64,000 bases of DNA from Synechocystis sp. PCC 6714. Lineage in GTDB: Bacteria; Cyanobacteriota; Cyanobacteriia; Cyanobacteriales; Microcystaceae. Location of the stretch: NCBI RefSeq assembly GCF_000478825.2, contig NZ_CP007542.1:1116001-1180000 (forward strand). The letters are read 5' to 3'. The first letter of the stretch is position 1. Each line of letters begins with the position of its first letter. The notes under the pieces were generated by a model. It saw only the letters and a list, made by a program, of their open reading frames with translations. It searched no databases and had not been told where the DNA came from. Made by a program: the position numbers and the translations under genes. Below are positions 1 to 64,000 of the stretch, piece by piece.

Positions 1-43
1 TGACAACGGTAATGTCTTCCTGTTGATTAATTTGAATATCCAT
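1..43 (-). CDS. STAS-domain anti-sigma antagonist, N-terminus only
   Basis: Only the first 14 codons are inside the window. They start at the ATG on 41-43 and read MDIQINQQEDITVV. This pattern (a short beta strand, then a V-V strand) is typical of the N-terminus of STAS anti-anti-sigma factors. It lies just downstream of the AGE gene on the same strand, the place where PCC 6803 has slr1856, the phosphoprotein substrate of the icfG cluster (recalled from memory). The call rests on a very short stretch plus synteny. Confidence 0.5.
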   Translation of the reverse strand, partial: MDIQINQQEDITVV

Positions 44-48
44 GGGGC

Positions 49-1872
49 TTAGGCAGTGGGGACTAAACGAACTTTGATTTTGACCCGTTCTTGGCTGTCG
101 GGTAAGGTCACAGTTAAGCCCTGGGCATCGAAATTTTCATAGGGTTTGCCGTCAATTTCCACACTGGCGATCGCCACACTGCCGGGGGGAAGAATATCGG
201 GGGATACCCTTAGAATGCCGTCGGCGAAACCATTGGGTAAGGGCTTAAAGTAAAAATCCATGGGGTGCTTGGTGATCAAAAAGTTGGTATACACCGCCGC
301 CAAATAACAAAGCTCGAAGGAATGGTAACCGCTCATGGAATGGCTACCTTTAGCCCGCTCATTGCCCCCTGCCAGGTAAGGAATGCCGTTGGCGAGTACA
401 TTGAAATAAATACCCCCATCTTCCAAATCCAGGAACCAGGCATTGTAAAAGGCCGCTGCTTCCCGACCGTGGCGATGGTATTCCCCGTCAGTCAAAATGC
501 CACCCATGATCAGGTACGCCAGAATGGCTTGTTCCTGTTGCCACCAGGCTTTGCGGTCATGCCAAACAAATTGATGGCAACCACTATGGTTATTAAGTAA
601 CCGTTCCACCACATCGTACCAACCACCCCGCTGTTGGTCACTGCCCACCGCCGGCATCAAGTCGGCAATTTTTTTGGCCAGCTCCACATACTTGTCCTTG
701 GGCTTGAGGCTATTCATCCGCATCAAATTCCAGGCAATTTTGAGATTATGGCCCACCACTGCCCGATTTTGTTGCCAGCCCCAGGTGGTGTCGTGGCTCC
801 AGTCTTCCTAAAAACGCTCTTGGACAAAGGGACTATGGTCGTAGTCAGGGAAATATTTCTCAATGGTGTCGAAGGTATACTCCAACATATCGGCGTATTT
901 TTCTTCCCCGGTGGCAAGCCAAAGATTAATCAAATAGGCCGGAGCATGATCCCCGACGGAGTTCCAGTTTTTCCGGGCCCGATTTGCCCCGAGGGATTCA
1001 CTGCGGGGATCCAACATCAACGGATCTAGATGGGAAAAATAGCCGCCATATTCGCTTTTGTCCAGAAAGAATTTGTCGAATAGCTTAATAGTTTGTTCTG
1101 CGTCATGGAGAATACGGCGATCGCCGGTGCAACGGTAGGTTTGGATCGGCCCCGCCAGAGCATAAATCTGTTCGTAGGCGGGAATGGCATCATAGTCATC
1201 GCCAAATTCCGAAGCAAAGATTTTTTGTTCCTTTTCCCCCTGCACATCGATGGCGTGGTACCAGTAGACAATATCTTCGTCCTTATCAACAAAGCGCATA
1301 TGCTCCCGCAGGTATTCCGTGCCCTTTTCCGCCGCTTCCAGAAACTGATCCTCTCCGGTCATCATAAACGCGGTGGCAAAGCCATAAACCAACCGGGAAA
1401 TGGTGTCGGTTTCCTGGCGAAAATTCACAGCAGACCGTTGACCACTGACGGAAAGGTCAGTCCGATAATGGCGATAATCGATGGCATCCTCACCAAACTG
1501 GGCCTTCACATAAAATTTGCCCAGGGCGTAAACCTGTTTAATCCACCAATCCTGCTTTTCAAAAACATATTCCTCAATTTTTTTGCCGGCGAAAACCACT
1601 TGTTTGCCGTCAAAAATATCGCTGTCCGGATAAAAAACACCGTAAACAAATAGAAATCTGCCAGGGGTTAACCAGCTGCCCATGGTGGCGGTGGCATCGA
1701 TATAGGCTTCATCAAAGTTTTGGATCACCTTGGCATAGGCCATGGGGCTGAGCTTGACCTGAAACTCCTGACCAGCGGAGGTTTTGAGACCAAAAGTGCC
1801 TCCTTGTTGGTCGTAACTTGTCACATAACCCGCAATCAGATCAGAAAAAGGAAAGTTAATTTTAGGACTCAT
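49..1872 (-). pseudogene. AGE-family epimerase/isomerase gene with an in-frame TAG
   Basis: From the ATG at 1870-1872 (MSPKINFPF) the frame is open for 354 codons. It meets TAG at 808-810, then continues in the same frame for 252 more codons to a TAA at 49-51. Family signatures lie on both sides of the stop: NSVGDHAPAYL before it, and GHNLKIAWNL, WWQQEQA and a GYHSFELCYL helix after it. These are hallmarks of the (alpha/alpha)6 barrel of N-acylglucosamine 2-epimerase-like proteins, followed by a beta-rich C-terminal extension. No frameshift is needed to join the halves, so one substitution (for example CAG to TAG) explains the break. Translation would give a 354-residue truncated barrel unless the stop is suppressed. 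It sits 34 nt after the DJ-1 gene and corresponds in position to slr1855 of PCC 6803. The true substrate is unknown. Confidence 0.85.
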
Positions 1873-1906
1873 ATTGTTGATGCCACGGGAAGGCGGGAAA
1901 TATTTT

Positions 1907-2503
1907 TTAAGCTTCAATTTGCTCGATAAAGGTCTTGACAAATTGTTCAATCATGCCGGGATGTTTGCCGGTAATTAGATCGCCGTCAATTACCAACTCG
2001 GCGGTCTGATCCCCTTCATAGACCACATCAGCCCCGGCATTTTCCACGTCACAAATAATGTTGTGGGCACAGGTTACTTTTTTGCCCTTAAGCAAATCTG
2101 GGTCGGCACAGAATAACCACAAACTATGGCAAATAGTTCCTAGTTTGAGACCTTTGGTTGCCACTGCTTGACGCAGAAAAACCACCGCTGGTGCCTGATT
2201 TTTTTCACCTTTTTTGACAGTGGCTTGGTACCTTAGGCGGTCCATAGCATAGGCTCCAATGGCAATGATACCTTTATAATCCACGGGATCTATGTCATTA
2301 ACTTCCGTAGTGACAGTAACGTGGTATTCCACCTGATCATTTTCAGGGTTAGAACCAAATTTTAGTTCCGGTTGCCCCCACAGATGGCTAATATATTCCA
2401 CTTCATAACCCTGGGCAGGAAAATATTCATTAAACCAGCGATATTCAGTGCCATCAAAATGTTCTTCAATTAAGACACCAATTTTGCCTTTCACGGTAGT
2501 CAT
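1907..2503 (-). CDS. DJ-1/PfpI (class I glutamine amidotransferase-like) family protein
   Basis: A 198-residue single-domain protein of the DJ-1/ThiJ/PfpI superfamily. The nucleophile elbow is visible as GTICHSLWLF with Cys125 followed by His126, and acidic residues at 13-14 (IEEHFDG) match the Glu that polarises the cysteine in the family. Members act as chaperones, proteases, isocyanide hydratases or glyoxalase III-like enzymes, and the sequence alone does not choose among them. It has no signal peptide, so it should be cytoplasmic. The ATG at 2501-2503 follows a GGAGAAAACAGG ribosome-binding region. It lies between the AhpD-like and AGE genes and is likely cotranscribed with them. Confidence 0.85.
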   Translation of the reverse strand: MTTVKGKIGVLIEEHFDGTEYRWFNEYFPAQGYEVEYISHLWGQPELKFGSNPENDQVEYHVTVTTEVNDIDPVDYKGIIAIGAYAMDRLRYQATVKKGEKNQAPAVVFLRQAVATKGLKLGTICHSLWLFCADPDLLKGKKVTCAHNIICDVENAGADVVYEGDQTAELVIDGDLITGKHPGMIEQFVKTFIEQIEA

Positions 2504-2545
2504 AGTTACCTGTTTTCTCCCTTAAAGTGAGGGTAATTAGTTTTC

Positions 2546-2887
2546 TTAAGCAGATGGCTCAAAGATTTCTTTTAAGGCGGCAAAAGCTCCGGCAGCTTTA
2601 TTAAATCCACCATAAACGCACATAAAGGAGAGCACTTCTTCGATTTCTTCCTTAGTAGCTCCCTGTTTCCGGGCCATATCCACATGGGCTTGGAAAGGGC
2701 CGTTTAGGGTTTGGTTGGCCACATCCACCGCAATGACAATTAGGGCTTTAGTTTTTTGATCAATCAACGGTAAGCCCCAGGCTTCTCCGGCTACCCTGGT
2801 GCAAAAATCACCAAATTGGGGATTAATCCCGCTCAAGCCTGCCTGGAGGTCTTTATCATCGAGCACAGCATTTTTAAACTCACTCAT
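2546..2887 (-). CDS. Carboxymuconolactone decarboxylase (AhpD-like) family protein
   Basis: A 113-residue all-alpha protein with the carboxymuconolactone decarboxylase signature around AHVDMARKQGATKEEIEEVL (His68 onward). The CxxC pair that defines the peroxidase-reductase AhpD is absent: the only cysteines are at about 29 and 90. It therefore resembles PcaC-type or CMD-only members rather than a thiol reductase. Known members open lactone rings or reduce peroxides; the substrate here is unknown. It starts 11 nt after the NTF2-like gene and ends 42 nt before the DJ-1 gene, consistent with one operon. Position and length match slr1853 of PCC 6803 (from memory). Confidence 0.85.
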   Translation of the reverse strand: MSEFKNAVLDDKDLQAGLSGINPQFGDFCTRVAGEAWGLPLIDQKTKALIVIAVDVANQTLNGPFQAHVDMARKQGATKEEIEEVLSFMCVYGGFNKAAGAFAALKEIFEPSA

Positions 2888-2898
2888 GGGGCTAGCTC

Positions 2899-3465
2899 CT
2901 AGGTGGTAATCAGTTTTAGTAAGCTATCGGGAGCAAACACGTCCCGATAAAAAGTGAGTTGTTCTGTTTTTAAGTAACAGCCCCCCCGGTGACCCCGGCG
3001 CACCCAGGTGACATTCCCTTTGGCAATGGTTTCGTGGGTTTCATCGTCCACACATTTCCATTCAAAAAAGGTGTGTTCGCCGTAGAACATAACAATGGGC
3101 CAGACCATGGTTACCCCCGGTTGAGCAATGAGGGCCCACCAATGTTTTTCCCTTTCCTGCTGTTGTTCCAAACCCGAATAGGGGCCATCTTGGCAAAAGT
3201 AGACTAGATCGTCCCGGTACTCCCCGGTCAGAATGTCCCCCCGTCCCTGTCGTAGGGCCTCACAATGGGTAGGCCACCAATCCTTATTTTCCTGTTCAAT
3301 GGTTTCTAGGGTATAGTCAGCGTCAATGGCTGGTAAGGTAGCTTCTTTTTGGGCAACATAGGCAATGCCCTCGGCGATTAGTGTTTCTTTGAGGGCGTCA
3401 GGGACAAGACCGGGCTGGGAATAGTCCGCTTTCAAACCTAAGTAGTAATTTTTTCTTGATGACAT
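2899..3465 (-). CDS. NTF2-like/SnoaL-like fold protein
   Basis: A 188-residue protein with no signal peptide. It is rich in aromatic residues, with a C-terminal sheet (GNVTWVRRGHRGGCYLKTEQ, then LTFYRDVFAP) typical of the cone-shaped NTF2/SnoaL fold, whose members include polyketide cyclases, dehydratases and steroid isomerases. No catalytic assignment can be made from sequence alone. It is the first gene of the leftward operon (slr1852-like), reading away from the 461-nt divergent intergenic region. The ATG is at 3463-3465. The conserved Trp/Tyr-rich interior suggests a hydrophobic small-molecule ligand, which is inference. Confidence 0.65.
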   Translation of the reverse strand: MSSRKNYYLGLKADYSQPGLVPDALKETLIAEGIAYVAQKEATLPAIDADYTLETIEQENKDWWPTHCEALRQGRGDILTGEYRDDLVYFCQDGPYSGLEQQQEREKHWWALIAQPGVTMVWPIVMFYGEHTFFEWKCVDDETHETIAKGNVTWVRRGHRGGCYLKTEQLTFYRDVFAPDSLLKLITT

Positions 3466-3926
3466 AGATGGTTTGCCAAGATAACTAAAAGTAACCAGTT
3501 TAATTTAAGTAAAGCGGGGTTAAGTCCCTATGGGCGAGGGGCTTGAAAAAATTTCACCCATTCAGAACTGGGATACTCCACACCCCTAAGGGAGAATTCA
3601 AGGAGAACTAATTGGTGCAAAGCATAGCACAATCTTTTAACCAAACCACCACTGTAACAAAATGTTACTGAAGGCGAATTAGCCTGGCTTTTTCGACCAT
3701 TATGTCTTCGCATTGGTCAATAATTCTTGACATTTAAATTGTCCTTTGGCGATCGCCAAAATTTATCTATGTAAATATTTGTAAATGTATCAAACAGAAT
3801 TCTAGCAAGGTTTCTATAATGCGTGGTGACTGGCAAAATTTCGTGAGTAAGTTGTCTCTATTTCCTTAGGGAGCTCAGTCAGAATATTGCCTTATATACC
3901 CTGTTGATTTATCGGTACATTTGACC
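3466..3926. promoter_or_regulatory. Divergent intergenic region between the two accessory operons
   Basis: This 461-nt stretch separates the leftward icfG-like cluster from the rightward cupin cluster and holds no convincing gene. It contains a perfect inverted repeat GTAACA-AAA-TGTTAC (3654-3668), a HIP1 site (3748-3757), a TGTAAAT direct repeat around 3770-3790, and a TATAAT at 3815-3820 suitable as the -10 of a rightward promoter. The matching -35 is weak (AAACAG at 3792-3797, 17-nt spacer). If used, the rightward 5' UTR would be about 100 nt. Confidence 0.5.
3654..3668. promoter_or_regulatory. Perfect inverted repeat, candidate operator
   Basis: GTAACA and TGTTAC are exact inverted 6-mers separated by AAA. 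The site lies between two divergent operons, where a dimeric regulator could control both. The outer triplets resemble NtcA half-sites (GTA...TAC) but are 9 nt apart rather than the usual 8, so the identity of the regulator is open. Confidence 0.4.
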
Positions 3927-4370
3927 ATGGAAGTTAATTTTTTCTTATCTGGCAACAGGACTTCCTGGCTAAAAAGAGGGTTTGCCCTGATCTTTACCCT
4001 TCTTGTCCTTGCTAGCGTTTTTTTGTTTCCATCCTCCAGCTGGGCTGATGCCACAAAAGCAGTTGACGATCCAATTGTGGTGGCAGGCAACATCAAAGTA
4101 AGGCCAGATAAAAGAGAAGAATTTATTGCCCTATCTCAAACATTTATTGAGCCTTCTCGGTCAGAGCCCGGCTGTATTTCCTACAGTTTTTACGAGGATG
4201 AAACAGAAGCTAACACCTTTCTATTTTTTGAAGTGTGGCGCAATCGATTAGCTCTAGACGAACATTTTCAGACCCCATACTTCCATGAATTTGTTGAAAA
4301 ATCCCCGGATTTATTGGCCAAGCCAGCGGAAATTACAATTTATAAAATAGCTGAAACTCAAACTCTATAA
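3927..4370 (+). CDS. Exported antibiotic biosynthesis monooxygenase (ABM) domain protein
   Basis: A 147-residue protein. Residues 1-42 form a signal peptide with basic residues at 12-17, a hydrophobic core LIFTLLVLASVFLF and a SSSWADA cleavage region. The rest is one ABM/YgiN-type ferredoxin-like domain: IVVAGNIKVRPDKREEF, then EPGCISYSFYED, FLFFEVWRN and a DEHFQTPYFHEF helix. ABM proteins oxidise quinols or polyketides without cofactor, or degrade haem; a periplasmic version is less common. The ATG at 3927 was preferred to an in-frame TTG six nt upstream. It leads the rightward operon, 26 nt ahead of the first cupin. Confidence 0.85.
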   Translation: MEVNFFLSGNRTSWLKRGFALIFTLLVLASVFLFPSSSWADATKAVDDPIVVAGNIKVRPDKREEFIALSQTFIEPSRSEPGCISYSFYEDETEANTFLFFEVWRNRLALDEHFQTPYFHEFVEKSPDLLAKPAEITIYKIAETQTL

Positions 4371-4396
4371 ATTTTGATCAAGTTCCGATTGAAGTT

Positions 4397-5200
4397 ATGA
4401 AAATTTTGCGTTTACCTTCATTATTTTTTCAGTTATTTCTAGTTCTTGTAATCGCTTTAGGTGGTTTGACCATAGGCGTTCCCGGGGCTCTGGCGATCGC
4501 CACATTGGATAATTTTCCTACCCCCAACATAGATAAAACGGAAAAGATTCTGGGACCGGCGGGGGAGATTTTTGAATTTTCCACCTGTAATGCCGATGGC
4601 ATTGGCTTTACCATTGCGGAAGCCCAGATTCCTCCGGGGGCAGGGCCATTACCCCACATCCATCACTACACCAATGAGTGGTTTTGGACTCCGAAAGGGG
4701 GATTACAATTATTTCAAAGTGTAAAGGAATATCCCGACTTGGAGAATCCCGCCACCGATGAACAGGCCGGAAATGCCACTGTATACACCGTTAACACTGA
4801 ACCCAACCAGATTGTTTATGGGCCCAAATATCGGATCCATGGGTTTGCTAACACCACGATGGAAACCCGTCCTTTGACCTTTATTTGGTTGGAAGATCCC
4901 ATTTCGCCTGCATACGAATTGCATGACGGTGGCATCCGCGAGTATTTCCAAGATGTGGGTATCCCCATTAAAGACTTAAAACATTTGCCCGCTATCACTG
5001 ATCAATCCAAGATAGAATTTGTTAGCCAAGCTCCTCTCTATGGTATCAACCAAAGCTACTACTTTTTTCAGTATGTGGATGGGGTTAGCGGCAAATTACC
5101 AACGCCCCTGCTCAATCTGAACAACGATAAAAAGTTAAATCGCATCATCGAGACAATTAATGCCTATAATCAAGGCGATACTTCGATTCACTGCTTTTAA
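4397..5200 (+). CDS. Periplasmic monocupin (CucA-like)
   Basis: A 267-residue exported cupin. Residues 1-33 are a Sec-type signal (hydrophobic FFQLFLVLVIALGG, ending GALA). The cupin metal site is complete: His87 and His89 in PHIHHYTNEWFW, Glu94 in the same motif, and His148 in YRIHGFAN. Tottey et al. (2008) showed that the PCC 6803 periplasmic cupin CucA binds Cu2+ through such ligands, and I recall that protein (sll1785) and its neighbour sll1784 as the closest relatives. Catalytic activity is unknown; quercetinase-like or oxalate-decarboxylase-like chemistry is possible but unproven. It is paralogous to the gene at 5430, sharing NEWFWTP, HDGG.REYFQ and KYGINQS-type motifs. Confidence 0.85.
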   Translation: MKILRLPSLFFQLFLVLVIALGGLTIGVPGALAIATLDNFPTPNIDKTEKILGPAGEIFEFSTCNADGIGFTIAEAQIPPGAGPLPHIHHYTNEWFWTPKGGLQLFQSVKEYPDLENPATDEQAGNATVYTVNTEPNQIVYGPKYRIHGFANTTMETRPLTFIWLEDPISPAYELHDGGIREYFQDVGIPIKDLKHLPAITDQSKIEFVSQAPLYGINQSYYFFQYVDGVSGKLPTPLLNLNNDKKLNRIIETINAYNQGDTSIHCF

Positions 5201-5230
5201 CTTTGTTGCACAACTTTCTAGGGAAAATTT

Positions 5231-5401
5231 ATGAATAAAGAATTGGGATTTGCCATTCTCGGAGGATGGATTTTAGGAGTAATTTTTGGTTTTTTTAAAT
5301 TACCGTTGCCAGTTCCTCCCTTTGAAGGTTTGGTGGCAGCAGGGGCCTGTCTTTTGGGGCAGGTTACCTACACCTTTATTAAGCAGAAATTTGGTTTTTA
5401 G
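5231..5401 (+). CDS. XapX-domain small membrane protein
   Basis: A 56-residue protein starting at ATG 5231 and ending TAG 5399-5401. It has two hydrophobic segments (LGFAILGGWILGVIFGFF and GLVAAGACLLGQVTYTF) joined by the linker KLPLPVPPFEG. The G-W/L-G-...-PxPPxxxGLxGxxG arrangement is that of XapX (DUF1427) proteins, tiny inner-membrane proteins of unknown function that often sit beside sugar or xanthosine utilisation genes. It lies exactly between the two cupin genes with 28-30 nt gaps, so it should be cotranscribed and may anchor or partner an exported cupin (inference). Confidence 0.75.
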   Translation: MNKELGFAILGGWILGVIFGFFKLPLPVPPFEGLVAAGACLLGQVTYTFIKQKFGF

Positions 5402-5429
5402 TTTTCCGATCTAAACTTAGCTTGGGGCA

Positions 5430-6242
5430 ATGATTATGTTATTAAAAGTTAAACTTTGGGGTATTGGCCTGGTTTTAACTCTAACTTTGGGAGCTATTCT
5501 TTTTCTGCAAAATTTTAGCGTAGCTGCAGAACTAGAGATTCATACTTTTGATGATATTCCTATGCCTAAATTGGCAGATCCTCTGCTGATTTATACCCCC
5601 GCCAATGAAATTTTTGACATTGCTTCCTGTAGTGCTAAGGACATTGGTTTTGCCATTGCCCACGCCCAAATCCCCCCCGGAGGCGGTCCCATGCCCCACA
5701 TTCACTATTTCATTAACGAGTGGTTTTGGACTCCAGAAGGAGGCATCGAACTATTCCACAGCACTAGACAATATCCCAATATGGATGAGTTACCGGTGGT
5801 GGGGGGAGCCGGTCGAGGAGATCTGTACAGTATTCAAAGCGAGCCAAAGCAACTGATTTATTCCCCTAATCACTATATGCATGGTTTTGTTAATCCTACG
5901 GATAAAACATTACCCATTGTTTTTGTTTGGATGCGCAATGAAGTGGCACCGGATTTTCCTTACCACGACGGCGGTATGCGGGAATATTTCCAAGCAGTGG
6001 GTCCCCGCATTACTGACTTGAATAATTTACCGCAATTAACCAATGCCCAAAGGGCCGCTTTTGCAACCGAGGCTCCCAAGTACGGCATTAACCAAAGCTC
6101 CTATTTTATGGAATATGTCAACACCATTAGCAATAAATTACCTGCTAAAATTGCCAGGCTAAAAAATGATAAAGATCTGGAGCGAATGGTAGAAGTAATT
6201 GAAGCCTTTAATCGTGGTGATAAATCGGTAAGCTGCTCATGA
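5430..6242 (+). CDS. Second periplasmic monocupin (CucA-like paralogue)
   Basis: A 270-residue paralogue of the cupin at 4397, with its own Sec signal (residues 1-33, ending SVAA). Metal ligands are conserved: His90, His92 and Glu97 in PHIHYFINEWFWTP, and His151 in YMHGFVNP. Similarity extends over the full length, including YHDGGMREYFQAVG and the C-terminal YGINQSSYFMEYV and VEAFNRGDKS segments, so the pair arose by tandem duplication. Its TGA overlaps the ATG of the next gene in ATGA (6239-6242), implying translational coupling to a cytoplasmic sugar epimerase-like enzyme. Substrate and metal are not determined; Cu, Mn or Fe are all used by the family. Confidence 0.85.
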   Translation: MIMLLKVKLWGIGLVLTLTLGAILFLQNFSVAAELEIHTFDDIPMPKLADPLLIYTPANEIFDIASCSAKDIGFAIAHAQIPPGGGPMPHIHYFINEWFWTPEGGIELFHSTRQYPNMDELPVVGGAGRGDLYSIQSEPKQLIYSPNHYMHGFVNPTDKTLPIVFVWMRNEVAPDFPYHDGGMREYFQAVGPRITDLNNLPQLTNAQRAAFATEAPKYGINQSSYFMEYVNTISNKLPAKIARLKNDKDLERMVEVIEAFNRGDKSVSCS

Positions 6243-7102
6243 TTTCTGCCCCAAAAATTAAATTTGGAGTTCATACTTTCATCTGGAAAAAAGAATTTCT
6301 TGGTGACGAAGAATATGTTTTCCAAGATGCCAAAAAGTGGGGATTTAATGGGGTAGAAATTGCTACCCACTATTTTGACCAAATCGATCCCCTCCAACTT
6401 AAAAGCTATGGCCAAAAGTATGGTTTAGAACTAACTTTTTGCACCAGTTTACCCCAGGGCTTATCCCTAACCGCCGAGGACAAAACCTGCTGGCGGGATT
6501 CCATTGCTTATCTACAAAGGGCAATTAAATTCTGTCAGCAATGCGGCATTACCCAATTGTCTGGCCCGTTTCCCCATCCCGTGGGCTATCTCAGTGGAGA
6601 ACCTCTCCAAAAACAGGAAAATATTCGCATGCAGGAAGCCTTTAGGTTGGTAGCGGAAACCCTGGTCAAAACTGATCTAAAACTGGCGATCGAACCCCTA
6701 AATCGTTTTCAAGGTTATGCCATCAACACGGTGGCTCAGGGTCTGGAATTACTCGACGCAGTGGATTGTCCCCAACTGGGTCTGTTACTGGATTTATTCC
6801 ATATGAATATTGAAGAAAAGGATGTGCTTGAGGCTTTTCGACAGGCAAGAGGCAGTTGTTTTCATATCCATGCCTGCGCTAAAGATCGAGGGACCCCTGG
6901 CAGTGATTCCTTTGCCTGGAATGATTGGTTTCAAGTTTTGCAAGAAATTAATTATTCTGGTTGGGTGACCATCGAAAGTTTTAATTTTGAGGACAAAGAA
7001 TTAGCTTCCGGCGCTCGTCTGTGGCGCCCTGTGGCTCCTAGTAACAAAGTTCTAGCTCAAGATGGACTGAAATTTTTGCGGCAAACCTATCAAACTAACT
7101 AA
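6239..7102 (+). CDS. Sugar epimerase, D-tagatose/D-psicose 3-epimerase-like TIM barrel
   Basis: A 287-residue xylose-isomerase-like TIM barrel without a signal peptide. The four metal ligands of D-tagatose 3-epimerase can be read: Glu152 (AIEPLNR), Asp185 (LLLDLFHMN), His211 (FHIHACAKDRGTPG) and Glu246 (TIESF). The substrate-contact residues His188 and Arg217 are also present, and the numbering coincides with that recalled for the Pseudomonas cichorii enzyme. It should interconvert ketohexoses or related sugars at C3, or act on a keto-inositol-type substrate. It overlaps the second cupin by 4 nt and precedes an alpha/beta hydrolase by 20 nt. Family assignment is strong; the exact substrate is not. 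Confidence 0.85.
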   Translation: MISAPKIKFGVHTFIWKKEFLGDEEYVFQDAKKWGFNGVEIATHYFDQIDPLQLKSYGQKYGLELTFCTSLPQGLSLTAEDKTCWRDSIAYLQRAIKFCQQCGITQLSGPFPHPVGYLSGEPLQKQENIRMQEAFRLVAETLVKTDLKLAIEPLNRFQGYAINTVAQGLELLDAVDCPQLGLLLDLFHMNIEEKDVLEAFRQARGSCFHIHACAKDRGTPGSDSFAWNDWFQVLQEINYSGWVTIESFNFEDKELASGARLWRPVAPSNKVLAQDGLKFLRQTYQTN

Positions 7103-7122
7103 ATTTACTAAGTAAATAAACT

Positions 7123-8010
7123 ATGAATAGCCCCTTTATTCCCACCACTCTGCCATCTGGATTTGAACACACCTACACCAACGTTGACGGGGTAAATCTC
7201 CATGCCATTGAAGGGGGAAACGGGCAACCATTACTTTTACTTGGTGGCTGGCCCCAAACCTGTTACGTCTGGCGGTTATTGCTGGAACAATTGGGAGAAC
7301 ATTTCCGGGTAATAGCTCTAGATATGCGGGGTCAGGGGGATTCAGATATTCCCGACGGCCCCTATGACTGCGGCACAGCGGCTAAGGAAATTAAAGCTTT
7401 TTTAGAACAAAAAGAAATTAATTCTTTTTACTTAGTAGGCCACGATGTGGGAGCTTGGGTGGCATTTACAGTGCTAAAGTTTTTTCCGGATGCGGTGCTC
7501 GGGACAGGGTTAATTGATGCGGCTATTCCTGGTTTAGTGAGTAGCGATTTCTTTGCCGTTGTTAATGCGCCAAAAGTTTGGCAGTTTTATTTCCACATGG
7601 TGCCAGATTTAGCAAGTAGTTTGGTAACAGGAAAAGAAAATGAATATCTCAGTTGGTACTTCACCAATAAATCTAAACGAAAACAAAACCTTACACCAGA
7701 AGTGATTGACTATTATGCCCGTTATTACAGTCGTCCAGGGGCTATGAAAGCCGGTTTTCTTTGGTACTCTGCTTTGGAAGAAACAACAAAAGCAAATACC
7801 CCGACGGTGGATACCCATTTTAACCAACCAATTTTCGCCATGGGGGGAGAATTTGCCACTAAATCGTTAATTTATAATGGTTTATCTCCCTATTGTGATG
7901 ACATTACCGGTTATGTGATTGAGCAGTGTGGTCATTACATTCCCGAGGAAGCACCAGAGGAAATTTTCCAGGCAATTTTAACTACTTTTACAACCGCGAA
8001 GGAGTCCTGA
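7123..8010 (+). CDS. Alpha/beta hydrolase, epoxide hydrolase/dehalogenase type
   Basis: A 295-residue cytoplasmic alpha/beta hydrolase. The nucleophile elbow is GHDVGA with Asp108 in place of Ser, as in epoxide hydrolases and haloalkane or fluoroacetate dehalogenases. The oxyanion segment is GGWPQ (41-45), the catalytic His is His271 in CGHYIPEE, and an acid near Glu243 (GGEFA) completes the triad. A cap domain occupies about 135-225. It lies 20 nt after the epimerase and 3 nt before the deacetylase, so the three enzymes are probably made together. The physiological substrate is unknown; an epoxide, halide or strained ring in a secondary metabolite is possible (inference). Confidence 0.85.
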   Translation: MNSPFIPTTLPSGFEHTYTNVDGVNLHAIEGGNGQPLLLLGGWPQTCYVWRLLLEQLGEHFRVIALDMRGQGDSDIPDGPYDCGTAAKEIKAFLEQKEINSFYLVGHDVGAWVAFTVLKFFPDAVLGTGLIDAAIPGLVSSDFFAVVNAPKVWQFYFHMVPDLASSLVTGKENEYLSWYFTNKSKRKQNLTPEVIDYYARYYSRPGAMKAGFLWYSALEETTKANTPTVDTHFNQPIFAMGGEFATKSLIYNGLSPYCDDITGYVIEQCGHYIPEEAPEEIFQAILTTFTTAKES

Positions 8011-8013
8011 ACT

Positions 8014-9021
8014 ATGCAAAGAAGAGAGCTGTTTAAATATGGTCTGGCCACCGGAGCTGGGGCGATCGCCAGTTATGGTTTCATGGGCAATAAACCATTG
8101 TTGGCGCAACAGTCTAATGCTGGTGGTGGCAAGTTTTGGCCCGATAATATTCGTCTGCCCATTTCCTTGTCTTTAATGTTTGAAACGGGCAGTCAACCGG
8201 CGAAAGGTGCCCCCACTCCCTTTGGTAATTTCACCCCGCCGCCGGATTACTACGATATGCCCACCATTACCTGGTATCGGTATGGCTATACGGAAGGGGT
8301 TCCCCGTATTCTTGATTTACTGGATAAGTACAAAATTAAGATTACGTCCCATATGTCCGGGCGCACGGTGGAAATGTACCCAGACCGGGCCAGGGAAATT
8401 GTCGAGCGGGGCCATGAAGCGGCGGCCCACGGTTGGAATTGGGACAATGAATTCAACATGACTGCCGCCCAGGAAAAAGATTTTATTCAACGCAATGTGG
8501 ATATGATCCTAAAAGTTACAGGGCAACGGGCCGTTGGGTATAACGCACCCGGTTTACGGGGTTCTGTGAATGTTCTTTCTGTACTGAATGAACTAGGTTT
8601 TGTCTACCACATTGACGATGTTAGCCGGGATGAGCCTTTCATTGTTAACCTCAATAACGGCGGATCCATTATGGTGGTGCCCTACGCTGTTTATTTAAAT
8701 GACATTCGTGCCTATGAGGCAAGGTTCTTTTCGTCTGAACAGTATTTAGCAGAGTTAAAAAACTCTTTCGATCGCCTTTATGAAGAGGCCGCTTACCGGC
8801 GAAGGATGATGGCAGTAACCATGCACGATCGCCTACAACGGCCGGAACACGTCTATGTATTTGAGGATTTCCTGAAGTATGTAATGTCGAAACCAGGGGT
8901 AGAATTTATGAAAAAAATTGACATTGCCAACTTTGCTTTAAATGACAAAAATACCATTCGGGAAGATATTCAAAATGTTTATCCCAATGTGCCTAATTTT
9001 GTCCCCGGCGCTACCAGTTAA
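8014..9021 (+). CDS. Tat-exported polysaccharide deacetylase-family protein, PuuE-like
   Basis: A 335-residue protein beginning MQRRELFKYG, a twin-arginine signal, with a hydrophobic stretch to about residue 32. The remainder is a NodB-type deacetylase fold: SLMFETGS (50-60), GHEAAAHGWNWD (133-144), YNAPGLRGS and a C-terminal MHDRLQRP. The classic metal-binding TFDDG is replaced by FETGS, and the HxxxH region reads HEAAAH. This pattern is closer to PuuE-type (metal-independent) allantoinases than to chitin deacetylases. It probably hydrolyses an amide of a small molecule in the periplasm (inference). Only 3 nt separate it from the hydrolase. Confidence 0.8.
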   Translation: MQRRELFKYGLATGAGAIASYGFMGNKPLLAQQSNAGGGKFWPDNIRLPISLSLMFETGSQPAKGAPTPFGNFTPPPDYYDMPTITWYRYGYTEGVPRILDLLDKYKIKITSHMSGRTVEMYPDRAREIVERGHEAAAHGWNWDNEFNMTAAQEKDFIQRNVDMILKVTGQRAVGYNAPGLRGSVNVLSVLNELGFVYHIDDVSRDEPFIVNLNNGGSIMVVPYAVYLNDIRAYEARFFSSEQYLAELKNSFDRLYEEAAYRRRMMAVTMHDRLQRPEHVYVFEDFLKYVMSKPGVEFMKKIDIANFALNDKNTIREDIQNVYPNVPNFVPGATS

Positions 9022-9081
9022 CTAACTGATAAATATGTCGGCAAGTTTATTGTCAAAAAGAAATTAACAAGGAATTTAACC

Positions 9082-9609
9082 ATGCTCAAATCCACTTTTG
9101 CTCCGTTGTTAACCGCCATTTCTTTAACTGGTTTAACCCTACCGGCCTTGGCTCTAGAAGAAACCCCCGTTTTATCGTCGGACATTGCCATTAAAGCAGC
9201 CCAGTCGGCGATCGCCGCTTGTCGTCAGGAAGGTTATGGAGTTACCGCTACGGTGGTCAACCCCGAAGGCAATGTCTTGGTGGTCATTCGTAGTGATGGA
9301 GCTTTGGTACATACAGTACAAACTTCATTTAACAAAGCCTATTCTGCTGTTACTTTAGCCACCAACCATAATCTGGACAGTACTTCCGGCATTCTGGCAT
9401 CAATGCAGGCTAAGGGAGCCCAGGGTGTGGGGACATGGCCTATGCCCGCCGATCCCCTCACGGGCATTACTCTTTTTCCCGGCGGAGTACGCTTACTTTC
9501 CCAGGGCAAAGTGGTAGGGGGTTTGGGGGTTTCCGGCACTCCCGTTGGTATGACGGATGAAGGTTGTGCCATCAAAGGTCGGGATGCCATATTACCGGAT
9601 TTGCGTTAA
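9082..9609 (+). CDS. Exported GlcG/HbpS-family protein
   Basis: A 175-residue protein. Residues 1-24 are a Sec signal (ending LPALALEE). The rest is one GlcG/HbpS (DUF336) domain with the typical AAQSAIAACRQEGY helix, TATVVNPEGNVLVVIRSDGA strand pair and a GVSGTPVG C-terminal hairpin. Known relatives include the extracellular haem-binding protein HbpS of Streptomyces and GlcG of glycolate operons. The ligand here is unknown. It closes the rightward operon, 60 nt after the deacetylase, and stands 16 nt tail to tail from the propeller gene at 9626. A paralogue is encoded at 11626. Confidence 0.8.
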   Translation: MLKSTFAPLLTAISLTGLTLPALALEETPVLSSDIAIKAAQSAIAACRQEGYGVTATVVNPEGNVLVVIRSDGALVHTVQTSFNKAYSAVTLATNHNLDSTSGILASMQAKGAQGVGTWPMPADPLTGITLFPGGVRLLSQGKVVGGLGVSGTPVGMTDEGCAIKGRDAILPDLR

Positions 9610-9625
9610 CTTTTGCAGTTAGTGA

Positions 9626-10630
9626 CTATTGTAATTCTAGCAAAATAATGGTGCCGTGGTAAGCGGCGATCGCCAAGTTTTTGCCGTTGGGATGGAAAGA
9701 AACACTGCCCAATCTTTCTAAATTTGGGTCATATTGGTCCAATAATTGTCCCTGCAAATTCCATACTCTTAAAACGCCATCATCGGAAACGGTGGCAATT
9801 AAATTATTTTGGTTAATGGCAACTCCGGTGACCCAACCGTCATCGAGGACATCAATTTTTAATATTTCTTTGCCATCAAGATTAAATACCCGGGCCGTAC
9901 CATCGAACCCGCCAGAAACTAATAATTGCCCGTCCTTACTAAAACGGACACTGTTAAGGCGGCCTTGATTAGTTTCAATGATTTTTACCACTTCCCCCGC
10001 CGGATTTAGTAAAGTGATTTCACCAATATCTTGGGTGACCGCAATTAAACTTGCCTGGGCATTAAAGTCCATATTACGACTGACCCCAGGGCGAGTTACC
10101 GAAAACAAGGGTTTATTCGTGTTTGACCAGCCTTGAATGGTACCATCATCGGAACTGGTCACCATCCCCATATCTTGATTAAAAAAAGCAACATCGGTAA
10201 CAGCGGAAGTGTGACCTCTGATTTCCCCCAACACATTACCCTGTATATCCCAAATGCGGGCAACACCGTTGTAACCGGCGGTAATAATAGCTTTCCCATC
10301 ACTACTAAATGTACCATTAAAAATCATAGCCACAGGGCTACCAGCAAATTCTTGCACCAATTGTCCGTCCGCGGTCCAAAGTTTGCCTAAACCATCGGTG
10401 GCCGTTGAAAGTAGATAATTGCCATCTTGACTGTGGTGAATTTGGATAATTGCTTCCCCTTTTAACTCATGGCCTAGGTAACTTTTAATTACCTGCAATT
10501 TAACCCGGGAGTCAACCTTGCTTTCCCTGACTAAAAAACTATCAGTCGGGGGATTTTTAGCTGAGACATCGCCGCCGGTAAAACTAATCGTTAAACCCAG
10601 CAAAAAAACGAACAAAAATTTAAGTTTCAT
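9626..10630 (-). CDS. Exported WD40-type beta-propeller protein (first of three)
   Basis: From ATG 10630 the protein is 334 residues: a signal peptide (MKLKFLFVFLLGLTISFTGG), then repeated blades of about 40 residues such as DGKAIITAGYNGVARIWDIQ and GQLLVSGGFDGTARVFNLDG. A GTG at 10648, overlapping the TGA of the upstream gene (GTGA), is an alternative start. WD40 propellers are binding scaffolds; no enzymatic motif is visible. It is a close paralogue of the next gene upstream (10645-11625) and is translationally linked to it. Export to the periplasm is unusual for WD40 proteins and groups it with the other exported products of this cluster. Confidence 0.8.
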   Translation of the reverse strand: MKLKFLFVFLLGLTISFTGGDVSAKNPPTDSFLVRESKVDSRVKLQVIKSYLGHELKGEAIIQIHHSQDGNYLLSTATDGLGKLWTADGQLVQEFAGSPVAMIFNGTFSSDGKAIITAGYNGVARIWDIQGNVLGEIRGHTSAVTDVAFFNQDMGMVTSSDDGTIQGWSNTNKPLFSVTRPGVSRNMDFNAQASLIAVTQDIGEITLLNPAGEVVKIIETNQGRLNSVRFSKDGQLLVSGGFDGTARVFNLDGKEILKIDVLDDGWVTGVAINQNNLIATVSDDGVLRVWNLQGQLLDQYDPNLERLGSVSFHPNGKNLAIAAYHGTIILLELQ

Positions 10631-10644
10631 ATTGCTTTTACTAC

Positions 10645-11625
10645 TCACTTAGATAGATGAAAAATCCACACTTGCCCTTGACTGCCGGTGGCCGCCAAAT
10701 ATTTACCATCGGGGGAAAAACTTAAACTAGTTAATCTGCCGGAACCCAACGGCAATTCATGCAGTAACTGGCCATCTTTGCCCCAAAGTCTGATAGCGCC
10801 GTCATCACTGGCGGTGGCAAGCCATTCCCCTTGGGGGTAAAACTGGGCACTGTTCACCCAACCAGTCGGCACAACTTTATATTCAGTGATTAATTCCCCA
10901 GCTAAATTCCATAACTTGGCAGAACCATTGGTGCCTGCGGTTAACAATTGCTGACCATCGGGGCTGAAATTAACATTATTAATTCGTCCCTGACCCGTGG
11001 CAATTTCCCGCTCAATTCCCCCCTGGGGATTAATCAAATATAAGGAACCACTATCGGAAACGCTGGCAATTAAAATACCCCGGGGATGGTAAGCCAAATT
11101 TCGGGCTGTGCCGGGGTTTAAAACCCCCACTAATTTTTCCCCTTGCCGAGTAAAAACTTGAGTTTGGCCGTCATCGGAACAGGTGACAATGGTTTGGCCA
11201 TCGGGGCTAAATAGAGCATCGGCCACTGCCGCTCGATGGGGGCGTTGTTCCTCTATTAGTTCCCCCTGCAAATTCCACAGACGAATAGTGCCATCATAGC
11301 CGGTGGTAATTAACGTTTGGCCATCGGGGGAAAAGCGAGCATTGAACATAGGAGGTTTTTGCCCCCGCAGTTGCTTTAACATTTCGCCTTCTTTAGTCCA
11401 CAAAGTCCCCACACCATCGGCGGAAGCAGTGAGCAAAAACTTGCCGTCAGGGCTAAAGTAAATCCTATTGAGGGCGACCTCAGCCCCGGTAAATTGTTTT
11501 TGTAAGTGGAGTTTGATGGTCGATTGCTGGTTGATAGAAGCCGCCTTGGGGACCTCTGCCTCCACTATTTCTACCCCCATAAGTGGCAAACTTAGGGCTA
11601 GTAAAACTGCTGGAAAAGTTCTCAT
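10645..11625 (-). CDS. Exported WD40-type beta-propeller protein (second of three)
   Basis: A 326-residue propeller with an N-terminal signal (MRTFPAVLLALSLPLMGVEI) and about seven blades carrying FSPDGQTLITTGYDGTIRLWNL-like units; blades end in LWTK, LWNL or LWGK. It begins immediately after the TAG of the GlcG-like gene (TAG then ATG at 11623-11625) and overlaps the following propeller gene by 4 nt, so GlcG and two propellers form one leftward operon. The role is presumably protein or ligand binding in the periplasm or at a membrane. Blade sequences are much more regular than in the third propeller at 14370. Confidence 0.8.
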   Translation of the reverse strand: MRTFPAVLLALSLPLMGVEIVEAEVPKAASINQQSTIKLHLQKQFTGAEVALNRIYFSPDGKFLLTASADGVGTLWTKEGEMLKQLRGQKPPMFNARFSPDGQTLITTGYDGTIRLWNLQGELIEEQRPHRAAVADALFSPDGQTIVTCSDDGQTQVFTRQGEKLVGVLNPGTARNLAYHPRGILIASVSDSGSLYLINPQGGIEREIATGQGRINNVNFSPDGQQLLTAGTNGSAKLWNLAGELITEYKVVPTGWVNSAQFYPQGEWLATASDDGAIRLWGKDGQLLHELPLGSGRLTSLSFSPDGKYLAATGSQGQVWIFHLSK

Positions 11626-12171
11626 CTATGGCACCAAACGGGATTTAATTTTTTCGATGCCTTTGATACCACAAATCTGGTCTAAATTGCCATTGGGGGA
11701 ACCGGAAACCCCGATCGCCGCCACCAATTCGTCCCCCACTTTAATGGCCAGGCCGCCGGTGCTAAAACTCAGGCCAGTGACTGGGTCGGGGGCCAGGGGT
11801 AAGGAGCCTAGGGGCAGAGGAGTTGGGGTCATTTTTTTGGCGATCGCCTCGGTGGAATCCTCCCCAGTAATGGGGCCTAGGGTAATTAGGGTAAAAGCCT
11901 TGTACAAACTATATTCTATGGTGTGGGGGGTAGCGCCATCACCCCGGACTACGGCCTGCACTAAACCTTCTTGATTAACCACTGTGGCAGTGACATTGTA
12001 GCCATCCCGTTGACAACTATTCACCGCTTCCATGGCCGCCTCCACCGCCAGGGCCACTGGTAATTGATAGTAGGTTTTCAAGGCCAGGGCCCCGGAAGAA
12101 AAAGTCAAAGATAGGCCAAGGGAAATCCCCAGTACCAGACAAGGTCGCAAAATTATTTCTCTCAATTTCAC
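11626..12171 (-). CDS. Exported GlcG/HbpS-family protein (paralogue)
   Basis: The chosen start is GTG 12169-12171 (MKLREIILRP), preceded six nt upstream by GGGAG; an upstream TTG at 12195 has no comparable site. The 181-residue product has a signal peptide (LVLGISLGLSLTFSSGALA) and one GlcG/HbpS domain: AAMEAVNSCQRDGYNVTATV, VRGDGATPHTIEYSLYKA, APDPVTGLSF and AIGVSGSPNG. It shares VTATVVN.EG and ADP/APDP..TG motifs with the copy at 9082. A TACAAT at 12201-12206 on this strand could be the -10 of the operon promoter, though the -35 is weak. It may bind haem, a cobalamin-like ligand or a small acid; unknown. Confidence 0.8.
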   Translation of the reverse strand: MKLREIILRPCLVLGISLGLSLTFSSGALALKTYYQLPVALAVEAAMEAVNSCQRDGYNVTATVVNQEGLVQAVVRGDGATPHTIEYSLYKAFTLITLGPITGEDSTEAIAKKMTPTPLPLGSLPLAPDPVTGLSFSTGGLAIKVGDELVAAIGVSGSPNGNLDQICGIKGIEKIKSRLVP

Positions 12172-12415
12172 AGGACACTCCCTTTGGTGAAACAATCCTA
12201 ATTGTACTCACACCTAAGGTTTTTTTTAATAAATCTACTGCCCCCGCCCTAGGGTAGAATCCAATGGTAATTGCATTGCCAAAGGCCTTAATATTTAGTT
12301 TTCCCAGGACTTGATTTTATTTACGTTACTTAACTTTACATAAAGTACTAAGTTGGGGAAATTCCAGCAGGGGCAAGCACTTAATATTTCCGTTGATATT
12401 TTTCCAGGTATGCCC

Positions 12416-13156
12416 ATGGCGTTTGATATTGCCGACAAAATAATTCTTGTTACTGGTGCCAATCGGGGCATAGGCAAAGTGCTAGTGGAGTCTTTTTTGG
12501 ACCACGGGGCCGCAAAAGTTTACGCCGCCGTCAGAAAGCTGGCCAGTGCAGAACCCCTAGTGGAGCAATATGGCGATAAAGTAGTGCCCACCTTGATTGA
12601 TCTAGCGGAGCCACAGTCTATTACCGCCGCCGCCCAAATCGCAATGGATGTGGAAGTGGTGGTCAATAATGCTGGGGTACAGAAAGTTGCAAATCCCCTA
12701 GCTGAAGAAGCGATCGCCTACCTGAAATTTGAAATGGAAACTAATGTGTATGGGTTGATTGCCATGGCCCAAGCCTTTGCCCCCATACTTCAAGCCAATG
12801 GGGGAGGAGCTTTTGTGCAACTTAACTCGGTGGTGTCCCTGAAGTCATTGCCCAATATTGCCACCTACTCCGCTTCCAAGGCCGCTGCCTATTCCATTAC
12901 CCAGGCATTACAAGAACTTCTCCGTCGTCAAAATACTCTTGTTTTAAGTGTCCACCCTGGCCCCATCGCCACCGAAATGACCCATGCTTCTGGAAGAGCT
13001 GACATTGCCGAATCTCCCACCCTAGTGGCGGAAGCTATTATTTCTGGACTCCAATCTGGTGAGTTCCATGTTTTTCCCAACGACACAATGGCGAAAGAAA
13101 TGGGTAATGCCTATCGAAGCTTTGCCAAAAATGTAGTCGAAGTCAGCTTTGACTGA
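12416..13156 (+). CDS. Short-chain dehydrogenase/reductase
   Basis: A 246-residue classical SDR. The nucleotide site is VTGANRGIGK, followed by NNAG and the catalytic Ser (LNSVVSL) and Tyr-x3-Lys (YSASK). ATG 12416 was chosen because AGG at 12406-12408 is spaced 7 nt from it; ATG 12410 is too close to that site and a TTG at 12353 has no support. It is a cytoplasmic NAD(P)-dependent alcohol/ketone oxidoreductase of unknown substrate. It starts the second rightward set, 47 nt ahead of the TRAP binding protein, which may mean the imported ligand is oxidised or reduced here (inference). Confidence 0.85.
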   Translation: MAFDIADKIILVTGANRGIGKVLVESFLDHGAAKVYAAVRKLASAEPLVEQYGDKVVPTLIDLAEPQSITAAAQIAMDVEVVVNNAGVQKVANPLAEEAIAYLKFEMETNVYGLIAMAQAFAPILQANGGGAFVQLNSVVSLKSLPNIATYSASKAAAYSITQALQELLRRQNTLVLSVHPGPIATEMTHASGRADIAESPTLVAEAIISGLQSGEFHVFPNDTMAKEMGNAYRSFAKNVVEVSFD

Positions 13157-13202
13157 AAATTGGACTTTATAATTCACAGCTAAATAACGGGAAATGTCAG
13201 TC

Positions 13203-14312
13203 ATGAAACATTCACGGAGAAATTTCCTCGCTTTGGCAGGGGCCAGTTCCCTATTGGCGATCGCCGCCCCAAAGTTATGGGCCCAGGGTATACCCCAGGA
13301 AATTTTAAACAAAATTTTGCCCCTGCCCGGCCAATACGGTGAATATTACGGCCAGGCAAAAATTAGGGCCTTTCACCTCCACAATCAACCGGACACTAGC
13401 CCATTACATAAAGCTTTAGAAGAACTCTGGTTAGATGTATTTAAACAAACTGAGGGGGAACTATTTGTCACCCCTATCCCCCAAGATGCTTCCATTCCCG
13501 CCGGGGATCCCCAGGCTGTGCAATTTATTACCGGGGGACGTTTTGAAATTGTTAGCGTTGCCGGCCCCATTATCGATAAAGTAGCCCCCGATATTATCGG
13601 CGTTCAAAATTTTCCTCTCATTTATCAATCGTCCCAGGATGCTTTTGAGATTATTAATCAGCCCCTTTTTGCAGAGACTCTTAATGGTTCAGTAGCCCAA
13701 TATAATCTAACCTATTTGCCCAATGGTACTTTCGACAACGGCATGAGAGTGGTCACCTCCATTGCCAAGCACCCCATTAATAAACTGGAAGATTTTCAAA
13801 ATCTCAAAATCAGAATTCCCCCTTCCAATGACATGGAAATGACCATGAAAGCCCTGGGAGCCATTCCCGAGAAAATTACTATGAATCAAGTTTTTCGTTC
13901 TCTAGAAAATGGTACTGTCGAGGCCCAGGAGAATCCCCTTTCAGTGGCCCTAGGATTTGAACTTTATAAAGTAACTAAATATTTAAACATGACTAACCAT
14001 GCTTGGTCAGGATATAACACTTTCTTTAATACTAGCTTTTGGAATAGTCTTTCCCCTGAAGTCCAGAATGTTATCAGGGAACTTCTGCCCATTTACCAAG
14101 CAAAGCAAATAAAAGCCCAGGAAGAATATAATCAACAGGCTTATCAAAAATTAACTAGTAATTTAGCTATGGTGGTAACGGAACCCAACCTATCCCAAGC
14201 CCATAGTCAATTGATTAAGGTTTATCAGTCGATGTATGGCAAGTTAAATCCCCAGGCTCAATCTCTGATCAGAAATAAGTTAGAAGAAAAAACTGGCATC
14301 AAGTTTACTTAG
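13203..14312 (+). CDS. TRAP-type solute-binding protein (DctP family), orphan
   Basis: A 369-residue Tat-exported protein starting MKHSRRNFLALAG, with GGGAA 8 nt before this ATG; ATG 13194 is an alternative. The DctP fold is evident from FHLHNQPDTSPLHKALEELW, GRFEIVSVAGPII, GMRVVTSIAKHPI and KIRIPPSNDMEMTMKALGAI, then a NPLSVALGFELYKVTKYL helix. These proteins bind organic acids, sugar acids or keto acids for DctQ/DctM permeases. No DctQ or DctM gene is visible in this window, so it either works with a distant permease or acts as a sensor or chaperone. Tat export suggests folding, perhaps with a cofactor, before export. Confidence 0.85.
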   Translation: MKHSRRNFLALAGASSLLAIAAPKLWAQGIPQEILNKILPLPGQYGEYYGQAKIRAFHLHNQPDTSPLHKALEELWLDVFKQTEGELFVTPIPQDASIPAGDPQAVQFITGGRFEIVSVAGPIIDKVAPDIIGVQNFPLIYQSSQDAFEIINQPLFAETLNGSVAQYNLTYLPNGTFDNGMRVVTSIAKHPINKLEDFQNLKIRIPPSNDMEMTMKALGAIPEKITMNQVFRSLENGTVEAQENPLSVALGFELYKVTKYLNMTNHAWSGYNTFFNTSFWNSLSPEVQNVIRELLPIYQAKQIKAQEEYNQQAYQKLTSNLAMVVTEPNLSQAHSQLIKVYQSMYGKLNPQAQSLIRNKLEEKTGIKFT

Positions 14313-14369
14313 GCTAAAATCGACTTTGTAGTTAAGTTTTGTCAATTAGTTTTCAATAATGCTAGCAAT

Positions 14370-15425
14370 ATGAAGTTTATACTTGGTTTTGCCAATCCTT
14401 GGCTCTGTTCCACCTATTGTAAAAACATCAAACTTAAACGTTCGTCACTGACCATATTACTTTTGGTTAGCCTGTGGCTAATTCCTCAACAGGAACAGGT
14501 CTGGGCCCAGGAAAAACCCTTTGTGGTCAAAAAGATCGACCTAACTCATTATGGAACACCGGCTTCCATTGCCCAGGATCGGGAATCTCAACAATTGGCC
14601 ATTGCTTTCTATAACTGCAATTTAGTTTTCCTTGATGGTAATTTGAACCAAGACCAGAAAAATAGTTTATTTCTTAAAGATTGTAAACGTTTTTTTCGGG
14701 CTAGATATGGGGAGCTTGGTGCGATCCCCTTTCTTATTTCTTCCATTTACACTGGAAGCAGTGTTTTGCATAACTCCCAGCAGAGTTTCGATATTCCCCT
14801 CCACAAAGCGGCGGTGACAGATTCCCTCATTGTCCAGGATTATCTATTATCATCTTCCGATGATGGTTCAGTAACCATATCAAGGTTAATCAGCCTTTCT
14901 CCCCCCAAAGTTAATACCTTAAAGCTTTACCAATCCATTGGTGTTGCAAGGAATTTGGCCTTTGTCCACACCCCAGATCCAGATGTTGGTAAAGTTGCCG
15001 TTAGTTACGATACTGGTGAAATTGTTATTTTTGATATTGACCGCAACACCGGTCTTAATCCAGTTGAGCCCACCATATTTAGAAATATCAATAGTCGAAT
15101 TAACACTTTTAAGTTCACCGAAAATGGCTCCAAATTATTAATTGGCTACTTCACCGGGGAACTGGTGCAGTTGGATGTCGATAATAAGACTAGTAAAACC
15201 CTTTTAAAAGTTGATTCCTGGCTTAATACGTTGGATATTAACTCCCAAGATTTAGTGGCGATCGGTGACGATAGTGGTTTCGTCAAAATTATTTCTTTGT
15301 CCACTGGAAAGCTAATCAAGGAAGAAAAAATCTCCCAAACTGGCATTACTGCCCTGATTTTTATGGATGATCAAACCATACTCGCCGCCGATGCCGCTGG
15401 CATGGTTTACCTAGGAAAATTGTAA
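14370..15425 (+). CDS. Exported beta-propeller protein (third of three, divergent)
   Basis: A 351-residue protein with a hydrophobic export segment at about 28-45 (LTILLLVSLWLIP, ending VWAQ). It has weaker propeller repeats (SSDDGSVTISRL, GEIVIFDI, GELVQLDV, DSGFVKIISLSTGKLI). It lacks the regular LWxL blade ends of the other two but shows the same overall plan and size, including the ARNLA/INTFKF positions. It follows the TRAP binding protein by 57 nt on the same strand. No catalytic motif was seen. The pairing of propeller and small-ligand-binding protein repeats the arrangement at 9626-12171. Confidence 0.65.
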   Translation: MKFILGFANPWLCSTYCKNIKLKRSSLTILLLVSLWLIPQQEQVWAQEKPFVVKKIDLTHYGTPASIAQDRESQQLAIAFYNCNLVFLDGNLNQDQKNSLFLKDCKRFFRARYGELGAIPFLISSIYTGSSVLHNSQQSFDIPLHKAAVTDSLIVQDYLLSSSDDGSVTISRLISLSPPKVNTLKLYQSIGVARNLAFVHTPDPDVGKVAVSYDTGEIVIFDIDRNTGLNPVEPTIFRNINSRINTFKFTENGSKLLIGYFTGELVQLDVDNKTSKTLLKVDSWLNTLDINSQDLVAIGDDSGFVKIISLSTGKLIKEEKISQTGITALIFMDDQTILAADAAGMVYLGKL

Positions 15426-15432
15426 CTACAGC

Positions 15433-15454
15433 AAAAAACCCGATCGCCGGGGTT
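15433..15454 (-). terminator. Candidate terminator of argG
   Basis: On the minus strand AACCC and GGGTT form a short stem around a HIP1-containing loop, followed by TTTTTT. It lies about 105 nt past the argG stop. Confidence 0.5.
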
Positions 15455-15558
15455 AAACCCTCAACCATCGGGGCAAAATAGTTGGATGTAGGCATGGAAG
15501 TTGCTGGCAAGCCAAAGGGACTAGGACTAGGCGTAGGCGGCATCAGCAAGGGGGTAAA

Positions 15559-16761
15559 TTAGCCCCGCATTTTCTGGGCCCAAACCTTGGTGGGTAGACC
15601 CCAGATATAGATGAAACCCTCCGCCGCTTTATGGTCAAATTGGTCTTCCATACCGTAGGTGGCTAGCTCCGCATCATAGATGGAGTAGTCAGATTTACGG
15701 CCAGCAACGTTAGCATTACCCTTAAAGAATTTCACCCGCACCATGCCAGTAACCCGTTCTTGGGTTTTGGTAATGAATGCATCCAAGGCATCCTTGAGGG
15801 GGCTGTACCACAATCCCCGGTAAATTAACTGGCTATAAATTTCTTCAACGGTGTTTTTGTAATGGGTCACATCGGCGGTTTGGGTCAAGCTTTCTAGGTC
15901 TCGGTGGGCATCGATTAGAACCAACAAGGCTGGAGCTTCGTAAATCTCCCGGGATTTAATCCCTACTACCCGGTTTTCTACCATATCCAAGCGCCCTACC
16001 CCATGGTTACCGGCGATTTCATTTAGACGCTCCACCAAGGCAACGGGGTCTAGCATCACCCCATTCAAGCTGACGGGAATGCCCTTTTCAAAGCCAATAT
16101 CCACATATTCTGGCTCATCCGGGGTGTCGGCGATCGCCTTGGTCATCAGATAAATTTCTTCGGTGGGTTCCGTCATGGGGTCTTCTAGGGGCCCCGCTTC
16201 GATACTACGGCCGAGGATATTGCGGTCAATGCTGTAGGGTGAAGACTTTTTCACCGGGGATTCCACACCGTACTTTTCCCCGTAGGCAATGGTTTCTTCC
16301 CGGCTCATTTTCCATTCCCGGGCCGGAGCCAACACCTTCAAATTGGGATTGAGGGCCATAATGCTGATGTCAAACCGTACTTGGTCATTACCTTTCCCGG
16401 TACAACCATGGGCCACCGCATCGGCGCCATATTTTTCCGCCGCTTCCACTAACATCTTGGCAATCAAGGGCCGAGCCAGGGCTGTGGACAGGGGATAGCG
16501 GTTTTCGTAGAGGGCATTGGCCTGGATGGAGCGAAAAGCATAGTCCTTGACGAATTCTTCTTTGCCGTCAATAACCAACGATTCCACCGCACCACAACGG
16601 AGGGCTTTTGCCTGAATCGGCCCCAGTTCATCTCCCTGGCCCAAATCCGCCGCCAGGGTAATAACTTCCTCTACACCCCATTCGTGCATTAAATAGGGAA
16701 TACAAACCGATGTATCTACCCCACCGGAATAGGCGAGAACGACTTTTTTGGCGCGGCCCAT
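15559..16761 (-). CDS. argG: Argininosuccinate synthase
   Basis: 400 residues, the usual length. It joins citrulline and aspartate using ATP in arginine synthesis. The N-terminal N-type PP-loop [10 protein letters not shown] lies at 9-18, with the family segments [12 protein letters not shown] and [10 protein letters not shown] downstream. The ATG at 16759-16761 is the family start. It stands alone, with a 265-nt gap to the next gene upstream and the propeller gene converging from the other side. Nothing unusual was noted. Confidence 0.97.
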
Positions 16762-17026
16762 ACTGCTTTTACCTGAAGAACTGATTCAATGTGCCATTCT
16801 AGCAGTAATGTCTTGGTCAAAATTGTTTGTTTTAACACCACGCAGGTCCTGGCTCTCGGCTATCTGCAAGGGGTTTCGCCTAGCTTACCGAATCTCCAGC
16901 GCCCGCAAATGTCAGGCTTTCCAGATAGAGCCCATCTAAACTAAGATCCACTCCGTTCGGCCATTCCACGGAACCGAAGACAATTCTTTTAGAGCTAAAC
17001 TGACAAAGCAATAAATCTTACTAAGG

Positions 17027-18037
17027 CTAATTTCTACCATGGCTCAGCACTACCCGATAATGGGCCTTGCCGTTTTCTAAATGGGCGATCGCCTCGTTGA
17101 TCTGGTCAAAACTGAATTGCTCCACCACGGGCTTAATATTGTGACGCACCGCAAAATCCAACATGGTGGTAATGGTGGCGGGACTGCCCACCGGGGAAGC
17201 GGCAATGGACCTTTGTCCCATCAAGAGGGGGAAAAGACTCAAATCTAAGGGCTCCAACACCACCCCAACAAAATGGAAATGGCCCTGGGGGGCCAGGGTG
17301 CTGATATATAAATTCCAATCCAACTTCAGGTTCACCGTGGAGATAATATAGTCAAATTTGCCCTGCGCACTGGCGATCGCCTCGGGATCTCTGGAGTCGA
17401 TCACATGGTGGGCCCCCAACTCCAAAGCCTCTGTTTTTTTTCTAGTACTGGAGGTAAAGGCAGTCACCTCACAGCCCCAGGCCCGCAGGAACTGCACTGC
17501 CAAATGCCCCAGACCACCAATGCCAACTACCGCCACCTTAGCAGTGGGTTTTAAACCTAATTCCACCATGGGACTGAATACTGTAATCCCTCCACAAAAA
17601 AGAGGACCTGCCGTGGCTAAATCAATTCCTTCGGGTAATTTGACTACACTCACTCCCTTAGCCCGTACCCGATCGCCAAAGCCGCCATAATGACCAACAA
17701 TGGTGGATTCCGCTGTGCCACAAAGATTGTGGTAGCCAGATAAACAACTCCGGCAGGTCATGCAATAGCCCGCATGCCATCCCAATCCCACCAGATCCCC
17801 CACCTGGACATGGGTTACATTTTCACCAATGGCCGCCACAGTCCCCACCACCTCATGGCCTGCCACCAGGGGATAACTGGAAATGCCCCATTCGTTATTA
17901 ATCATGGACAGATCGCTGTGGCAAACACCACAGTACTGCACCTCAATTTCCACTTCGCTGGCCCCTAAAGCACCGGGATCGTATTCAAAGGACTCAAGTT
18001 TTCCATTGGGTTCCAGGGCGGCGTAGGCTTTAATCAT
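17027..18037 (-). CDS. adhA: Zinc-dependent alcohol dehydrogenase (AdhA-like)
   Basis: A 336-residue medium-chain dehydrogenase. The catalytic Zn site has Cys in GVCHSDLSM and GHEVVG; the structural Zn loop is CMTCRSCLSGYHNLC (four Cys); the cofactor fold is VVGIGGLGHLAVQFL with S/T after the second strand, suggesting NADP(H). It closely resembles the PCC 6803 alcohol dehydrogenase AdhA (slr1192), which reduces aldehydes and is induced by solvent stress; that comparison is from memory. It should reduce aliphatic or aromatic aldehydes in the cytoplasm. It is apparently monocistronic. Confidence 0.9.
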   Translation of the reverse strand: MIKAYAALEPNGKLESFEYDPGALGASEVEIEVQYCGVCHSDLSMINNEWGISSYPLVAGHEVVGTVAAIGENVTHVQVGDLVGLGWHAGYCMTCRSCLSGYHNLCGTAESTIVGHYGGFGDRVRAKGVSVVKLPEGIDLATAGPLFCGGITVFSPMVELGLKPTAKVAVVGIGGLGHLAVQFLRAWGCEVTAFTSSTRKKTEALELGAHHVIDSRDPEAIASAQGKFDYIISTVNLKLDWNLYISTLAPQGHFHFVGVVLEPLDLSLFPLLMGQRSIAASPVGSPATITTMLDFAVRHNIKPVVEQFSFDQINEAIAHLENGKAHYRVVLSHGRN

Positions 18038-18179
18038 TAGGAATAAGGTTCAAAATTCAATTCTTTATTGATATGCTCAAAGCCGGATTAAACGAAATTG
18101 GCGATTCAGATCCGGGGCTCAGTTTCCCAGATTGTAGTCCATTACCCAGGGGATGACACCGCAGTTCCAATCGCTTTCG

Positions 18180-19226
18180 CTAGTCTTCCCCATACAACTG
18201 GCTAACCTGCTCCACCGAGAGGCGGGACTGAATGCCCAAAGTCAAAGGGGAACGATCGCCGTTTTGGAAATGGTCGGCGGCGGCACAGGCAATCATCGCC
18301 GCATTATCGGTACAAAATTTCAGGGGAGGGAAAAAGACCCGTAATTGGTGTTCTTGGGCGGCCAATTGCAAATGGTGCCGTAAACGACTATTGGCGGCGA
18401 CACCTCCCCCCACAGTGATGGTGGTCAGGCCATGGTCCAACGCACATTGAATAGTTTTTTTTGTTAGTGAACGGGCCACCGTCTCTTGGAAGCTGGCGGC
18501 TAAATCATCCACTGGTAAAGGGACAGAGCTTTGTTTGAGTTCTTGGGTGAGGCGCAACATGGCCGTTTTTAAGCCGCTAAAACTAGAGTCGTAGGGATGA
18601 TAACCCCCTTGGGGCAAAGAAATTCTGCCTTCGGGTAACTTAAATGCCAAAGGATCACCCTTCTGGGCCGCCCGGTCAATGGCTGGGCCCCCTGGGTAGC
18701 TCAAATCCAGCAGGCGAGCCACCTTGTCAAAGGCTTCCCCCGCCGCATCATCCCTGGTGGTACCCAATTGTTGGTAATCACCACAACCTTGGACTCGGAT
18801 CAAACTGGTGTGGCCGCCGGACACTAATAAACATAAAAATGGCGGTTGTAGATCCGGCTGACTGAGATAGCTAGCGTAGATATGACCCTCCAGGTGATGA
18901 ACCCCCAGAAAGGGTTTTTGATGTACCATGGCCAAGGTTTTTGCCGCCGTTACCCCCACCATCAACGCCCCCGCTAACCCCGGGGCCACCGTCGCGGCGA
19001 TCGCCCCAATGGCAGACCACGTTAAACCAGCATCCTGCAAGGCTTGGTCAAGGCAGGCATTAATTAATAGCAAATGCTGACGGGAGGCCACCTCCGGCAC
19101 CACCCCCCCGAAAAGCTGATGGGTTTTTATCTGGGAAGAAACCACGTTACTGCAAACGTTACGATTATTTACAATTGCCACCGCAGTTTCATCACAACTT
19201 GTTTCAATTGCTAAAATGATTGCCAT
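18180..19226 (-). CDS. tsaD: tRNA N6-adenosine threonylcarbamoyltransferase
   Basis: 348 residues of the Kae1/TsaD/YgjD ASKHA family. It transfers threonylcarbamoyl from TC-AMP to A37 of ANN-decoding tRNAs with TsaB/TsaE. The N-terminus MAIILAIETSCDETAVA is diagnostic. The metal ligands are His111 and His115 (HHLEGH) plus an Asp in CTDNAAMIA, with GGVAANSRLR in the ATP site. It is divergent from psaF with 159 nt between the two starts, as I recall for PCC 6803 slr0807 and sll0819. Confidence 0.97.
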   Translation of the reverse strand: MAIILAIETSCDETAVAIVNNRNVCSNVVSSQIKTHQLFGGVVPEVASRQHLLLINACLDQALQDAGLTWSAIGAIAATVAPGLAGALMVGVTAAKTLAMVHQKPFLGVHHLEGHIYASYLSQPDLQPPFLCLLVSGGHTSLIRVQGCGDYQQLGTTRDDAAGEAFDKVARLLDLSYPGGPAIDRAAQKGDPLAFKLPEGRISLPQGGYHPYDSSFSGLKTAMLRLTQELKQSSVPLPVDDLAASFQETVARSLTKKTIQCALDHGLTTITVGGGVAANSRLRHHLQLAAQEHQLRVFFPPLKFCTDNAAMIACAAADHFQNGDRSPLTLGIQSRLSVEQVSQLYGED

Positions 19227-19385
19227 TCTCTGCTAGTTTGAGTTTGATCCAAAAGACGACGGTTTATTAGCCTAGTCTTTCCTATTATCGACTAACGATC
19301 CCTGGATCACGGTAATAGGTTGCCAATCTTGCTTATTTATTTAGCCGCCTTTTTAGTCTTTTGTTTAACCAAGGAAACGATTCTT

Positions 19386-19883
19386 ATGAAACATTTGTTG
19401 GCGTTGCTCCTAGCCTTTACACTCTGGTTCAATTTCGCCCCGACCGCTTCAGCGGACGATTTTGCCAATCTGACCCCCTGTAGCGAGAACCCCGCTTTCC
19501 AAGCTAAGTCCCAAAACTTCCTCAATACCACCGACGATCCCAACTCCGGTAAAATCCGCGCGGAACGTTACGCCTCCGCCCTCTGTGGTCCCGAAGGCTA
19601 TCCCCACTTGATTGTGGATGGTCGTTTCACCCACGCCGGTGATTTTCTCATTCCCAGCATTTTATTCCTTTACATTGCTGGTTGGATTGGCTGGGTTGGC
19701 CGTTCCTACCTCATCGAAGTTCGGGAAAGCAAAAATCCCGAAATGCAGGAAATTATCATCAATGTACCCCTTGCCATCAAAAAAATGTTGGGTGGCTTCC
19801 TCTGGCCCTTGGCCGCCGCTGGGGAATTTACCTCTGGCAAATTGGTGATGAAGGATTCCGAAATCCCCACCTCCCCCCGCTAA
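19386..19883 (+). CDS. psaF: Photosystem I reaction centre subunit III (PsaF)
   Basis: 165 residues from ATG 19386, which follows an AAGGAAAC site; the open frame extends upstream but the signal peptide [15 protein letters not shown] begins here. Cleavage after ASA gives a mature [12 protein letters not shown]-terminus with the two lumenal Cys. A lumenal helix region, the [20 protein letters not shown] membrane segment and a stromal C-terminus follow. It is an integral PSI subunit at the plastocyanin/cytochrome c6 side and is associated with PsaJ, which is encoded 104 nt downstream. Confidence 0.97.
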
Positions 19884-19987
19884 TCATTAGTGATTGACTG
19901 GGAGCTATTGATATTAGCGTTTTATATCTAGGTCCCTCCAATTGCATTGTTATTTTTTGTTTACCTCAATTCTGGAGACTCATATTT

Positions 19988-20110
19988 ATGGACGGTTTGA
20001 AATCCTTTTTGTCAACAGCTCCGGTCATGATTATGGCTTTGTTGACCTTCACCGCTGGTATTTTGATCGAGTTTAATCGTTTTTACCCCGATCTTCTTTT
20101 TCACCCCTAG
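19988..20110 (+). CDS. psaJ: Photosystem I subunit IX (PsaJ)
   Basis: A 40-residue protein, ATG 19988-19990 to TAG 20108-20110. It has a single membrane helix ([20 protein letters not shown]) followed by [12 protein letters not shown], the standard PsaJ C-terminus. It binds PsaF and a few chlorophylls at the PSI periphery. The ribosome site is CTGGAGACTC upstream. It is cotranscribed with psaF and followed by a strong terminator. Confidence 0.95.
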
Positions 20111-20162
20111 TTTTACTGGGCAACTAAATTTCCCTCACTATTGTTTGTGGTGAGACAAGACT

Positions 20163-20203
20163 CTGGTTAGGATTTACAGTTAAGATCCTAGCCAGTTTTT
20201 TTT
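20163..20203 (+). terminator. Rho-independent terminator of psaFJ
   Basis: CTGGTTAGGAT pairs with ATCCTAGCCAG (11 bp, one G-U pair) around an 11-nt loop, followed by eight T residues. It begins about 50 nt after the psaJ stop and is a strong candidate. Confidence 0.9.
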
Positions 20204-20332
20204 GCTAACAATTCCCTAAGAAATAGTTGAATTACTGTCGTTTCTAGTAAGACTGAAGCAGTTAAATTAACCGAAAAGCTCGTCAATAAAGACTTAAGCA
20301 GTCTCGAAGTTATTTGAAATGACTATGCCGGA

Positions 20333-21658
20333 TCATTCTGTCAATTTACCTGGGTTGAGTAAATCAAGGGGATCTACTTGGCGTTTAAAAATTAATTGGG
20401 ATTCCGGCAGGGGCTGTACAGAACCTCCAGCTAAGCTGTAGGTGTGGGGGTTAGCGATTCTTGCCCCTAAGGTTTGGTGGGCCGCCATAATCTCTTCTAG
20501 GCGATCGCCGTTGGTAAATTTAACTAAAGGAAAACCCGCTAGGCACATTACCCCTTGGATTCGCATCATTTCAATGTGGAACATAATCTCATCCTCGAAT
20601 AGTTTTTCTAGGGTAAGAATTTGTTCTAGATCTTGATAGAAAAATACCTGGAGATAGGTCAGATTAAGGTCTACGGTCCTAGCCAAAAGGGTGGTGTGAT
20701 TCCAATTGAATTCAATTAAATTAATTTTTTTGCCAGAGGTTTGGGGATTTTGCTCAAAAATAATTTCCCCTTTACTTGTCCTTGCTAACTCCCTAAAAGC
20801 AAACCAATCTAACTCAGAAATAATCACCATCACCCAATGGGCACCGGGCTGATAATAGTTTTTCAAGCCGCTGAAATATTGGGGAATGGGATGGCCTTGG
20901 ATGGAAATTTCCCTACTGACAATGCCGTCTTGGTTAGCTAGTTCCTGGGCAAAGGCGATCGCCGATGATAGATCCGTAAAACTAACTATGGCTTCCCGCC
21001 AGGGCAGGGCTGGGGTAAGGGGCAAAGTAACTTCGGTGATAATGCCGTTGGTGCCATAGCCGTGGATAACCGGTTGGGCCCCTTGACCAGGTAAAACTAA
21101 GCGTTGGGGTTCCGCCTCCATGGTCAATACGGTCAGGCTCTGGACGTTGCCAGGGTCAAAGAGGGTGCCATAGTTCACTGCGCCGATGCCGGTACTGCCT
21201 CCGCTGACGAAGCCCCCCACTGTAGCGGTTTGATAGGTGGAAGGTAATAAGCGTAATTCCCAACCTATTTGCCTAGCCTGTTGTTCCAGCCTACCTAGTT
21301 TTACCCCCGGTTCCACCACCGCTTTCCCCGGTTCCAGGCTCATAATCCTTTGCATGGGAGACAAGTCCAAAACAATGCCCCCCTGGAGAGGAACACATTG
21401 GCCGTAATTACCGGTACCAGCCCCCCGCACTGTGAGGGGAATTTTGTTAGCTACACAACAACGGATCACGGCGATCGCCTCCGTTTCCGAGCGGGCCAAT
21501 ACCACCAGATCTGCCTGTTTGCCCTGTAACTGCACCGTTAAAATGGGGCTGAAATGGGCATAATCAGTGGATAGCTTTTTTCTTTGCTGGGGGTCTTGGA
21601 TTACTTCCAAGCCTTGGGCGGTTAACGAGGCCGCAATGGCTGACCAATCCATTTTCAT
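20333..21658 (-). CDS. FAD-binding oxidoreductase, GlcD/GlcE-like
   Basis: A 441-residue PCMH-type flavoprotein. The FAD domain is seen in PLTVRGAGTGNYGQCVPLQG, DLSPMQRIMSLEPGKAVVEPG and GGFVSGGSTGIGAVNYGTL. A C-terminal oxidase-type substrate domain ends in VDPLDLLNPGKLTE. It resembles glycolate/D-lactate dehydrogenase subunits, but it is separate from a recognisable GlcF iron-sulphur gene, so electron acceptor and substrate are uncertain. ATG 21658 follows AAGGAATT. It is located 20 nt downstream of the carboxypeptidase gene and probably cotranscribed. It resembles slr0806 of PCC 6803 by position (memory). Confidence 0.8.
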   Translation of the reverse strand: MKMDWSAIAASLTAQGLEVIQDPQQRKKLSTDYAHFSPILTVQLQGKQADLVVLARSETEAIAVIRCCVANKIPLTVRGAGTGNYGQCVPLQGGIVLDLSPMQRIMSLEPGKAVVEPGVKLGRLEQQARQIGWELRLLPSTYQTATVGGFVSGGSTGIGAVNYGTLFDPGNVQSLTVLTMEAEPQRLVLPGQGAQPVIHGYGTNGIITEVTLPLTPALPWREAIVSFTDLSSAIAFAQELANQDGIVSREISIQGHPIPQYFSGLKNYYQPGAHWVMVIISELDWFAFRELARTSKGEIIFEQNPQTSGKKINLIEFNWNHTTLLARTVDLNLTYLQVFFYQDLEQILTLEKLFEDEIMFHIEMMRIQGVMCLAGFPLVKFTNGDRLEEIMAAHQTLGARIANPHTYSLAGGSVQPLPESQLIFKRQVDPLDLLNPGKLTE

Positions 21659-21678
21659 AATTCCTTGCTAAGTCTGGA

Positions 21679-22590
21679 TTAGTTGCAGGCCCCCATATTA
21701 TTGATTTGCACCACCAACTGGTCAATGGCCCGCACCAAGTTATCCCCAGAGCGGCTCCAATCATTGGCCAAAATACTGAAGACTACGGTGCCGTGGGAGG
21801 GAGTGTTGGCATAACCGGACAGGGCCCTTACCCCCCGCAGGGTCCCAGTTTTGGCAAAGACATTATTTTGGGCCGGGGTGGCTTTCATCCGCCGAGCTAA
21901 AGTTCCATCCTGACCGGCGATCGGCATGGAAGAAACGAACAAACTACTGTTGCTGGTGCGGTACATGGCCTGGAGGGTATCCACCAGGGAACGGGGGGTG
22001 GCCGCGTTATTGCGGGATAAACCAGAACCGTCTGCTACCCGGAAACCTTGGGGATTAACCCCTAATTCGGCCACCGCTGCCTTAACGGCCCCAGGGCCCC
22101 CCACCGTGTTAAGCAAAACTTCCGCATTGTTATTGTTAGAACTTTTGTTGACCGTCATCACCCAGTTGCGGATAGGTTGGGAGCGCACTGTGGCATTGGA
22201 GCCTAACCGTTGTAGGGCCGCCGCCGTGGTGAAGATTTTAGCGTTGGAAGCGGGAATAAAAAATTTGTTCTCATTATGGCTGTACAGCACTTGGCGATCG
22301 TCTAACCGTTCCACCAACACCCCCCAATTGGCCATGGCGTTGGCTCCCACAATTCGTTGCACAATGGGTTGAAATGTGGCTGGACAAGCCCCTTGGTAAA
22401 TAGGAGAGCCAATATTGCCAAATCCCCCGGTCGGCACTTCCACTTCGATGGGAATCGAATTTCTACCCTGGAAATAGTCAACGCTGGCAAAGGTTTCTGG
22501 CTGGTCGGCGAAGGCTGGGGTGGCACCTAACAGAGCGGCACTGGTGGCCAAAACACCGACTTTTAACCAGGGGGGACACTTCTTAATCAT
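21679..22590 (-). CDS. dacB: D-alanyl-D-alanine carboxypeptidase, reduced S13 (PBP4) type
   Basis: 303 residues from ATG 22590, preceded by GGAAG; a GTG/ATG extension upstream lacks a signal-peptide rationale. The signal is LKVGVLATSAALLGATPAFA. The catalytic set is complete: Ser115-x-x-Lys118 (SNAK), SNN at about 151-153, and Lys247-Thr-Gly. In canonical S13 enzymes a large insertion of roughly 200 residues separates SxxK from SxN. Here they are only about 36 residues apart, so domains II and III are missing. It should trim peptidoglycan stem peptides in the periplasm. Confidence 0.85.
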   Translation of the reverse strand: MIKKCPPWLKVGVLATSAALLGATPAFADQPETFASVDYFQGRNSIPIEVEVPTGGFGNIGSPIYQGACPATFQPIVQRIVGANAMANWGVLVERLDDRQVLYSHNENKFFIPASNAKIFTTAAALQRLGSNATVRSQPIRNWVMTVNKSSNNNNAEVLLNTVGGPGAVKAAVAELGVNPQGFRVADGSGLSRNNAATPRSLVDTLQAMYRTSNSSLFVSSMPIAGQDGTLARRMKATPAQNNVFAKTGTLRGVRALSGYANTPSHGTVVFSILANDWSRSGDNLVRAIDQLVVQINNMGACN

Positions 22591-22875
22591 GGGCTTCCAA
22601 TAAAGTTCAGAACCGTGAACCATGGGAGAGCAAATCGCACCAGTTTTGATTGGCAGTACTTAGCAATATCGAAACTGACGGATTTTTCTTCTTCCACATC
22701 TAGGCTCGGGCTTTTTGTGGCGCACCATTTTTGATGCAACAAAGACAGGATTATACCACCATGGCCCACGGCGATCGCCTTTTTTCTGGAAACAACCAAC
22801 ACAAAGACCAGCCAACCATGCTTTTGGTGAGCCGTTCCAATGCTGGAACTAAGAGTAAAGTGCTGGGCCTAGTCC

Positions 22876-23070
22876 CTAGCGGCATTGACGGGAAATAATT
22901 TTTTCCACCATGGCCTGGCTTTCATGGACTAGGCTTTGGCAGGGACCAGGGGTCTGGGTCAGGGTAGGGACAAGATTACGGGCTTGGAGGGTCATGTGGA
23001 GTTGCAATTCCGCCACGTAATCACTGATGGCTTCTTGGTGCTGGGGAAGGTTTACCGGGCTCGCTGACAC
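22876..23070 (-). CDS. Small conserved-looking hypothetical protein
   Basis: 64 residues, GTG start at 23068-23070. The supporting evidence is a perfect AAGGAGG ribosome-binding site 10 nt upstream, rare in this window. The product is hydrophilic and mostly helical (HQEAISDYVAELQLHM, HESQAMVEKIISRQC), with no signal or membrane segment and two cysteines. It stands alone between the carboxypeptidase gene and a divergent UDG-like gene. I recognise no family. A small cytoplasmic protein is likely; function unknown. Confidence 0.6.
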   Translation of the reverse strand: MSASPVNLPQHQEAISDYVAELQLHMTLQARNLVPTLTQTPGPCQSLVHESQAMVEKIISRQCR

Positions 23071-23280
23071 TGTCGTTTTTCCTCCTTGAGCAATGATGTT
23101 AACTAAAAAATAAGGGAAAAATGCTTAATCGAGGGACTTGCGATCCCTATAAAAACTACCATGGCCCTATACGGAGATGCATGGTTCTGCAACAGTCTTT
23201 AACATTTGGCTGTCTTTCCATCTAATATTGTCCCCCACGGGTGCTAGTTCTCCTAACCCAATCAGTCATTCACTTTTTCC

Positions 23281-23958
23281 ATGTCAGAGCTTCAAATCCT
23301 GATCCGCCATATTCGTCAAGAAGCAGAACGGGAGCCATTTCCCCTGGACTCCCCTATTTATGAGCAGGCCGGCAAGGATGCCCTAGAGCCAATTCTGTTT
23401 GGCGGGAACCTCGGTGGCCAGCTTTGTTTTTTTGGTCGGGACCTGGGGGCGGATGAGGTGCGCCAAGGACAACCATTGATTGGGGCCGCGGGACGTTTAG
23501 TAAGGAAAGGTTTTTTTGAAGCTTGGCAGGGCCGTGCCCCCAGGGGTCAAGATGATTTACAAACGGTTTGCCAACGGATTTTGCTTACCAATACGGTGCC
23601 CTACAAACCACCGGAAAATAAAGCCTATTCAGTCAAAGTTAAGGAACGGTTTCGTCCCTTTGTCGAGCAATTGTTGGTGTGCCATTGGCAGGGTAGACAA
23701 ATCATTACTTTGGGAACGGAGGCCTTTAAGTGGTTTGCGCCCTATGGCCCGAGGGGGCAGTTGGATGAATTTTTCCAGGGAGGCGATCGCTATGAATCCT
23801 CCTTGGATGTGTTGATCAAGGCGAAGACAGCCGCGGGCAAAAGTAGTCAAAAAATTGTTAAATTGATGCCTTTACCCCATCCCTCACCGTTGAATAAACG
23901 GTACTACGGACAGTTTCCCCAGATGTTGCAACGGCGCTTGGCGGAAATTGCTTTCTAG
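23281..23958 (+). CDS. Uracil-DNA glycosylase superfamily protein
   Basis: 225 residues. The family-4/5-like N-terminal motif reads FFGRDLGADEVRQGQPLIGA, then AAGRLVRKG. The central LLTNTVPYKPPENKAYS and the C-terminal PHPSPLN correspond to the base-binding and DNA-intercalation motifs. The conserved cysteines that hold a 4Fe-4S cluster in family 4 are not evident, so this is probably a cluster-free relative. Its role would be removal of uracil or another damaged base. ATG 23281 follows a long AT-rich leader with no clear ribosome site. Confidence 0.75.
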   Translation: MSELQILIRHIRQEAEREPFPLDSPIYEQAGKDALEPILFGGNLGGQLCFFGRDLGADEVRQGQPLIGAAGRLVRKGFFEAWQGRAPRGQDDLQTVCQRILLTNTVPYKPPENKAYSVKVKERFRPFVEQLLVCHWQGRQIITLGTEAFKWFAPYGPRGQLDEFFQGGDRYESSLDVLIKAKTAAGKSSQKIVKLMPLPHPSPLNKRYYGQFPQMLQRRLAEIAF

Positions 23959-24016
23959 CTCCAGGTTGAGGGCGCTAAAATTACTTAAGAATCTATAAAG
24001 TCGATCAATTTTACCT

Positions 24017-24676
24017 ATGAAAGTTTTAGTTATCGGTGCCACCGGAGAAACGGGCAAACGGGTTGTTAATACCCTGATTGATCGCCAAATTGCTGTGCGG
24101 GCTTTGGTGCGGAACTATGACAGTGCCAAGGCGGCGTTGCCCCCAGGGACGGAAATTATGGTGGGGGATTTGCTCGCCCTAGAAACAATTAAGGCGGCGA
24201 TCGCCGGTTGCACGGTGGTGATTAATGCGGCCGGGGCTAGACCCAGTGCAGATTTAACCGGGCCTTTCAAAGTGGATTATTTGGGTACCCGCAACCTAGT
24301 GGATGTGGCTAAAGCCAGTGGCATAGAACAATTAGTGCTGGTGTCTTCCCTTTGTGTGTCCAACCTTTTCCATCCCCTTAACCTCTTTGGACTAATCCTA
24401 GTCTGGAAACAGTGGGGCGAAAATTATCTCCGTCAGAGCGGGGTTCCCTACACCATTGTGCGGCCGGGGGGCTTGAAAAATGAGGACAACAATAACGCCG
24501 TCGTCATGGCCGGAGCAGATACGTTATTTGAAGGCAGTATTCCCCGGCAAAAGGTAGCAGAAGTTTGTGTGGAATCTCTGTTTAGCCCCAGTGCCAAAAA
24601 TAAAATTGTTGAAATTGTCAGTAAACCGGATATTCCCGTGCAGTCCTTGGAGGAACTATTCACCATGGTTAGCTGA
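24017..24676 (+). CDS. Atypical SDR / NAD(P)H-binding protein
   Basis: 219 residues with a Rossmann N-terminus MKVLVIGATGETGKRVV (GxxGxxG) and atypical-SDR segments VINAAGARPS, LVLVSSLCVSN and YTIVRPGGL. There is no YxxxK catalytic pair, as in many NmrA-like or plastid Tic62/HCF173-like relatives that bind NAD(P)H and assist photosystem or lipid metabolism. Cytoplasmic; function not assignable from sequence. It is followed by an inverted repeat (TTAGCTGA...TCAGCTAA, 24669-24705) overlapping its stop codon. Confidence 0.8.
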   Translation: MKVLVIGATGETGKRVVNTLIDRQIAVRALVRNYDSAKAALPPGTEIMVGDLLALETIKAAIAGCTVVINAAGARPSADLTGPFKVDYLGTRNLVDVAKASGIEQLVLVSSLCVSNLFHPLNLFGLILVWKQWGENYLRQSGVPYTIVRPGGLKNEDNNNAVVMAGADTLFEGSIPRQKVAEVCVESLFSPSAKNKIVEIVSKPDIPVQSLEELFTMVS

Positions 24677-24711
24677 TCAAAAAATTATTTAATCTTTTCA
24701 GCTAAAACAAA

Positions 24712-24748
24712 TAAAAAGTCCCCCAAGATTTACATCTCTTTAGGGGAC
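24712..24748 (-). terminator. Terminator of htpG
   Basis: On the minus strand GTCCCC...GGGGAC, extended by an AAGA/TCTT pairing, forms a hairpin followed by TTTTTAT. It begins about 74 nt beyond the htpG stop. Confidence 0.75.
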
Positions 24749-24821
24749 GAGAGCTTCTTGATTAAAAAGCAACGACTACAACGCAACTATTGCATCTGGT
24801 TTTTGTAATCAATCAATTAAC

Positions 24822-26798
24822 TTACTGTTTGGTCAAACGGGTTAATACCGCATTAGAACGTTCAATAAAGCCCTTCATGCCCTCCGCATCAAAACCTTTT
24901 TGGGCCATTAATGCCAGGTCATAAACGTGTTGACAAAGGGATTTAGCCAATTCCGCTGAGGGGGATTCCCCGCTGCCCGTGACAATACTGCCTTGGCTGA
25001 GGGAAAGAATATTTTGAATCAGGGGATGGTTAGTGTTAATGGCTAACACATGTTGTTCTGGGAAAGCCATTGCCTGCTGTTGCATCATGGCGGTCATTTC
25101 CTGGAGGCGACGCATGGCTTCCGGTAGGAGCACCATGGCTGGAGGTGTGGACTGGGGATCGTCGGATTTAAGGGATTGGGTTTTAATGTTTATGTTGGGA
25201 TTATTCAAAGCCTTTTCAAAGATTTCTTTGATTTGCTCACTGCGGGATTTGTTGGTGGTGGGGTCCACAATGTCACTGGCTTTGTCTTCTTCAATCAAAC
25301 TTTGGTCCAGTTCCGAATCCACCCGGGAAAATTTGACGTCACTGTACTCTTTTTCCAAGAAGGGAATGAAGTAATTAGTGTCAATGAAGGAATCCATAAA
25401 CAGGACTTCAATGCCCTGGTTCTTATACAGTTCCACATAGGTAGCTTGGGTGGCTTGATCGGTGCAATAGAAAACCCGATTTTCGTGGCGTTCTTTATTG
25501 CGCTCTAGATAACGTTTTAGGCTGGTGTAACCTTCTTTTTCGTAAGGATTCACCCCGTCAGTCTGGTTGGTTTCAGCCCAGGCGTCGCCATCTTCGGTCA
25601 GAACTTCTACTTTTGGTTCCGCACTTTCCGCCTTAGCTTTATAGGTGGTGCGGTAGAGCAATAAATCCTCCACTTGTTGTTTGAATTTATCTTCCCGTAG
25701 GGAACCAAATTTGACAAAAGTACCAATGTCTTCCCAACATTTGAGATATTCCGCCGGATTTTCGTCGTACAAAGATTTGAGGCGATCGCCAACTTTTTTG
25801 GCAATGTAATCGGCAATGCGGCGCACGGTGCGATGGTTGGTGAGGGCACTGCGGGACACATTGAGGGGAATATCAGGACTATCAATGACTCCCCGGAGCG
25901 GCATCAGGAATTCGGGAATAACTTCTTCGCAATGGTCACTGACAAAAACCTGGTTACAGAACAGTTTAATTTGCCCTTTGGATACATCCACATCGGGGCG
26001 TAATTTGGGAAAATAGAGAATACCATTAAGCAGAAATGGGTAATCAGTATTTAAATGTACCCATAGCAGAGGATCTTCCTGAAAAGGATAAAGATAGCGG
26101 TAAAATTCTAAGTAATCTTCTTTGGTTAAATTTTGGGGCGATTCTTTCCAAATGGCCCTTTGTTTATTTAACGTTTCCCCCTCAAAGCGGATAGGCACCG
26201 CCATAAAGTCAGAGTAGGTTTTCACCAGTTGACGGATGCGGCCGGCTTCTAAATATTCTTGCTCATCATCCAACAAAGTTAGGGTTACCGTAGTTCCCAC
26301 CTGTTGGCGATCGGAATCCATCAGTTCAAATTCCGGCGAACCGTCGCAACTCCAATGTACCGCCTGGGCCCCCTCTTGGTAGGAAAGGGTCTCAATTTCC
26401 ACTTTTTTAGCCACCATAAAAGCGGAATAAAAACCCAAACCAAAGTGACCAATCAGATCATTGGCGGACTTTTGAAATTTTTCAATGAACTCCTCCGCAC
26501 TGGAAAAAGCCACCTGGTTGATGTATTTTTTCACCTCGTCGGCGGTCATGCCAATGCCATTATCCGTAATGGAAAGGGTCTTATTCACCTTATCCACCAC
26601 CAGCGTAATTTGGGGATCCGGCACTTCTCCAGAGCCATCACTGGCAAAGGCGGCCATTTTTCGTTTACTAATGGCATCAACAGCATTGGAGATCAATTCC
26701 CGCAGAAAAATTTCATGGTCAGTGTAGAGAGACTTTTTAATAATCGGGAAAATATTCTCGGTGTGGATCGTGATATTGCCTTTTTCGAGTACTGCCAT
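24822..26798 (-). CDS. htpG: Molecular chaperone HtpG (Hsp90)
   Basis: 658 residues, full length. The GHKL ATPase domain is complete: ELISNAVDA, DNGIGMT, GHFGLGFYSAFMVA and GTTVTLTL. The middle domain carries the catalytic Arg region (SRSALTNHRTVRRI) and the C-terminal dimerisation domain is intact. It refolds and protects client proteins, including phycobilisome linkers in cyanobacteria, under heat and oxidative stress. No CIRCE element was seen upstream. Monocistronic. Confidence 0.97.
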   Translation of the reverse strand: MAVLEKGNITIHTENIFPIIKKSLYTDHEIFLRELISNAVDAISKRKMAAFASDGSGEVPDPQITLVVDKVNKTLSITDNGIGMTADEVKKYINQVAFSSAEEFIEKFQKSANDLIGHFGLGFYSAFMVAKKVEIETLSYQEGAQAVHWSCDGSPEFELMDSDRQQVGTTVTLTLLDDEQEYLEAGRIRQLVKTYSDFMAVPIRFEGETLNKQRAIWKESPQNLTKEDYLEFYRYLYPFQEDPLLWVHLNTDYPFLLNGILYFPKLRPDVDVSKGQIKLFCNQVFVSDHCEEVIPEFLMPLRGVIDSPDIPLNVSRSALTNHRTVRRIADYIAKKVGDRLKSLYDENPAEYLKCWEDIGTFVKFGSLREDKFKQQVEDLLLYRTTYKAKAESAEPKVEVLTEDGDAWAETNQTDGVNPYEKEGYTSLKRYLERNKERHENRVFYCTDQATQATYVELYKNQGIEVLFMDSFIDTNYFIPFLEKEYSDVKFSRVDSELDQSLIEEDKASDIVDPTTNKSRSEQIKEIFEKALNNPNINIKTQSLKSDDPQSTPPAMVLLPEAMRRLQEMTAMMQQQAMAFPEQHVLAINTNHPLIQNILSLSQGSIVTGSGESPSAELAKSLCQHVYDLALMAQKGFDAEGMKGFIERSNAVLTRLTKQ

Positions 26799-27065
26799 AG
26801 GTCTTTAAAATGTGATGACCCCACCATCATACGAAGCCGGAGACAGTTTACTCAGCGGCAGTTCCCGACCTTAGGCATTTCGGTTATCCGTACCAAAAGT
26901 TATCCCGCAACTCAGCACCGAACCACCATGGCGATCGCCATTCCCATTTAGGAAGTTAGAACCCGTTTGCCAGCGGGAATTTCGGCCAAGAGTCCCTTTG
27001 CAGATGTCCCCCTCGGTTCTACACTTGACTTCGAAGTGTGTTGTTGGCAATCGAGAGGTCTGCTT

Positions 27066-28355
27066 GTGAAACGTGTCTTAGCGATTATCCTGGGCGGTGG
27101 GGCCGGGACCCGCCTCTATCCTTTAACCAAACTCAGAGCCAAACCCGCTGTGCCCTTGGCCGGAAAATATCGTCTCATAGATATTCCCGTCAGTAATTGC
27201 ATCAACTCAGAAATCGTTAAAATTTACGTCCTCACCCAGTTTAACTCTGCCTCCCTCAACCGCCACATTAGCCGAGCCTATAATTTTTCTGGGTTTCAGG
27301 AAGGATTTGTGGAAGTCCTCGCCGCCCAACAAACGAAAGATAATCCTGACTGGTTTCAGGGCACGGCCGATGCCGTACGGCAATACCTCTGGTTATTTAG
27401 GGAATGGGACGTAGATGAATACCTCATTCTGTCCGGCGACCATCTCTACCGCATGGACTATGCCCAATTCGTTAAGAGACACCGGGAAACCAACGCCGAC
27501 ATAACCCTTTCCGTTGTGCCCGTGGATGAAAAAAAGGCACCGGAGTTGGGCTTAATGAAAATTGATGCCCAGGGCAGAATTACCGATTTTTCCGAGAAAC
27601 CCCAGGGAGAGGCCCTCCGGGCTATGCAGGTGGACACCAGCGTTTTGGGTCTAAGTGCAGATAAAGCTAAGCTAAATCCCTACATTGCCTCCATGGGCAT
27701 TTACGTCTTCAAAAAAGAAGTGTTGCACAATCTCCTCGAAAAATACGAAGGGGCAACGGACTTCGGCAAAGAAATCATTCCTGACTCGGCCAATGATCAC
27801 AATCTGCAAGCCTATCTCTTCGATGATTACTGGGAAGACATTGGTACCATTGAAGCCTTTTACGAAGCTAATTTAGCCCTTACCAAACAACCGAGTCCCG
27901 ACTTTAGTTTTTATAACGAAAAAGCCCCCATCTATACCAGAGGCCGTTATCTTCCCCCCACCAAAATGTTGAATTCCACCGTGACGGAATCCATGATTGG
28001 GGAAGGTTGCATGATTAAAGAATGTCGCATCCACCACTCGGTTTTAGGCATTCGTAGCCGCATTGAATCCGGTTGCACCATTGAAGACACATTGGTAATG
28101 GGCAATGACTTTTACGAATCTTCATCGGAAAGAGAAGCTCTCAAGACCCGGGGGGAAATTGCTGCTGGCATAGGCTCCGGCACCACTATCCGCCGAGCCA
28201 TCATCGACAAAAATGCTCGCATTGGCAAAAATGTCATGATTGTCAACAAGGAAAATGTCCAGGAAGCTAACCGAGAAGAGCTAGGTTTTTACATTCGCAA
28301 CGGCATTGTAGTGGTAATCAAGAATGTAACGATCGCCGATGGCACGGTAATCTAG
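27066..28355 (+). CDS. glgC: Glucose-1-phosphate adenylyltransferase
   Basis: Makes ADP-glucose, the committed step of glycogen synthesis. From GTG 27066 the product is 429 residues and begins [17 protein letters not shown], the start conserved across cyanobacteria; GTG 27036 would add ten residues (a 439-residue form, as I recall the PCC 6803 annotation). Visible are the ATP loop, [30 protein letters not shown], the glucose-1-P region FSEKP, and a left-handed beta-helix C-terminus ending [10 protein letters not shown]. The 3-phosphoglycerate-binding Lys region near the C-terminus appears intact. Nearly identical to the PCC 6803 enzyme. Confidence 0.95.
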
Positions 28356-28378
28356 GGTCAGTTCCTTTCCCTAAGCCC

Positions 28379-29239
28379 ATGGCCATGACCGCTCCAGTTA
28401 AAGCAGTGAAATCATTCACCCAAAAATTTGCTCCTTTCCGTTCTCTCCTGAACCAGTTGGACGGACTGGGTATCCTTGCCTGGGGAGTACTAATGATTAA
28501 GTACTCCGTATCTGGGGAGTTGAGATTACTCATCCACCCCAACTATTTTGGCTTGGTGACGGTGACAGGTTTCGTCCTACTATTTTTGGGAGGCTTACGG
28601 TTGTTCCAAACAGGGCGCCGTTGGCTAAAAAGGGCCCGTCGCAGTGGAAGCAGTAACAATAACCAAGACAGCGTTACCCATGTGACAGTTTTACCTCTGG
28701 GTATGGGCACTGCCCTATTGTTGGTTACGGCCCTGATGGGTTTATTCATCACCCCTTCTGTTTTTACCAGCCAGTTAGCAATCCAGCGGGGTATTAGTAC
28801 TACTCTGCCCCCCACCCAAACCCAGATATCCAGTTTTGCGACCCAAATCAAGCCGGAGGAGCGCACCTTAGTGGACTGGGTCCGCACCATCAGCGCCTAT
28901 CCAGAACCAGATGTGTATGCGGGGCAAAAGGTTAATGTGACAGGGTTCGTCGTCCATCCGGACTATTTGCCGGATAATTACATTCTGATTAGCCGCTTTA
29001 TTTTGACCTGCTGTGCAGTGGATGCTTATCCTGTGGCTTTGACTGTAAGGCTAGAAGGTTCCCGTAGTCAGTACCCTCCCGATACCTGGCTCACCATTCA
29101 GGGGCAGATGGAGGCAGCGACTCTACCAAGCTCAGCGGATCAGGGTAGACAGGGGGCAGACAAGCGGCAGGTGGTGGTGGAAGCTCAATTGGTGGAAGTA
29201 GTGCCCACTCCGGCCGATCCCTACAGTTATGCTGATTGA
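28379..29239 (+). CDS. TIGR03943-family (YcgQ-like) putative permease subunit
   Basis: 286 residues. Two or three N-terminal membrane segments (LNQLDGLGILAWGVLMIKYS, LVTVTGFVLLFLGGLRLF, GMGTALLLVTALMGLFI) are followed by a soluble domain with VNVTGFVVHPDYLPDNYILI and SRFILTCCAVDAYPVALTVR. The CCAVDA motif is characteristic of TIGR03943 proteins, which normally sit beside a DUF318 permease and are thought to be its partner. No such permease is adjacent here. It starts 23 nt after glgC. Confidence 0.75.
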   Translation: MAMTAPVKAVKSFTQKFAPFRSLLNQLDGLGILAWGVLMIKYSVSGELRLLIHPNYFGLVTVTGFVLLFLGGLRLFQTGRRWLKRARRSGSSNNNQDSVTHVTVLPLGMGTALLLVTALMGLFITPSVFTSQLAIQRGISTTLPPTQTQISSFATQIKPEERTLVDWVRTISAYPEPDVYAGQKVNVTGFVVHPDYLPDNYILISRFILTCCAVDAYPVALTVRLEGSRSQYPPDTWLTIQGQMEAATLPSSADQGRQGADKRQVVVEAQLVEVVPTPADPYSYAD

Positions 29240-29360
29240 GCCATTAACCAAGGAACCTAATCTTCCCCCAACCCATCGATACAAAAGCGGGCATTCCGTC
29301 AGAAACGATTAGCTATTCGCTAAGATAACTCAGCATTGTTACGCAAATGTGTTGACCAGT

Positions 29361-29810
29361 ATGAAAGGTTTGTCTGGGCTGTTACAGTTTTTCATCGGCT
29401 TTATTTTGGGGGTGACCTTGTTTGTGGGAGGTATTTCCCTAGCTGGTTATTTAGTTTTTAATCGTTTTGCGGCTAATCCGGAAAAGCCGCTATTTCCCGA
29501 AGAACAAAGTCAGCCCCAAGATGGCCAGTCTGTCCCGGAACAATCCGAGTCCCCCCAACCTCCGCCGAAACCTAGTCCGTCTCCCACCGATGAGCTTCCC
29601 CCTGGGGCCTATAAAGCCAAAGTCATTTGGAATGGAGGCTTGAATGTTCGTACCGATCCAGATCGGGAGTCAGAATCCCTCACTACCATTAGCTACAATG
29701 ACGAGGTGGTGGTGTTAGCAACCCAGGGGGAATGGTCTAAGTTAAGGGTACCTGGAGGCACAGAAGGATGGGTGAGATCAGGCAATCTGGAAAAACTACC
29801 AACACCATAG
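29361..29810 (+). CDS. Membrane-anchored SH3b-domain protein
   Basis: 149 residues from ATG 29361; a GTG at 29349 is an alternative. An N-terminal membrane anchor (LLQFFIGFILGVTLFVGGIS) is followed by a Pro/Gln/Ser-rich linker (PPPKPSPSPTDELPP), then one bacterial SH3 domain (NGGLNVRTDPDRESESLTTI, then NDEVVVLATQGEWSKLRV and TEGWVRSGNLE). The domain should face the periplasm and bind peptidoglycan or a partner protein. Linker composition suggests a spacer through the wall. Function not known. Confidence 0.75.
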   Translation: MKGLSGLLQFFIGFILGVTLFVGGISLAGYLVFNRFAANPEKPLFPEEQSQPQDGQSVPEQSESPQPPPKPSPSPTDELPPGAYKAKVIWNGGLNVRTDPDRESESLTTISYNDEVVVLATQGEWSKLRVPGGTEGWVRSGNLEKLPTP

Positions 29811-29887
29811 CTATTCTCAGGGCAAAAACCTTGGTAAGGAGAAATAGTTGATCAATTCCGACCATCAGAACATTTAGGGGCAGGACA

Positions 29888-31066
29888 TTGTATTGCATTG
29901 GTTTAATTAGTGGAACTTCTGTGGATGGTATTGATGCCTGCCTAGTCAAGATCAGCGGGTCTGGATTAGATCTGGAGGTGAAGTTAGTGCAGGGAGAAAC
30001 CTATCCCTACCCAGTGGCATTGCGTCAGGAGATTCTAGCTTTGTGTGCAGGAACTCCCTTTAGCCCGGAGGCGATCACCTTTTTAGATGATGATATTGCC
30101 AAGGAATTTGCCCAGGCAGCCCAAAAAATTCAACAGTCTTTACCCCCGGCGGACTTAATTGGCTCCCATGGCCAAACTATTTTCCACCGTCCCCCTAATC
30201 CAGAGAAGGCTTTTTCCCTCGGTTACAGTTGGCAGTTGGGCCGAGGAGAGGCGATCGCCAATTTGACAGGCATTACCACGGTGAGTAATTTTCGGGCGGC
30301 GGACATCGCGGCCGGGGGCCAGGGTGCTCCTCTAGTTTCCAAAATTGATATTTGTTTGCTAAGCCATCAGTATGAACACCGTTGCGTGCAAAACCTAGGG
30401 GGCATTGGCAATGTCACCTATCTTCCCCCCCGTAGTCAGACAAATTGGCAGACAAAGATTTGTGGTTGGGACACTGGGCCCGCCAACGTGCTAGTAGATC
30501 TGGCTGTGCAAAAATTTACCCAGGGACAAAAAACCTATGATCAGGGCGGGCAATGGGCCGCCCAGGGTATTCCCCACCAAGGATTAGTCGATCACTGGCT
30601 ACAAGAACCGTTTTTCCAGCAACACCCACCTAAGTCCACTGGCCGGGAACTGTTCGGGCCAGAGTACCTAGACCGCTGCTGGCAGCAAGCTCAATCCCAC
30701 GGGCTTAATGAAAAGGATTTCCTGGCTACCCTGACAGAATTTACCGCCCGATCCGTTGTTACCGAATACCAACGGTTTTTGCCCCAACTGCCCGATCGCC
30801 TGTTGCTGTGCGGTGGTGGTGCCCATAATCTTTATTTGCGAGAACGACTACAGTACCATCTCGGTTCCAAAGTGTCGATTCAATCCAGCGATGATGTTGG
30901 TTTAAACAGCGATTTCAAAGAGGCGATTTCCTTTGCGGTGTTGGCCTATTGGCGTTACCAGGACCAGTTTCCGGGAAACTTGCCCGCAGTTACCGGCGCC
31001 GGCCAGGACTGCCTGTTGGGGGATATTCACCCAGCACTGGGGAAACCAAAACCTGGCAATTGTTAG
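29888..31066 (+). CDS. anmK: Anhydro-N-acetylmuramic acid kinase
   Basis: 392 residues. Phosphorylates and hydrolyses 1,6-anhydro-MurNAc to MurNAc-6-P during cell-wall recycling. ASKHA signatures: [17 protein letters not shown] at the N-terminus, [45 protein letters not shown] and LLCGGGAHN. The start is TTG 29888, since no ATG or GTG lies in a suitable place upstream and [11 protein letters not shown] is the family start. It is followed by a terminator and by convergent ssrA. Confidence 0.93.
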
Positions 31067-31097
31067 AATTCCAGGCCAGGAAATTGTCTTTTTTTAT
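31067..31097 (+). terminator. Terminator of anmK
   Basis: AATTCC and GGAAATT (one bulge) flank AGGCCA, followed by GTCTTTTTTT. It begins at the anmK stop codon. Confidence 0.7.
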
Positions 31098-31105
31098 TTA
31101 GTAAA

Positions 31106-31501
31106 TGGAGCCGAGCAGAATTGAACTGCTGTCCAAACTGGGTATTAACTTTCCGTTCGTTCACAGGTTTAGTCCTTCTAGCCCTAGGACGGGGACCATC
31201 GATTATCCCTGATGGTGGGATGCTCTAGTCTAAGTCTTAATCGTCTGGCTAACTAGAGGAGAGCCAAACAAAGCATCCGTTGGGGTTAACCTCTAATCCT
31301 TAACGGAGTCAGAGAAGAAGTAAACGGTCTTTGACAAGAAAATGTAGCTTTTACAGACTAGGCTGCTACGGCTACCCGTTTGAAGCTGACGATGTTATTC
31401 GCAGTTACTTTCTTTTGAGCCTTTGATTTACGAGAGGAGACTCACTCTCGACCTGCATCACAGAAAAGCTTTCGCCAACCTGTCGAAACCATTGCGGCCC
31501 C
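31106..31501 (-). ncRNA. ssrA: tmRNA (SsrA)
   Basis: The 5' end GGGGCCG (from 31501) pairs with the 3' CGGCTCC, followed by discriminator A at 31106; the CCA is not encoded. The tRNA-like T arm is visible as GGACAGCAGTTCAATTCTGC and a D-arm-like part follows the 5' end. The tag frame (31361-31402) reads ANNIVSFKRVAVAA and ends in TAG at 31358-31360. I recall the PCC 6803 tag as ANNIVSFKRVAIAA, one residue different. It rescues stalled ribosomes and marks products for proteolysis. It lies 63 nt downstream of the NifU-domain gene but has its own promoter. Confidence 0.95.
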
Positions 31502-31517
31502 TTGTTATGCGCTTCCC

Positions 31518-31547
31518 ATTATAAACTACTTCCCTGGGGAACGGCAA
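31518..31547 (-). promoter_or_regulatory. ssrA promoter
   Basis: On the minus strand TTGCCG (31542-31547) and TATAAT (31518-31523) are separated by 18 nt. Initiation would fall around 31510, leaving a short leader removed by RNase P to give the mature end at 31501. Confidence 0.7.
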
Positions 31548-31564
31548 AAGGAGAGTTGGGAAAC

Positions 31565-31795
31565 CTAGAGAACCTGCTCCACTTCCGCAATTTCTGGAAT
31601 CATTTCCCGAAGCTTGCGCTCAATGCCCATTTTTAAGGTCATGGTGGAACTCGGACAGGATCCACAAGCACCCTGCAAACGTACTTTGACAATGGGGCCG
31701 TCTAATTCCACCACCTCCACATTGCCACCGTCGGCCATCAGGTAAGGACGGAGTTCGTCTAACACCGTTTCCACATTATTTAGGGTGAGTTCCAT
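31565..31795 (-). CDS. nfu: NifU C-terminal domain iron-sulphur scaffold (CnfU/NfuA type)
   Basis: 76 residues, a stand-alone NifU C-terminal domain. The cluster ligands are the CxxC in [18 protein letters not shown], preceded by [20 protein letters not shown]. In cyanobacteria this small scaffold (ssl2667 in PCC 6803, from memory) assembles 2Fe-2S or 4Fe-4S clusters for ferredoxin and photosystem I. Cytoplasmic homodimer. It lies directly upstream of ssrA on the same strand. Confidence 0.95.
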
Positions 31796-31906
31796 GGCTC
31801 GCTAACCTCAGTTAAAAATTTGACTTTTGACTATGGCTATTATCCTAACGCTAACCCCAGGGCCAAGGTTGGCAAAAATCCCGGGGTCAACGATAGAGAA
31901 AAACAA

Positions 31907-33013
<1,107 letters not shown>

Positions 33014-33034
33014 TTAAATTTTAGCTTTTGGCCT

Positions 33035-33418
33035 ATGCCTGCCCTAATCGATACTGTTAAATCTATTGATGATGAACTTTCCCGTCGTCCCATCGACCTA
33101 GACCCAGCCGGTTACTGGTTGGTGATGTTAGACCGGGAAGCCGGGCTATTGAAAGTGGAACACTACAGCAATGACATTAATGACCAGGGTTTAGCGGTGG
33201 ACCCGGAAACGGGGGAGGTGATTGCCTGCCAAGGGGGGAGAAAAAGATTGCCCACTTTGACGTTAGCTGGTCGCACTGCTAAGGAATTGTGCGTGAAAAT
33301 TTTTGAGGAGTTGGACTCTTGTCCAGTAACTATGCTTAACCATGCAGCTTACCTGGGCCGGGAGTTGATGCGGGCGGAATTGGCTCTAACTGGGGGCGGA
33401 GAATATATTCAGGATTAG
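33035..33418 (+). CDS. DUF4346 family protein (slr0651-like)
   Basis: A 127-residue cyanobacterial conserved protein with no signal or membrane segment. DPAGYWLVMLDREAGLLKVEHY and the C-terminal LNHAAYLGRELMRAELAL match the DUF4346 family as I recall it. It resembles the C-terminal part of some thymidylate-synthase-like or DUF4346 proteins, but no function is established. It is immediately upstream of hisA (68 nt) and divergent from ilvC. Confidence 0.75.
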   Translation: MPALIDTVKSIDDELSRRPIDLDPAGYWLVMLDREAGLLKVEHYSNDINDQGLAVDPETGEVIACQGGRKRLPTLTLAGRTAKELCVKIFEELDSCPVTMLNHAAYLGRELMRAELALTGGGEYIQD

Positions 33419-33486
33419 TTAAAACGTCCTAGACAAGCAAATTTTGTCAACGGCAATCAATAGCAATAAATCTGGAGACTGAAACG

Positions 33487-34257
33487 ATGGAAATTTTACC
33501 GGCGATCGATTTACTAGGGGGCAAGTGTGTCCGTCTCTATCAGGGGGATTATGACCAATCCCAGGTGTACCACGAAGATCCAGTGGAAGTAGCTCGCCAG
33601 TGGCAAGCCCAGGGAGCTAGTCGTTTGCATTTGGTGGACCTCGATGGAGCAAAGGAAGGGAAGCCGGTCAATTTAGAGGCGATCGCCAATATTGTTAAAA
33701 CCCTAACCATTCCTGTACAGGTAGGCGGAGGTTTGAGGGATAGAAACCGGGTTAAACAATTGCTAGATCTGGGGGTGGAGCGAGTCATTCTGGGCACAAT
33801 CGCCGTGGAAAATCCTGACTTAGTCGGGGAATTATGTACGGAGTTTCCTGGTCAAATTGTGGTGGGTATTGATGCCCGCAACGGCAAAGTGGCCACTAGG
33901 GGTTGGCTAGAAACTTCTACGGTGGAAGCGGGGGAACTGGCCCAACGTATGGAAAAACTGGGGGCGGCGGCTATAATCTACACCGATATTCATCGCGACG
34001 GCACAATGCAGGGGCCCAACTTGGAAGCTCTGCGGCAATTAGCCAATCAGTTGACCATTCCGGTAATTGCATCGGGGGGAGTAAGCCAAGTCAAAGATTT
34101 ATTAAATTTACTCAGCCTGGAAAGTTTAGGGGTCAACGGAGTCATTATTGGCAAAGCACTGTACACCGGAGACATTCAGTTGGCAGAAGCAATCCGGGCG
34201 GTGGGTAATGGTCGCTGGCAAGATGTGCCGCCTATGGACTTTCCCCGTTTGGGCTAG
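33487..34257 (+). CDS. hisA: ProFAR isomerase (HisA)
   Basis: 256 residues, a TIM barrel of histidine synthesis that isomerises ProFAR to PRFAR. Catalytic Asp8 lies in [15 protein letters not shown] and the second Asp in [10 protein letters not shown]. Phosphate-binding loops are VGGGLRD and VIASGGVS. The start ATG 33487 follows CTGGAGACTG. Adjacent to the DUF4346 gene, convergent with nadB (23-nt gap). Standard length. Confidence 0.97.
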
Positions 34258-34280
34258 TTTTTTAGTTCCTTGAAATCAAC

Positions 34281-35945
34281 TTAGTCTTGACTCTGGCTGG
34301 ATTGGAGAAAAACCTTAGTTCCTTCAATGACAGTGTGGTTTTGCCATGTAACTTGGACATCGGGAAAATCTAATCGATAATGTCCCCCCCGGCTTTCCTC
34401 CCGAAACAGGGCACTGGTCAAAATTAAATGGGCTATGTCCAGCAGGTTGTGGGTTTCTGTCCACAGTTGCATGAATTCGTCCAGTCCGGAGCCGTTCAAT
34501 TTAACCTTATGACCCTGGGGCAAATCAGCCAAAAGTTTACTCGTATCGAGTCGTTGCCATTCTGCTCGCCATTGTGCCAATTGGGCGATCGCCATTTGGA
34601 GGGCTTCAGCTTGGCGACAAATACCAGCGGTTTGCCACATCAAACGAGGCAGTTCGCTGCGCCAATGGTTTAGGATGGCTAGGTCATTAGTCGTGTCTAG
34701 CTCAATTTCCATCGGTGTCAATTGATTAATATCTGTGGCATTGGGAGAAATGGATGGTAGGTTCAAATTTCTTAATTGCCTAGCAAAAACGATGCATTCT
34801 AGCAGGGAATTGCTGGCTAGACGATTGGCCCCATGGACCCCCGTGCTGGCCGTTTCCCCCAACGCATACAAGCCCGGAATAGTGGTTTGGCAATTAATAT
34901 CCGTAGTAATGCCCCCCATCCAGTAGTGGGCCGCTGGGGCAACGGGAATTGGTTCGCGAAAAATGTCTACTCCCCATTGCAAACAACGGCGAACAATATT
35001 GGGAAAACGCCTTTGAATGCGCTCCGGCTCAATGGGACTCAGATCTAAAAAAACGGTAGCTTGGGTGGGATCTTTTTCTGTATTGGCCAAATGCTGAAAA
35101 ATTGCTCGACTAACTACGTCCCTAGGAGCTAATTCTCCTTTGGGATGGTAGTCAAACGCAAACCGTTTTCCTCGGCGATCGAGTAGATGGGCCCCTTCCC
35201 CCCGGACTGCTTCACTGATTAAAAAATGGGGCACATCCGGTTTAGTTAAGGCGGTGGGATGAAATTGAAAAAATTCCAAATCCCGCACCTGGGCCCCCGA
35301 TCGCCAAGCTAGGGCAATGCCATCTCCAGTGCTGACTTTGGGATTGGTGGTTTGGGCAAACACTTGACCGCCGCCACCAGTTGCCAATAACACCGCCCGG
35401 GAAAGAAAAGTTTCAATGGTTTGATTAAGAAAAACTTGAATGCCCCGACAATGACCTGTTACGGAATCAATATTCAAAGATAAGGCGATCGCCTGGGAAA
35501 AGATTTCCACATTGGCTCGAGCTTGCACCTGTTCCATCAAAGTTGAAACAATGGCCCTGCCGGTGGTATCCGCCGCATGGAGTACCCTCGGTTGGGAATG
35601 GGCCGCCTCCAACGTTAAAGCCAGATCCTGCCCATGGCGATCAAAGCTAACACCGAACTGCACCAACTCGGCGATCGCCTGGGGAGCATGGTTAACTAAA
35701 AAATCCACCGCTCCGCCATCACATAAACCAGCCCCAGCGGCCAAAGTATCTTCGTAGTGGGCCTGGGGAGAATCCGTCGGAGCAATGGCTGCCGCAATGC
35801 CCCCCTGGGCCCAATCACTGGCCCCTGTCTTTAATTCCGCTTTAGTGACCAGAGCTACACGGTAATGACTAGGCAAACAGAGACAAGCGTAGAGTCCCGC
35901 CGCTCCGGAGCCCACCACCACCACGTCAAAGTGATTTGCCCCCAT
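34281..35945 (-). CDS. nadB: L-aspartate oxidase
   Basis: 554 residues from ATG 35945 (MGANHFDVVVVG), preceded by GGGAG; an upstream TTG at 35960 is less likely. First step of NAD synthesis, oxidising aspartate to iminoaspartate. FAD site VVVVGSGAAGLYACL, the GASDWAQGGIAAA loop, HAADTTGR, and the substrate region HPTAL and GEGAHLLDRRGKRF are all present. The C-terminal helical domain is intact (TAGICRQAEAL). Cytoplasmic flavoprotein. Confidence 0.97.
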   Translation of the reverse strand: MGANHFDVVVVGSGAAGLYACLCLPSHYRVALVTKAELKTGASDWAQGGIAAAIAPTDSPQAHYEDTLAAGAGLCDGGAVDFLVNHAPQAIAELVQFGVSFDRHGQDLALTLEAAHSQPRVLHAADTTGRAIVSTLMEQVQARANVEIFSQAIALSLNIDSVTGHCRGIQVFLNQTIETFLSRAVLLATGGGGQVFAQTTNPKVSTGDGIALAWRSGAQVRDLEFFQFHPTALTKPDVPHFLISEAVRGEGAHLLDRRGKRFAFDYHPKGELAPRDVVSRAIFQHLANTEKDPTQATVFLDLSPIEPERIQRRFPNIVRRCLQWGVDIFREPIPVAPAAHYWMGGITTDINCQTTIPGLYALGETASTGVHGANRLASNSLLECIVFARQLRNLNLPSISPNATDINQLTPMEIELDTTNDLAILNHWRSELPRLMWQTAGICRQAEALQMAIAQLAQWRAEWQRLDTSKLLADLPQGHKVKLNGSGLDEFMQLWTETHNLLDIAHLILTSALFREESRGGHYRLDFPDVQVTWQNHTVIEGTKVFLQSSQSQD

Positions 35946-36051
35946 ATCCCCAACTCCCAAAAGATTGTCTTCCCAGATTAGCGGTTCTGGTCCTGCTTGG
36001 GCCCCTTTGTCTAGATGGAGTTGATGGCCGAAAATTGAAAACTTCCAGGGG

Positions 36052-36489
36052 TTATCTAAGATTAATGTTCCAGTCCCGTCCCAAATCCCGTTGGAAGTCG
36101 TCCAGAACCCGCTTTAAAGTTTGTTCCACGGTATCTCCGTCGTTGTACTCATAGGTGCGACATTGATTGGTGGTGTAGGTGTCGGTGCGATCGGGCACCA
36201 CATTCTGTTGCCCAGAATAGGTTCTGCCGTAATAACCATCTTCAAAACCCCGGGCAAATTCTCCCCCAGCGGAACGGGGTTCAAAGGGTTTCTTGTCCCT
36301 CGCCGCCCTGGCCCCTTCCCGATAGCCATCGTCATAGGCCTGGGGGTGACTACCGGGATCCTGTAAAGTCCGGCTTTTTTCCACCGGATAACAATACTGG
36401 ATCTTGCCAGCGGAAGCAGGGGCGATCGCCAGTAAGGGGAAAAAAACTAAAACCCCTAGACAACAAGGAACAAAACGGCAGAAACCCAC
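36052..36489 (-). CDS. Exported hypothetical protein (sll0630-like)
   Basis: 145 residues, GTG start at 36487-36489. A signal peptide (FVPCCLGVLVFFPLLAIAPASA) is followed by an acidic, Tyr/Gly/Arg-rich mature part with AYDDGYREGARAARDKKPFE and FARGFEDGYYGRTY, two related DGY-containing segments. One mature cysteine pair (Cys33, Cys110) could form a disulphide. No family recognised; the position between nadB and psaK matches PCC 6803 sll0630. Periplasmic or thylakoid-lumen location likely. Confidence 0.75.
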   Translation of the reverse strand: MGFCRFVPCCLGVLVFFPLLAIAPASAGKIQYCYPVEKSRTLQDPGSHPQAYDDGYREGARAARDKKPFEPRSAGGEFARGFEDGYYGRTYSGQQNVVPDRTDTYTTNQCRTYEYNDGDTVEQTLKRVLDDFQRDLGRDWNINLR

Positions 36490-36546
36490 AGCTATTGTTC
36501 AAACTCCACAAAAACATCTGGGCGTAAATTTTAGCCGGGTAGATGC

Positions 36547-36819
36547 CTAGAGAATGCCACTACTAGCTAGACCCAACACCATGCCAGCTCCCAAAATATG
36601 ACCAAAGCTCATGGTAGCCAACAGTTCCGGCAAACCAAAGGTTTTCTTCGACGCCAATTGGGGCAGAGCCAAATCCCTACCCTTACCGGTTTTCTGGATG
36701 GCAAAGTAACCAATGGCAAAGGCAAACAGATTGCAGACACACATAATAATGCCCACCGAAAGATTCCAATTAGTGGTGGTAGGGCCAGCCTGGGCTAAAA
36801 ATAGAGCAGTATTAAACAT
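36547..36819 (-). CDS. psaK2: Photosystem I subunit X (PsaK, PsaK2 type)
   Basis: 90 residues with two membrane helices (NLSVGIIMCVCNLFAFAIGY and the C-terminal LLATMSFGHILGAGMVLGLA) joined by QKTGKGRDLALPQLASKKTF. It matches the high-light-induced PsaK2 (sll0629) of PCC 6803 rather than PsaK1; this is judged from memory. PsaK2 joins PSI under strong light and is needed for the energy-transfer state transition. The ribosome site CAGGAGAACT precedes ATG 36819. I found no clear HLR1 repeat upstream. Confidence 0.93.
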   Translation of the reverse strand: MFNTALFLAQAGPTTTNWNLSVGIIMCVCNLFAFAIGYFAIQKTGKGRDLALPQLASKKTFGLPELLATMSFGHILGAGMVLGLASSGIL

Positions 36820-37443
36820 TGATAAAAGTTCTCCTGAGATAATCTCAAAGACTTGATTCTCTTTAAAGGTATTCTAGCTGACCAAGAGCAGTCCCCCTGT
36901 CCCTAGTTTTCCCCAAGCGTCCATCTTCCCCATTTCCTCTCCTTTGGCGATCGTCAATCAGCTCTTCACCATTCTGCCAATCGCCAATTAGTAATGAAAG
37001 CTTGACCTAGTAAGACCCTACCCAGCAATCTCAAAAAAGATCAAAAAAACAACTATCATGCAGATAATTCCATTGAAGTAGAAGCTTCAACCCCCTTTTA
37101 GGTCAATCGTCAGCCATAATTTTCAAGCCTCTGACCCCCCATAACAACCAATGTTCAAAAAAGTTGTGGTCACACCATAATTAAGTCCCATTTTTTTGTT
37201 ATCGAGGCTACAATCAATGAAGTCTTTTTTCACTGATTCACCAAGCTCTACCGCTGAATAGTCTTCTCTAACACTCTTAACGTCTGAATCCTTGCATTCT
37301 GTTTTTCCACCAGAAGAAGTTAGAGAACCCTGAATCAATAGACTGATCGAGTGTGCACCGTCTGGCAATACCTAGGGGTGGCCTCGATTTTGACCGACCA
37401 TCTAATTTTTGTACACGACTTAGGAGTTAACGAGGAAAACGGC
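36820..37443. other. Intergenic region between psaK and sigA
   Basis: 624 nt between divergent genes, presumably holding both promoters; no confident -35/-10 pair was found for either. A small hairpin TTGAAG-TAGAAG-CTTCAA lies near 37075. On the minus strand 37123-37368 is open for 81 codons with protein-like composition and is listed separately. No RNA gene was recognised. Confidence 0.5.
37123..37368 (-). pseudogene. Open frame, possible gene remnant
   Basis: 81 codons opened by TTG and bounded upstream by a stop. The product has a Ser/Asp/Lys-rich first half and a tail KKMGLNYGVTTTFLNIGCYG that reads like the C-terminal strand of a secreted or Cys-rich protein. No ribosome site, signal peptide or ATG start is present. 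I do not recognise a family. It may be a decayed fragment of a larger gene or merely a chance frame in the sigA leader. Confidence 0.25.
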
Positions 37444-38721
37444 ATGACCCAGACGAAAGAGCCACTCACCAAAGCTGAATCCCCCGAACTAGACCAAGAA
37501 ATAGAACTAAGCCAATATATCAACACCGATGATATTGACGACGATGATATTGACGTAGAGGATTTGGAACAGGAAGTTGCCGCCACGGAAGGGAAAGAAA
37601 AAAAAGTCCGCAAAATCCGTAAAGATGCGGTCAAAAAGAAACCCTACACCGAAGACTCGATTCGCATCTACCTCCAGGAAATTGGCCGGATTCGTCTGCT
37701 CAGAGCCGAAGAAGAAATTGAACTAGCCCGCCAAATTGCCGACCTCCTTGAGCTCGAATTAATTCGAGACAACCTCACTCTACAACTGGAGCGCCAGCCC
37801 TCAGAGTTGGAATGGGGCAAACAGGTCTGGAAACTGGAAACCGCCAAGCAACGGTTAGCCGCTGACAAAAAAAAGGAACCGAAAAAGAAGGATATCGAAA
37901 GTTATCTCGCCAATCCAGACAATGAACTGAGTTTGGAAAACGAGTGGAGTCAACAACCCAACAAAAATTTTGCCGCTTTCCGTCGCCGTCTTTTTCTCGA
38001 TCGCCGAGCTAAAGACAAAATGGTTCAATCCAACCTGCGCCTAGTGGTGTCCATTGCCAAAAAATATATGAACCGGGGTCTCTCTTTCCAAGACCTGATC
38101 CAAGAAGGTTCCCTTGGCCTAATTCGGGCCGCCGAAAAGTTTGACCACGAAAAAGGCTACAAATTCTCCACCTATGCCACCTGGTGGATCCGGCAAGCCA
38201 TTACCCGGGCGATCGCCGATCAGTCCCGCACCATCCGTCTTCCCGTCCATCTTTACGAAACCATTTCTCGCATCAAAAAGACTACGAAACTTCTTTCCCA
38301 GGAAATGCGGCGCAAACCCACCGAGGAAGAAATCGCCGAAAAAATGGAGATGACCATCGAAAAACTGCGTTTCATCGCCAAATCAGCCCAACTTCCCATC
38401 TCCCTCGAAACCCCCATTGGTAAAGAAGAAGACTCTCGCCTAGGGGACTTCATTGAAGCCGACGGCGAAACCCCCGAAGACGAAGTCTCCAAAAATCTCC
38501 TACGGGAAGACTTAGAGAACGTCCTGGATACCCTCAGTCCCCGGGAACGAGATGTACTACGCTTACGCTACGGCCTAGATGACGGTCGTATGAAAACCCT
38601 AGAAGAAATCGGACAAATTTTTAACGTCACCCGGGAGCGTATCCGCCAGATCGAAGCCAAAGCTCTACGAAAACTGCGTCATCCCAACCGCAACAGCATC
38701 CTCAAGGAATATATCCGTTAA
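37444..38721 (+). CDS. sigA: Principal RNA polymerase sigma factor SigA
   Basis: 425 residues from ATG 37444, which follows GAGGAAAACGGC; the open frame continues upstream without a site. An acidic N-terminus ([18 protein letters not shown]) stands in for region 1.1, then region 1.2 ([20 protein letters not shown]). A variable segment rich in Lys/Glu follows, then region 2 ([35 protein letters not shown]), region 3, and region 4.2 ([20 protein letters not shown]). It directs housekeeping transcription and matches PCC 6803 slr0653. Confidence 0.97.
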
Positions 38722-38747
38722 TACTCATCTATCTGATATGAGCCCCC

Positions 38748-38783
38748 AGCGTTGTCTTGACCCCATCAGGACAACGCTTTTTA
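38748..38783 (+). terminator. Terminator of sigA
   Basis: AGCGTTGTC and GACAACGCT form a perfect 9-bp stem with a 13-nt loop, followed by TTTTA. It begins 27 nt after the sigA stop. Confidence 0.9.
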
Positions 38784-39003
38784 CTTTATCTAATGAGAAT
38801 CTCAACCTCTACCGGACACATTGCATTGACTCATAATTCACGCACCCCGCAGAAGCCACCACAAACTCCAAGCACAAGCAAACGAAAAATCCCAAAGCTT
38901 AAAATCTGCCCTTCTTAGTATCTGCCGAAAATGAGTTTGTTGAGGGAAAGGTGTGTGTGGTATGGGTTTGAGTGGACTGTGAGAATTTTTTTCGAGAAAG
39001 GTG

Positions 39004-39032
39004 TTGACTTTTCTTGTGGAGGTGAGTATATT
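39004..39032 (+). promoter_or_regulatory. rRNA operon promoter
   Basis: TTGACT (39004-39009) and TATATT (39027-39032) are separated by exactly 17 nt, a near-consensus SigA promoter. Initiation near 39040 would give a leader of about 195 nt before the 16S gene. The flanking 38784-39233 region contains no gene; open frames there are chance. Confidence 0.85.
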
Positions 39033-39104
39033 GATAAATGCGCGGTTGAGAGCGAAAGCGACTCGAAGCGCTCCGAACCTAGACAAAGAAATAGTTTGAG
39101 AGAC

Positions 39105-39152
39105 AGAAACCAGACCCTTGTTAATTCAATTAACAAACTAAAGTCTGTTTCT
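39105..39152 (+). repeat. Nested inverted repeats in the rRNA leader
   Basis: AGAAACCAGAC pairs with GTCTGTTTCT (one bulge). Inside its loop lies the perfect palindrome TTGTTAATT-C-AATTAACAA (39118-39136). In the transcript this makes a long two-part hairpin about 80 nt before the 16S gene. It may act in antitermination or RNase III processing, which is inference. Confidence 0.6.
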
Positions 39153-39233
39153 ACTTGACAAAGAGTGTAACTCAAGTCGGAAGAAATAGCAATAGAAAAG
39201 AGCCGAAACTTATAAATTGGTTATTTTTAACAC

Positions 39234-40722
<1,489 letters not shown>

Positions 40723-40864
40723 AAGGGAGACCTTTACCCCTTCATCTTGAAAGCAAAGTGCAAATAGAGAGAAGTTGGTCAACCAAAAGGTCGAGCAAGG
40801 GATTAGCCGAGAGGTTAAAGAGTGGAAGTCTTTCAAACTATTGCCTAGGCGAGGTAAAAGGCAA

Positions 40865-40938
<74 letters not shown>

Positions 40939-41187
40939 CCTAACCAAAAAAAGCCGAAAAGAAGGATAAACCCTTCAGCATCCTGTCTGATGAGAGTCAG
41001 AGGGAATGCTGGATGTAAGTCCAGTAAGAACCTTGAAAACTGCATAAAGAAAAGAGAAAGCAGGGAAAATCTTAATCCCCCTAGCCGTTTTCAGATTAAC
41101 CGTAAGGCGTTTAGCTGAGTGGATAGCCGAGAAATGGTAAAGGGAAGATGAAAGATAATCCTAGTTAGCAAAAAGAAGATCTTAAAA

Positions 41188-44067
<2,880 letters not shown>

Positions 44068-44140
44068 TTTATTCTTCTTTTTCTTTCTCTTTTCCTGTGC
44101 AGTCTTCTGGGTCTCTTCTCATATCAGACCCGACAGTTTT

Positions 44141-44259
44141 TCTTGGTGTCTTTAGCGTCATGGAACCACTCCGATCCCATCCCGCACTCGGTTGTGAAAT
44201 GTGACAGCGGCGACGATACTTTGGGGGTTGCCCCTCGGCACAATAGTCCGATGCCAAGT
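44141..44259 (+). rRNA. rrf: 5S ribosomal RNA
   Basis: About 119 nt, starting TCTTGGTGTCTTTAGCGTCA and ending GATGCCAAGT; the terminal CTTGG/CCAAG helix sets the limits. The internal CACTCCGATCCCATCCCGCA, then CTCGG, is typical of 5S. It lies 73 nt after 23S, completing the operon. Confidence 0.92.
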
Positions 44260-44272
44260 TCCTCTTTCTTTG

Positions 44273-44310
44273 AACCCTCCACCCTCTGGTTGGAGGGTTT
44301 CTTCGTCGTC
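44273..44310 (+). terminator. rRNA operon terminator
   Basis: AACCCTCCA and TGGAGGGTT form a perfect 9-bp hairpin with a 9-nt loop just after 5S, followed by TCTTCG. The T tract is short, so termination could be assisted. Confidence 0.7.
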
Positions 44311-44514
44311 ACCATTTTCTCAAAAGTCAATTCGAGAGTTCCTTTTTTAGAATGGAGATAATCTATCTTTCGATTTTGCTCAGGTCGGCTGTCAACAAGT
44401 AGAATGATAGAATTATTGAAAGTCTAGTTTTGGCTTTTGAGAAATTTTTAGTTGGTTATTTCCATATTCCTTAGTTCCCTTTTGTTGTTAACCCAGGAGG
44501 TTTTAAACTCTCAG

Positions 44515-44697
44515 ATGACTCAAGTTGTTGTAGGTCAGAACGAACCGATTGAATCCGCGCTACGCCGCTTTAAGCGTCAGGTTGCTAAGGCTGGCATTTA
44601 TACAGACTTTAAAAAGCACCAATTCTTTGAGACACCACAGGAAAAGCATAAGCGCAAGGAAGCTACCCGCAGAAGACAGCGTTCGCGTCGTCGTTAA
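44515..44697 (+). CDS. rpsU: 30S ribosomal protein S21
   Basis: 60 residues, [20 protein letters not shown] onward, ending in a Lys/Arg-rich tail ([13 protein letters not shown]) usual for S21. AGGAGG is at 44495-44500, a rather long 14 nt before the ATG. S21 takes part in translation initiation on the 30S platform. It lies alone between the rRNA operon and a convergent ABC ATPase gene. Confidence 0.96.
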
Positions 44698-44738
44698 TTT
44701 TCAGTGTTGAGATTAGAAACACAATTTCACATCCCAAG

Positions 44739-44783
44739 AACTTCCTCGGTTTTAATACAGCTGGGGGAGTTTTTGTTTTTTTA
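44739..44783 (+). terminator. Terminator of rpsU
   Basis: AACTTCCTC pairs with GGGGGAGTT (including G-U pairs), followed by a T-rich run. It overlaps the last codon of the convergent ABC gene. Confidence 0.7.
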
Positions 44784-45422
44784 TTTGTTTGAGAAGGTTT
44801 GGGGGCTTAAAATTCCATGATCTAAACGCCAACATTGATCGGCGATCGCCATTAATTCTCCTGGATCATGGGTGACAACCAAGAGTCCCCAATGGGATTT
44901 TAACTTAGTGAGTAGACCAGTTAATTGCCGGCGCATGGACCAATCTAGGCCGGCGGTAGGTTCATCTAAAAGCAGAATATTGGGTTGGCGAATTAACTGT
45001 ACAGCGAGGGACAATCGTCTTTGCTGACCTCCACTGAGGGCTTGGGGGGATAAATTCCAGGGACAATGCCCTAGACCAACTTCTTCGAGGGTTTCTGAAA
45101 TACGGCTACGGGGAACCTCCGGATGGCCCAAACGTAATTCTTCTAGCAACGTGCTGCCACAGAAATGACGCTCCGGGAATTGGAACACCAAACCACATAG
45201 TTGCTGTAGATGAAGAGGGGTTAATTCCTGGGTTTGCCAACGGATATGGCCACTACTAGGTTCCGCCAAACCAGAAAGGATTTCCAACAGAGTAGTCTTA
45301 CCTGAGCCGCTGGGGCCAATTATTAAACCGAGTTGCTGGGGAGCTAATTCGAAATTGATATCTTTTAGAATGGGATGCAAGGCGGCGGGCGGATGGTAGC
45401 AAACGTCGTTTAAACACAGCAT
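44781..45422 (-). CDS. ABC transporter ATP-binding protein (energy-coupling-factor-like)
   Basis: 213 residues, a single ATPase domain. Walker A GPSGSGKTTL, Q-loop VFQFPERHFCG, signature LSGGQQRR, Walker B ILLLDEPTAGLD and H-loop VTHD are all intact. The short length and the FPERHF Q-loop are like CbiO/EcfA ATPases and plant ABCI11-type proteins. No membrane partner gene is adjacent, so the substrate (metal, vitamin or lipid) is unknown. Confidence 0.85.
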   Translation of the reverse strand: MLCLNDVCYHPPAALHPILKDINFELAPQQLGLIIGPSGSGKTTLLEILSGLAEPSSGHIRWQTQELTPLHLQQLCGLVFQFPERHFCGSTLLEELRLGHPEVPRSRISETLEEVGLGHCPWNLSPQALSGGQQRRLSLAVQLIRQPNILLLDEPTAGLDWSMRRQLTGLLTKLKSHWGLLVVTHDPGELMAIADQCWRLDHGILSPQTFSNK

Positions 45423-45596
45423 ATTGATAAAGTTGAAACGCTATCTTCCCGACAAGTCATACTTATTTGTCATGCCAGTTCCGTTAAAAGCTAGATATTA
45501 TGGCAATCACAATTTCCTAAGATTTTAGCCTGATTTCCCTAACTTTCTAGGTTTTAACATTGTCCTTCAGTGTTCCCTCCGTAGATAAATTCAACT

Positions 45597-46541
45597 ATGT
45601 TGGCTTCCCTCACCCGTGTTACTCCGATGACTGTAATCCGTAATCGTTGGACAAGAATCCTTGCCCAATCCATTTTAGGCGTCTTGACTGTTACTAGTAG
45701 TGCTTGGGCCGGAGACCCTTTTCGCCCCAACAATCCCCATAATATCGGCGACCAGACGGAGGCGGCCTTTGAGGCCATTTTCCGTGATGGTGATTATCGA
45801 GGGGCAGAGGAAATTTTAGCTGTGGCAATTCAAACGGAGCCCAATGAGCCCCTAGTTTATGCAATGAAGGCTTCCTTTGCTTACGATGCCAATGATATGG
45901 AGGGAATGAGAAATTATGCTAGACAAACCCTGGAGTCGGCCCAACGCTTGGCCCCTAGCGATCCCCTGCGGGGTAATTTATATATTGCTGTGGGACATTT
46001 TTTGGAAGGTAGTTATCTGCTCAAGAAAGGTAGTTATCTCCAGGCGGTGGGAAAAACGGGCACAGTTTTTGAGCACTTAGATAAAGCTTCTGCCATTAAC
46101 CCGAATGATCCAGAGGTTAATCTTTTACGGGGTTATCTGGACTTGTTTCTGTCCCGCTATACTCCTTTTAGCCAGTCGGAAAAGGTGATTGGTCGCTTTG
46201 AAGAGTATGCGGCTCCGGACTATCTCCGTTACCGTGCTCTAGCTACCACCTATCGTGATTTGGAGAAGTATGACTTAGCAATGGCTAACATTGATCGGGC
46301 CTTGGCGATCACCCCTAATAACCCAGAACTGCAGTATTTAAAGGGACAATTTTTACGTAATCAAGGTCGGCGGACTATGGATTTGAGTAAGCTTCAGCAG
46401 GCACAACAATATTACGCATTGGCTCTGCAGAAACAGGATCAGTTATCCCGGGCTTTGATTGTCCAACTTAACCATGAAAATAATGCCGTGGTGGACGAAA
46501 TTCAGAAGTTAGCCCAAAACCCATCTCTGAAGGGTTTTTAA
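45597..46541 (+). CDS. Exported tetratricopeptide-repeat protein
   Basis: 314 residues. A signal peptide (ILAQSILGVLTVTSSAWA) precedes a mature part of helical repeats. TPR-like units include DYRGAEEILAVAIQTEPNEP, EHLDKASAINPNDPEVNLLR and YDLAMANIDRALAITPNNPE. The family is common in cyanobacteria and functionally unassigned (Sll0314/TPR-type periplasmic proteins). It should act as a periplasmic scaffold. ATG 45597 was taken; ATG 45627 is an alternative closer to the signal core. Confidence 0.75.
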   Translation: MLASLTRVTPMTVIRNRWTRILAQSILGVLTVTSSAWAGDPFRPNNPHNIGDQTEAAFEAIFRDGDYRGAEEILAVAIQTEPNEPLVYAMKASFAYDANDMEGMRNYARQTLESAQRLAPSDPLRGNLYIAVGHFLEGSYLLKKGSYLQAVGKTGTVFEHLDKASAINPNDPEVNLLRGYLDLFLSRYTPFSQSEKVIGRFEEYAAPDYLRYRALATTYRDLEKYDLAMANIDRALAITPNNPELQYLKGQFLRNQGRRTMDLSKLQQAQQYYALALQKQDQLSRALIVQLNHENNAVVDEIQKLAQNPSLKGF

Positions 46542-46670
46542 AAAGTCCTACTCGAAAAAATATCAAGGAGACTCAATTTTGTGGCTGGGTTGATACGGTA
46601 TTAAAAACAGTTTTATGGAGGGAAAGCTCGTTCCTTTGTTTAACGTGTTTAACAGTCCGGCTTGGGTGGC

Positions 46671-47891
46671 TTAATCCTCATTGAGTTGCCTCAGCCGTTC
46701 CTCGATCGCCGTTAGGCCCTGCCAATTGACCAAATCCTTTAACCACGGGGGTGGTGGGGTGGTGCCATAGTCCAGCAGGTAACTGGAACGAAGAAAACAA
46801 TGGAGAGCTAATTCACTAACGGTTGCTGCGGCGCCATCCTGGGTTTGCAGACGGGTGGCTCCACTGAGGTAATGGCCTAAAATACTCGGACTGTTTTTGC
46901 CAATGTAAATTTCCCTTGCTCGTCGAACCTTTTCCACCATGGCCCAGGGGTCAGCCATGGCCAACAGTAGAGTGTGGGGCTCAAACTCGTTGACCCAATT
47001 GCCGCAGGCTTCTAAGTTGTCAACGATCCCCACCAAACCGTAATGGGCTAGGGCCTTTTCCGTATGCACTGAATGTTCCTGCTCCCGGCAATAGCGATTG
47101 ACCCATTGAATTACTTCTTCTCCCAACTCCAGGCGATCGGTCAATAACACAGCGCTGGCATTGGGATGTTGTTCTGCGTGGGCTAGTAAATCCAGAGCTA
47201 ACCATTGCCCGTTGGCATTCCTATCAGCTAATACCATTAAATCTGTCCTCGGCAGGGCTTGATCAATGGTAACTATAGTACCAAGTAATTGTTTGGCTAC
47301 CATGACTTGGGGGGACCCCACCCCTGTAATCGACTCCACCGGGGCGATGTTTTTTGTCCCCCAGGCCAACATGGCGATCGCCATCAGTCCTTCGGCCAGA
47401 TAAATTTCCTCAATGCCCATTTCCTGGGCTGCCACTAAAATGGTCGGGCTAATGGTTTCCGTCACTAAAACCCGCTCTGCCACCCCGACTGTCTTGGCCA
47501 GCATACCTTGGCGGAGTAAATTCCCCAGGGCGTCACCTTTTTTGGAGTCTAGATAAAAACCAGCCCTTCTGATTGGGTAAAATCTTTGGCCCTGTACCAT
47601 GCCATCCTCGGGAAAGCTTACTTGGGTTGTTGGCAACTGGGGACGATAAACTCGTTCGAGGGCAGCACAGGTTTGGTGGATCACAGATAGCTTTTCCTGG
47701 TCAATGCGCTGATAAGCCGCATCCAACTCAGCTCCGCTAACCCGAGGGGGGGAATCCTGCCCAGGGCTGCCCCAATGCTCCATTGCTTTCATCACTTCCG
47801 CCATCATCGGCCATGGGAAAGGTAAGGGGCGATGATGTAAACGTCGCAACTCCTGAATAATGTCACCGGACTGGGTGATGAGACGTAACAT
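46671..47891 (-). CDS. Histidinol dehydrogenase paralogue lacking catalytic residues
   Basis: 406 residues clearly homologous to HisD (AYQRIDQEKLSVIHQTCAAL, GFYLDSKKG, ITGVGSPQVMVAKQLLGTIV), but the active site is altered. The Zn-ligand segment LLSQAEHGP reads LLAHAEQHP (His238, Gln241). The catalytic PEHLE motif reads EPHTLLL (around 304-310). The GDYxxGPNH segment reads GHYLSGATR (His340 for Asp). It is therefore unlikely to oxidise histidinol, and a separate hisD is expected elsewhere. It corresponds to slr0682 in PCC 6803 order (memory). Function unknown; possibly NAD binding only. Confidence 0.85.
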   Translation of the reverse strand: MLRLITQSGDIIQELRRLHHRPLPFPWPMMAEVMKAMEHWGSPGQDSPPRVSGAELDAAYQRIDQEKLSVIHQTCAALERVYRPQLPTTQVSFPEDGMVQGQRFYPIRRAGFYLDSKKGDALGNLLRQGMLAKTVGVAERVLVTETISPTILVAAQEMGIEEIYLAEGLMAIAMLAWGTKNIAPVESITGVGSPQVMVAKQLLGTIVTIDQALPRTDLMVLADRNANGQWLALDLLAHAEQHPNASAVLLTDRLELGEEVIQWVNRYCREQEHSVHTEKALAHYGLVGIVDNLEACGNWVNEFEPHTLLLAMADPWAMVEKVRRAREIYIGKNSPSILGHYLSGATRLQTQDGAAATVSELALHCFLRSSYLLDYGTTPPPPWLKDLVNWQGLTAIEERLRQLNED

Positions 47892-48055
47892 GGCAACTAA
47901 CTCGCTCCCAAACAGCCAACCCCAGGCAGATCGCCTAGTTCTGTTTTAGCTTAACGTTTTTGCCAATGAAGTTCTCCATCCCCCATCCTTGGGATGGTTG
48001 GTTGAGCTATGGCAGTGCCGGTGAATTTTTTCCATCATCCCAGGGACAAATAGGA

Positions 48056-49171
48056 TCAACCCGAATCAGATTCCGAGGTCGTTTTTTTGCCCTTCAGTAA
48101 ATTGGGAGCAATGGACAGTACCAGGGCGATCACCGTGGCCGGGATCACAACAAATGAAATGATGTCAGTAAACAGAGATAAATTTTGATTGCTGGTGGCA
48201 TTCAAAATTAAGTAGATAGCATAGGAAAAGTAATAGCCCAGAAAGAGAAGGCCTTCCCAGCGAGAAATTAGTTGCCCAGTGATAAATACTGGTAAACAAA
48301 TTATCGCCACTGCCAACATCACAGGCAAATCAAATCTAATCAGGGCTGGGGCGATCGCCACCCCGGTGGGGGAAAGACTGGCCGCAAAGCCCAGCACCGC
48401 TAAAATGTTGAAAATATTACTGCCGACCACATTACCCACAGCAATATCCCGTTCTCCCCGATAGCTCGCCACCACCGAAGTGGCCAGTTCTGGCAGGGAT
48501 GTGCCCATGGAAACCAGTGTTAGGCCGATAACTAACTCACTGATGCCTAGAGTCCGGGCAATGTCCACAGAGCTTTGCACTAACCAGCGGGAGCCCAGCA
48601 CTAATAGTCCAATGCCCACCACAATATAGGCAACTTGTTTGATAATTTGTTGCCCTGTTTTCGACACCGGCTCGCCAAATTCCTGGGCATATTCTTCGGC
48701 AATTTCCGGGTTCTTTTCCCGCCGACTTTGGAAGATAAGAAAAGTGGTGTATAGAATTGCCCCCAGAACAAAAATTGAGCCATCCGTACGATTAATCCGA
48801 CCATCTTGGGCAAAAAACATCAGTAGCGCCGAAACACCGATTAAGATGGGCACATCCAAGCGGATTAGTTGTTGGGCCACCACCAGGGGGGTAATGGTGG
48901 CGCAGATACCGAGGATGAGCAGAATATTGAAAATGTTACTACCCACTACATTACCGATGGAGATGTCTGCTTGGCCCGCAAATACCGCCTGCAGGCTAAC
49001 CACTAACTCTGGAGCACTGGTGCCATAAGCCACTATGGTTAAGCCAATAATTAAAGGGGAAATGCCGAACATCAAGGCAATGCGGGAAGCTCCTTTAACT
49101 AAAATTTCCGCTCCTATCACCAAAATTGCCAGACCCGCCACCAACATCGGGACAGTTATCCAAGTCATCAT
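48056..49171 (-). CDS. Na+(K+)/Ca2+ exchanger-family antiporter
   Basis: 371 residues from ATG 49171, which has GGGAGAAAAA directly upstream; a TTG at 49201 would extend it. Ten or so membrane helices in two homologous halves, each with an alpha repeat: LTIVAYGTSAPELVVSLQAV with GNVVGSNIFNILLILG, and LTLVSMGTSLPELATSVVAS with GNVVGSNIFNILAVLG. This is the YrbG/CaCA arrangement. It exports Ca2+ (or exchanges other cations) across the cytoplasmic or thylakoid membrane. Matches slr0681 in order. Confidence 0.9.
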   Translation of the reverse strand: MMTWITVPMLVAGLAILVIGAEILVKGASRIALMFGISPLIIGLTIVAYGTSAPELVVSLQAVFAGQADISIGNVVGSNIFNILLILGICATITPLVVAQQLIRLDVPILIGVSALLMFFAQDGRINRTDGSIFVLGAILYTTFLIFQSRREKNPEIAEEYAQEFGEPVSKTGQQIIKQVAYIVVGIGLLVLGSRWLVQSSVDIARTLGISELVIGLTLVSMGTSLPELATSVVASYRGERDIAVGNVVGSNIFNILAVLGFAASLSPTGVAIAPALIRFDLPVMLAVAIICLPVFITGQLISRWEGLLFLGYYFSYAIYLILNATSNQNLSLFTDIISFVVIPATVIALVLSIAPNLLKGKKTTSESDSG

Positions 49172-49203
49172 TTTTTCTCCCAGTAATCCCAGAGTTGCCA
49201 AAC

Positions 49204-49626
49204 CTAACCAGCTTTTTGTAGGGCACGACGGTAAAGTCGTTGGACTTTGCTCAGAAATCTATCAAGGGATGATTTTGGCGGCTCATGGCTGGGATCAGAT
49301 TCCTGTAGGGAAGCTAATAGTTGGGCCTCTTGGGTTTGGATGTCCCCATCACTGTAGAGCAAGCCACTCAAGGCTTCTAAGAGTTCGGAATATTCTTGGT
49401 CACCGGGATAATCTCCTAGATACTCATTTACCCAGGCATAACACTGGGGGGCTTCTACGGATTTGAGTTCCGATAAAAGAATTTGCAATTCTGGGTCATT
49501 TTCAAGTTCGTATTCCGTTGCTAAGCGTCGCAAATATTGCCTCTCTTCCACTTGGATCACCCCATCCAACCAGGCGGCTCCGATGAGAATTTTTAGTAAT
49601 TGTTTAGTTTTGGTAGTTTTACTCAT
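49204..49626 (-). CDS. TerB-like domain protein
   Basis: 140 residues, all helical and acidic: LLKILIGAAWLDGVIQVEER, QYLRRLA and ALSGLLYSDGDIQTQEAQLL are the two acidic LDG/SDGDI helices of the TerB (tellurite resistance) fold, which binds divalent metal. A basic C-terminal helix (RFLSKVQRLYRRAL) follows. Cytoplasmic. It sits 32 nt upstream of the antiporter gene on the same strand, so a metal-related role is plausible but inferred. Confidence 0.75.
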   Translation of the reverse strand: MSKTTKTKQLLKILIGAAWLDGVIQVEERQYLRRLATEYELENDPELQILLSELKSVEAPQCYAWVNEYLGDYPGDQEYSELLEALSGLLYSDGDIQTQEAQLLASLQESDPSHEPPKSSLDRFLSKVQRLYRRALQKAG

Positions 49627-49785
49627 GGCACATTAACTCTGTGATGGGATAGTGCGGTTAATTCAGCTAAAGGTTCTGGCCAGATAATCAAACTTCAGTA
49701 TTGTTCCTCTGGCGTTGTCCCCCCAACCAGAATTTTCACCCACTATTCCCATTGTGGGGGGAAGGGTCGATCGCCGTCGGCATTG

Positions 49786-51147
49786 TTAAGCTTTCTTTAA
49801 ATTTGCGATGAAAAAGCCGTCTTGGTGGTGTTGATGGGGCAAAATCGTCAGCATTCCCTGGTCAATTATCTCCCTAACCTCTTCCTGGGGATTAATCCAC
49901 TGAAAAGGTGCCGATCGCCATTCGGGGTGACTTGCCAAAAACTGTTCAATTTGTGCCTCATTTTCTGCCCGGTTCAAGGTGCAGGTGGAGTAGACCAGAA
50001 TGCCACCGGGTTTAACCATCGGGGCGATCGCCGTTAACAAAGCCTGTTGCAGAGGTAAAAGGGTGGCAATGGTAGCGGGGGTTTGGCGCCAACGGAGATC
50101 CGGATTGCGATGGAGAGTTCCCAAGCCAGAACAGGGTACATCCAGTAAAGCCCGGTCCACCCATTGGATGGGTGGCTTAGTTCCCGGCTTAGTCATATCC
50201 CCTTCCCAACTTTTAATACTGGTTAACCCTAACCGTTGCTGGGTAACGGCTAACTTTTGTAGCCGCCAACCATGGCGATCGCCCGCATAAATTTGTCCCT
50301 GATCCTGCATCAGTTCGGCCATATGGGTGGTTTTACCGCCGGGGGCTGCACAGACATCAAAAATAGTTTCTCCCCGTTGCGGGTCGAGAATTTGAGCTAC
50401 CCATTGGGCACTGGCGTCCTGCACTGTCCACCAACCCTCCGCAAAACCCGGCAATTGGGTAATGGCTCCCGTTTTCCCCGTTACCCTTAATCCTTGGGAT
50501 AGTCCGGCAATATTTTCCGTGGTTAAACCAATGGCCTCCAGAGCCTGGGCTACCTCCGCCCGATTGGTTTTCAAGGGATTAATGCGTAAATCCAAAGCAG
50601 GATTGTGGTTGAAACACTGACACAACGTCTCCGTTTCCCCCCGGCCCCATTGCCCTAAAAAAAGTTCTAGCAGCCAATCCGGCAAACTATATTTTTCCCC
50701 TAAGCTAATCTGGGGTGAATCCAACCAGTCTTTCCCTCCATCCCGTTCCCTTTGGTAACGGCGCAGAATGCCATTAACAACTTTGCTCAGACCCTTTAAG
50801 CCATTGGCTTTGGCCAAATCTACACTAGTATTGACCGCCGCCGAAACGGGAATCTGGTCTAAATACACCAATTGATATAAACCCAGTTGCAATATTCTTC
50901 TCAAATCCGGAGGTTGTTTCCCCGCAGGGCGATCGCCAAGGCAGGTCAATAAGTAATCCAGTGTTCTCTGTCGGCGCACTACCCCGTACACCAACTCCGT
51001 TAATAGTCGGCGATCCGCTGGGGCCAGGTCATATTTCTGCAACACCCGATCAACGGCCAAATCAACATAGCTATCCCGGCGATCGATGTCCCGTAAAGCC
51101 AAGAAAGCTAATTGCCGAGCCGAAATCATGGGTAATTTGATGGTCAA
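49786..51147 (-). CDS. rsmB: 16S rRNA (cytosine-967-C5)-methyltransferase RsmB
   Basis: 453 residues. N-terminal NusB-like RNA-binding domain (ALRDIDRRDSYVDLAVDRVL, LTELVYGVVRRQRTLDYLL), then a SAM methyltransferase domain: DVCAAPGGKTTHMAELM (SAM loop), the DVPCSGLGTLHRNPDLRW nucleophile region, and the catalytic Cys in VYSTCTLNRAENE. It methylates C967 of 16S rRNA using AdoMet. It starts exactly at the end of the exbD gene (51147/51148) and is part of the same leftward operon. Confidence 0.95.
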   Translation of the reverse strand: MTIKLPMISARQLAFLALRDIDRRDSYVDLAVDRVLQKYDLAPADRRLLTELVYGVVRRQRTLDYLLTCLGDRPAGKQPPDLRRILQLGLYQLVYLDQIPVSAAVNTSVDLAKANGLKGLSKVVNGILRRYQRERDGGKDWLDSPQISLGEKYSLPDWLLELFLGQWGRGETETLCQCFNHNPALDLRINPLKTNRAEVAQALEAIGLTTENIAGLSQGLRVTGKTGAITQLPGFAEGWWTVQDASAQWVAQILDPQRGETIFDVCAAPGGKTTHMAELMQDQGQIYAGDRHGWRLQKLAVTQQRLGLTSIKSWEGDMTKPGTKPPIQWVDRALLDVPCSGLGTLHRNPDLRWRQTPATIATLLPLQQALLTAIAPMVKPGGILVYSTCTLNRAENEAQIEQFLASHPEWRSAPFQWINPQEEVREIIDQGMLTILPHQHHQDGFFIANLKKA

Positions 51148-51963
51148 TTACTGCTGGGGCATATTGGACCCAGTACTGTCCATCCCCGGTAAATTGGGAG
51201 ACTGGGAATTGGGGGCCGGCGCAAAGTTGGAACCGCTGGGAAAACCAGGATTATCACCAGAATTGGGGGCCATATTGCCGTTAGTGCTGGGCATACCAGG
51301 CAGGGGAGTGTTGCTAAAATTGGGGGTGCCAGACTGTCCAGGATTCACATTGTTAGGATTGGGATTAAAATTAGGCATTCCCGGATTGGGACTATTGGGA
51401 AAAGTGGTGCCCGGAGTCATACCCGGAAGTCCCAAATTCGGATCATTGAAACCATTGGGGGTCATGCCTGGGGGAGTTTGGGCATCACCGGGTAAAGTTG
51501 CTAAAGCCACCCGATCGCCCCCCACCGTGCGGAGAATATCCAACAGTTGCACCACATCGTTATAACTAGCATTGCGGGAAGCATGGAGCACAATTAATCC
51601 AGTGGGATTGTACTGATGGTAGTTCTGCAGGGCACTGACCATCTGCTCCTGGCTCACCGGCTGTTTTTCCACATATAACTGTCCCAGGTCGTCCAGACTG
51701 ACCATAAACATTTCTCGCATTTGGGGAGCCCCGGTGCTGGCCCTGGGTAAATCCAAACTAATGGCCTGTTGCCGGGACAAACCCACCGCCCCCAGGATGA
51801 AGAAGGTCAGAATACAAAAAACAACATCAATGAGAGGAATAATTTCAATACGGACTTCCCCCTGATCATGTTGGTTATCCTGCCAAAGGGAAAGGGGACG
51901 GGTGGGATGGTAAATGGACTGGAATTTGCGGTGGGGCTTGGGAGCTTTAGGGGAAGATGCCAT
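51148..51963 (-). CDS. exbD: ExbD/TolR-type protein with a long Pro/Asn/Gly-rich tail
   Basis: 271 residues from ATG 51963 (MASSPKAPKPHRKF); TTG 52068 would add 35 residues. A single membrane helix (EIIPLIDVVFCILTFFILGA) with the conserved Asp of ExbD in PLIDVVF is followed by a periplasmic domain (QLYVEKQPVSQEQMVSALQN, RNASYNDVVQLLDILRTVGG). The last roughly 110 residues are an unusual low-complexity tail built of PGM, PN and NP units (GLPGMTPGTTFPNSPNPGMP). With ExbB it forms a proton-driven energiser of outer-membrane transport. Confidence 0.85.
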   Translation of the reverse strand: MASSPKAPKPHRKFQSIYHPTRPLSLWQDNQHDQGEVRIEIIPLIDVVFCILTFFILGAVGLSRQQAISLDLPRASTGAPQMREMFMVSLDDLGQLYVEKQPVSQEQMVSALQNYHQYNPTGLIVLHASRNASYNDVVQLLDILRTVGGDRVALATLPGDAQTPPGMTPNGFNDPNLGLPGMTPGTTFPNSPNPGMPNFNPNPNNVNPGQSGTPNFSNTPLPGMPSTNGNMAPNSGDNPGFPSGSNFAPAPNSQSPNLPGMDSTGSNMPQQ

Positions 51964-52070
51964 GGCAATGGGAGGGGGAAAACCGGAGTCAATCTTGGGG
52001 AGAATATCAGCAATGGAGTCGATCAACCTCCCCAATCCTAGCAAGCCTGGAAAAGTTAATTCCAGCAAAA

Positions 52071-52754
52071 CTACTGGGGCAAGCTTTCCGCTTCGGGGCT
52101 GGGGGATAAACCGTCATCGTAGGCCATTTCCTGTTCAAACCAGCGTTGGCGATAGAGCACTTCCAGCTCACTGCCTGCTTTACGGAAGACCCGCATTTGG
52201 TTGAACCATAGCCCCTGGAAAAGACGGTAAAAGGCCAAACTAACAATGGCCACAATCAAACCGGCCGCTGTGGAAATCAGCGCTTCCCCAATACCAAGGG
52301 TCACTCCAGCGGTGGAAGCGGTGCCTAAATCGCTAATTTGAATCGAACTAAGGGATTGGATCAAACCCAACACTGTGCCCAACAGTCCCAACAGGGGGGA
52401 GAGGGCAATAATTGCTTCCAGGATTTTGTCTCCCCGCCGCATGAGGGCCAACTGATCGTCCGCCGCCGACTCCAACGCCAGATGAAAAACCTCCGGGTCG
52501 GGGTGGGGCAACCGCAAGGGGGCCAACAGATATTTAGCAATGGGAAAACGACGATTATCCTGGGCTACCCGAATGGCCGTATCCCAATCCCGGGCCGCCG
52601 TGTCTAAAATTCGGGAAGCAGTTTGGGAGCTTTTGAGAATGACTTGGCCCCAAAACCACAACCTCTCGATGATGGTACTGACGGACAAAATCGATAAGAG
52701 AAGCAGGGGCCACATGGCCACGCCACCCTTTTGCATTAACTCAATGGGATTCAC
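52071..52754 (-). CDS. exbB: ExbB/TolQ/MotA-type proton channel protein
   Basis: 227 residues starting at GTG 52752-52754 with GGAGG 12 nt upstream. Three membrane segments: [20 protein letters not shown], then [20 protein letters not shown] and [20 protein letters not shown], with the TolQ-family Thr/Pro/Gly pattern between. It is the partner of the ExbD gene directly downstream and supplies energy to TonB-dependent receptors for iron or other scarce ligands. Matches slr0677 in order. Confidence 0.93.
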
Positions 52755-52941
52755 TGCTATTCATTGCCTCCATTGCAATATGTGCCACTGGGAAAGGACC
52801 TGAAGGATCTAATTGATCCAAACTTTAGACAAAACTGATTCGATCAACTAAGCCCAATCCTTTGGCGATCGAGCTTAAACACAGACAATCCTAACGCAAG
52901 GATTCCCCCACCTAGAGAGATTGACCGGTGCCAAGTTTGCC

Positions 52942-53475
52942 TTAGCCCTCGATATAGTTGAGATCCACTAGCTTTTGCCAAATTTTGCCTACGCTCTCAT
53001 CTAGTTCCTCTAGATCTGTGCGGCACTCCACATCGGGGCTGGTGGGGGGTTCGTAGGGGTCATCAATGCCAGTGAAACCTTTAATTTCTCCACTGCGGGC
53101 TTTGGCGTATAGACCTTTGACATCCCGCTCTTCACAAACGGCCAGGGGCGCATTAACAAATACTTCCAGGAAATCCTCAATGGTCTGTTTAACTTCTTCC
53201 CGGATGGCTCGGTAGGGGGAAATGGCAGAAACTAAAACAATCACGCCATTGCGGGTAAGCAAATGGGATACAAAACCAATGCGCCGAATGTTGGTATCCC
53301 GGTCTTCCTTGCTAAAACCCAGTCCTTTGGTCAGGTTAGTGCGTACCACATCACCATCCAAAACTTCCAGACGGTGGCCGCTATCCCGTAATTTTTTTTC
53401 TAACGCATGAGTAATGGTGGTTTTCCCCGCTCCACTCAGTCCCGTTAACCAGATTGTTACACCACGTTGTTGCAT
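52942..53475 (-). CDS. cysC: Adenylylsulfate kinase
   Basis: 177 residues. Phosphorylates APS to PAPS in sulfate assimilation. P-loop GLSGAGKTTITHAL, APS-binding segment VLDGDVVRTNLTKGLGFSKE, then DRDTNIRRIGFVSHLL, and the lid KGLYAKARSGEIKGFTGIDD. The catalytic Asp is in DGD. Standard length. It is the first gene (most upstream) of the leftward exbBD-rsmB block but is separated by 187 nt. Confidence 0.96.
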   Translation of the reverse strand: MQQRGVTIWLTGLSGAGKTTITHALEKKLRDSGHRLEVLDGDVVRTNLTKGLGFSKEDRDTNIRRIGFVSHLLTRNGVIVLVSAISPYRAIREEVKQTIEDFLEVFVNAPLAVCEERDVKGLYAKARSGEIKGFTGIDDPYEPPTSPDVECRTDLEELDESVGKIWQKLVDLNYIEG

Positions 53476-53627
53476 AGATAGTCTAGGAATTTTTCAAAAA
53501 TTGTCGATACTGCCGAGGAATTCCCGCAGGATTTGCAGAGTAATGCGCCGCCCTTGAGCTTAGCTTTTTCGTTACCCGTTGACAATGGCGGATTTTCTCC
53601 AATTTTTGCCCCGGGTAGGTGACTTTG

Positions 53628-53668
53628 CTTAACCTTTCCATAGCCTAACCATAAGTTTTTCTTAATTT
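53628..53668 (+). promoter_or_regulatory. Pho box (four 8-bp repeats)
   Basis: Four direct repeats at an exact 11-bp period: CTTAACCT (53628), CATAGCCT (53639), CATAAGTT (53650) and CTTAATTT (53661), each separated by 3 nt. This is the arrangement bound by the phosphate regulator SphR/PhoB (consensus CTTAACCT). It lies 134 nt before the phosphatase start, so that gene should be induced by phosphate starvation. Confidence 0.8.
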
Positions 53669-53802
53669 GCCTGTGAAAAACTGTAGCAGGGACTAGAACG
53701 TGTACTTTGCCGATGGCAGATTTTAATATCTCCCGGCGATCGCCAGCACCGGTTGAAGATTTTGCCCCACTTTTTCCTGATTGACAAATTTTTGAAGCAA
53801 TT

Positions 53803-56800
53803 ATGACCATTAACAGCGGCGTTAGTTTGATTAGCAAAATTGGCGGCTTTGCCAGTAGCAATGGGGCAGAAATTCCCGCCTTTGACCCCGGTACTAAGCG
53901 CCTATTTGTGGTCGCCGGTGAATTAATCGAGATTCTAGATCTAGGTGACCCCACTAGCCCAATTAAGATCGGGGATTTAGGGATCAATTTCAATGACATT
54001 CCCTCCGGTTTTAGCCCCGTGCCCAATAGTGTGGCCGTGGGTAAGACTGGCACCCCCAGCGCAGGGATTGTGGCCGTATCTTTAGCAATTCGAGATGACT
54101 TGAATAACCAAGAAGCCGGTCAAGTGCAGTTCTTCGATGCGGCCACCGGCGAGTTCCTGGGCAAAGTTCTGGTGGGCTTTTTGCCCGATATGATCACCTT
54201 TAGCCCTGACGGGACGAAGGTTTTAACCGCCAACGAAGGGGAACCAAACGAAAGCTATACAGTGGATCCCGTTGGTTCGGTCAGCATTATTGATATTAAC
54301 GGCGGATTTGCTAATCTCAGCTCCCAGACAGCGACTTTTGACAGTTTTAATGGTCAGAAAACTGAGTTGCAATCCTCTGGAGTAAGACTTTTCGGGCAAA
54401 TTTTTGATAATAACGGCAACTTTGTGCGGAATAGTACCGTAGCTGAAGACGTGGAGCCGGAATATATTGCTTTTAGCGGTGATGGCACCAAAGCTTGGGT
54501 GACTTTACAGGAAAATAATGCCGTTGCAGTGATTGATATAGCTACCGCTACGGTGGAGGTAATTCTACCCCTTGGTTTTAAGGACCACAGCTTGCCAGGC
54601 AATGGATTGGACGCCAGTGACCGTGACGGCGGAATTAATATTCAAAATTGGCCTATTTTCGGGATGTATATGCCCGATAGCATTGCTTCTTTTACCGTTG
54701 GCGACCAAACTTACTATATAACTGCCAACGAAGGGGATGCTCGCAATCGTCCTTCCGGTGATGATATCTTACCCTCTCCCTTTGATGGTGAAGGGGATAT
54801 TTTTGTTGAAGAAGCTCGGATTAAAGATTTAGTTCTGGATCCCATCGCTTTTCCCAATGCGGCAGAGTTACAAGCAGATGCTAACCTTGGCCGTTTGACG
54901 GTAACGACAAAATTTGGGGACATTGATGGGGATGGGGATTTTGACGAACTTTATGTCTATGGTTCCCGTTCTTTTTCCATTTGGAATCAAAATGGCAGTT
55001 TAGTTTATGACAGTGGCGAAGATTTCGAGCGGATCATTGCCGAAGCAGTGCCGGAGTTTTTCAGTGCTAGCAACGACAATAACAGTTTCGACAACCGTAG
55101 TGATAATAAAGGGCCTGAACCGGAAGGGGTGACAGTAGGCACCATCGATGGCCGCACCTACGCCTTTGTGGGGCTAGAGCGCATTGGTGGCGTAATGGTT
55201 TATGACGTAACCAACCCTGAAGCCCCTGAGTTTGTGCAGTACATTAACCCCCGGGATTTTACCGTCGATCCAGAGTCTAATTTGACCGATTCCGGCCCGG
55301 AGGGATTAATCTTCATCGATGCCGCCGACAGTCCCAACGGTAAGCCATTGCTGGTGGTGAGCAATGAGGTGAGTCAAACCACTGCCATTTTTGAGGTTAA
55401 TGTACCCACTCCCCAACCTTTCACCCTGCAATTGTTCCATGCTTCTGACCAGGAGGGGGGAGTGCCGGCTTTGGATGATGCGCCCCGGTTTTCCGCTGTG
55501 CTCAATGCCCTACTGCAACAGGATATTGACAGTGATGGTGTGCCCGGTTTTGCTAATAATCTAATTTTGTCTTCCGGTGATGCCTACATCCCTGGATTAT
55601 TTTTCGGTGCATCGGCAGACGTTTTCGGTGGTTTAGGCCGGGCGGATATTCTTATCCAAAATCAATTAGGATTCCAGGCGATCGCCTTTGGCAACCATGA
55701 ATTTGACTTGGGCACAGGGTTGATCGCGGATTTGATTGGGGGCGATCCGGCGGATAATTTCCCTGGGGCAAACTTTCCCTACCTAAGTAGCAATCTAGAC
55801 TTCACTACTGATGGCAATTTAAGCCCTTTGATCACAGCGGATGGCCAGGAAGCCAGCACCATTCCCGGCAAAATCGCTGCCAGCACCATCATCACCGTCA
55901 ATGGAGAAAAAATTGGCATTGTCGGGGCCACTACACCCACCCTAAGGACAATTTCTAGCCCCGGTAATGTGGGTGTTTTCCCCAGTCCCTTTGGCGGAAC
56001 TCCCAGTGCCGAAGAGTTGGACGCATTGGCCGCGATCATTCAAGCAGATGTGGATGCGTTGCTGTTGGCCAACCCCGGGCTCAACAAAGTAATACTTCTG
56101 TCTCATATGCAACAGATCAGCATTGAACAGGAATTGGCTTCCCGCCTCAGCCACGTTGATATTATTGTGGCCGGTGGTTCCAATACCCGTTTAGTGGATG
56201 AAGACGATCGCCTCCGGGCTGGGGACACAGCCCAGGGTATCTACCCCATTATCAAAACTGGGGCGGATGGTAAACCCGTAGCCGTGGTCAATACCGATGG
56301 TAACTATAAATATGTCGGTCGTCTGGTGATCGATTTTGACGGGGAAGGGGTAATCGTTCCTGAAAGCTATGATCCCAACATCAGTGGAGTCTATGCCACC
56401 GATGAGCAGGGGGTGGCGGATCTCAATGCCGCTGGACTGATTGACCCGGAAATCCAAGCCATTGTGAACCAACTACGGGAAGTCATTGTGGCCAAAGAAA
56501 GTAATGTATTTGGTATCAGTAATGTGTACCTCGAAGGTTCCCGCCCAGCCATTCGTCAGCAAGAAACTAATCTGGGGAACCTTACCGCCGATGCCAACTT
56601 GGCGATCGCTAAAACCATCGATTCCTCTGTAGTTATTTCCCTAAAAAATGGGGGCGGTATTCGGGATGACATCGGCCAAGTTTTAACTCCTCCTGGAGGA
56701 ACTGGAGAACCAGAACGACTTCCCAACGAAGCCGTCACCGATGCAGAGGGCAATATTATTAAGCCCGAAGGGGGAATTTCTGAAACTGATATTGCCAATG

Positions 56801-58014
56801 CCCTCAGTTTTAACAATGGCCTGAGTTTAATCACTGTCACCGCTGCTGAATTACTGGCCCTAGTGGAACACGGGGTGGCCGCTAGTGATGGCACTAATCA
56901 ACAGGGTCGTTTTCCCCAAGTCAGTGGCTTTGCCTTCAGTTTTGACCTTAACCGTGCCCCTGGCGATCAGGTTCTTTCCCTGGCGATCGAAGATGAAACA
57001 GGCAAAGACTTGGATGTTGTGGTGCGAAATGGCGAATTGGTTGGAGATCCTAGCCGCACCTTCCGCATGGTCACCCTGGGCTTTTTGGCCGATGGTGGTG
57101 ATGGTTACCCCTTCCCCATGGGAGCATCAACTAACAGGGTGGATTTGAACGAATCTACCGATGCTCCCCGCACCGGCCTAGCCACCTTTGCCCCCGATGG
57201 TTCCGAACAAGATGTCCTGGCGGAATATTTAGCTGCTAACTTCAACAGCCCAGAAACCGCATTTAATCAGGCAGATACTTCCCCGGAATTTGATACCCGC
57301 ATTCAAAATCTGGCTTTCCGCATTGATAGCGTGATTGATCCCATTGACCCGATCGCCAATGAAATTGGCGTAGTGGCCGAAAACGGCTTCTTCTTTGTTC
57401 TATTTCCCAATGGTGATGAAGTACAGCTTAAATTTAACAATCAACCCTTTGCCAGTAACACTTTTGGCAATTGGCAGATTTTGGAGGCAGAAACGGTAAA
57501 CGGAATCAATCAGGTCCTTTGGCAAAATTCCGATCTTGGTCAAATTGGCGTTTGGAATGCTGACTCCAACTGGAACTGGATTTCCTCGGAAACTTGGCCC
57601 ACCAATTCCTTCAATACCCTGCAAGCAGAGGTCACCTTCCAGATTGACATCAACAACGATGACCTCCTTGGCGATCGCCTGATGAATGTGGAAACCCAGG
57701 GCAATGTTAGTTTGCTAGAAGGAATCTTCGGCAATTACTACGTCGAAACCGGCGATGACTTAACAACCCCCATCAAATACCTAGGGGAAGCCTTTGACAA
57801 CAACTTGGGCAATTGGCAAGCTCTGGCGGCGGAAACCGTACAAGGGATTAACCAGGTTCTGTGGCAAAATCTTGACACCAACCAAATCGGTGTTTGGAAC
57901 ACTAGCTCTAACTGGAACTGGATTTCCTCCAATGTATTTGATGCTGGTTCTCCCGAGGCGATCGCCCAAGCTGGTATTTTCGGCGTCAACATCGGTGGAA
58001 CAATGGTTGCCTAA
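53803..58014 (+). CDS. phoA: Giant extracellular alkaline phosphatase/5'-nucleotidase (PhoA, sll0654-like)
   Basis: 1403 residues without an N-terminal signal. Residues 1-535 form a propeller-like choice-of-anchor I/esterase domain (PDMITFSPDGTKVLTANEGE). Residues about 538-860 are a calcineurin-type 5'-nucleotidase domain (LQLFHASDQEGG, LILSSGDAYIPG, FGNHEFDLGTG near 630, LLSHMQQ). Residues about 900-1170 are the 5'-nucleotidase C-domain (NLGNLTADANLAIA, LKNGGGIRDDI). The last 220 residues hold two Trp-rich repeats (INQVLWQN, QIGVWN, SNWNWISS) that probably serve type I secretion. It releases phosphate from esters outside the cell. Confidence 0.9.
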   Translation: MTINSGVSLISKIGGFASSNGAEIPAFDPGTKRLFVVAGELIEILDLGDPTSPIKIGDLGINFNDIPSGFSPVPNSVAVGKTGTPSAGIVAVSLAIRDDLNNQEAGQVQFFDAATGEFLGKVLVGFLPDMITFSPDGTKVLTANEGEPNESYTVDPVGSVSIIDINGGFANLSSQTATFDSFNGQKTELQSSGVRLFGQIFDNNGNFVRNSTVAEDVEPEYIAFSGDGTKAWVTLQENNAVAVIDIATATVEVILPLGFKDHSLPGNGLDASDRDGGINIQNWPIFGMYMPDSIASFTVGDQTYYITANEGDARNRPSGDDILPSPFDGEGDIFVEEARIKDLVLDPIAFPNAAELQADANLGRLTVTTKFGDIDGDGDFDELYVYGSRSFSIWNQNGSLVYDSGEDFERIIAEAVPEFFSASNDNNSFDNRSDNKGPEPEGVTVGTIDGRTYAFVGLERIGGVMVYDVTNPEAPEFVQYINPRDFTVDPESNLTDSGPEGLIFIDAADSPNGKPLLVVSNEVSQTTAIFEVNVPTPQPFTLQLFHASDQEGGVPALDDAPRFSAVLNALLQQDIDSDGVPGFANNLILSSGDAYIPGLFFGASADVFGGLGRADILIQNQLGFQAIAFGNHEFDLGTGLIADLIGGDPADNFPGANFPYLSSNLDFTTDGNLSPLITADGQEASTIPGKIAASTIITVNGEKIGIVGATTPTLRTISSPGNVGVFPSPFGGTPSAEELDALAAIIQADVDALLLANPGLNKVILLSHMQQISIEQELASRLSHVDIIVAGGSNTRLVDEDDRLRAGDTAQGIYPIIKTGADGKPVAVVNTDGNYKYVGRLVIDFDGEGVIVPESYDPNISGVYATDEQGVADLNAAGLIDPEIQAIVNQLREVIVAKESNVFGISNVYLEGSRPAIRQQETNLGNLTADANLAIAKTIDSSVVISLKNGGGIRDDIGQVLTPPGGTGEPERLPNEAVTDAEGNIIKPEGGISETDIANALSFNNGLSLITVTAAELLALVEHGVAASDGTNQQGRFPQVSGFAFSFDLNRAPGDQVLSLAIEDETGKDLDVVVRNGELVGDPSRTFRMVTLGFLADGGDGYPFPMGASTNRVDLNESTDAPRTGLATFAPDGSEQDVLAEYLAANFNSPETAFNQADTSPEFDTRIQNLAFRIDSVIDPIDPIANEIGVVAENGFFFVLFPNGDEVQLKFNNQPFASNTFGNWQILEAETVNGINQVLWQNSDLGQIGVWNADSNWNWISSETWPTNSFNTLQAEVTFQIDINNDDLLGDRLMNVETQGNVSLLEGIFGNYYVETGDDLTTPIKYLGEAFDNNLGNWQALAAETVQGINQVLWQNLDTNQIGVWNTSSNWNWISSNVFDAGSPEAIAQAGIFGVNIGGTMVA

Positions 58015-58045
58015 CTAACCCTGCCATTATTGCCGGAACAAACTA

Positions 58046-58088
58046 ACCCCCCACCGGAGTTTAATTAACCGAGCTGGGGGATTTTTTG
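58046..58088 (+). terminator. Terminator of phoA
   Basis: A CCCCCCA...TGGGGG stem with an inner CGG/CCG pair is followed by TTTTTT. It begins about 30 nt after the stop. Confidence 0.8.
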
Positions 58089-58130
58089 TTGTGCTCTAAT
58101 CTGGGCTTTCAAAGATTGGAAAAAACCTGT

Positions 58131-59006
58131 CTAGCCTTTGGGGGAGAAGAACAGGAGGGGAAACCAACTGCGGTTCAAAATATTGTCCGTTAAACTCGGC
58201 ACAGTCCAATCTAGAAGAGTGGTGCGGCGGCTAGCCACGGCGATCGCCGTAATGTCATTGACAAAGGCGGTGTCGAGAATTTCTTGGACAGGGCTACCAT
58301 GGCGCACTTCGGTGGTAATGTTCGGCACCAGAGGACTAAACTGCTGTTTGAGTTCAACTAATTTTGCTTCCGCTTCCTGAAGACGGATTGCCATCAACTC
58401 CGGGTGACGGACACCATCTTCCAAAACAGAGAGAAAGTAACAGGACTCAACCTGACCTTGGGGAGCCTTTGCCAACGCACCTTTTAATCTTTCTATCAAA
58501 TAATTACCCGCAGAACTGGCATCGTAGGGCACTAGCAAATTACGCCAAAGATGCTGGCAACGTAATGCCATCTCCTCCACAGTGTAAGTACTAATTAATT
58601 GTGGGCGTAAAATCATCACTGGGACTTTAGTGGACTTAGCTAAGGAAAGGGTATGGCTACCGAAAAGCTTTGATTCCAAATTGCTCCGCACCGGCATTCC
58701 GTTAATGATCAGATCAATGGCTTCTTGTTCCACCAACTGATTAACTAAATCCAAATACCGCACTGAGGACACTTCTACTTTGACCTCCACCCCTGGAGGC
58801 ACCTGACCCACGAGGGACTCTAGATAGGCTTTGGCTTCCCTCAGTTTGGTTTCGTCCACATTGGCCAAATGTTCATCTTCCCAGACAGAGACGGTGTGGA
58901 GAAAAATTAGTTTAGTGATGCCGGAGAGGGAAAGTTCTTCCACAAAACTCGCCAGTCGTTGCAGTCCGTCGGAAAAATCCGTACAAATGAGGCAATGCTT
59001 AAACAT
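58131..59006 (-). CDS. Tandem universal stress protein
   Basis: 291 residues with two UspA domains: 1-135 (LICTDFSDGLQRLASFVEEL to STKVPVMILRP) and 150-291 (NLLVPYDASSAGNYLIERLK to SWFPLLFFSPK). The first domain keeps a partial ATP-loop (LIINGMPVRSNLESKLFGSH) with the GS but not the full GxxG; the second is more degenerate (IAVASRRTTLLDWTVPSLTD). Cytoplasmic; likely involved in stress or dormancy responses. Convergent with phoA. Confidence 0.85.
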   Translation of the reverse strand: MFKHCLICTDFSDGLQRLASFVEELSLSGITKLIFLHTVSVWEDEHLANVDETKLREAKAYLESLVGQVPPGVEVKVEVSSVRYLDLVNQLVEQEAIDLIINGMPVRSNLESKLFGSHTLSLAKSTKVPVMILRPQLISTYTVEEMALRCQHLWRNLLVPYDASSAGNYLIERLKGALAKAPQGQVESCYFLSVLEDGVRHPELMAIRLQEAEAKLVELKQQFSPLVPNITTEVRHGSPVQEILDTAFVNDITAIAVASRRTTLLDWTVPSLTDNILNRSWFPLLFFSPKG

Positions 59007-59078
59007 ATAAAAATCCGCCCTCTGATGACATAATTGTACTGTTTGTCGAGTGTTTTTGGTTGAACTGTGAATTTACTC

Positions 59079-60272
59079 TCAACCCAATGCGCCTTGGTCC
59101 CTATCAACCTTGGCCATATTGAGGTATGGTTCTTGCCTTGCATCCGCCGGCATTCTGCCCCACTGGTCATAGGGAACCCAGCCGGTGGAAATGGGGGGAT
59201 ACTGAGGCAAAGTCAGGCAAAGAACAGCGCCCTTGGGCTGATTGTCTTCAACGGTGACGGCACCACCATGGGCTTCGCTCATCATTTTACAGAATGCCAG
59301 ACCCAAACCAATTTGGGCAACATTGGGCATGATTGTACCTACTTCGTAGGGCTCGAAAATTTTCAGTTTAAGGTCATCCTCAATGCCAGGGCCGTGATCG
59401 GCAACACAAACAATAATTTGACCCTTTCCATCGGTTTTGATCCCTACCTGCACCGTTGCCCCCGTGGGGGAAAACTTGATGGCATTACTGAGCAAATTAC
59501 TGAGTATGCGCTGGAAAATGGGGGGGTCTATCGTAGCCGATATGGGTTGCTCTCTGTAATCCTTAGTAAGAGCCAATTTTTTTTGGCTGGCGATCGCCTC
59601 GTAATCTTCCACCACCGCCTGGACCAACGCCACCAGTTCCACTTCTTGATAATCCAGACGGATTTTGCCATGTTCCTGTTTGGACACGACTAACATATCA
59701 TCCACCAAATGCTGAATTTGCTGGGTAGCATGGAGGAGGCGATCAAGCTTTTGCCCGGAGCTCGGGGAATCACAATTGGCCCTCTGCAAAATTTGTATGC
59801 CCAAAGTCAAGTTGGTAAGGGGATTGCGTAGATCGTGAACAATCATGTGTACCATTGACTCCCGCTGTTGGAGCAAACCATTGAGGGCATCGTATTGGTA
59901 CTTCAAGCGGAGCATAGCCTGGATGCGGGCTTGTAACTCCAGGCGATTTAAGGGTTTGGAAATAAAATCATCAGCTCCAGCCTGCAAACAATTGGCCAGG
60001 CTCAGCTTACTGTCTAGGGCAGTCACCATAATAATTGGCAGGGTACGCCACCGGGGTAAAGCTCGGATTACCCGGCACACTTCAATCCCATTCAGCCCCG
60101 GCATCATTACATCGAGTAACAACAGGTCCGGCTGGAAAGTATCTAGACTGTCGATGGCTTGCTGGCCGCTGTCAGCATAGTTGAGTTCATAATCCCGGTC
60201 GGTCAGGAGGGCATCAATAACATCAAAATTATCTGGATCGTCGTCTACTACTAAAAGGGAAGCTGGGGCCAT
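59079..60272 (-). CDS. Response regulator-histidine kinase hybrid (REC-HisKA-HATPase)
   Basis: 397 residues from ATG 60272 with AGGAAC upstream. Receiver domain 1-125: acidic DDD at 10-12, phospho-acceptor Asp54 (LLLLDVMMPG), Lys106 (SKPLN). Kinase: phospho-His146 in IVHDLRNPLTNL, N-box ILSNLLSNAIKFSP, G1 ADHGPGIEDD, F-box and G2 GLGLAFCKMMSEAHGG. No membrane segment, so it is a soluble kinase receiving phosphate from, or regulated by, another kinase. A short extension follows the ATPase. Output partner unknown. Confidence 0.9.
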   Translation of the reverse strand: MAPASLLVVDDDPDNFDVIDALLTDRDYELNYADSGQQAIDSLDTFQPDLLLLDVMMPGLNGIEVCRVIRALPRWRTLPIIMVTALDSKLSLANCLQAGADDFISKPLNRLELQARIQAMLRLKYQYDALNGLLQQRESMVHMIVHDLRNPLTNLTLGIQILQRANCDSPSSGQKLDRLLHATQQIQHLVDDMLVVSKQEHGKIRLDYQEVELVALVQAVVEDYEAIASQKKLALTKDYREQPISATIDPPIFQRILSNLLSNAIKFSPTGATVQVGIKTDGKGQIIVCVADHGPGIEDDLKLKIFEPYEVGTIMPNVAQIGLGLAFCKMMSEAHGGAVTVEDNQPKGAVLCLTLPQYPPISTGWVPYDQWGRMPADARQEPYLNMAKVDRDQGALG

Positions 60273-60513
60273 GTATTGTTCCTGCCAGTGCAAGCCTTGA
60301 GGAGGAATATAGATTCCCACACCCACCAGTTTAACGTTTACCCCCGCTGGTCACACCAAATTCTCGTCAAAATATGCTTGGTGTACTGCTTTTCCCACTG
60401 GATAAATTTCGGACAAAGGGTAATAAAAGTTGCTAGTGAACAATTAATTGCCTTCCAAGATGCAATCTTGAGAAAAATCTCACTTTTTCCAGGGAGTTGA
60501 TTTAGTACAGGCG

Positions 60514-61842
60514 ATGAAACCGAAAATTTTTCCCCTTGCCCGCTACGCCCTGGGCGCCATACTAGCATTTTTGTTTGTCGGTGTAGCCCAGGCCCAAACT
60601 GAAACTATTTCCGTTACAGAACTTACCTATGCAATCAATAACTTATTTTTACTAGCGGCGACGGTGCTGGTGCTGTTCATGCAGGCTGGCTTTGCCATGT
60701 TGGAAGCGGGGCTCTCTTCCCATAAAAACACGGTTAACGTGCTGTTCAAAAACACCTTTGATGTGTGCGTGGGGGTTTTGCTTTATTTCCTCTTTGGCTA
60801 CAGCCTGATGTATGGCGAAACCCCGGTCTTGGGAGGCTTTTTTGGTTGGAGCGGATTTGGCATTACTAACGCTCCCAACAACATTGAAGGGCTCAGTCCC
60901 CAGGCGGATTGGCTTTTCCAAGCAGCGTTTGCCGCCACAGCGGCCACCATTGTGTCCGGGGCAGTAATGGGGAGGATGTATTTCAAAGCTTACTTAATTT
61001 ATTCCGCTGTGATTACGGGGTTGGTTTATCCCATCAGTGGCCATTGGAAATGGGGCGGTGGTTGGCTTGACCAATTGGGTTTCCACGATTTTGCTGGCTC
61101 CATTCTCGTGCACGCAGTGGGGGGATTTGCCTCTTTGGCTGCGGTGGTGGTAATGGGGCCCCGCATTGGTCGTTTTGAAGGTAAAAAAGTTAACAGTTTA
61201 GGTTACCAAGGGATTACGTTTAGTTCTCTGGGGGTATTTATTCTCTGGGTGGGCTGGTATGGCTTTAACCCTGGTAGCCAATTGGCCTTCGTCGGAGCTG
61301 TGAATACCAACACCACCATGTTAATTGCGGTGAACACAACCCTTTCCGCGGCGGCGGGGGGATTGGCAGCCCTAGCCTTTGACTGGATTACCGAAAGTAA
61401 GCGCAAGCCGAATCTACTAGTAACCCTGAATGGTATTTTGGGGGGTCTGGTGGGCATTACCGCCAGTTGCGACACGGTGAATAATTGGTCGGCGATCGCC
61501 ATTGGGGTGGTGGCCGGAATTTTATCGGTGTTAGGGACGAAGTTATTGGATCGTCTGCGTATTGACGATGGGGTTGGGGCCTGGCCCGTCCACGGTTTAT
61601 GCGGCATTTGGGGCGGCATTGCGGTGGGTATTTTCAGCAACAACATTGAACATAAACTCAGTGCCCAGATTGTTGGTTCTGTGGTGGTGCCATTTTGGGC
61701 TTTCATCACCATGTTTTTCCTGTTTTATGTATTGGATCTTTGGGGCATGTTGCGGGTGAAACCATCCCAGGAGAAGGTGGGTCTGGACATTGTCGAACAT
61801 GGCCAAACCGAAAAAGGGGTGGAAATTGCCTTTGAGGACTAG
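60514..61842 (+). CDS. amt: Ammonium transporter (Amt)
   Basis: 442 residues. A cleavable signal (ALGAILAFLFVGVAQAQ) precedes eleven membrane helices. Key features: FMQAGFAMLEAGLSSHKNTV, the pore twin histidines in LVHAVGGFASL and WPVHGLCGIWGG, and the Asp in HDFAGS. It carries NH4+/methylammonium across the cytoplasmic membrane, and its C-terminal tail (KVGLDIVEHG) would meet PII-type regulators. Order with the next two genes matches sll1017-sll1019 of PCC 6803 (Amt2 in that scheme, memory). No convincing NtcA site was found. Confidence 0.95.
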   Translation: MKPKIFPLARYALGAILAFLFVGVAQAQTETISVTELTYAINNLFLLAATVLVLFMQAGFAMLEAGLSSHKNTVNVLFKNTFDVCVGVLLYFLFGYSLMYGETPVLGGFFGWSGFGITNAPNNIEGLSPQADWLFQAAFAATAATIVSGAVMGRMYFKAYLIYSAVITGLVYPISGHWKWGGGWLDQLGFHDFAGSILVHAVGGFASLAAVVVMGPRIGRFEGKKVNSLGYQGITFSSLGVFILWVGWYGFNPGSQLAFVGAVNTNTTMLIAVNTTLSAAAGGLAALAFDWITESKRKPNLLVTLNGILGGLVGITASCDTVNNWSAIAIGVVAGILSVLGTKLLDRLRIDDGVGAWPVHGLCGIWGGIAVGIFSNNIEHKLSAQIVGSVVVPFWAFITMFFLFYVLDLWGMLRVKPSQEKVGLDIVEHGQTEKGVEIAFED

Positions 61843-61988
61843 GCTTGGGCCCTGATCAATTCATATAACCCTCAAACCAGCCCACACCCAACCATGGTTA
61901 ACCCCCCAGAATCCGGAAAGGTTGCCCAACTTTGCTAGGATTTTAGGGGGATTTTTGTGGCGTCGTTCCCCAGAGGTTGAGAAATTAA

Positions 61989-63296
61989 ATGGAAACGCAG
62001 TGTCGGCCCCGGGTTCGTTACCTAGATCCCCTTCAAGGGAGAGAAACAAGGGTAACAGTAATAGTACGGGGAAATTCCGTTGTGGCCGTTGAGGACGATG
62101 CCTACTCCATACCCCCAGAGGCGGTGGTGCTCCCCGGAGAAAATTTGCTGTTAGCCCCCAGTTTGGCTGATCTGTACAGCTATAGCGGAGAGCCTGGCCA
62201 CGAAGACCGGGAAACCCTGGGCCAATTGATCAAAACGGCGATCGCCGGCGGGTTTGGGGATATTGCTATTTTGCCCAACACCGATCCCCCGTTGGATCGA
62301 CCCCAAACATTGCAGTGGTTGGAACAAAGGTTAAACCAGATCGGCCATGGGGATTTCCATCATCAGCCCCAGTCTCTCGAAAATTCAGGGCAATTCCAAT
62401 GTCATTGGTGGGGCAGTGTCACCCAAAGTAACCAGGGTAAACAATTAACGGAATGGGGAGAGTTAGACCAAGCAGGGGTAATTGGTTTTAGCGATGGGGG
62501 TGCCATTCAAGATTGGCGGCTTTTACAGAGGGCATTGGAGTATGGTGCCATGGCCGGCAAACCGTTAGCTCTGGTTCCCCTCAACAGTTCCCTGCGGGGT
62601 AATGGAGTAATGCGGGAGGGGCCTTTAGCGATTCAGTTGGGATTGTCCCCAGACCCGGTGATGTCGGAAACGGCGGCGATCGCCAGTGTGTTGGAATTGT
62701 TACCCCACTACTCAATCCCTGTGCATTTGATGCGAATTTCCACCGCCCGGGGTGTAGAACTGATTGCCCAAGCCAAAAGTCAGGGCTTAAACTGCACCGC
62801 CAGCGTCAACTGGCACCATCTCCTGCTCAGCAATGGGGCGATCGCCAAGGGTTTACCGCCCCACACTCCCCACTATGACCCCAATTTACGCTTTGATCCT
62901 CCCCTGGGTAATGAAGGCGATCGTTTAGCATTAATAGAGGGGGTAAAAAACGGGGTAATTGATGCCATTGCGGTGGATCACCAAGCTTTCACCTACGAAG
63001 AAAAAACCCAAACCTTTGCGGAAACTCCCCCCGGGGCGATCGGCTACGAGTTGATTTTGCCCTGTCTCTGGCAACAGTTAGTGGCAACCCAACTATTAAC
63101 CCCGATACAATTGTGGCGGGCTTTAAGTGTCAATCCCCGACGATGCTTAGGTTTACCGGCAGTTACTAATTCCCGTATTTTGTTTGATCCCGATCTGCCT
63201 TGGACCGTTGAGCGGGGGACTTTGCAAACTTCTGCCTATAACAGTCCTTGGTGGGGCCACAGCTTAAAAGGTCGAGTGGTGGCGTGGGAAGGTTGA
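61989..63296 (+). CDS. Dihydroorotase-like protein with metal ligands lost
   Basis: 435 residues, full-length amidohydrolase barrel clearly related to class I dihydroorotases (GFGDIAILPNTDPPLD, GVMREGPLAIQ, NPRRCLGLP). The catalytic site is dismantled. The HxHxR metal motif reads DLYSYSGEPG (Tyr63, Tyr65, Gly67). The segment with the bridging His is LNSSLRGN, and the third His is Arg249 (HLMRIST). DHAPH reads DHQAF at 331-335. Non-catalytic DHO homologues often pair with aspartate transcarbamoylase as structural subunits, and that is the likely role here; the gene is usually annotated pyrC (sll1018). It should not be treated as an active dihydroorotase. Confidence 0.85.
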   Translation: METQCRPRVRYLDPLQGRETRVTVIVRGNSVVAVEDDAYSIPPEAVVLPGENLLLAPSLADLYSYSGEPGHEDRETLGQLIKTAIAGGFGDIAILPNTDPPLDRPQTLQWLEQRLNQIGHGDFHHQPQSLENSGQFQCHWWGSVTQSNQGKQLTEWGELDQAGVIGFSDGGAIQDWRLLQRALEYGAMAGKPLALVPLNSSLRGNGVMREGPLAIQLGLSPDPVMSETAAIASVLELLPHYSIPVHLMRISTARGVELIAQAKSQGLNCTASVNWHHLLLSNGAIAKGLPPHTPHYDPNLRFDPPLGNEGDRLALIEGVKNGVIDAIAVDHQAFTYEEKTQTFAETPPGAIGYELILPCLWQQLVATQLLTPIQLWRALSVNPRRCLGLPAVTNSRILFDPDLPWTVERGTLQTSAYNSPWWGHSLKGRVVAWEG

Positions 63297-63355
63297 TTTA
63301 GTCAGCTTTTTAAAATATTTTCGGGCAAACACTGAGATTAATCAGAATCCAGATT

Positions 63356-64000
63356 ATGGATATTCACCGCTTACCAGCCCTGGCCGATAACTATATTTTT
63401 CTCCTCCACGATCGCCAAACTAATCAGGCCGCGGTGGTAGATCCGGCAGAATCGGCACCAGTTTTAGACTGTTTACAAAAATTAGGAGCTGATTTAGTTG
63501 CCATTTATAACACCCATCACCACGGGGATCATGTGGGGGCCAATCGGGAATTATTAGCCCAATATCCCCGATTAACAATCTATGGGGGAGCGGAAGATAA
63601 AGGTCGTATCCCCGGCCAAATGGTATTCCTCCAAGACGGCGATCGCCTGAGCTTTGCCGGCAGAGAAGCAACGATCTATTTTGTCCCCGGCCACACCAGG
63701 GGTCACATTGCCTATTATTTTGCTCCGGCAGAGGGGGAAACCACGGGGGACTTATTCTGCGGTGACACAATTTTTGCGGGGGGCTGTGGCCGCTTATTTG
63801 AAGGCACTCCCGCCCAAATGGTGCAATCCATCGCCAAATTACGACAATTGCCCGACCAGACCCTCATGTGGTGCGCCCACGAATACACCCTAGGTAATCT
63901 CAAATTTGCCCTCGCCGTTGACCCGGATAATCAAGCTTTACAGGCACGTTTCCAGACGGTAAGGAAAGCCAGAGAGCAGGGGGACGCCACCGTTCCCTCC
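63356..64000 (+). CDS. gloB: Hydroxyacylglutathione hydrolase (glyoxalase II), cut by window end
   Basis: 215 codons are inside the window, starting ATG 63356 and running off at 64000; the family is about 255 residues. Metallo-beta-lactamase fold with the binuclear metal motif [12 protein letters not shown], then [29 protein letters not shown] and [13 protein letters not shown]. It hydrolyses S-D-lactoylglutathione to lactate and glutathione in methylglyoxal detoxification. It starts 59 nt after the dihydroorotase-like gene. Confidence 0.95.

Follow-up and report, generated by a model that had tools for sequence, protein, structure and literature searches.

Genes at positions 52 to 15425 of the window, the 64,000-nt stretch of Synechocystis sp. 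PCC 6714 DNA that was analysed, appear to form, together with the adjoining icfG locus, one co-evolving and co-regulated island that sits on the IcfG partner switch and processes cell-surface carbohydrate according to carbon status, an interpretation that we hold with slightly less than even confidence. Members of this cassette's families are found in altered order in 6 of the 292 cyanobacterial genomes sampled (three genera) and in Pseudanabaena sp. SR411. Because this shuffled recurrence is seen in few, unrelated cyanobacteria and mostly beside a carbon-sensing switch, the genes probably constitute one co-controlled sugar-processing system. The original prediction of a periplasmic small-molecule system is partly supported. 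Its open reading frames, families and gene order from 3927 to 15425 are as described, but the cluster does not start at 3927, as it also takes in the icfG locus and, at 52-3465, a divergent operon.

Between 3921 and 15425, ORF calls and family profile matches give 14 closely packed genes that make up three transcription units (gaps within units of -4 to 60 bp), in line with the expected thirteen or so genes in three short operons. Export signals are recognisable by sequence in ten of the 14 products (a script picked out nine hydrophobic N-termini that are Sec- or Tat-like, and the deacetylase adds a twin-arginine start), where at least eight exported proteins had been anticipated. By a crude hydropathy rule, as opposed to SignalP, signal-like ORFs of at least 100 aa account for 9 of 13 inside this segment versus 8 of 42 in the rest of the window (Fisher p = 0.0014).

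The first plus-strand unit (3921-9609) begins with an exported ABM-fold monooxygenase (3921-4370; PF03992, 80.2 bits; hydrophobic N-terminus), which judging from gene order and family is Sll1783 of PCC 6803. It is followed by two exported cupins, A (4397-5200; CucA-like, 274 bits to PDB 2XL7, cupin-site columns conserved) and B (5430-6242; 544 bits to 2XL7 over residues 33-270, 238 residues). The CucA-type match covers the mature domain and includes a 3-His/1-Glu cupin site; H90, H92, E97 and H151, which we take to be its ligands, are invariant in the 11 cupin sequences of alignment A1. Cupin B is the orthologue of CucA (Sll1785, structure solved as PDB 2XL7), which places the window very close to PCC 6803, and cupin A is a paralogue. 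CucA binds Cu(II) in the periplasm (PMC4192464), as the cupins here may do by homology; it is known as a copper-loading model, and the excerpt of that paper states neither an enzyme activity nor a pathway. Between the cupins lies a 56-aa membrane peptide (5231-5401) that is 98% identical in G003 and 78% in Pseudanabaena. The ORF predicted as XapX is present, but its TIGR03510 score of 19.5 bits is below the cut-off of 27.8, and XapX-like is the better description.

Two cytoplasmic enzymes come next. The ketose (tagatose/psicose) 3-epimerase-like protein (6239-7102; PF01261) is a TIM barrel with a Glu-Asp-His-Glu metal site, presumably formed at IEPLNRF, LLDLFHMN, HIH and IESF, which pair with D-tagatose 3-epimerases in the alignment (PDB matches of about 106 bits). 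It differs from the D-tagatose/D-psicose enzymes in falling short of their equivalog cut-offs (151.4 bits against 300 in NCBIfam) and was therefore not filed as a psicose 3-epimerase. The alpha/beta hydrolase (7123-8010) belongs to the Cif-like epoxide hydrolase group (PDB 7jqz, 205 bits), and GHDVGAW, FHMVPDL, FLWYSA and GHYIPEE pair in the 7jqz alignment, supplying what we assume to be the nucleophile Asp, the ring-opening His and Tyr, and the base His. The unit continues with a Tat-exported PuuE/CE4-like amidohydrolase or deacetylase (8014-9021; PF01522; RRELF start). The TFDD-type motif 1, which we regard as a mark of metal-dependent CE4 (NodB-type) deacetylases, is absent from this protein, with SLMFETG at the aligned place. 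It matches PuuE at 110 bits (PDB 3cl6) but, unlike PuuE allantoinase, is exported by Tat and scores far below the PuuE cut-off (TIGR03212, 129.1 bits against 424.6). Family and neighbours suggest that it is Sll1306, named a putative chitooligosaccharide deacetylase in the extract of PMC4877387. The unit ends with an exported HbpS/GlcG-like protein (9082-9609; PF03928, 80 bits; cut-off 25).

On the minus strand, two exported WD40 propellers (9626-10648, PF00400 at 114 bits, and 10645-11625, 155 bits) are encoded with a second exported HbpS/GlcG-like protein (11626-12195; PF03928, 74.7 bits). The last plus-strand unit comprises an SDR oxidoreductase (12413-13156; NF006120, 396 bits, cut-off 274), a Tat-exported TRAP solute-binding protein of the DctP family (13194-14312; SRRNFL; TIGR00787, 285.9 bits against a cut-off of 175) and an exported degenerate beta-propeller, WD-3 (14370-15425). 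Among the fetched loci, SDR homologues exceed 80% identity only in G003 and G004 and elsewhere reach 25-27%. Two of the three propellers that had been proposed are borne out by PF00400, while the third, WD-3, has only weak propeller-model matches; it directly follows the TRAP gene in G003, G004, G184 and Pseudanabaena as well.

A 455-bp gap (3466-3920) forms the divergent promoter region between the monooxygenase unit and the minus-strand unit at 52-3465; its alignment across three species gave scattered conserved blocks and no nameable motif. The minus-strand unit encodes U188 (2899-3465), a carboxymuconolactone decarboxylase (CMD) family protein (2546-2887; PF02627, 61.6 bits), a DJ-1/PfpI family protein (1907-2503; PF01965, 59.9 bits) and an AGE-type sugar epimerase family protein (52-1872; PF07221 on the longer part). 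Profile searches of Pfam and NCBIfam returned no family for U188; its AF2 models (best pLDDT 79; range of five, 51-79) predict a SnoaL/NTF2-like fold, with SnoaL-like 7e85 as the top Foldseek match (E 7e-6). The AGE-type protein, 607 aa long in relatives and closest in fold to glucose/cellobiose 2-epimerases, is interrupted here by a single in-frame TAG at 808-810; in tblastn, the L033 AGE protein matches 52-1872 at 92% over 606 residues with one stop. The icfG locus contributes two STAS proteins, GlgX, an RsbW-like kinase and the IcfG phosphatase. Directly upstream, one locus (L064) holds a SpoIIE-type phosphatase, a HATPase kinase and two STAS proteins, which make up a partner-switch module with the same protein types as the IcfG/Rsb switch of PCC 6803 (IcfG phosphatase, Slr1861 kinase, Slr1856, Slr1859). 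What differs is that the switch is here a frequent neighbour of a metabolic island, whose control by it is our proposal.

The orthologous region of PCC 6803 consists of the divergent icfG and sll1783 operons (slr1852-1862; sll1783-1785, sll1304-1307, slr1406-1410), which the title of Hishida (2024) describes as related to carbon metabolism and induced by cyabrB1 knockdown. Work going back to 1994 links the icfG cluster to carbon metabolism, and to that of glucose in particular (Beuf, 1994, cited in an excerpt of PMC12329169). Thus, the earlier statement that the whole set was not recognised holds in part, as these operons were already tied to carbon metabolism; a literature search that covered few subscription journals found no description of the region as a core with exchangeable cassettes common to distant cyanobacteria. 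The three operons, which include CucA/Sll1785, are co-repressed by salt according to a passage of PMC8670252, whose authors propose cell-wall reorganisation. Wall or peptidoglycan remodelling genes jointly lowered in salt and slow growth would also accord with a deacetylase family that includes peptidoglycan deacetylases and with the action of Slr1861 on SigC, since excess RNAP-SigC lowers wall-synthesis genes (excerpt of PMC12329169). We consider this reading quite improbable: the deacetylase is structurally nearest to PuuE allantoinases and not to peptidoglycan enzymes, and G001 and G002 must make walls yet have neither the cupins, nor the hydrolase, nor the deacetylase.

The gene set is tied to a core of U188, CMD, DJ-1, AGE, STAS, GlgX, RsbW and IcfG. 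Strong cupin matches (E < 1e-30) and strong hydrolase matches (E <= 1e-60) fall in the identical 6 of 292 genomes and 3 of 115 genera (genus-level p 4e-6), and Synechocystis, g55 and Pseudanabaena share the run of cupin A, XapX, epimerase and hydrolase. G003 has all 18 of the window genes at 52-15425 and G004 has 14, with the order changed in places; Pseudanabaena has 12 within 18 kb, and G304 has 15 of the 18 families within 40 kb, also with order changes, although its epimerase and ABM matches (28% each) may be family-level and not orthologous. The flanking genes argG, adh, tsaD and psaF, used as controls, turn up in 1 of 27 locus rows. The G304 stretch lacks SDR, TRAP and WD-3, and that of Pseudanabaena lacks deacetylase, HbpS, WD-1/2 and SDR; therefore, the pathway is not a fixed set. 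A profile search of genome contigs with the cupin alignment found two loci, in Synechocystis salina LEGE 00031 and Pseudanabaena sp. SR411, and is no census, as it misses divergent members such as G304. G227, with three tandem cupins and an exported oxidoreductase-like ORF but no other strong member, was kept out of the strong set.

This co-occurrence and linkage in distant lineages, along with the joint repression by salt in PCC 6803 (in the passage of PMC8670252), upholds the idea that the genes act together. Scattering in close relatives, named beforehand as grounds for abandoning it, gave a mixed picture: the genes are linked in G003 and G004, but the cupins, hydrolase and deacetylase are absent from the close relatives G001 and G002, and in G184 and G223 the cassette is distributed among several loci. 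It could be argued that unrelated genes merely gathered near a mobile icfG locus and share no pathway, as order is reshuffled, content differs between lineages and the core also occurs on plasmids; the recurring four-gene run and the exact cupin/hydrolase coincidence in 292 genomes make this improbable.

U188, found in 25 of 386 genomes, is more widespread than the cupin/hydrolase set and is present in all three cupin genera (p 0.0017). AGE shares the fetched stretch with U188 in 20 of the 25 genomes and lies elsewhere in the genome in the other five. Three plasmids carry U188: on two of them its locus lies beside GlgX and AGE, in one case also beside aldose 1-epimerase and glucose dehydrogenase, and on the third it adjoins glucose dehydrogenases, gluconolactonase and glucosidase. 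U188 is also found away from its core partners, on a Nostoc edaphicum plasmid, in G412 and in G308. Since the U188 core bears other cassettes elsewhere, the periplasmic set has the look of a module that can be exchanged on an IcfG-linked core. We suggest, more tentatively than the island as such, that this core swaps extracytoplasmic cassettes even within a genus, that the Synechocystis/Pseudanabaena cassette is an undescribed periplasmic pathway that oxidises, deacylates and epimerises carbohydrate and in which a permease-less TRAP binding protein is a sensor or carrier, and that the island is an output of the IcfG carbon/glucose switch.

In the carbohydrate-processing island that we favour, the copper cupins, the ABM protein and the Tat-exported PuuE-like enzyme would oxidise, isomerise or deacylate a surface saccharide or fragment, with the HbpS proteins and propellers binding or holding substrates. 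Part of the product would enter the cytoplasm by some route, and there the ketose 3-epimerase, epoxide-hydrolase-like enzyme, SDR and AGE-type epimerase would feed it into sugar metabolism beside GlgX, with IcfG and CyAbrB1 setting the timing. The sugar-type enzymes (3-epimerase, AGE), salt co-repression, the sugar genes beside plasmid U188 and the cupin/hydrolase coincidence favour such a scheme, as does the flocculation and increased exopolysaccharide on loss of the monooxygenase, which, with the export signals, also fits the predicted modification outside the cytoplasm (review passage of PMC7690835, gene printed slr1783). Against it, an internal stop interrupts the AGE gene of this genome, G184 and G223 have the cassette at a distance from U188 and AGE, U188 also occurs without core neighbours, and the deletion phenotype comes from that one review passage. 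If true, it would give CucA a pathway and would offer a testable output for the icfG cluster, whose targets are only partly known, in co-travelling metabolic and exported genes: surface carbohydrate change with carbon supply.

The mixture of ABM, EthD, SnoaL and cupin also fits tailoring or detoxification of a small molecule (quinone, polyphenol or polyketide-like), with ABM, cupin, SnoaL/U188, EthD, epoxide hydrolase and CMD acting on an aromatic or epoxide and the sugar enzymes incidental. Related loci repeatedly contain ABM, EthD, SnoaL_2, VOC and CMD families, some of them joined in a single chain, U188 is predicted to be SnoaL-like, the hydrolase is closest to Cif-like epoxide hydrolases, and a Gloeothece locus has a halogenase and HpaB within about 10 kb. 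However, the genes recognised at the Synechocystis and Pseudanabaena loci showed no polyketide or aromatic pathway, the known phenotype is exopolysaccharide (PMC7690835, in the passage above), and AGE, 3-epimerase and GlgX are sugar enzymes; we judge tailoring unlikely, though worth keeping in view. Periplasmic metal or haem handling, with the other genes riding along, would draw on copper binding by CucA (excerpt of PMC4192464), the two HbpS-like proteins and an "iron uptake porin" family protein in the G304 island and the Gloeothece U188 locus. It is very improbable, as the genes recognised in the islands of Synechocystis and Pseudanabaena include none for metal transport, metal sensing or haem, and carbon-side genes are the more constant neighbours.

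The import step of the original prediction is weak. No permease is linked to the island, and the only DctM (TRAP permease) gene of this genome is about 680 kb away. The Pseudanabaena genome encodes the TRAP binding protein with no DctM match, whereas the other four binding-protein carriers have DctM, which is present in G003, G004 and G184 and absent from G416 and G304.

Other leads were set aside. A 3-keto-sugar route was considered because of a weak similarity to 3-keto-glucoside 4-epimerase, which at 59 bits was too thin. The only plasmid cupin match (34.5%, Pantoea) adjoins FAD monooxygenases and not cassette genes. Proteins 47-50% identical to the deacetylase occur on Azotobacter, Leisingera and Roseateles plasmids, in neighbourhoods with no annotated HbpS, propeller, epimerase or epoxide hydrolase; the proteobacterial lead therefore does not explain the origin of the cassette. 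These neighbourhoods contain ABC transporters with L-2-hydroxyglutarate oxidase or, in Azotobacter, a SnoaL-type "ester cyclase", and the Leisingera stretch also has a NIPSNAP protein and, several kb off, a small cupin and an SDR.

The window was placed at C1:1116001-1180000 of the 3.74-Mb genome, and its cassette comprises 14 genes at 3921-15425, arranged in three units with intergenic gaps of -4 to 60 bp. The products are an exported monooxygenase (ABM), the CucA-like cupins A and B, a peptide that resembles XapX but scores below the cut-off, a TIM-barrel protein similar to ketose 3-epimerases, an epoxide hydrolase of the Cif-like type, a PuuE/CE4-like enzyme exported by Tat, two HbpS-like proteins, an SDR, two WD40 propellers with one degenerate propeller (propeller 3), and a Tat-exported DctP-type binding protein (the TRAP protein). 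Cupin B (5430-6242) matches PDB 2XL7 (Sll1785, CucA of Synechocystis PCC 6803) with 544 bits over 238 residues, which makes the organism a very close relative of PCC 6803. A crude hydropathy rule marks 9/13 ORFs of at least 100 aa inside the cluster as apparently exported, as opposed to 8/42 outside it (Fisher p 0.0014). With the Tat deacetylase added, ten of the 14 products carry export signals, which bears out the original prediction of a dense exported-protein cluster.

The genes are as that prediction described, but the range it gave was too small, as the island also takes in 52-3465 and the icfG locus. The unit at 52-3465, divergent from ABM, encodes CMD, DJ-1, an AGE-type epimerase, and U188, a protein family that matches nothing in Pfam or NCBIfam. 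The structure predicted for U188 from 22 sequences has a SnoaL/NTF2-like fold (pLDDT 79 for the best model, 51-79 across the five), with 7e85 as the best Foldseek match (E 7e-6). The AGE model (pLDDT 81) has a glucose/cellobiose 2-epimerase fold with an extra N-terminal beta region, the best match being 8h1l (E 8e-13). An in-frame TAG at 808-810 (minus strand) interrupts this epimerase, which is a single 607-aa frame in the relatives G003 and G004; this could be either a true loss in the window strain or a sequencing error. Past the window edge (stretch L064) lie STAS, GlgX (identified via its homologue in genome G304), a second STAS, an IcfG-type SpoIIE phosphatase with a HAMP domain, and an RsbW-like kinase. 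Beside the icfG locus, at 6951-12653 of L064, are a dCache-like protein, a solute-binding protein, an auxin-efflux-type carrier, and a Lar_N protein, which are also found together in G387.

The cassette recurs in a small number of cyanobacteria, some of them only distantly related. The CucA-like cupin has matches in 12 of 292 phylum genomes and strong ones in six, namely G000 (the window's own), G003, and G004 of one genus, G184 and G223 of genus g55 in the same order, and G304, which shares only the class. Hydrolase matches at E 1e-60 fall in the identical six of 292, and by genus the two sets (3/115 each) coincide with p 4e-6, a value that ignores relatedness beyond genus. A single profile search of genome contigs with the cupin alignment added Pseudanabaena sp. 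SR411, in which one 18-kb contig end carries RsbW, STAS, GlgX, STAS, AGE, ABM, cupin A, XapX, cupin B, epimerase, hydrolase, TRAP protein, propeller 3, CMD, U188, and DJ-1, with a partial IcfG-type match (residues 307-448) at its extreme end. Among the fetched loci, no genome other than the six with strong cupin matches and Pseudanabaena shows homologues of cupin A, XapX, the epimerase, or the hydrolase.

Linkage in relatives, on which the idea of a single system depended, holds in part. G003 keeps 18/18 window genes around an inserted giant ORF, G004 keeps 14/18, and Pseudanabaena 12/18, while G304 has 15/18 families within 40 kb, some at low identity. In G184, however, eight cassette genes form one run with U188 and CMD ~2 Mb off and AGE ~62 kb off; G223 is split from its core genes in the same way, and searches of G001 and G002 for the cupins, hydrolase, and deacetylase gave no match. 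The flanking controls argG, adh, tsaD, and psaF were present in one of 27 loci rows, the G223 cassette lying beside psaF and tsaD.

Several smaller features accompany these loci. The giant ORF of G003 (3007 aa; L122, 828-9851) lies between HbpS-2 and the SDR and is absent at the matching place in the window. In G004, a 57-residue remnant of propeller 3 follows the SDR (L059, 15902-16072) and a longer copy follows the TRAP gene, which marks a rearrangement; its hydrolase frame is reported to contain one TAA. The G223 cassette (L060, 7008-12041) directly adjoins psaF and tsaD, genes that in the window lie ~3-4 kb from the cluster end, and this neighbourhood is possibly a recurrent insertion area. 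G227 has a tandem run of three CucA-like cupins and, after it, an exported ORF resembling an oxidoreductase (L061, 8941-13413), without other strong members of the set.

The divergent unit is more widespread than the cassette. Of 386 genomes, 25 carry U188, and these represent 18 of 142 genera; AGE shares the fetched stretch with it in 20 and is at another genome location in the remaining five. GlgX is in the stretch in 19/25 (the window genome counted via L064; two at only 46% identity), and 12/24 other genomes have a phosphatase of IcfG type or a kinase of RsbW type in theirs, with several stretches ending inside the locus; for G003 such a gene was found in the neighbouring stretch, L065. 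Other U188 stretches hold EthD-SnoaL fusions, VOC, DUF4432, SDR, lactonase-type propellers, or multicopper oxidase with DUF4114. Cargo differs even within a genus, as the core of G002 (CMD absent from the stretch) carries an EthD/SnoaL cassette whereas G000 has the cupin cassette; in G001 neither U188 nor AGE was found. Taken together, this looks like an IcfG-linked core (U188, AGE, CMD, DJ-1, STAS, GlgX, RsbW, and IcfG) carrying exchangeable cassettes.

U188 is also found on plasmids, in five records of the plasmid collection, all cyanobacterial; one is from Nostoc sp. C052, and the neighbourhoods in the other four were examined. The Nostoc sp. NIES-3756 plasmid is organised alike, with STAS, kinase, PP2C phosphatase, CMD, U188, aldose 1-epimerase, glucose dehydrogenase, three NHL-repeat proteins, DJ-1, AGE, STAS, and GlgX. 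That of Gloeocapsopsis dulcis carries GlgX, AGE, U188, CMD, and DJ-1, and that of Gloeothece has U188 with CMD, EthD, and a multicopper oxidase. On the Nostoc edaphicum plasmid, U188 lies with sugar dehydrogenases and the rest of the core is absent from the stretch. In the literature searched, by titles or passages and with most subscription journals outside the search, no description of the core-plus-cassette pattern was found.

Parts of this region have been described in PCC 6803, according to the passages retrieved. The region forms three operons repressed together in salt, with a guessed cell-wall role (PMC8670252), and sll1783-1785 are consistently co-regulated (PMC2924297). Deletion of the sll1783 monooxygenase leads to flocculation and more exopolysaccharide (PMC7690835, gene printed slr1783; cf. 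Miranda, 2017). By the title of Hishida (2024), which a review cites for carbohydrate metabolism, the divergent icfG and sll1783 operons are induced on CyAbrB1 knockdown. The icfG operon encodes an anti-SigC factor, Slr1861, and the IcfG phosphatase dephosphorylates Slr1856 (PMC12329169). Given the combination of export signals, sugar-type enzymes, carbon-side regulators, and the exopolysaccharide phenotype, the favoured role is the processing of surface carbohydrate, with IcfG and CyAbrB1 as probable regulators and a putative sequence of steps. The strongest rival reading is that the set tailors or detoxifies an aromatic or epoxide compound. A role in metal handling retains some backing from CucA, the HbpS proteins, and the iron-uptake-type porins that lie close to two loci. 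Within the carbohydrate pathway, the import originally proposed, here by TRAP, is the weakest step. A binding protein is present and a DctM permease gene exists in four of its carriers (G000, G003, G004, and G184), but the island has no DctM, the sole one of G000 lies at a distance of ~680 kb, and the Pseudanabaena genome (G416, completeness not given) gave no DctM match.

Fusions and large proteins also occur around the core. In L101 (8883-13596, scanned), L102, and L108, single chains of ~500-1050 aa unite U188 and CMD with EthD, VOC, and SnoaL domains, a hint of joint action. Proteins of 949-1155 aa adjoin CMD or U188 in L105 (5840-9307), L106 (5677-9090), and L103 (166-3015), and the scanned L106 protein joins a cupin to two ABM stretches and DUF5648. 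Finally, the AGE gene of G223 (C1:1236289-1240388) is in two parts ~2.3 kb apart, which looks like an insertion.
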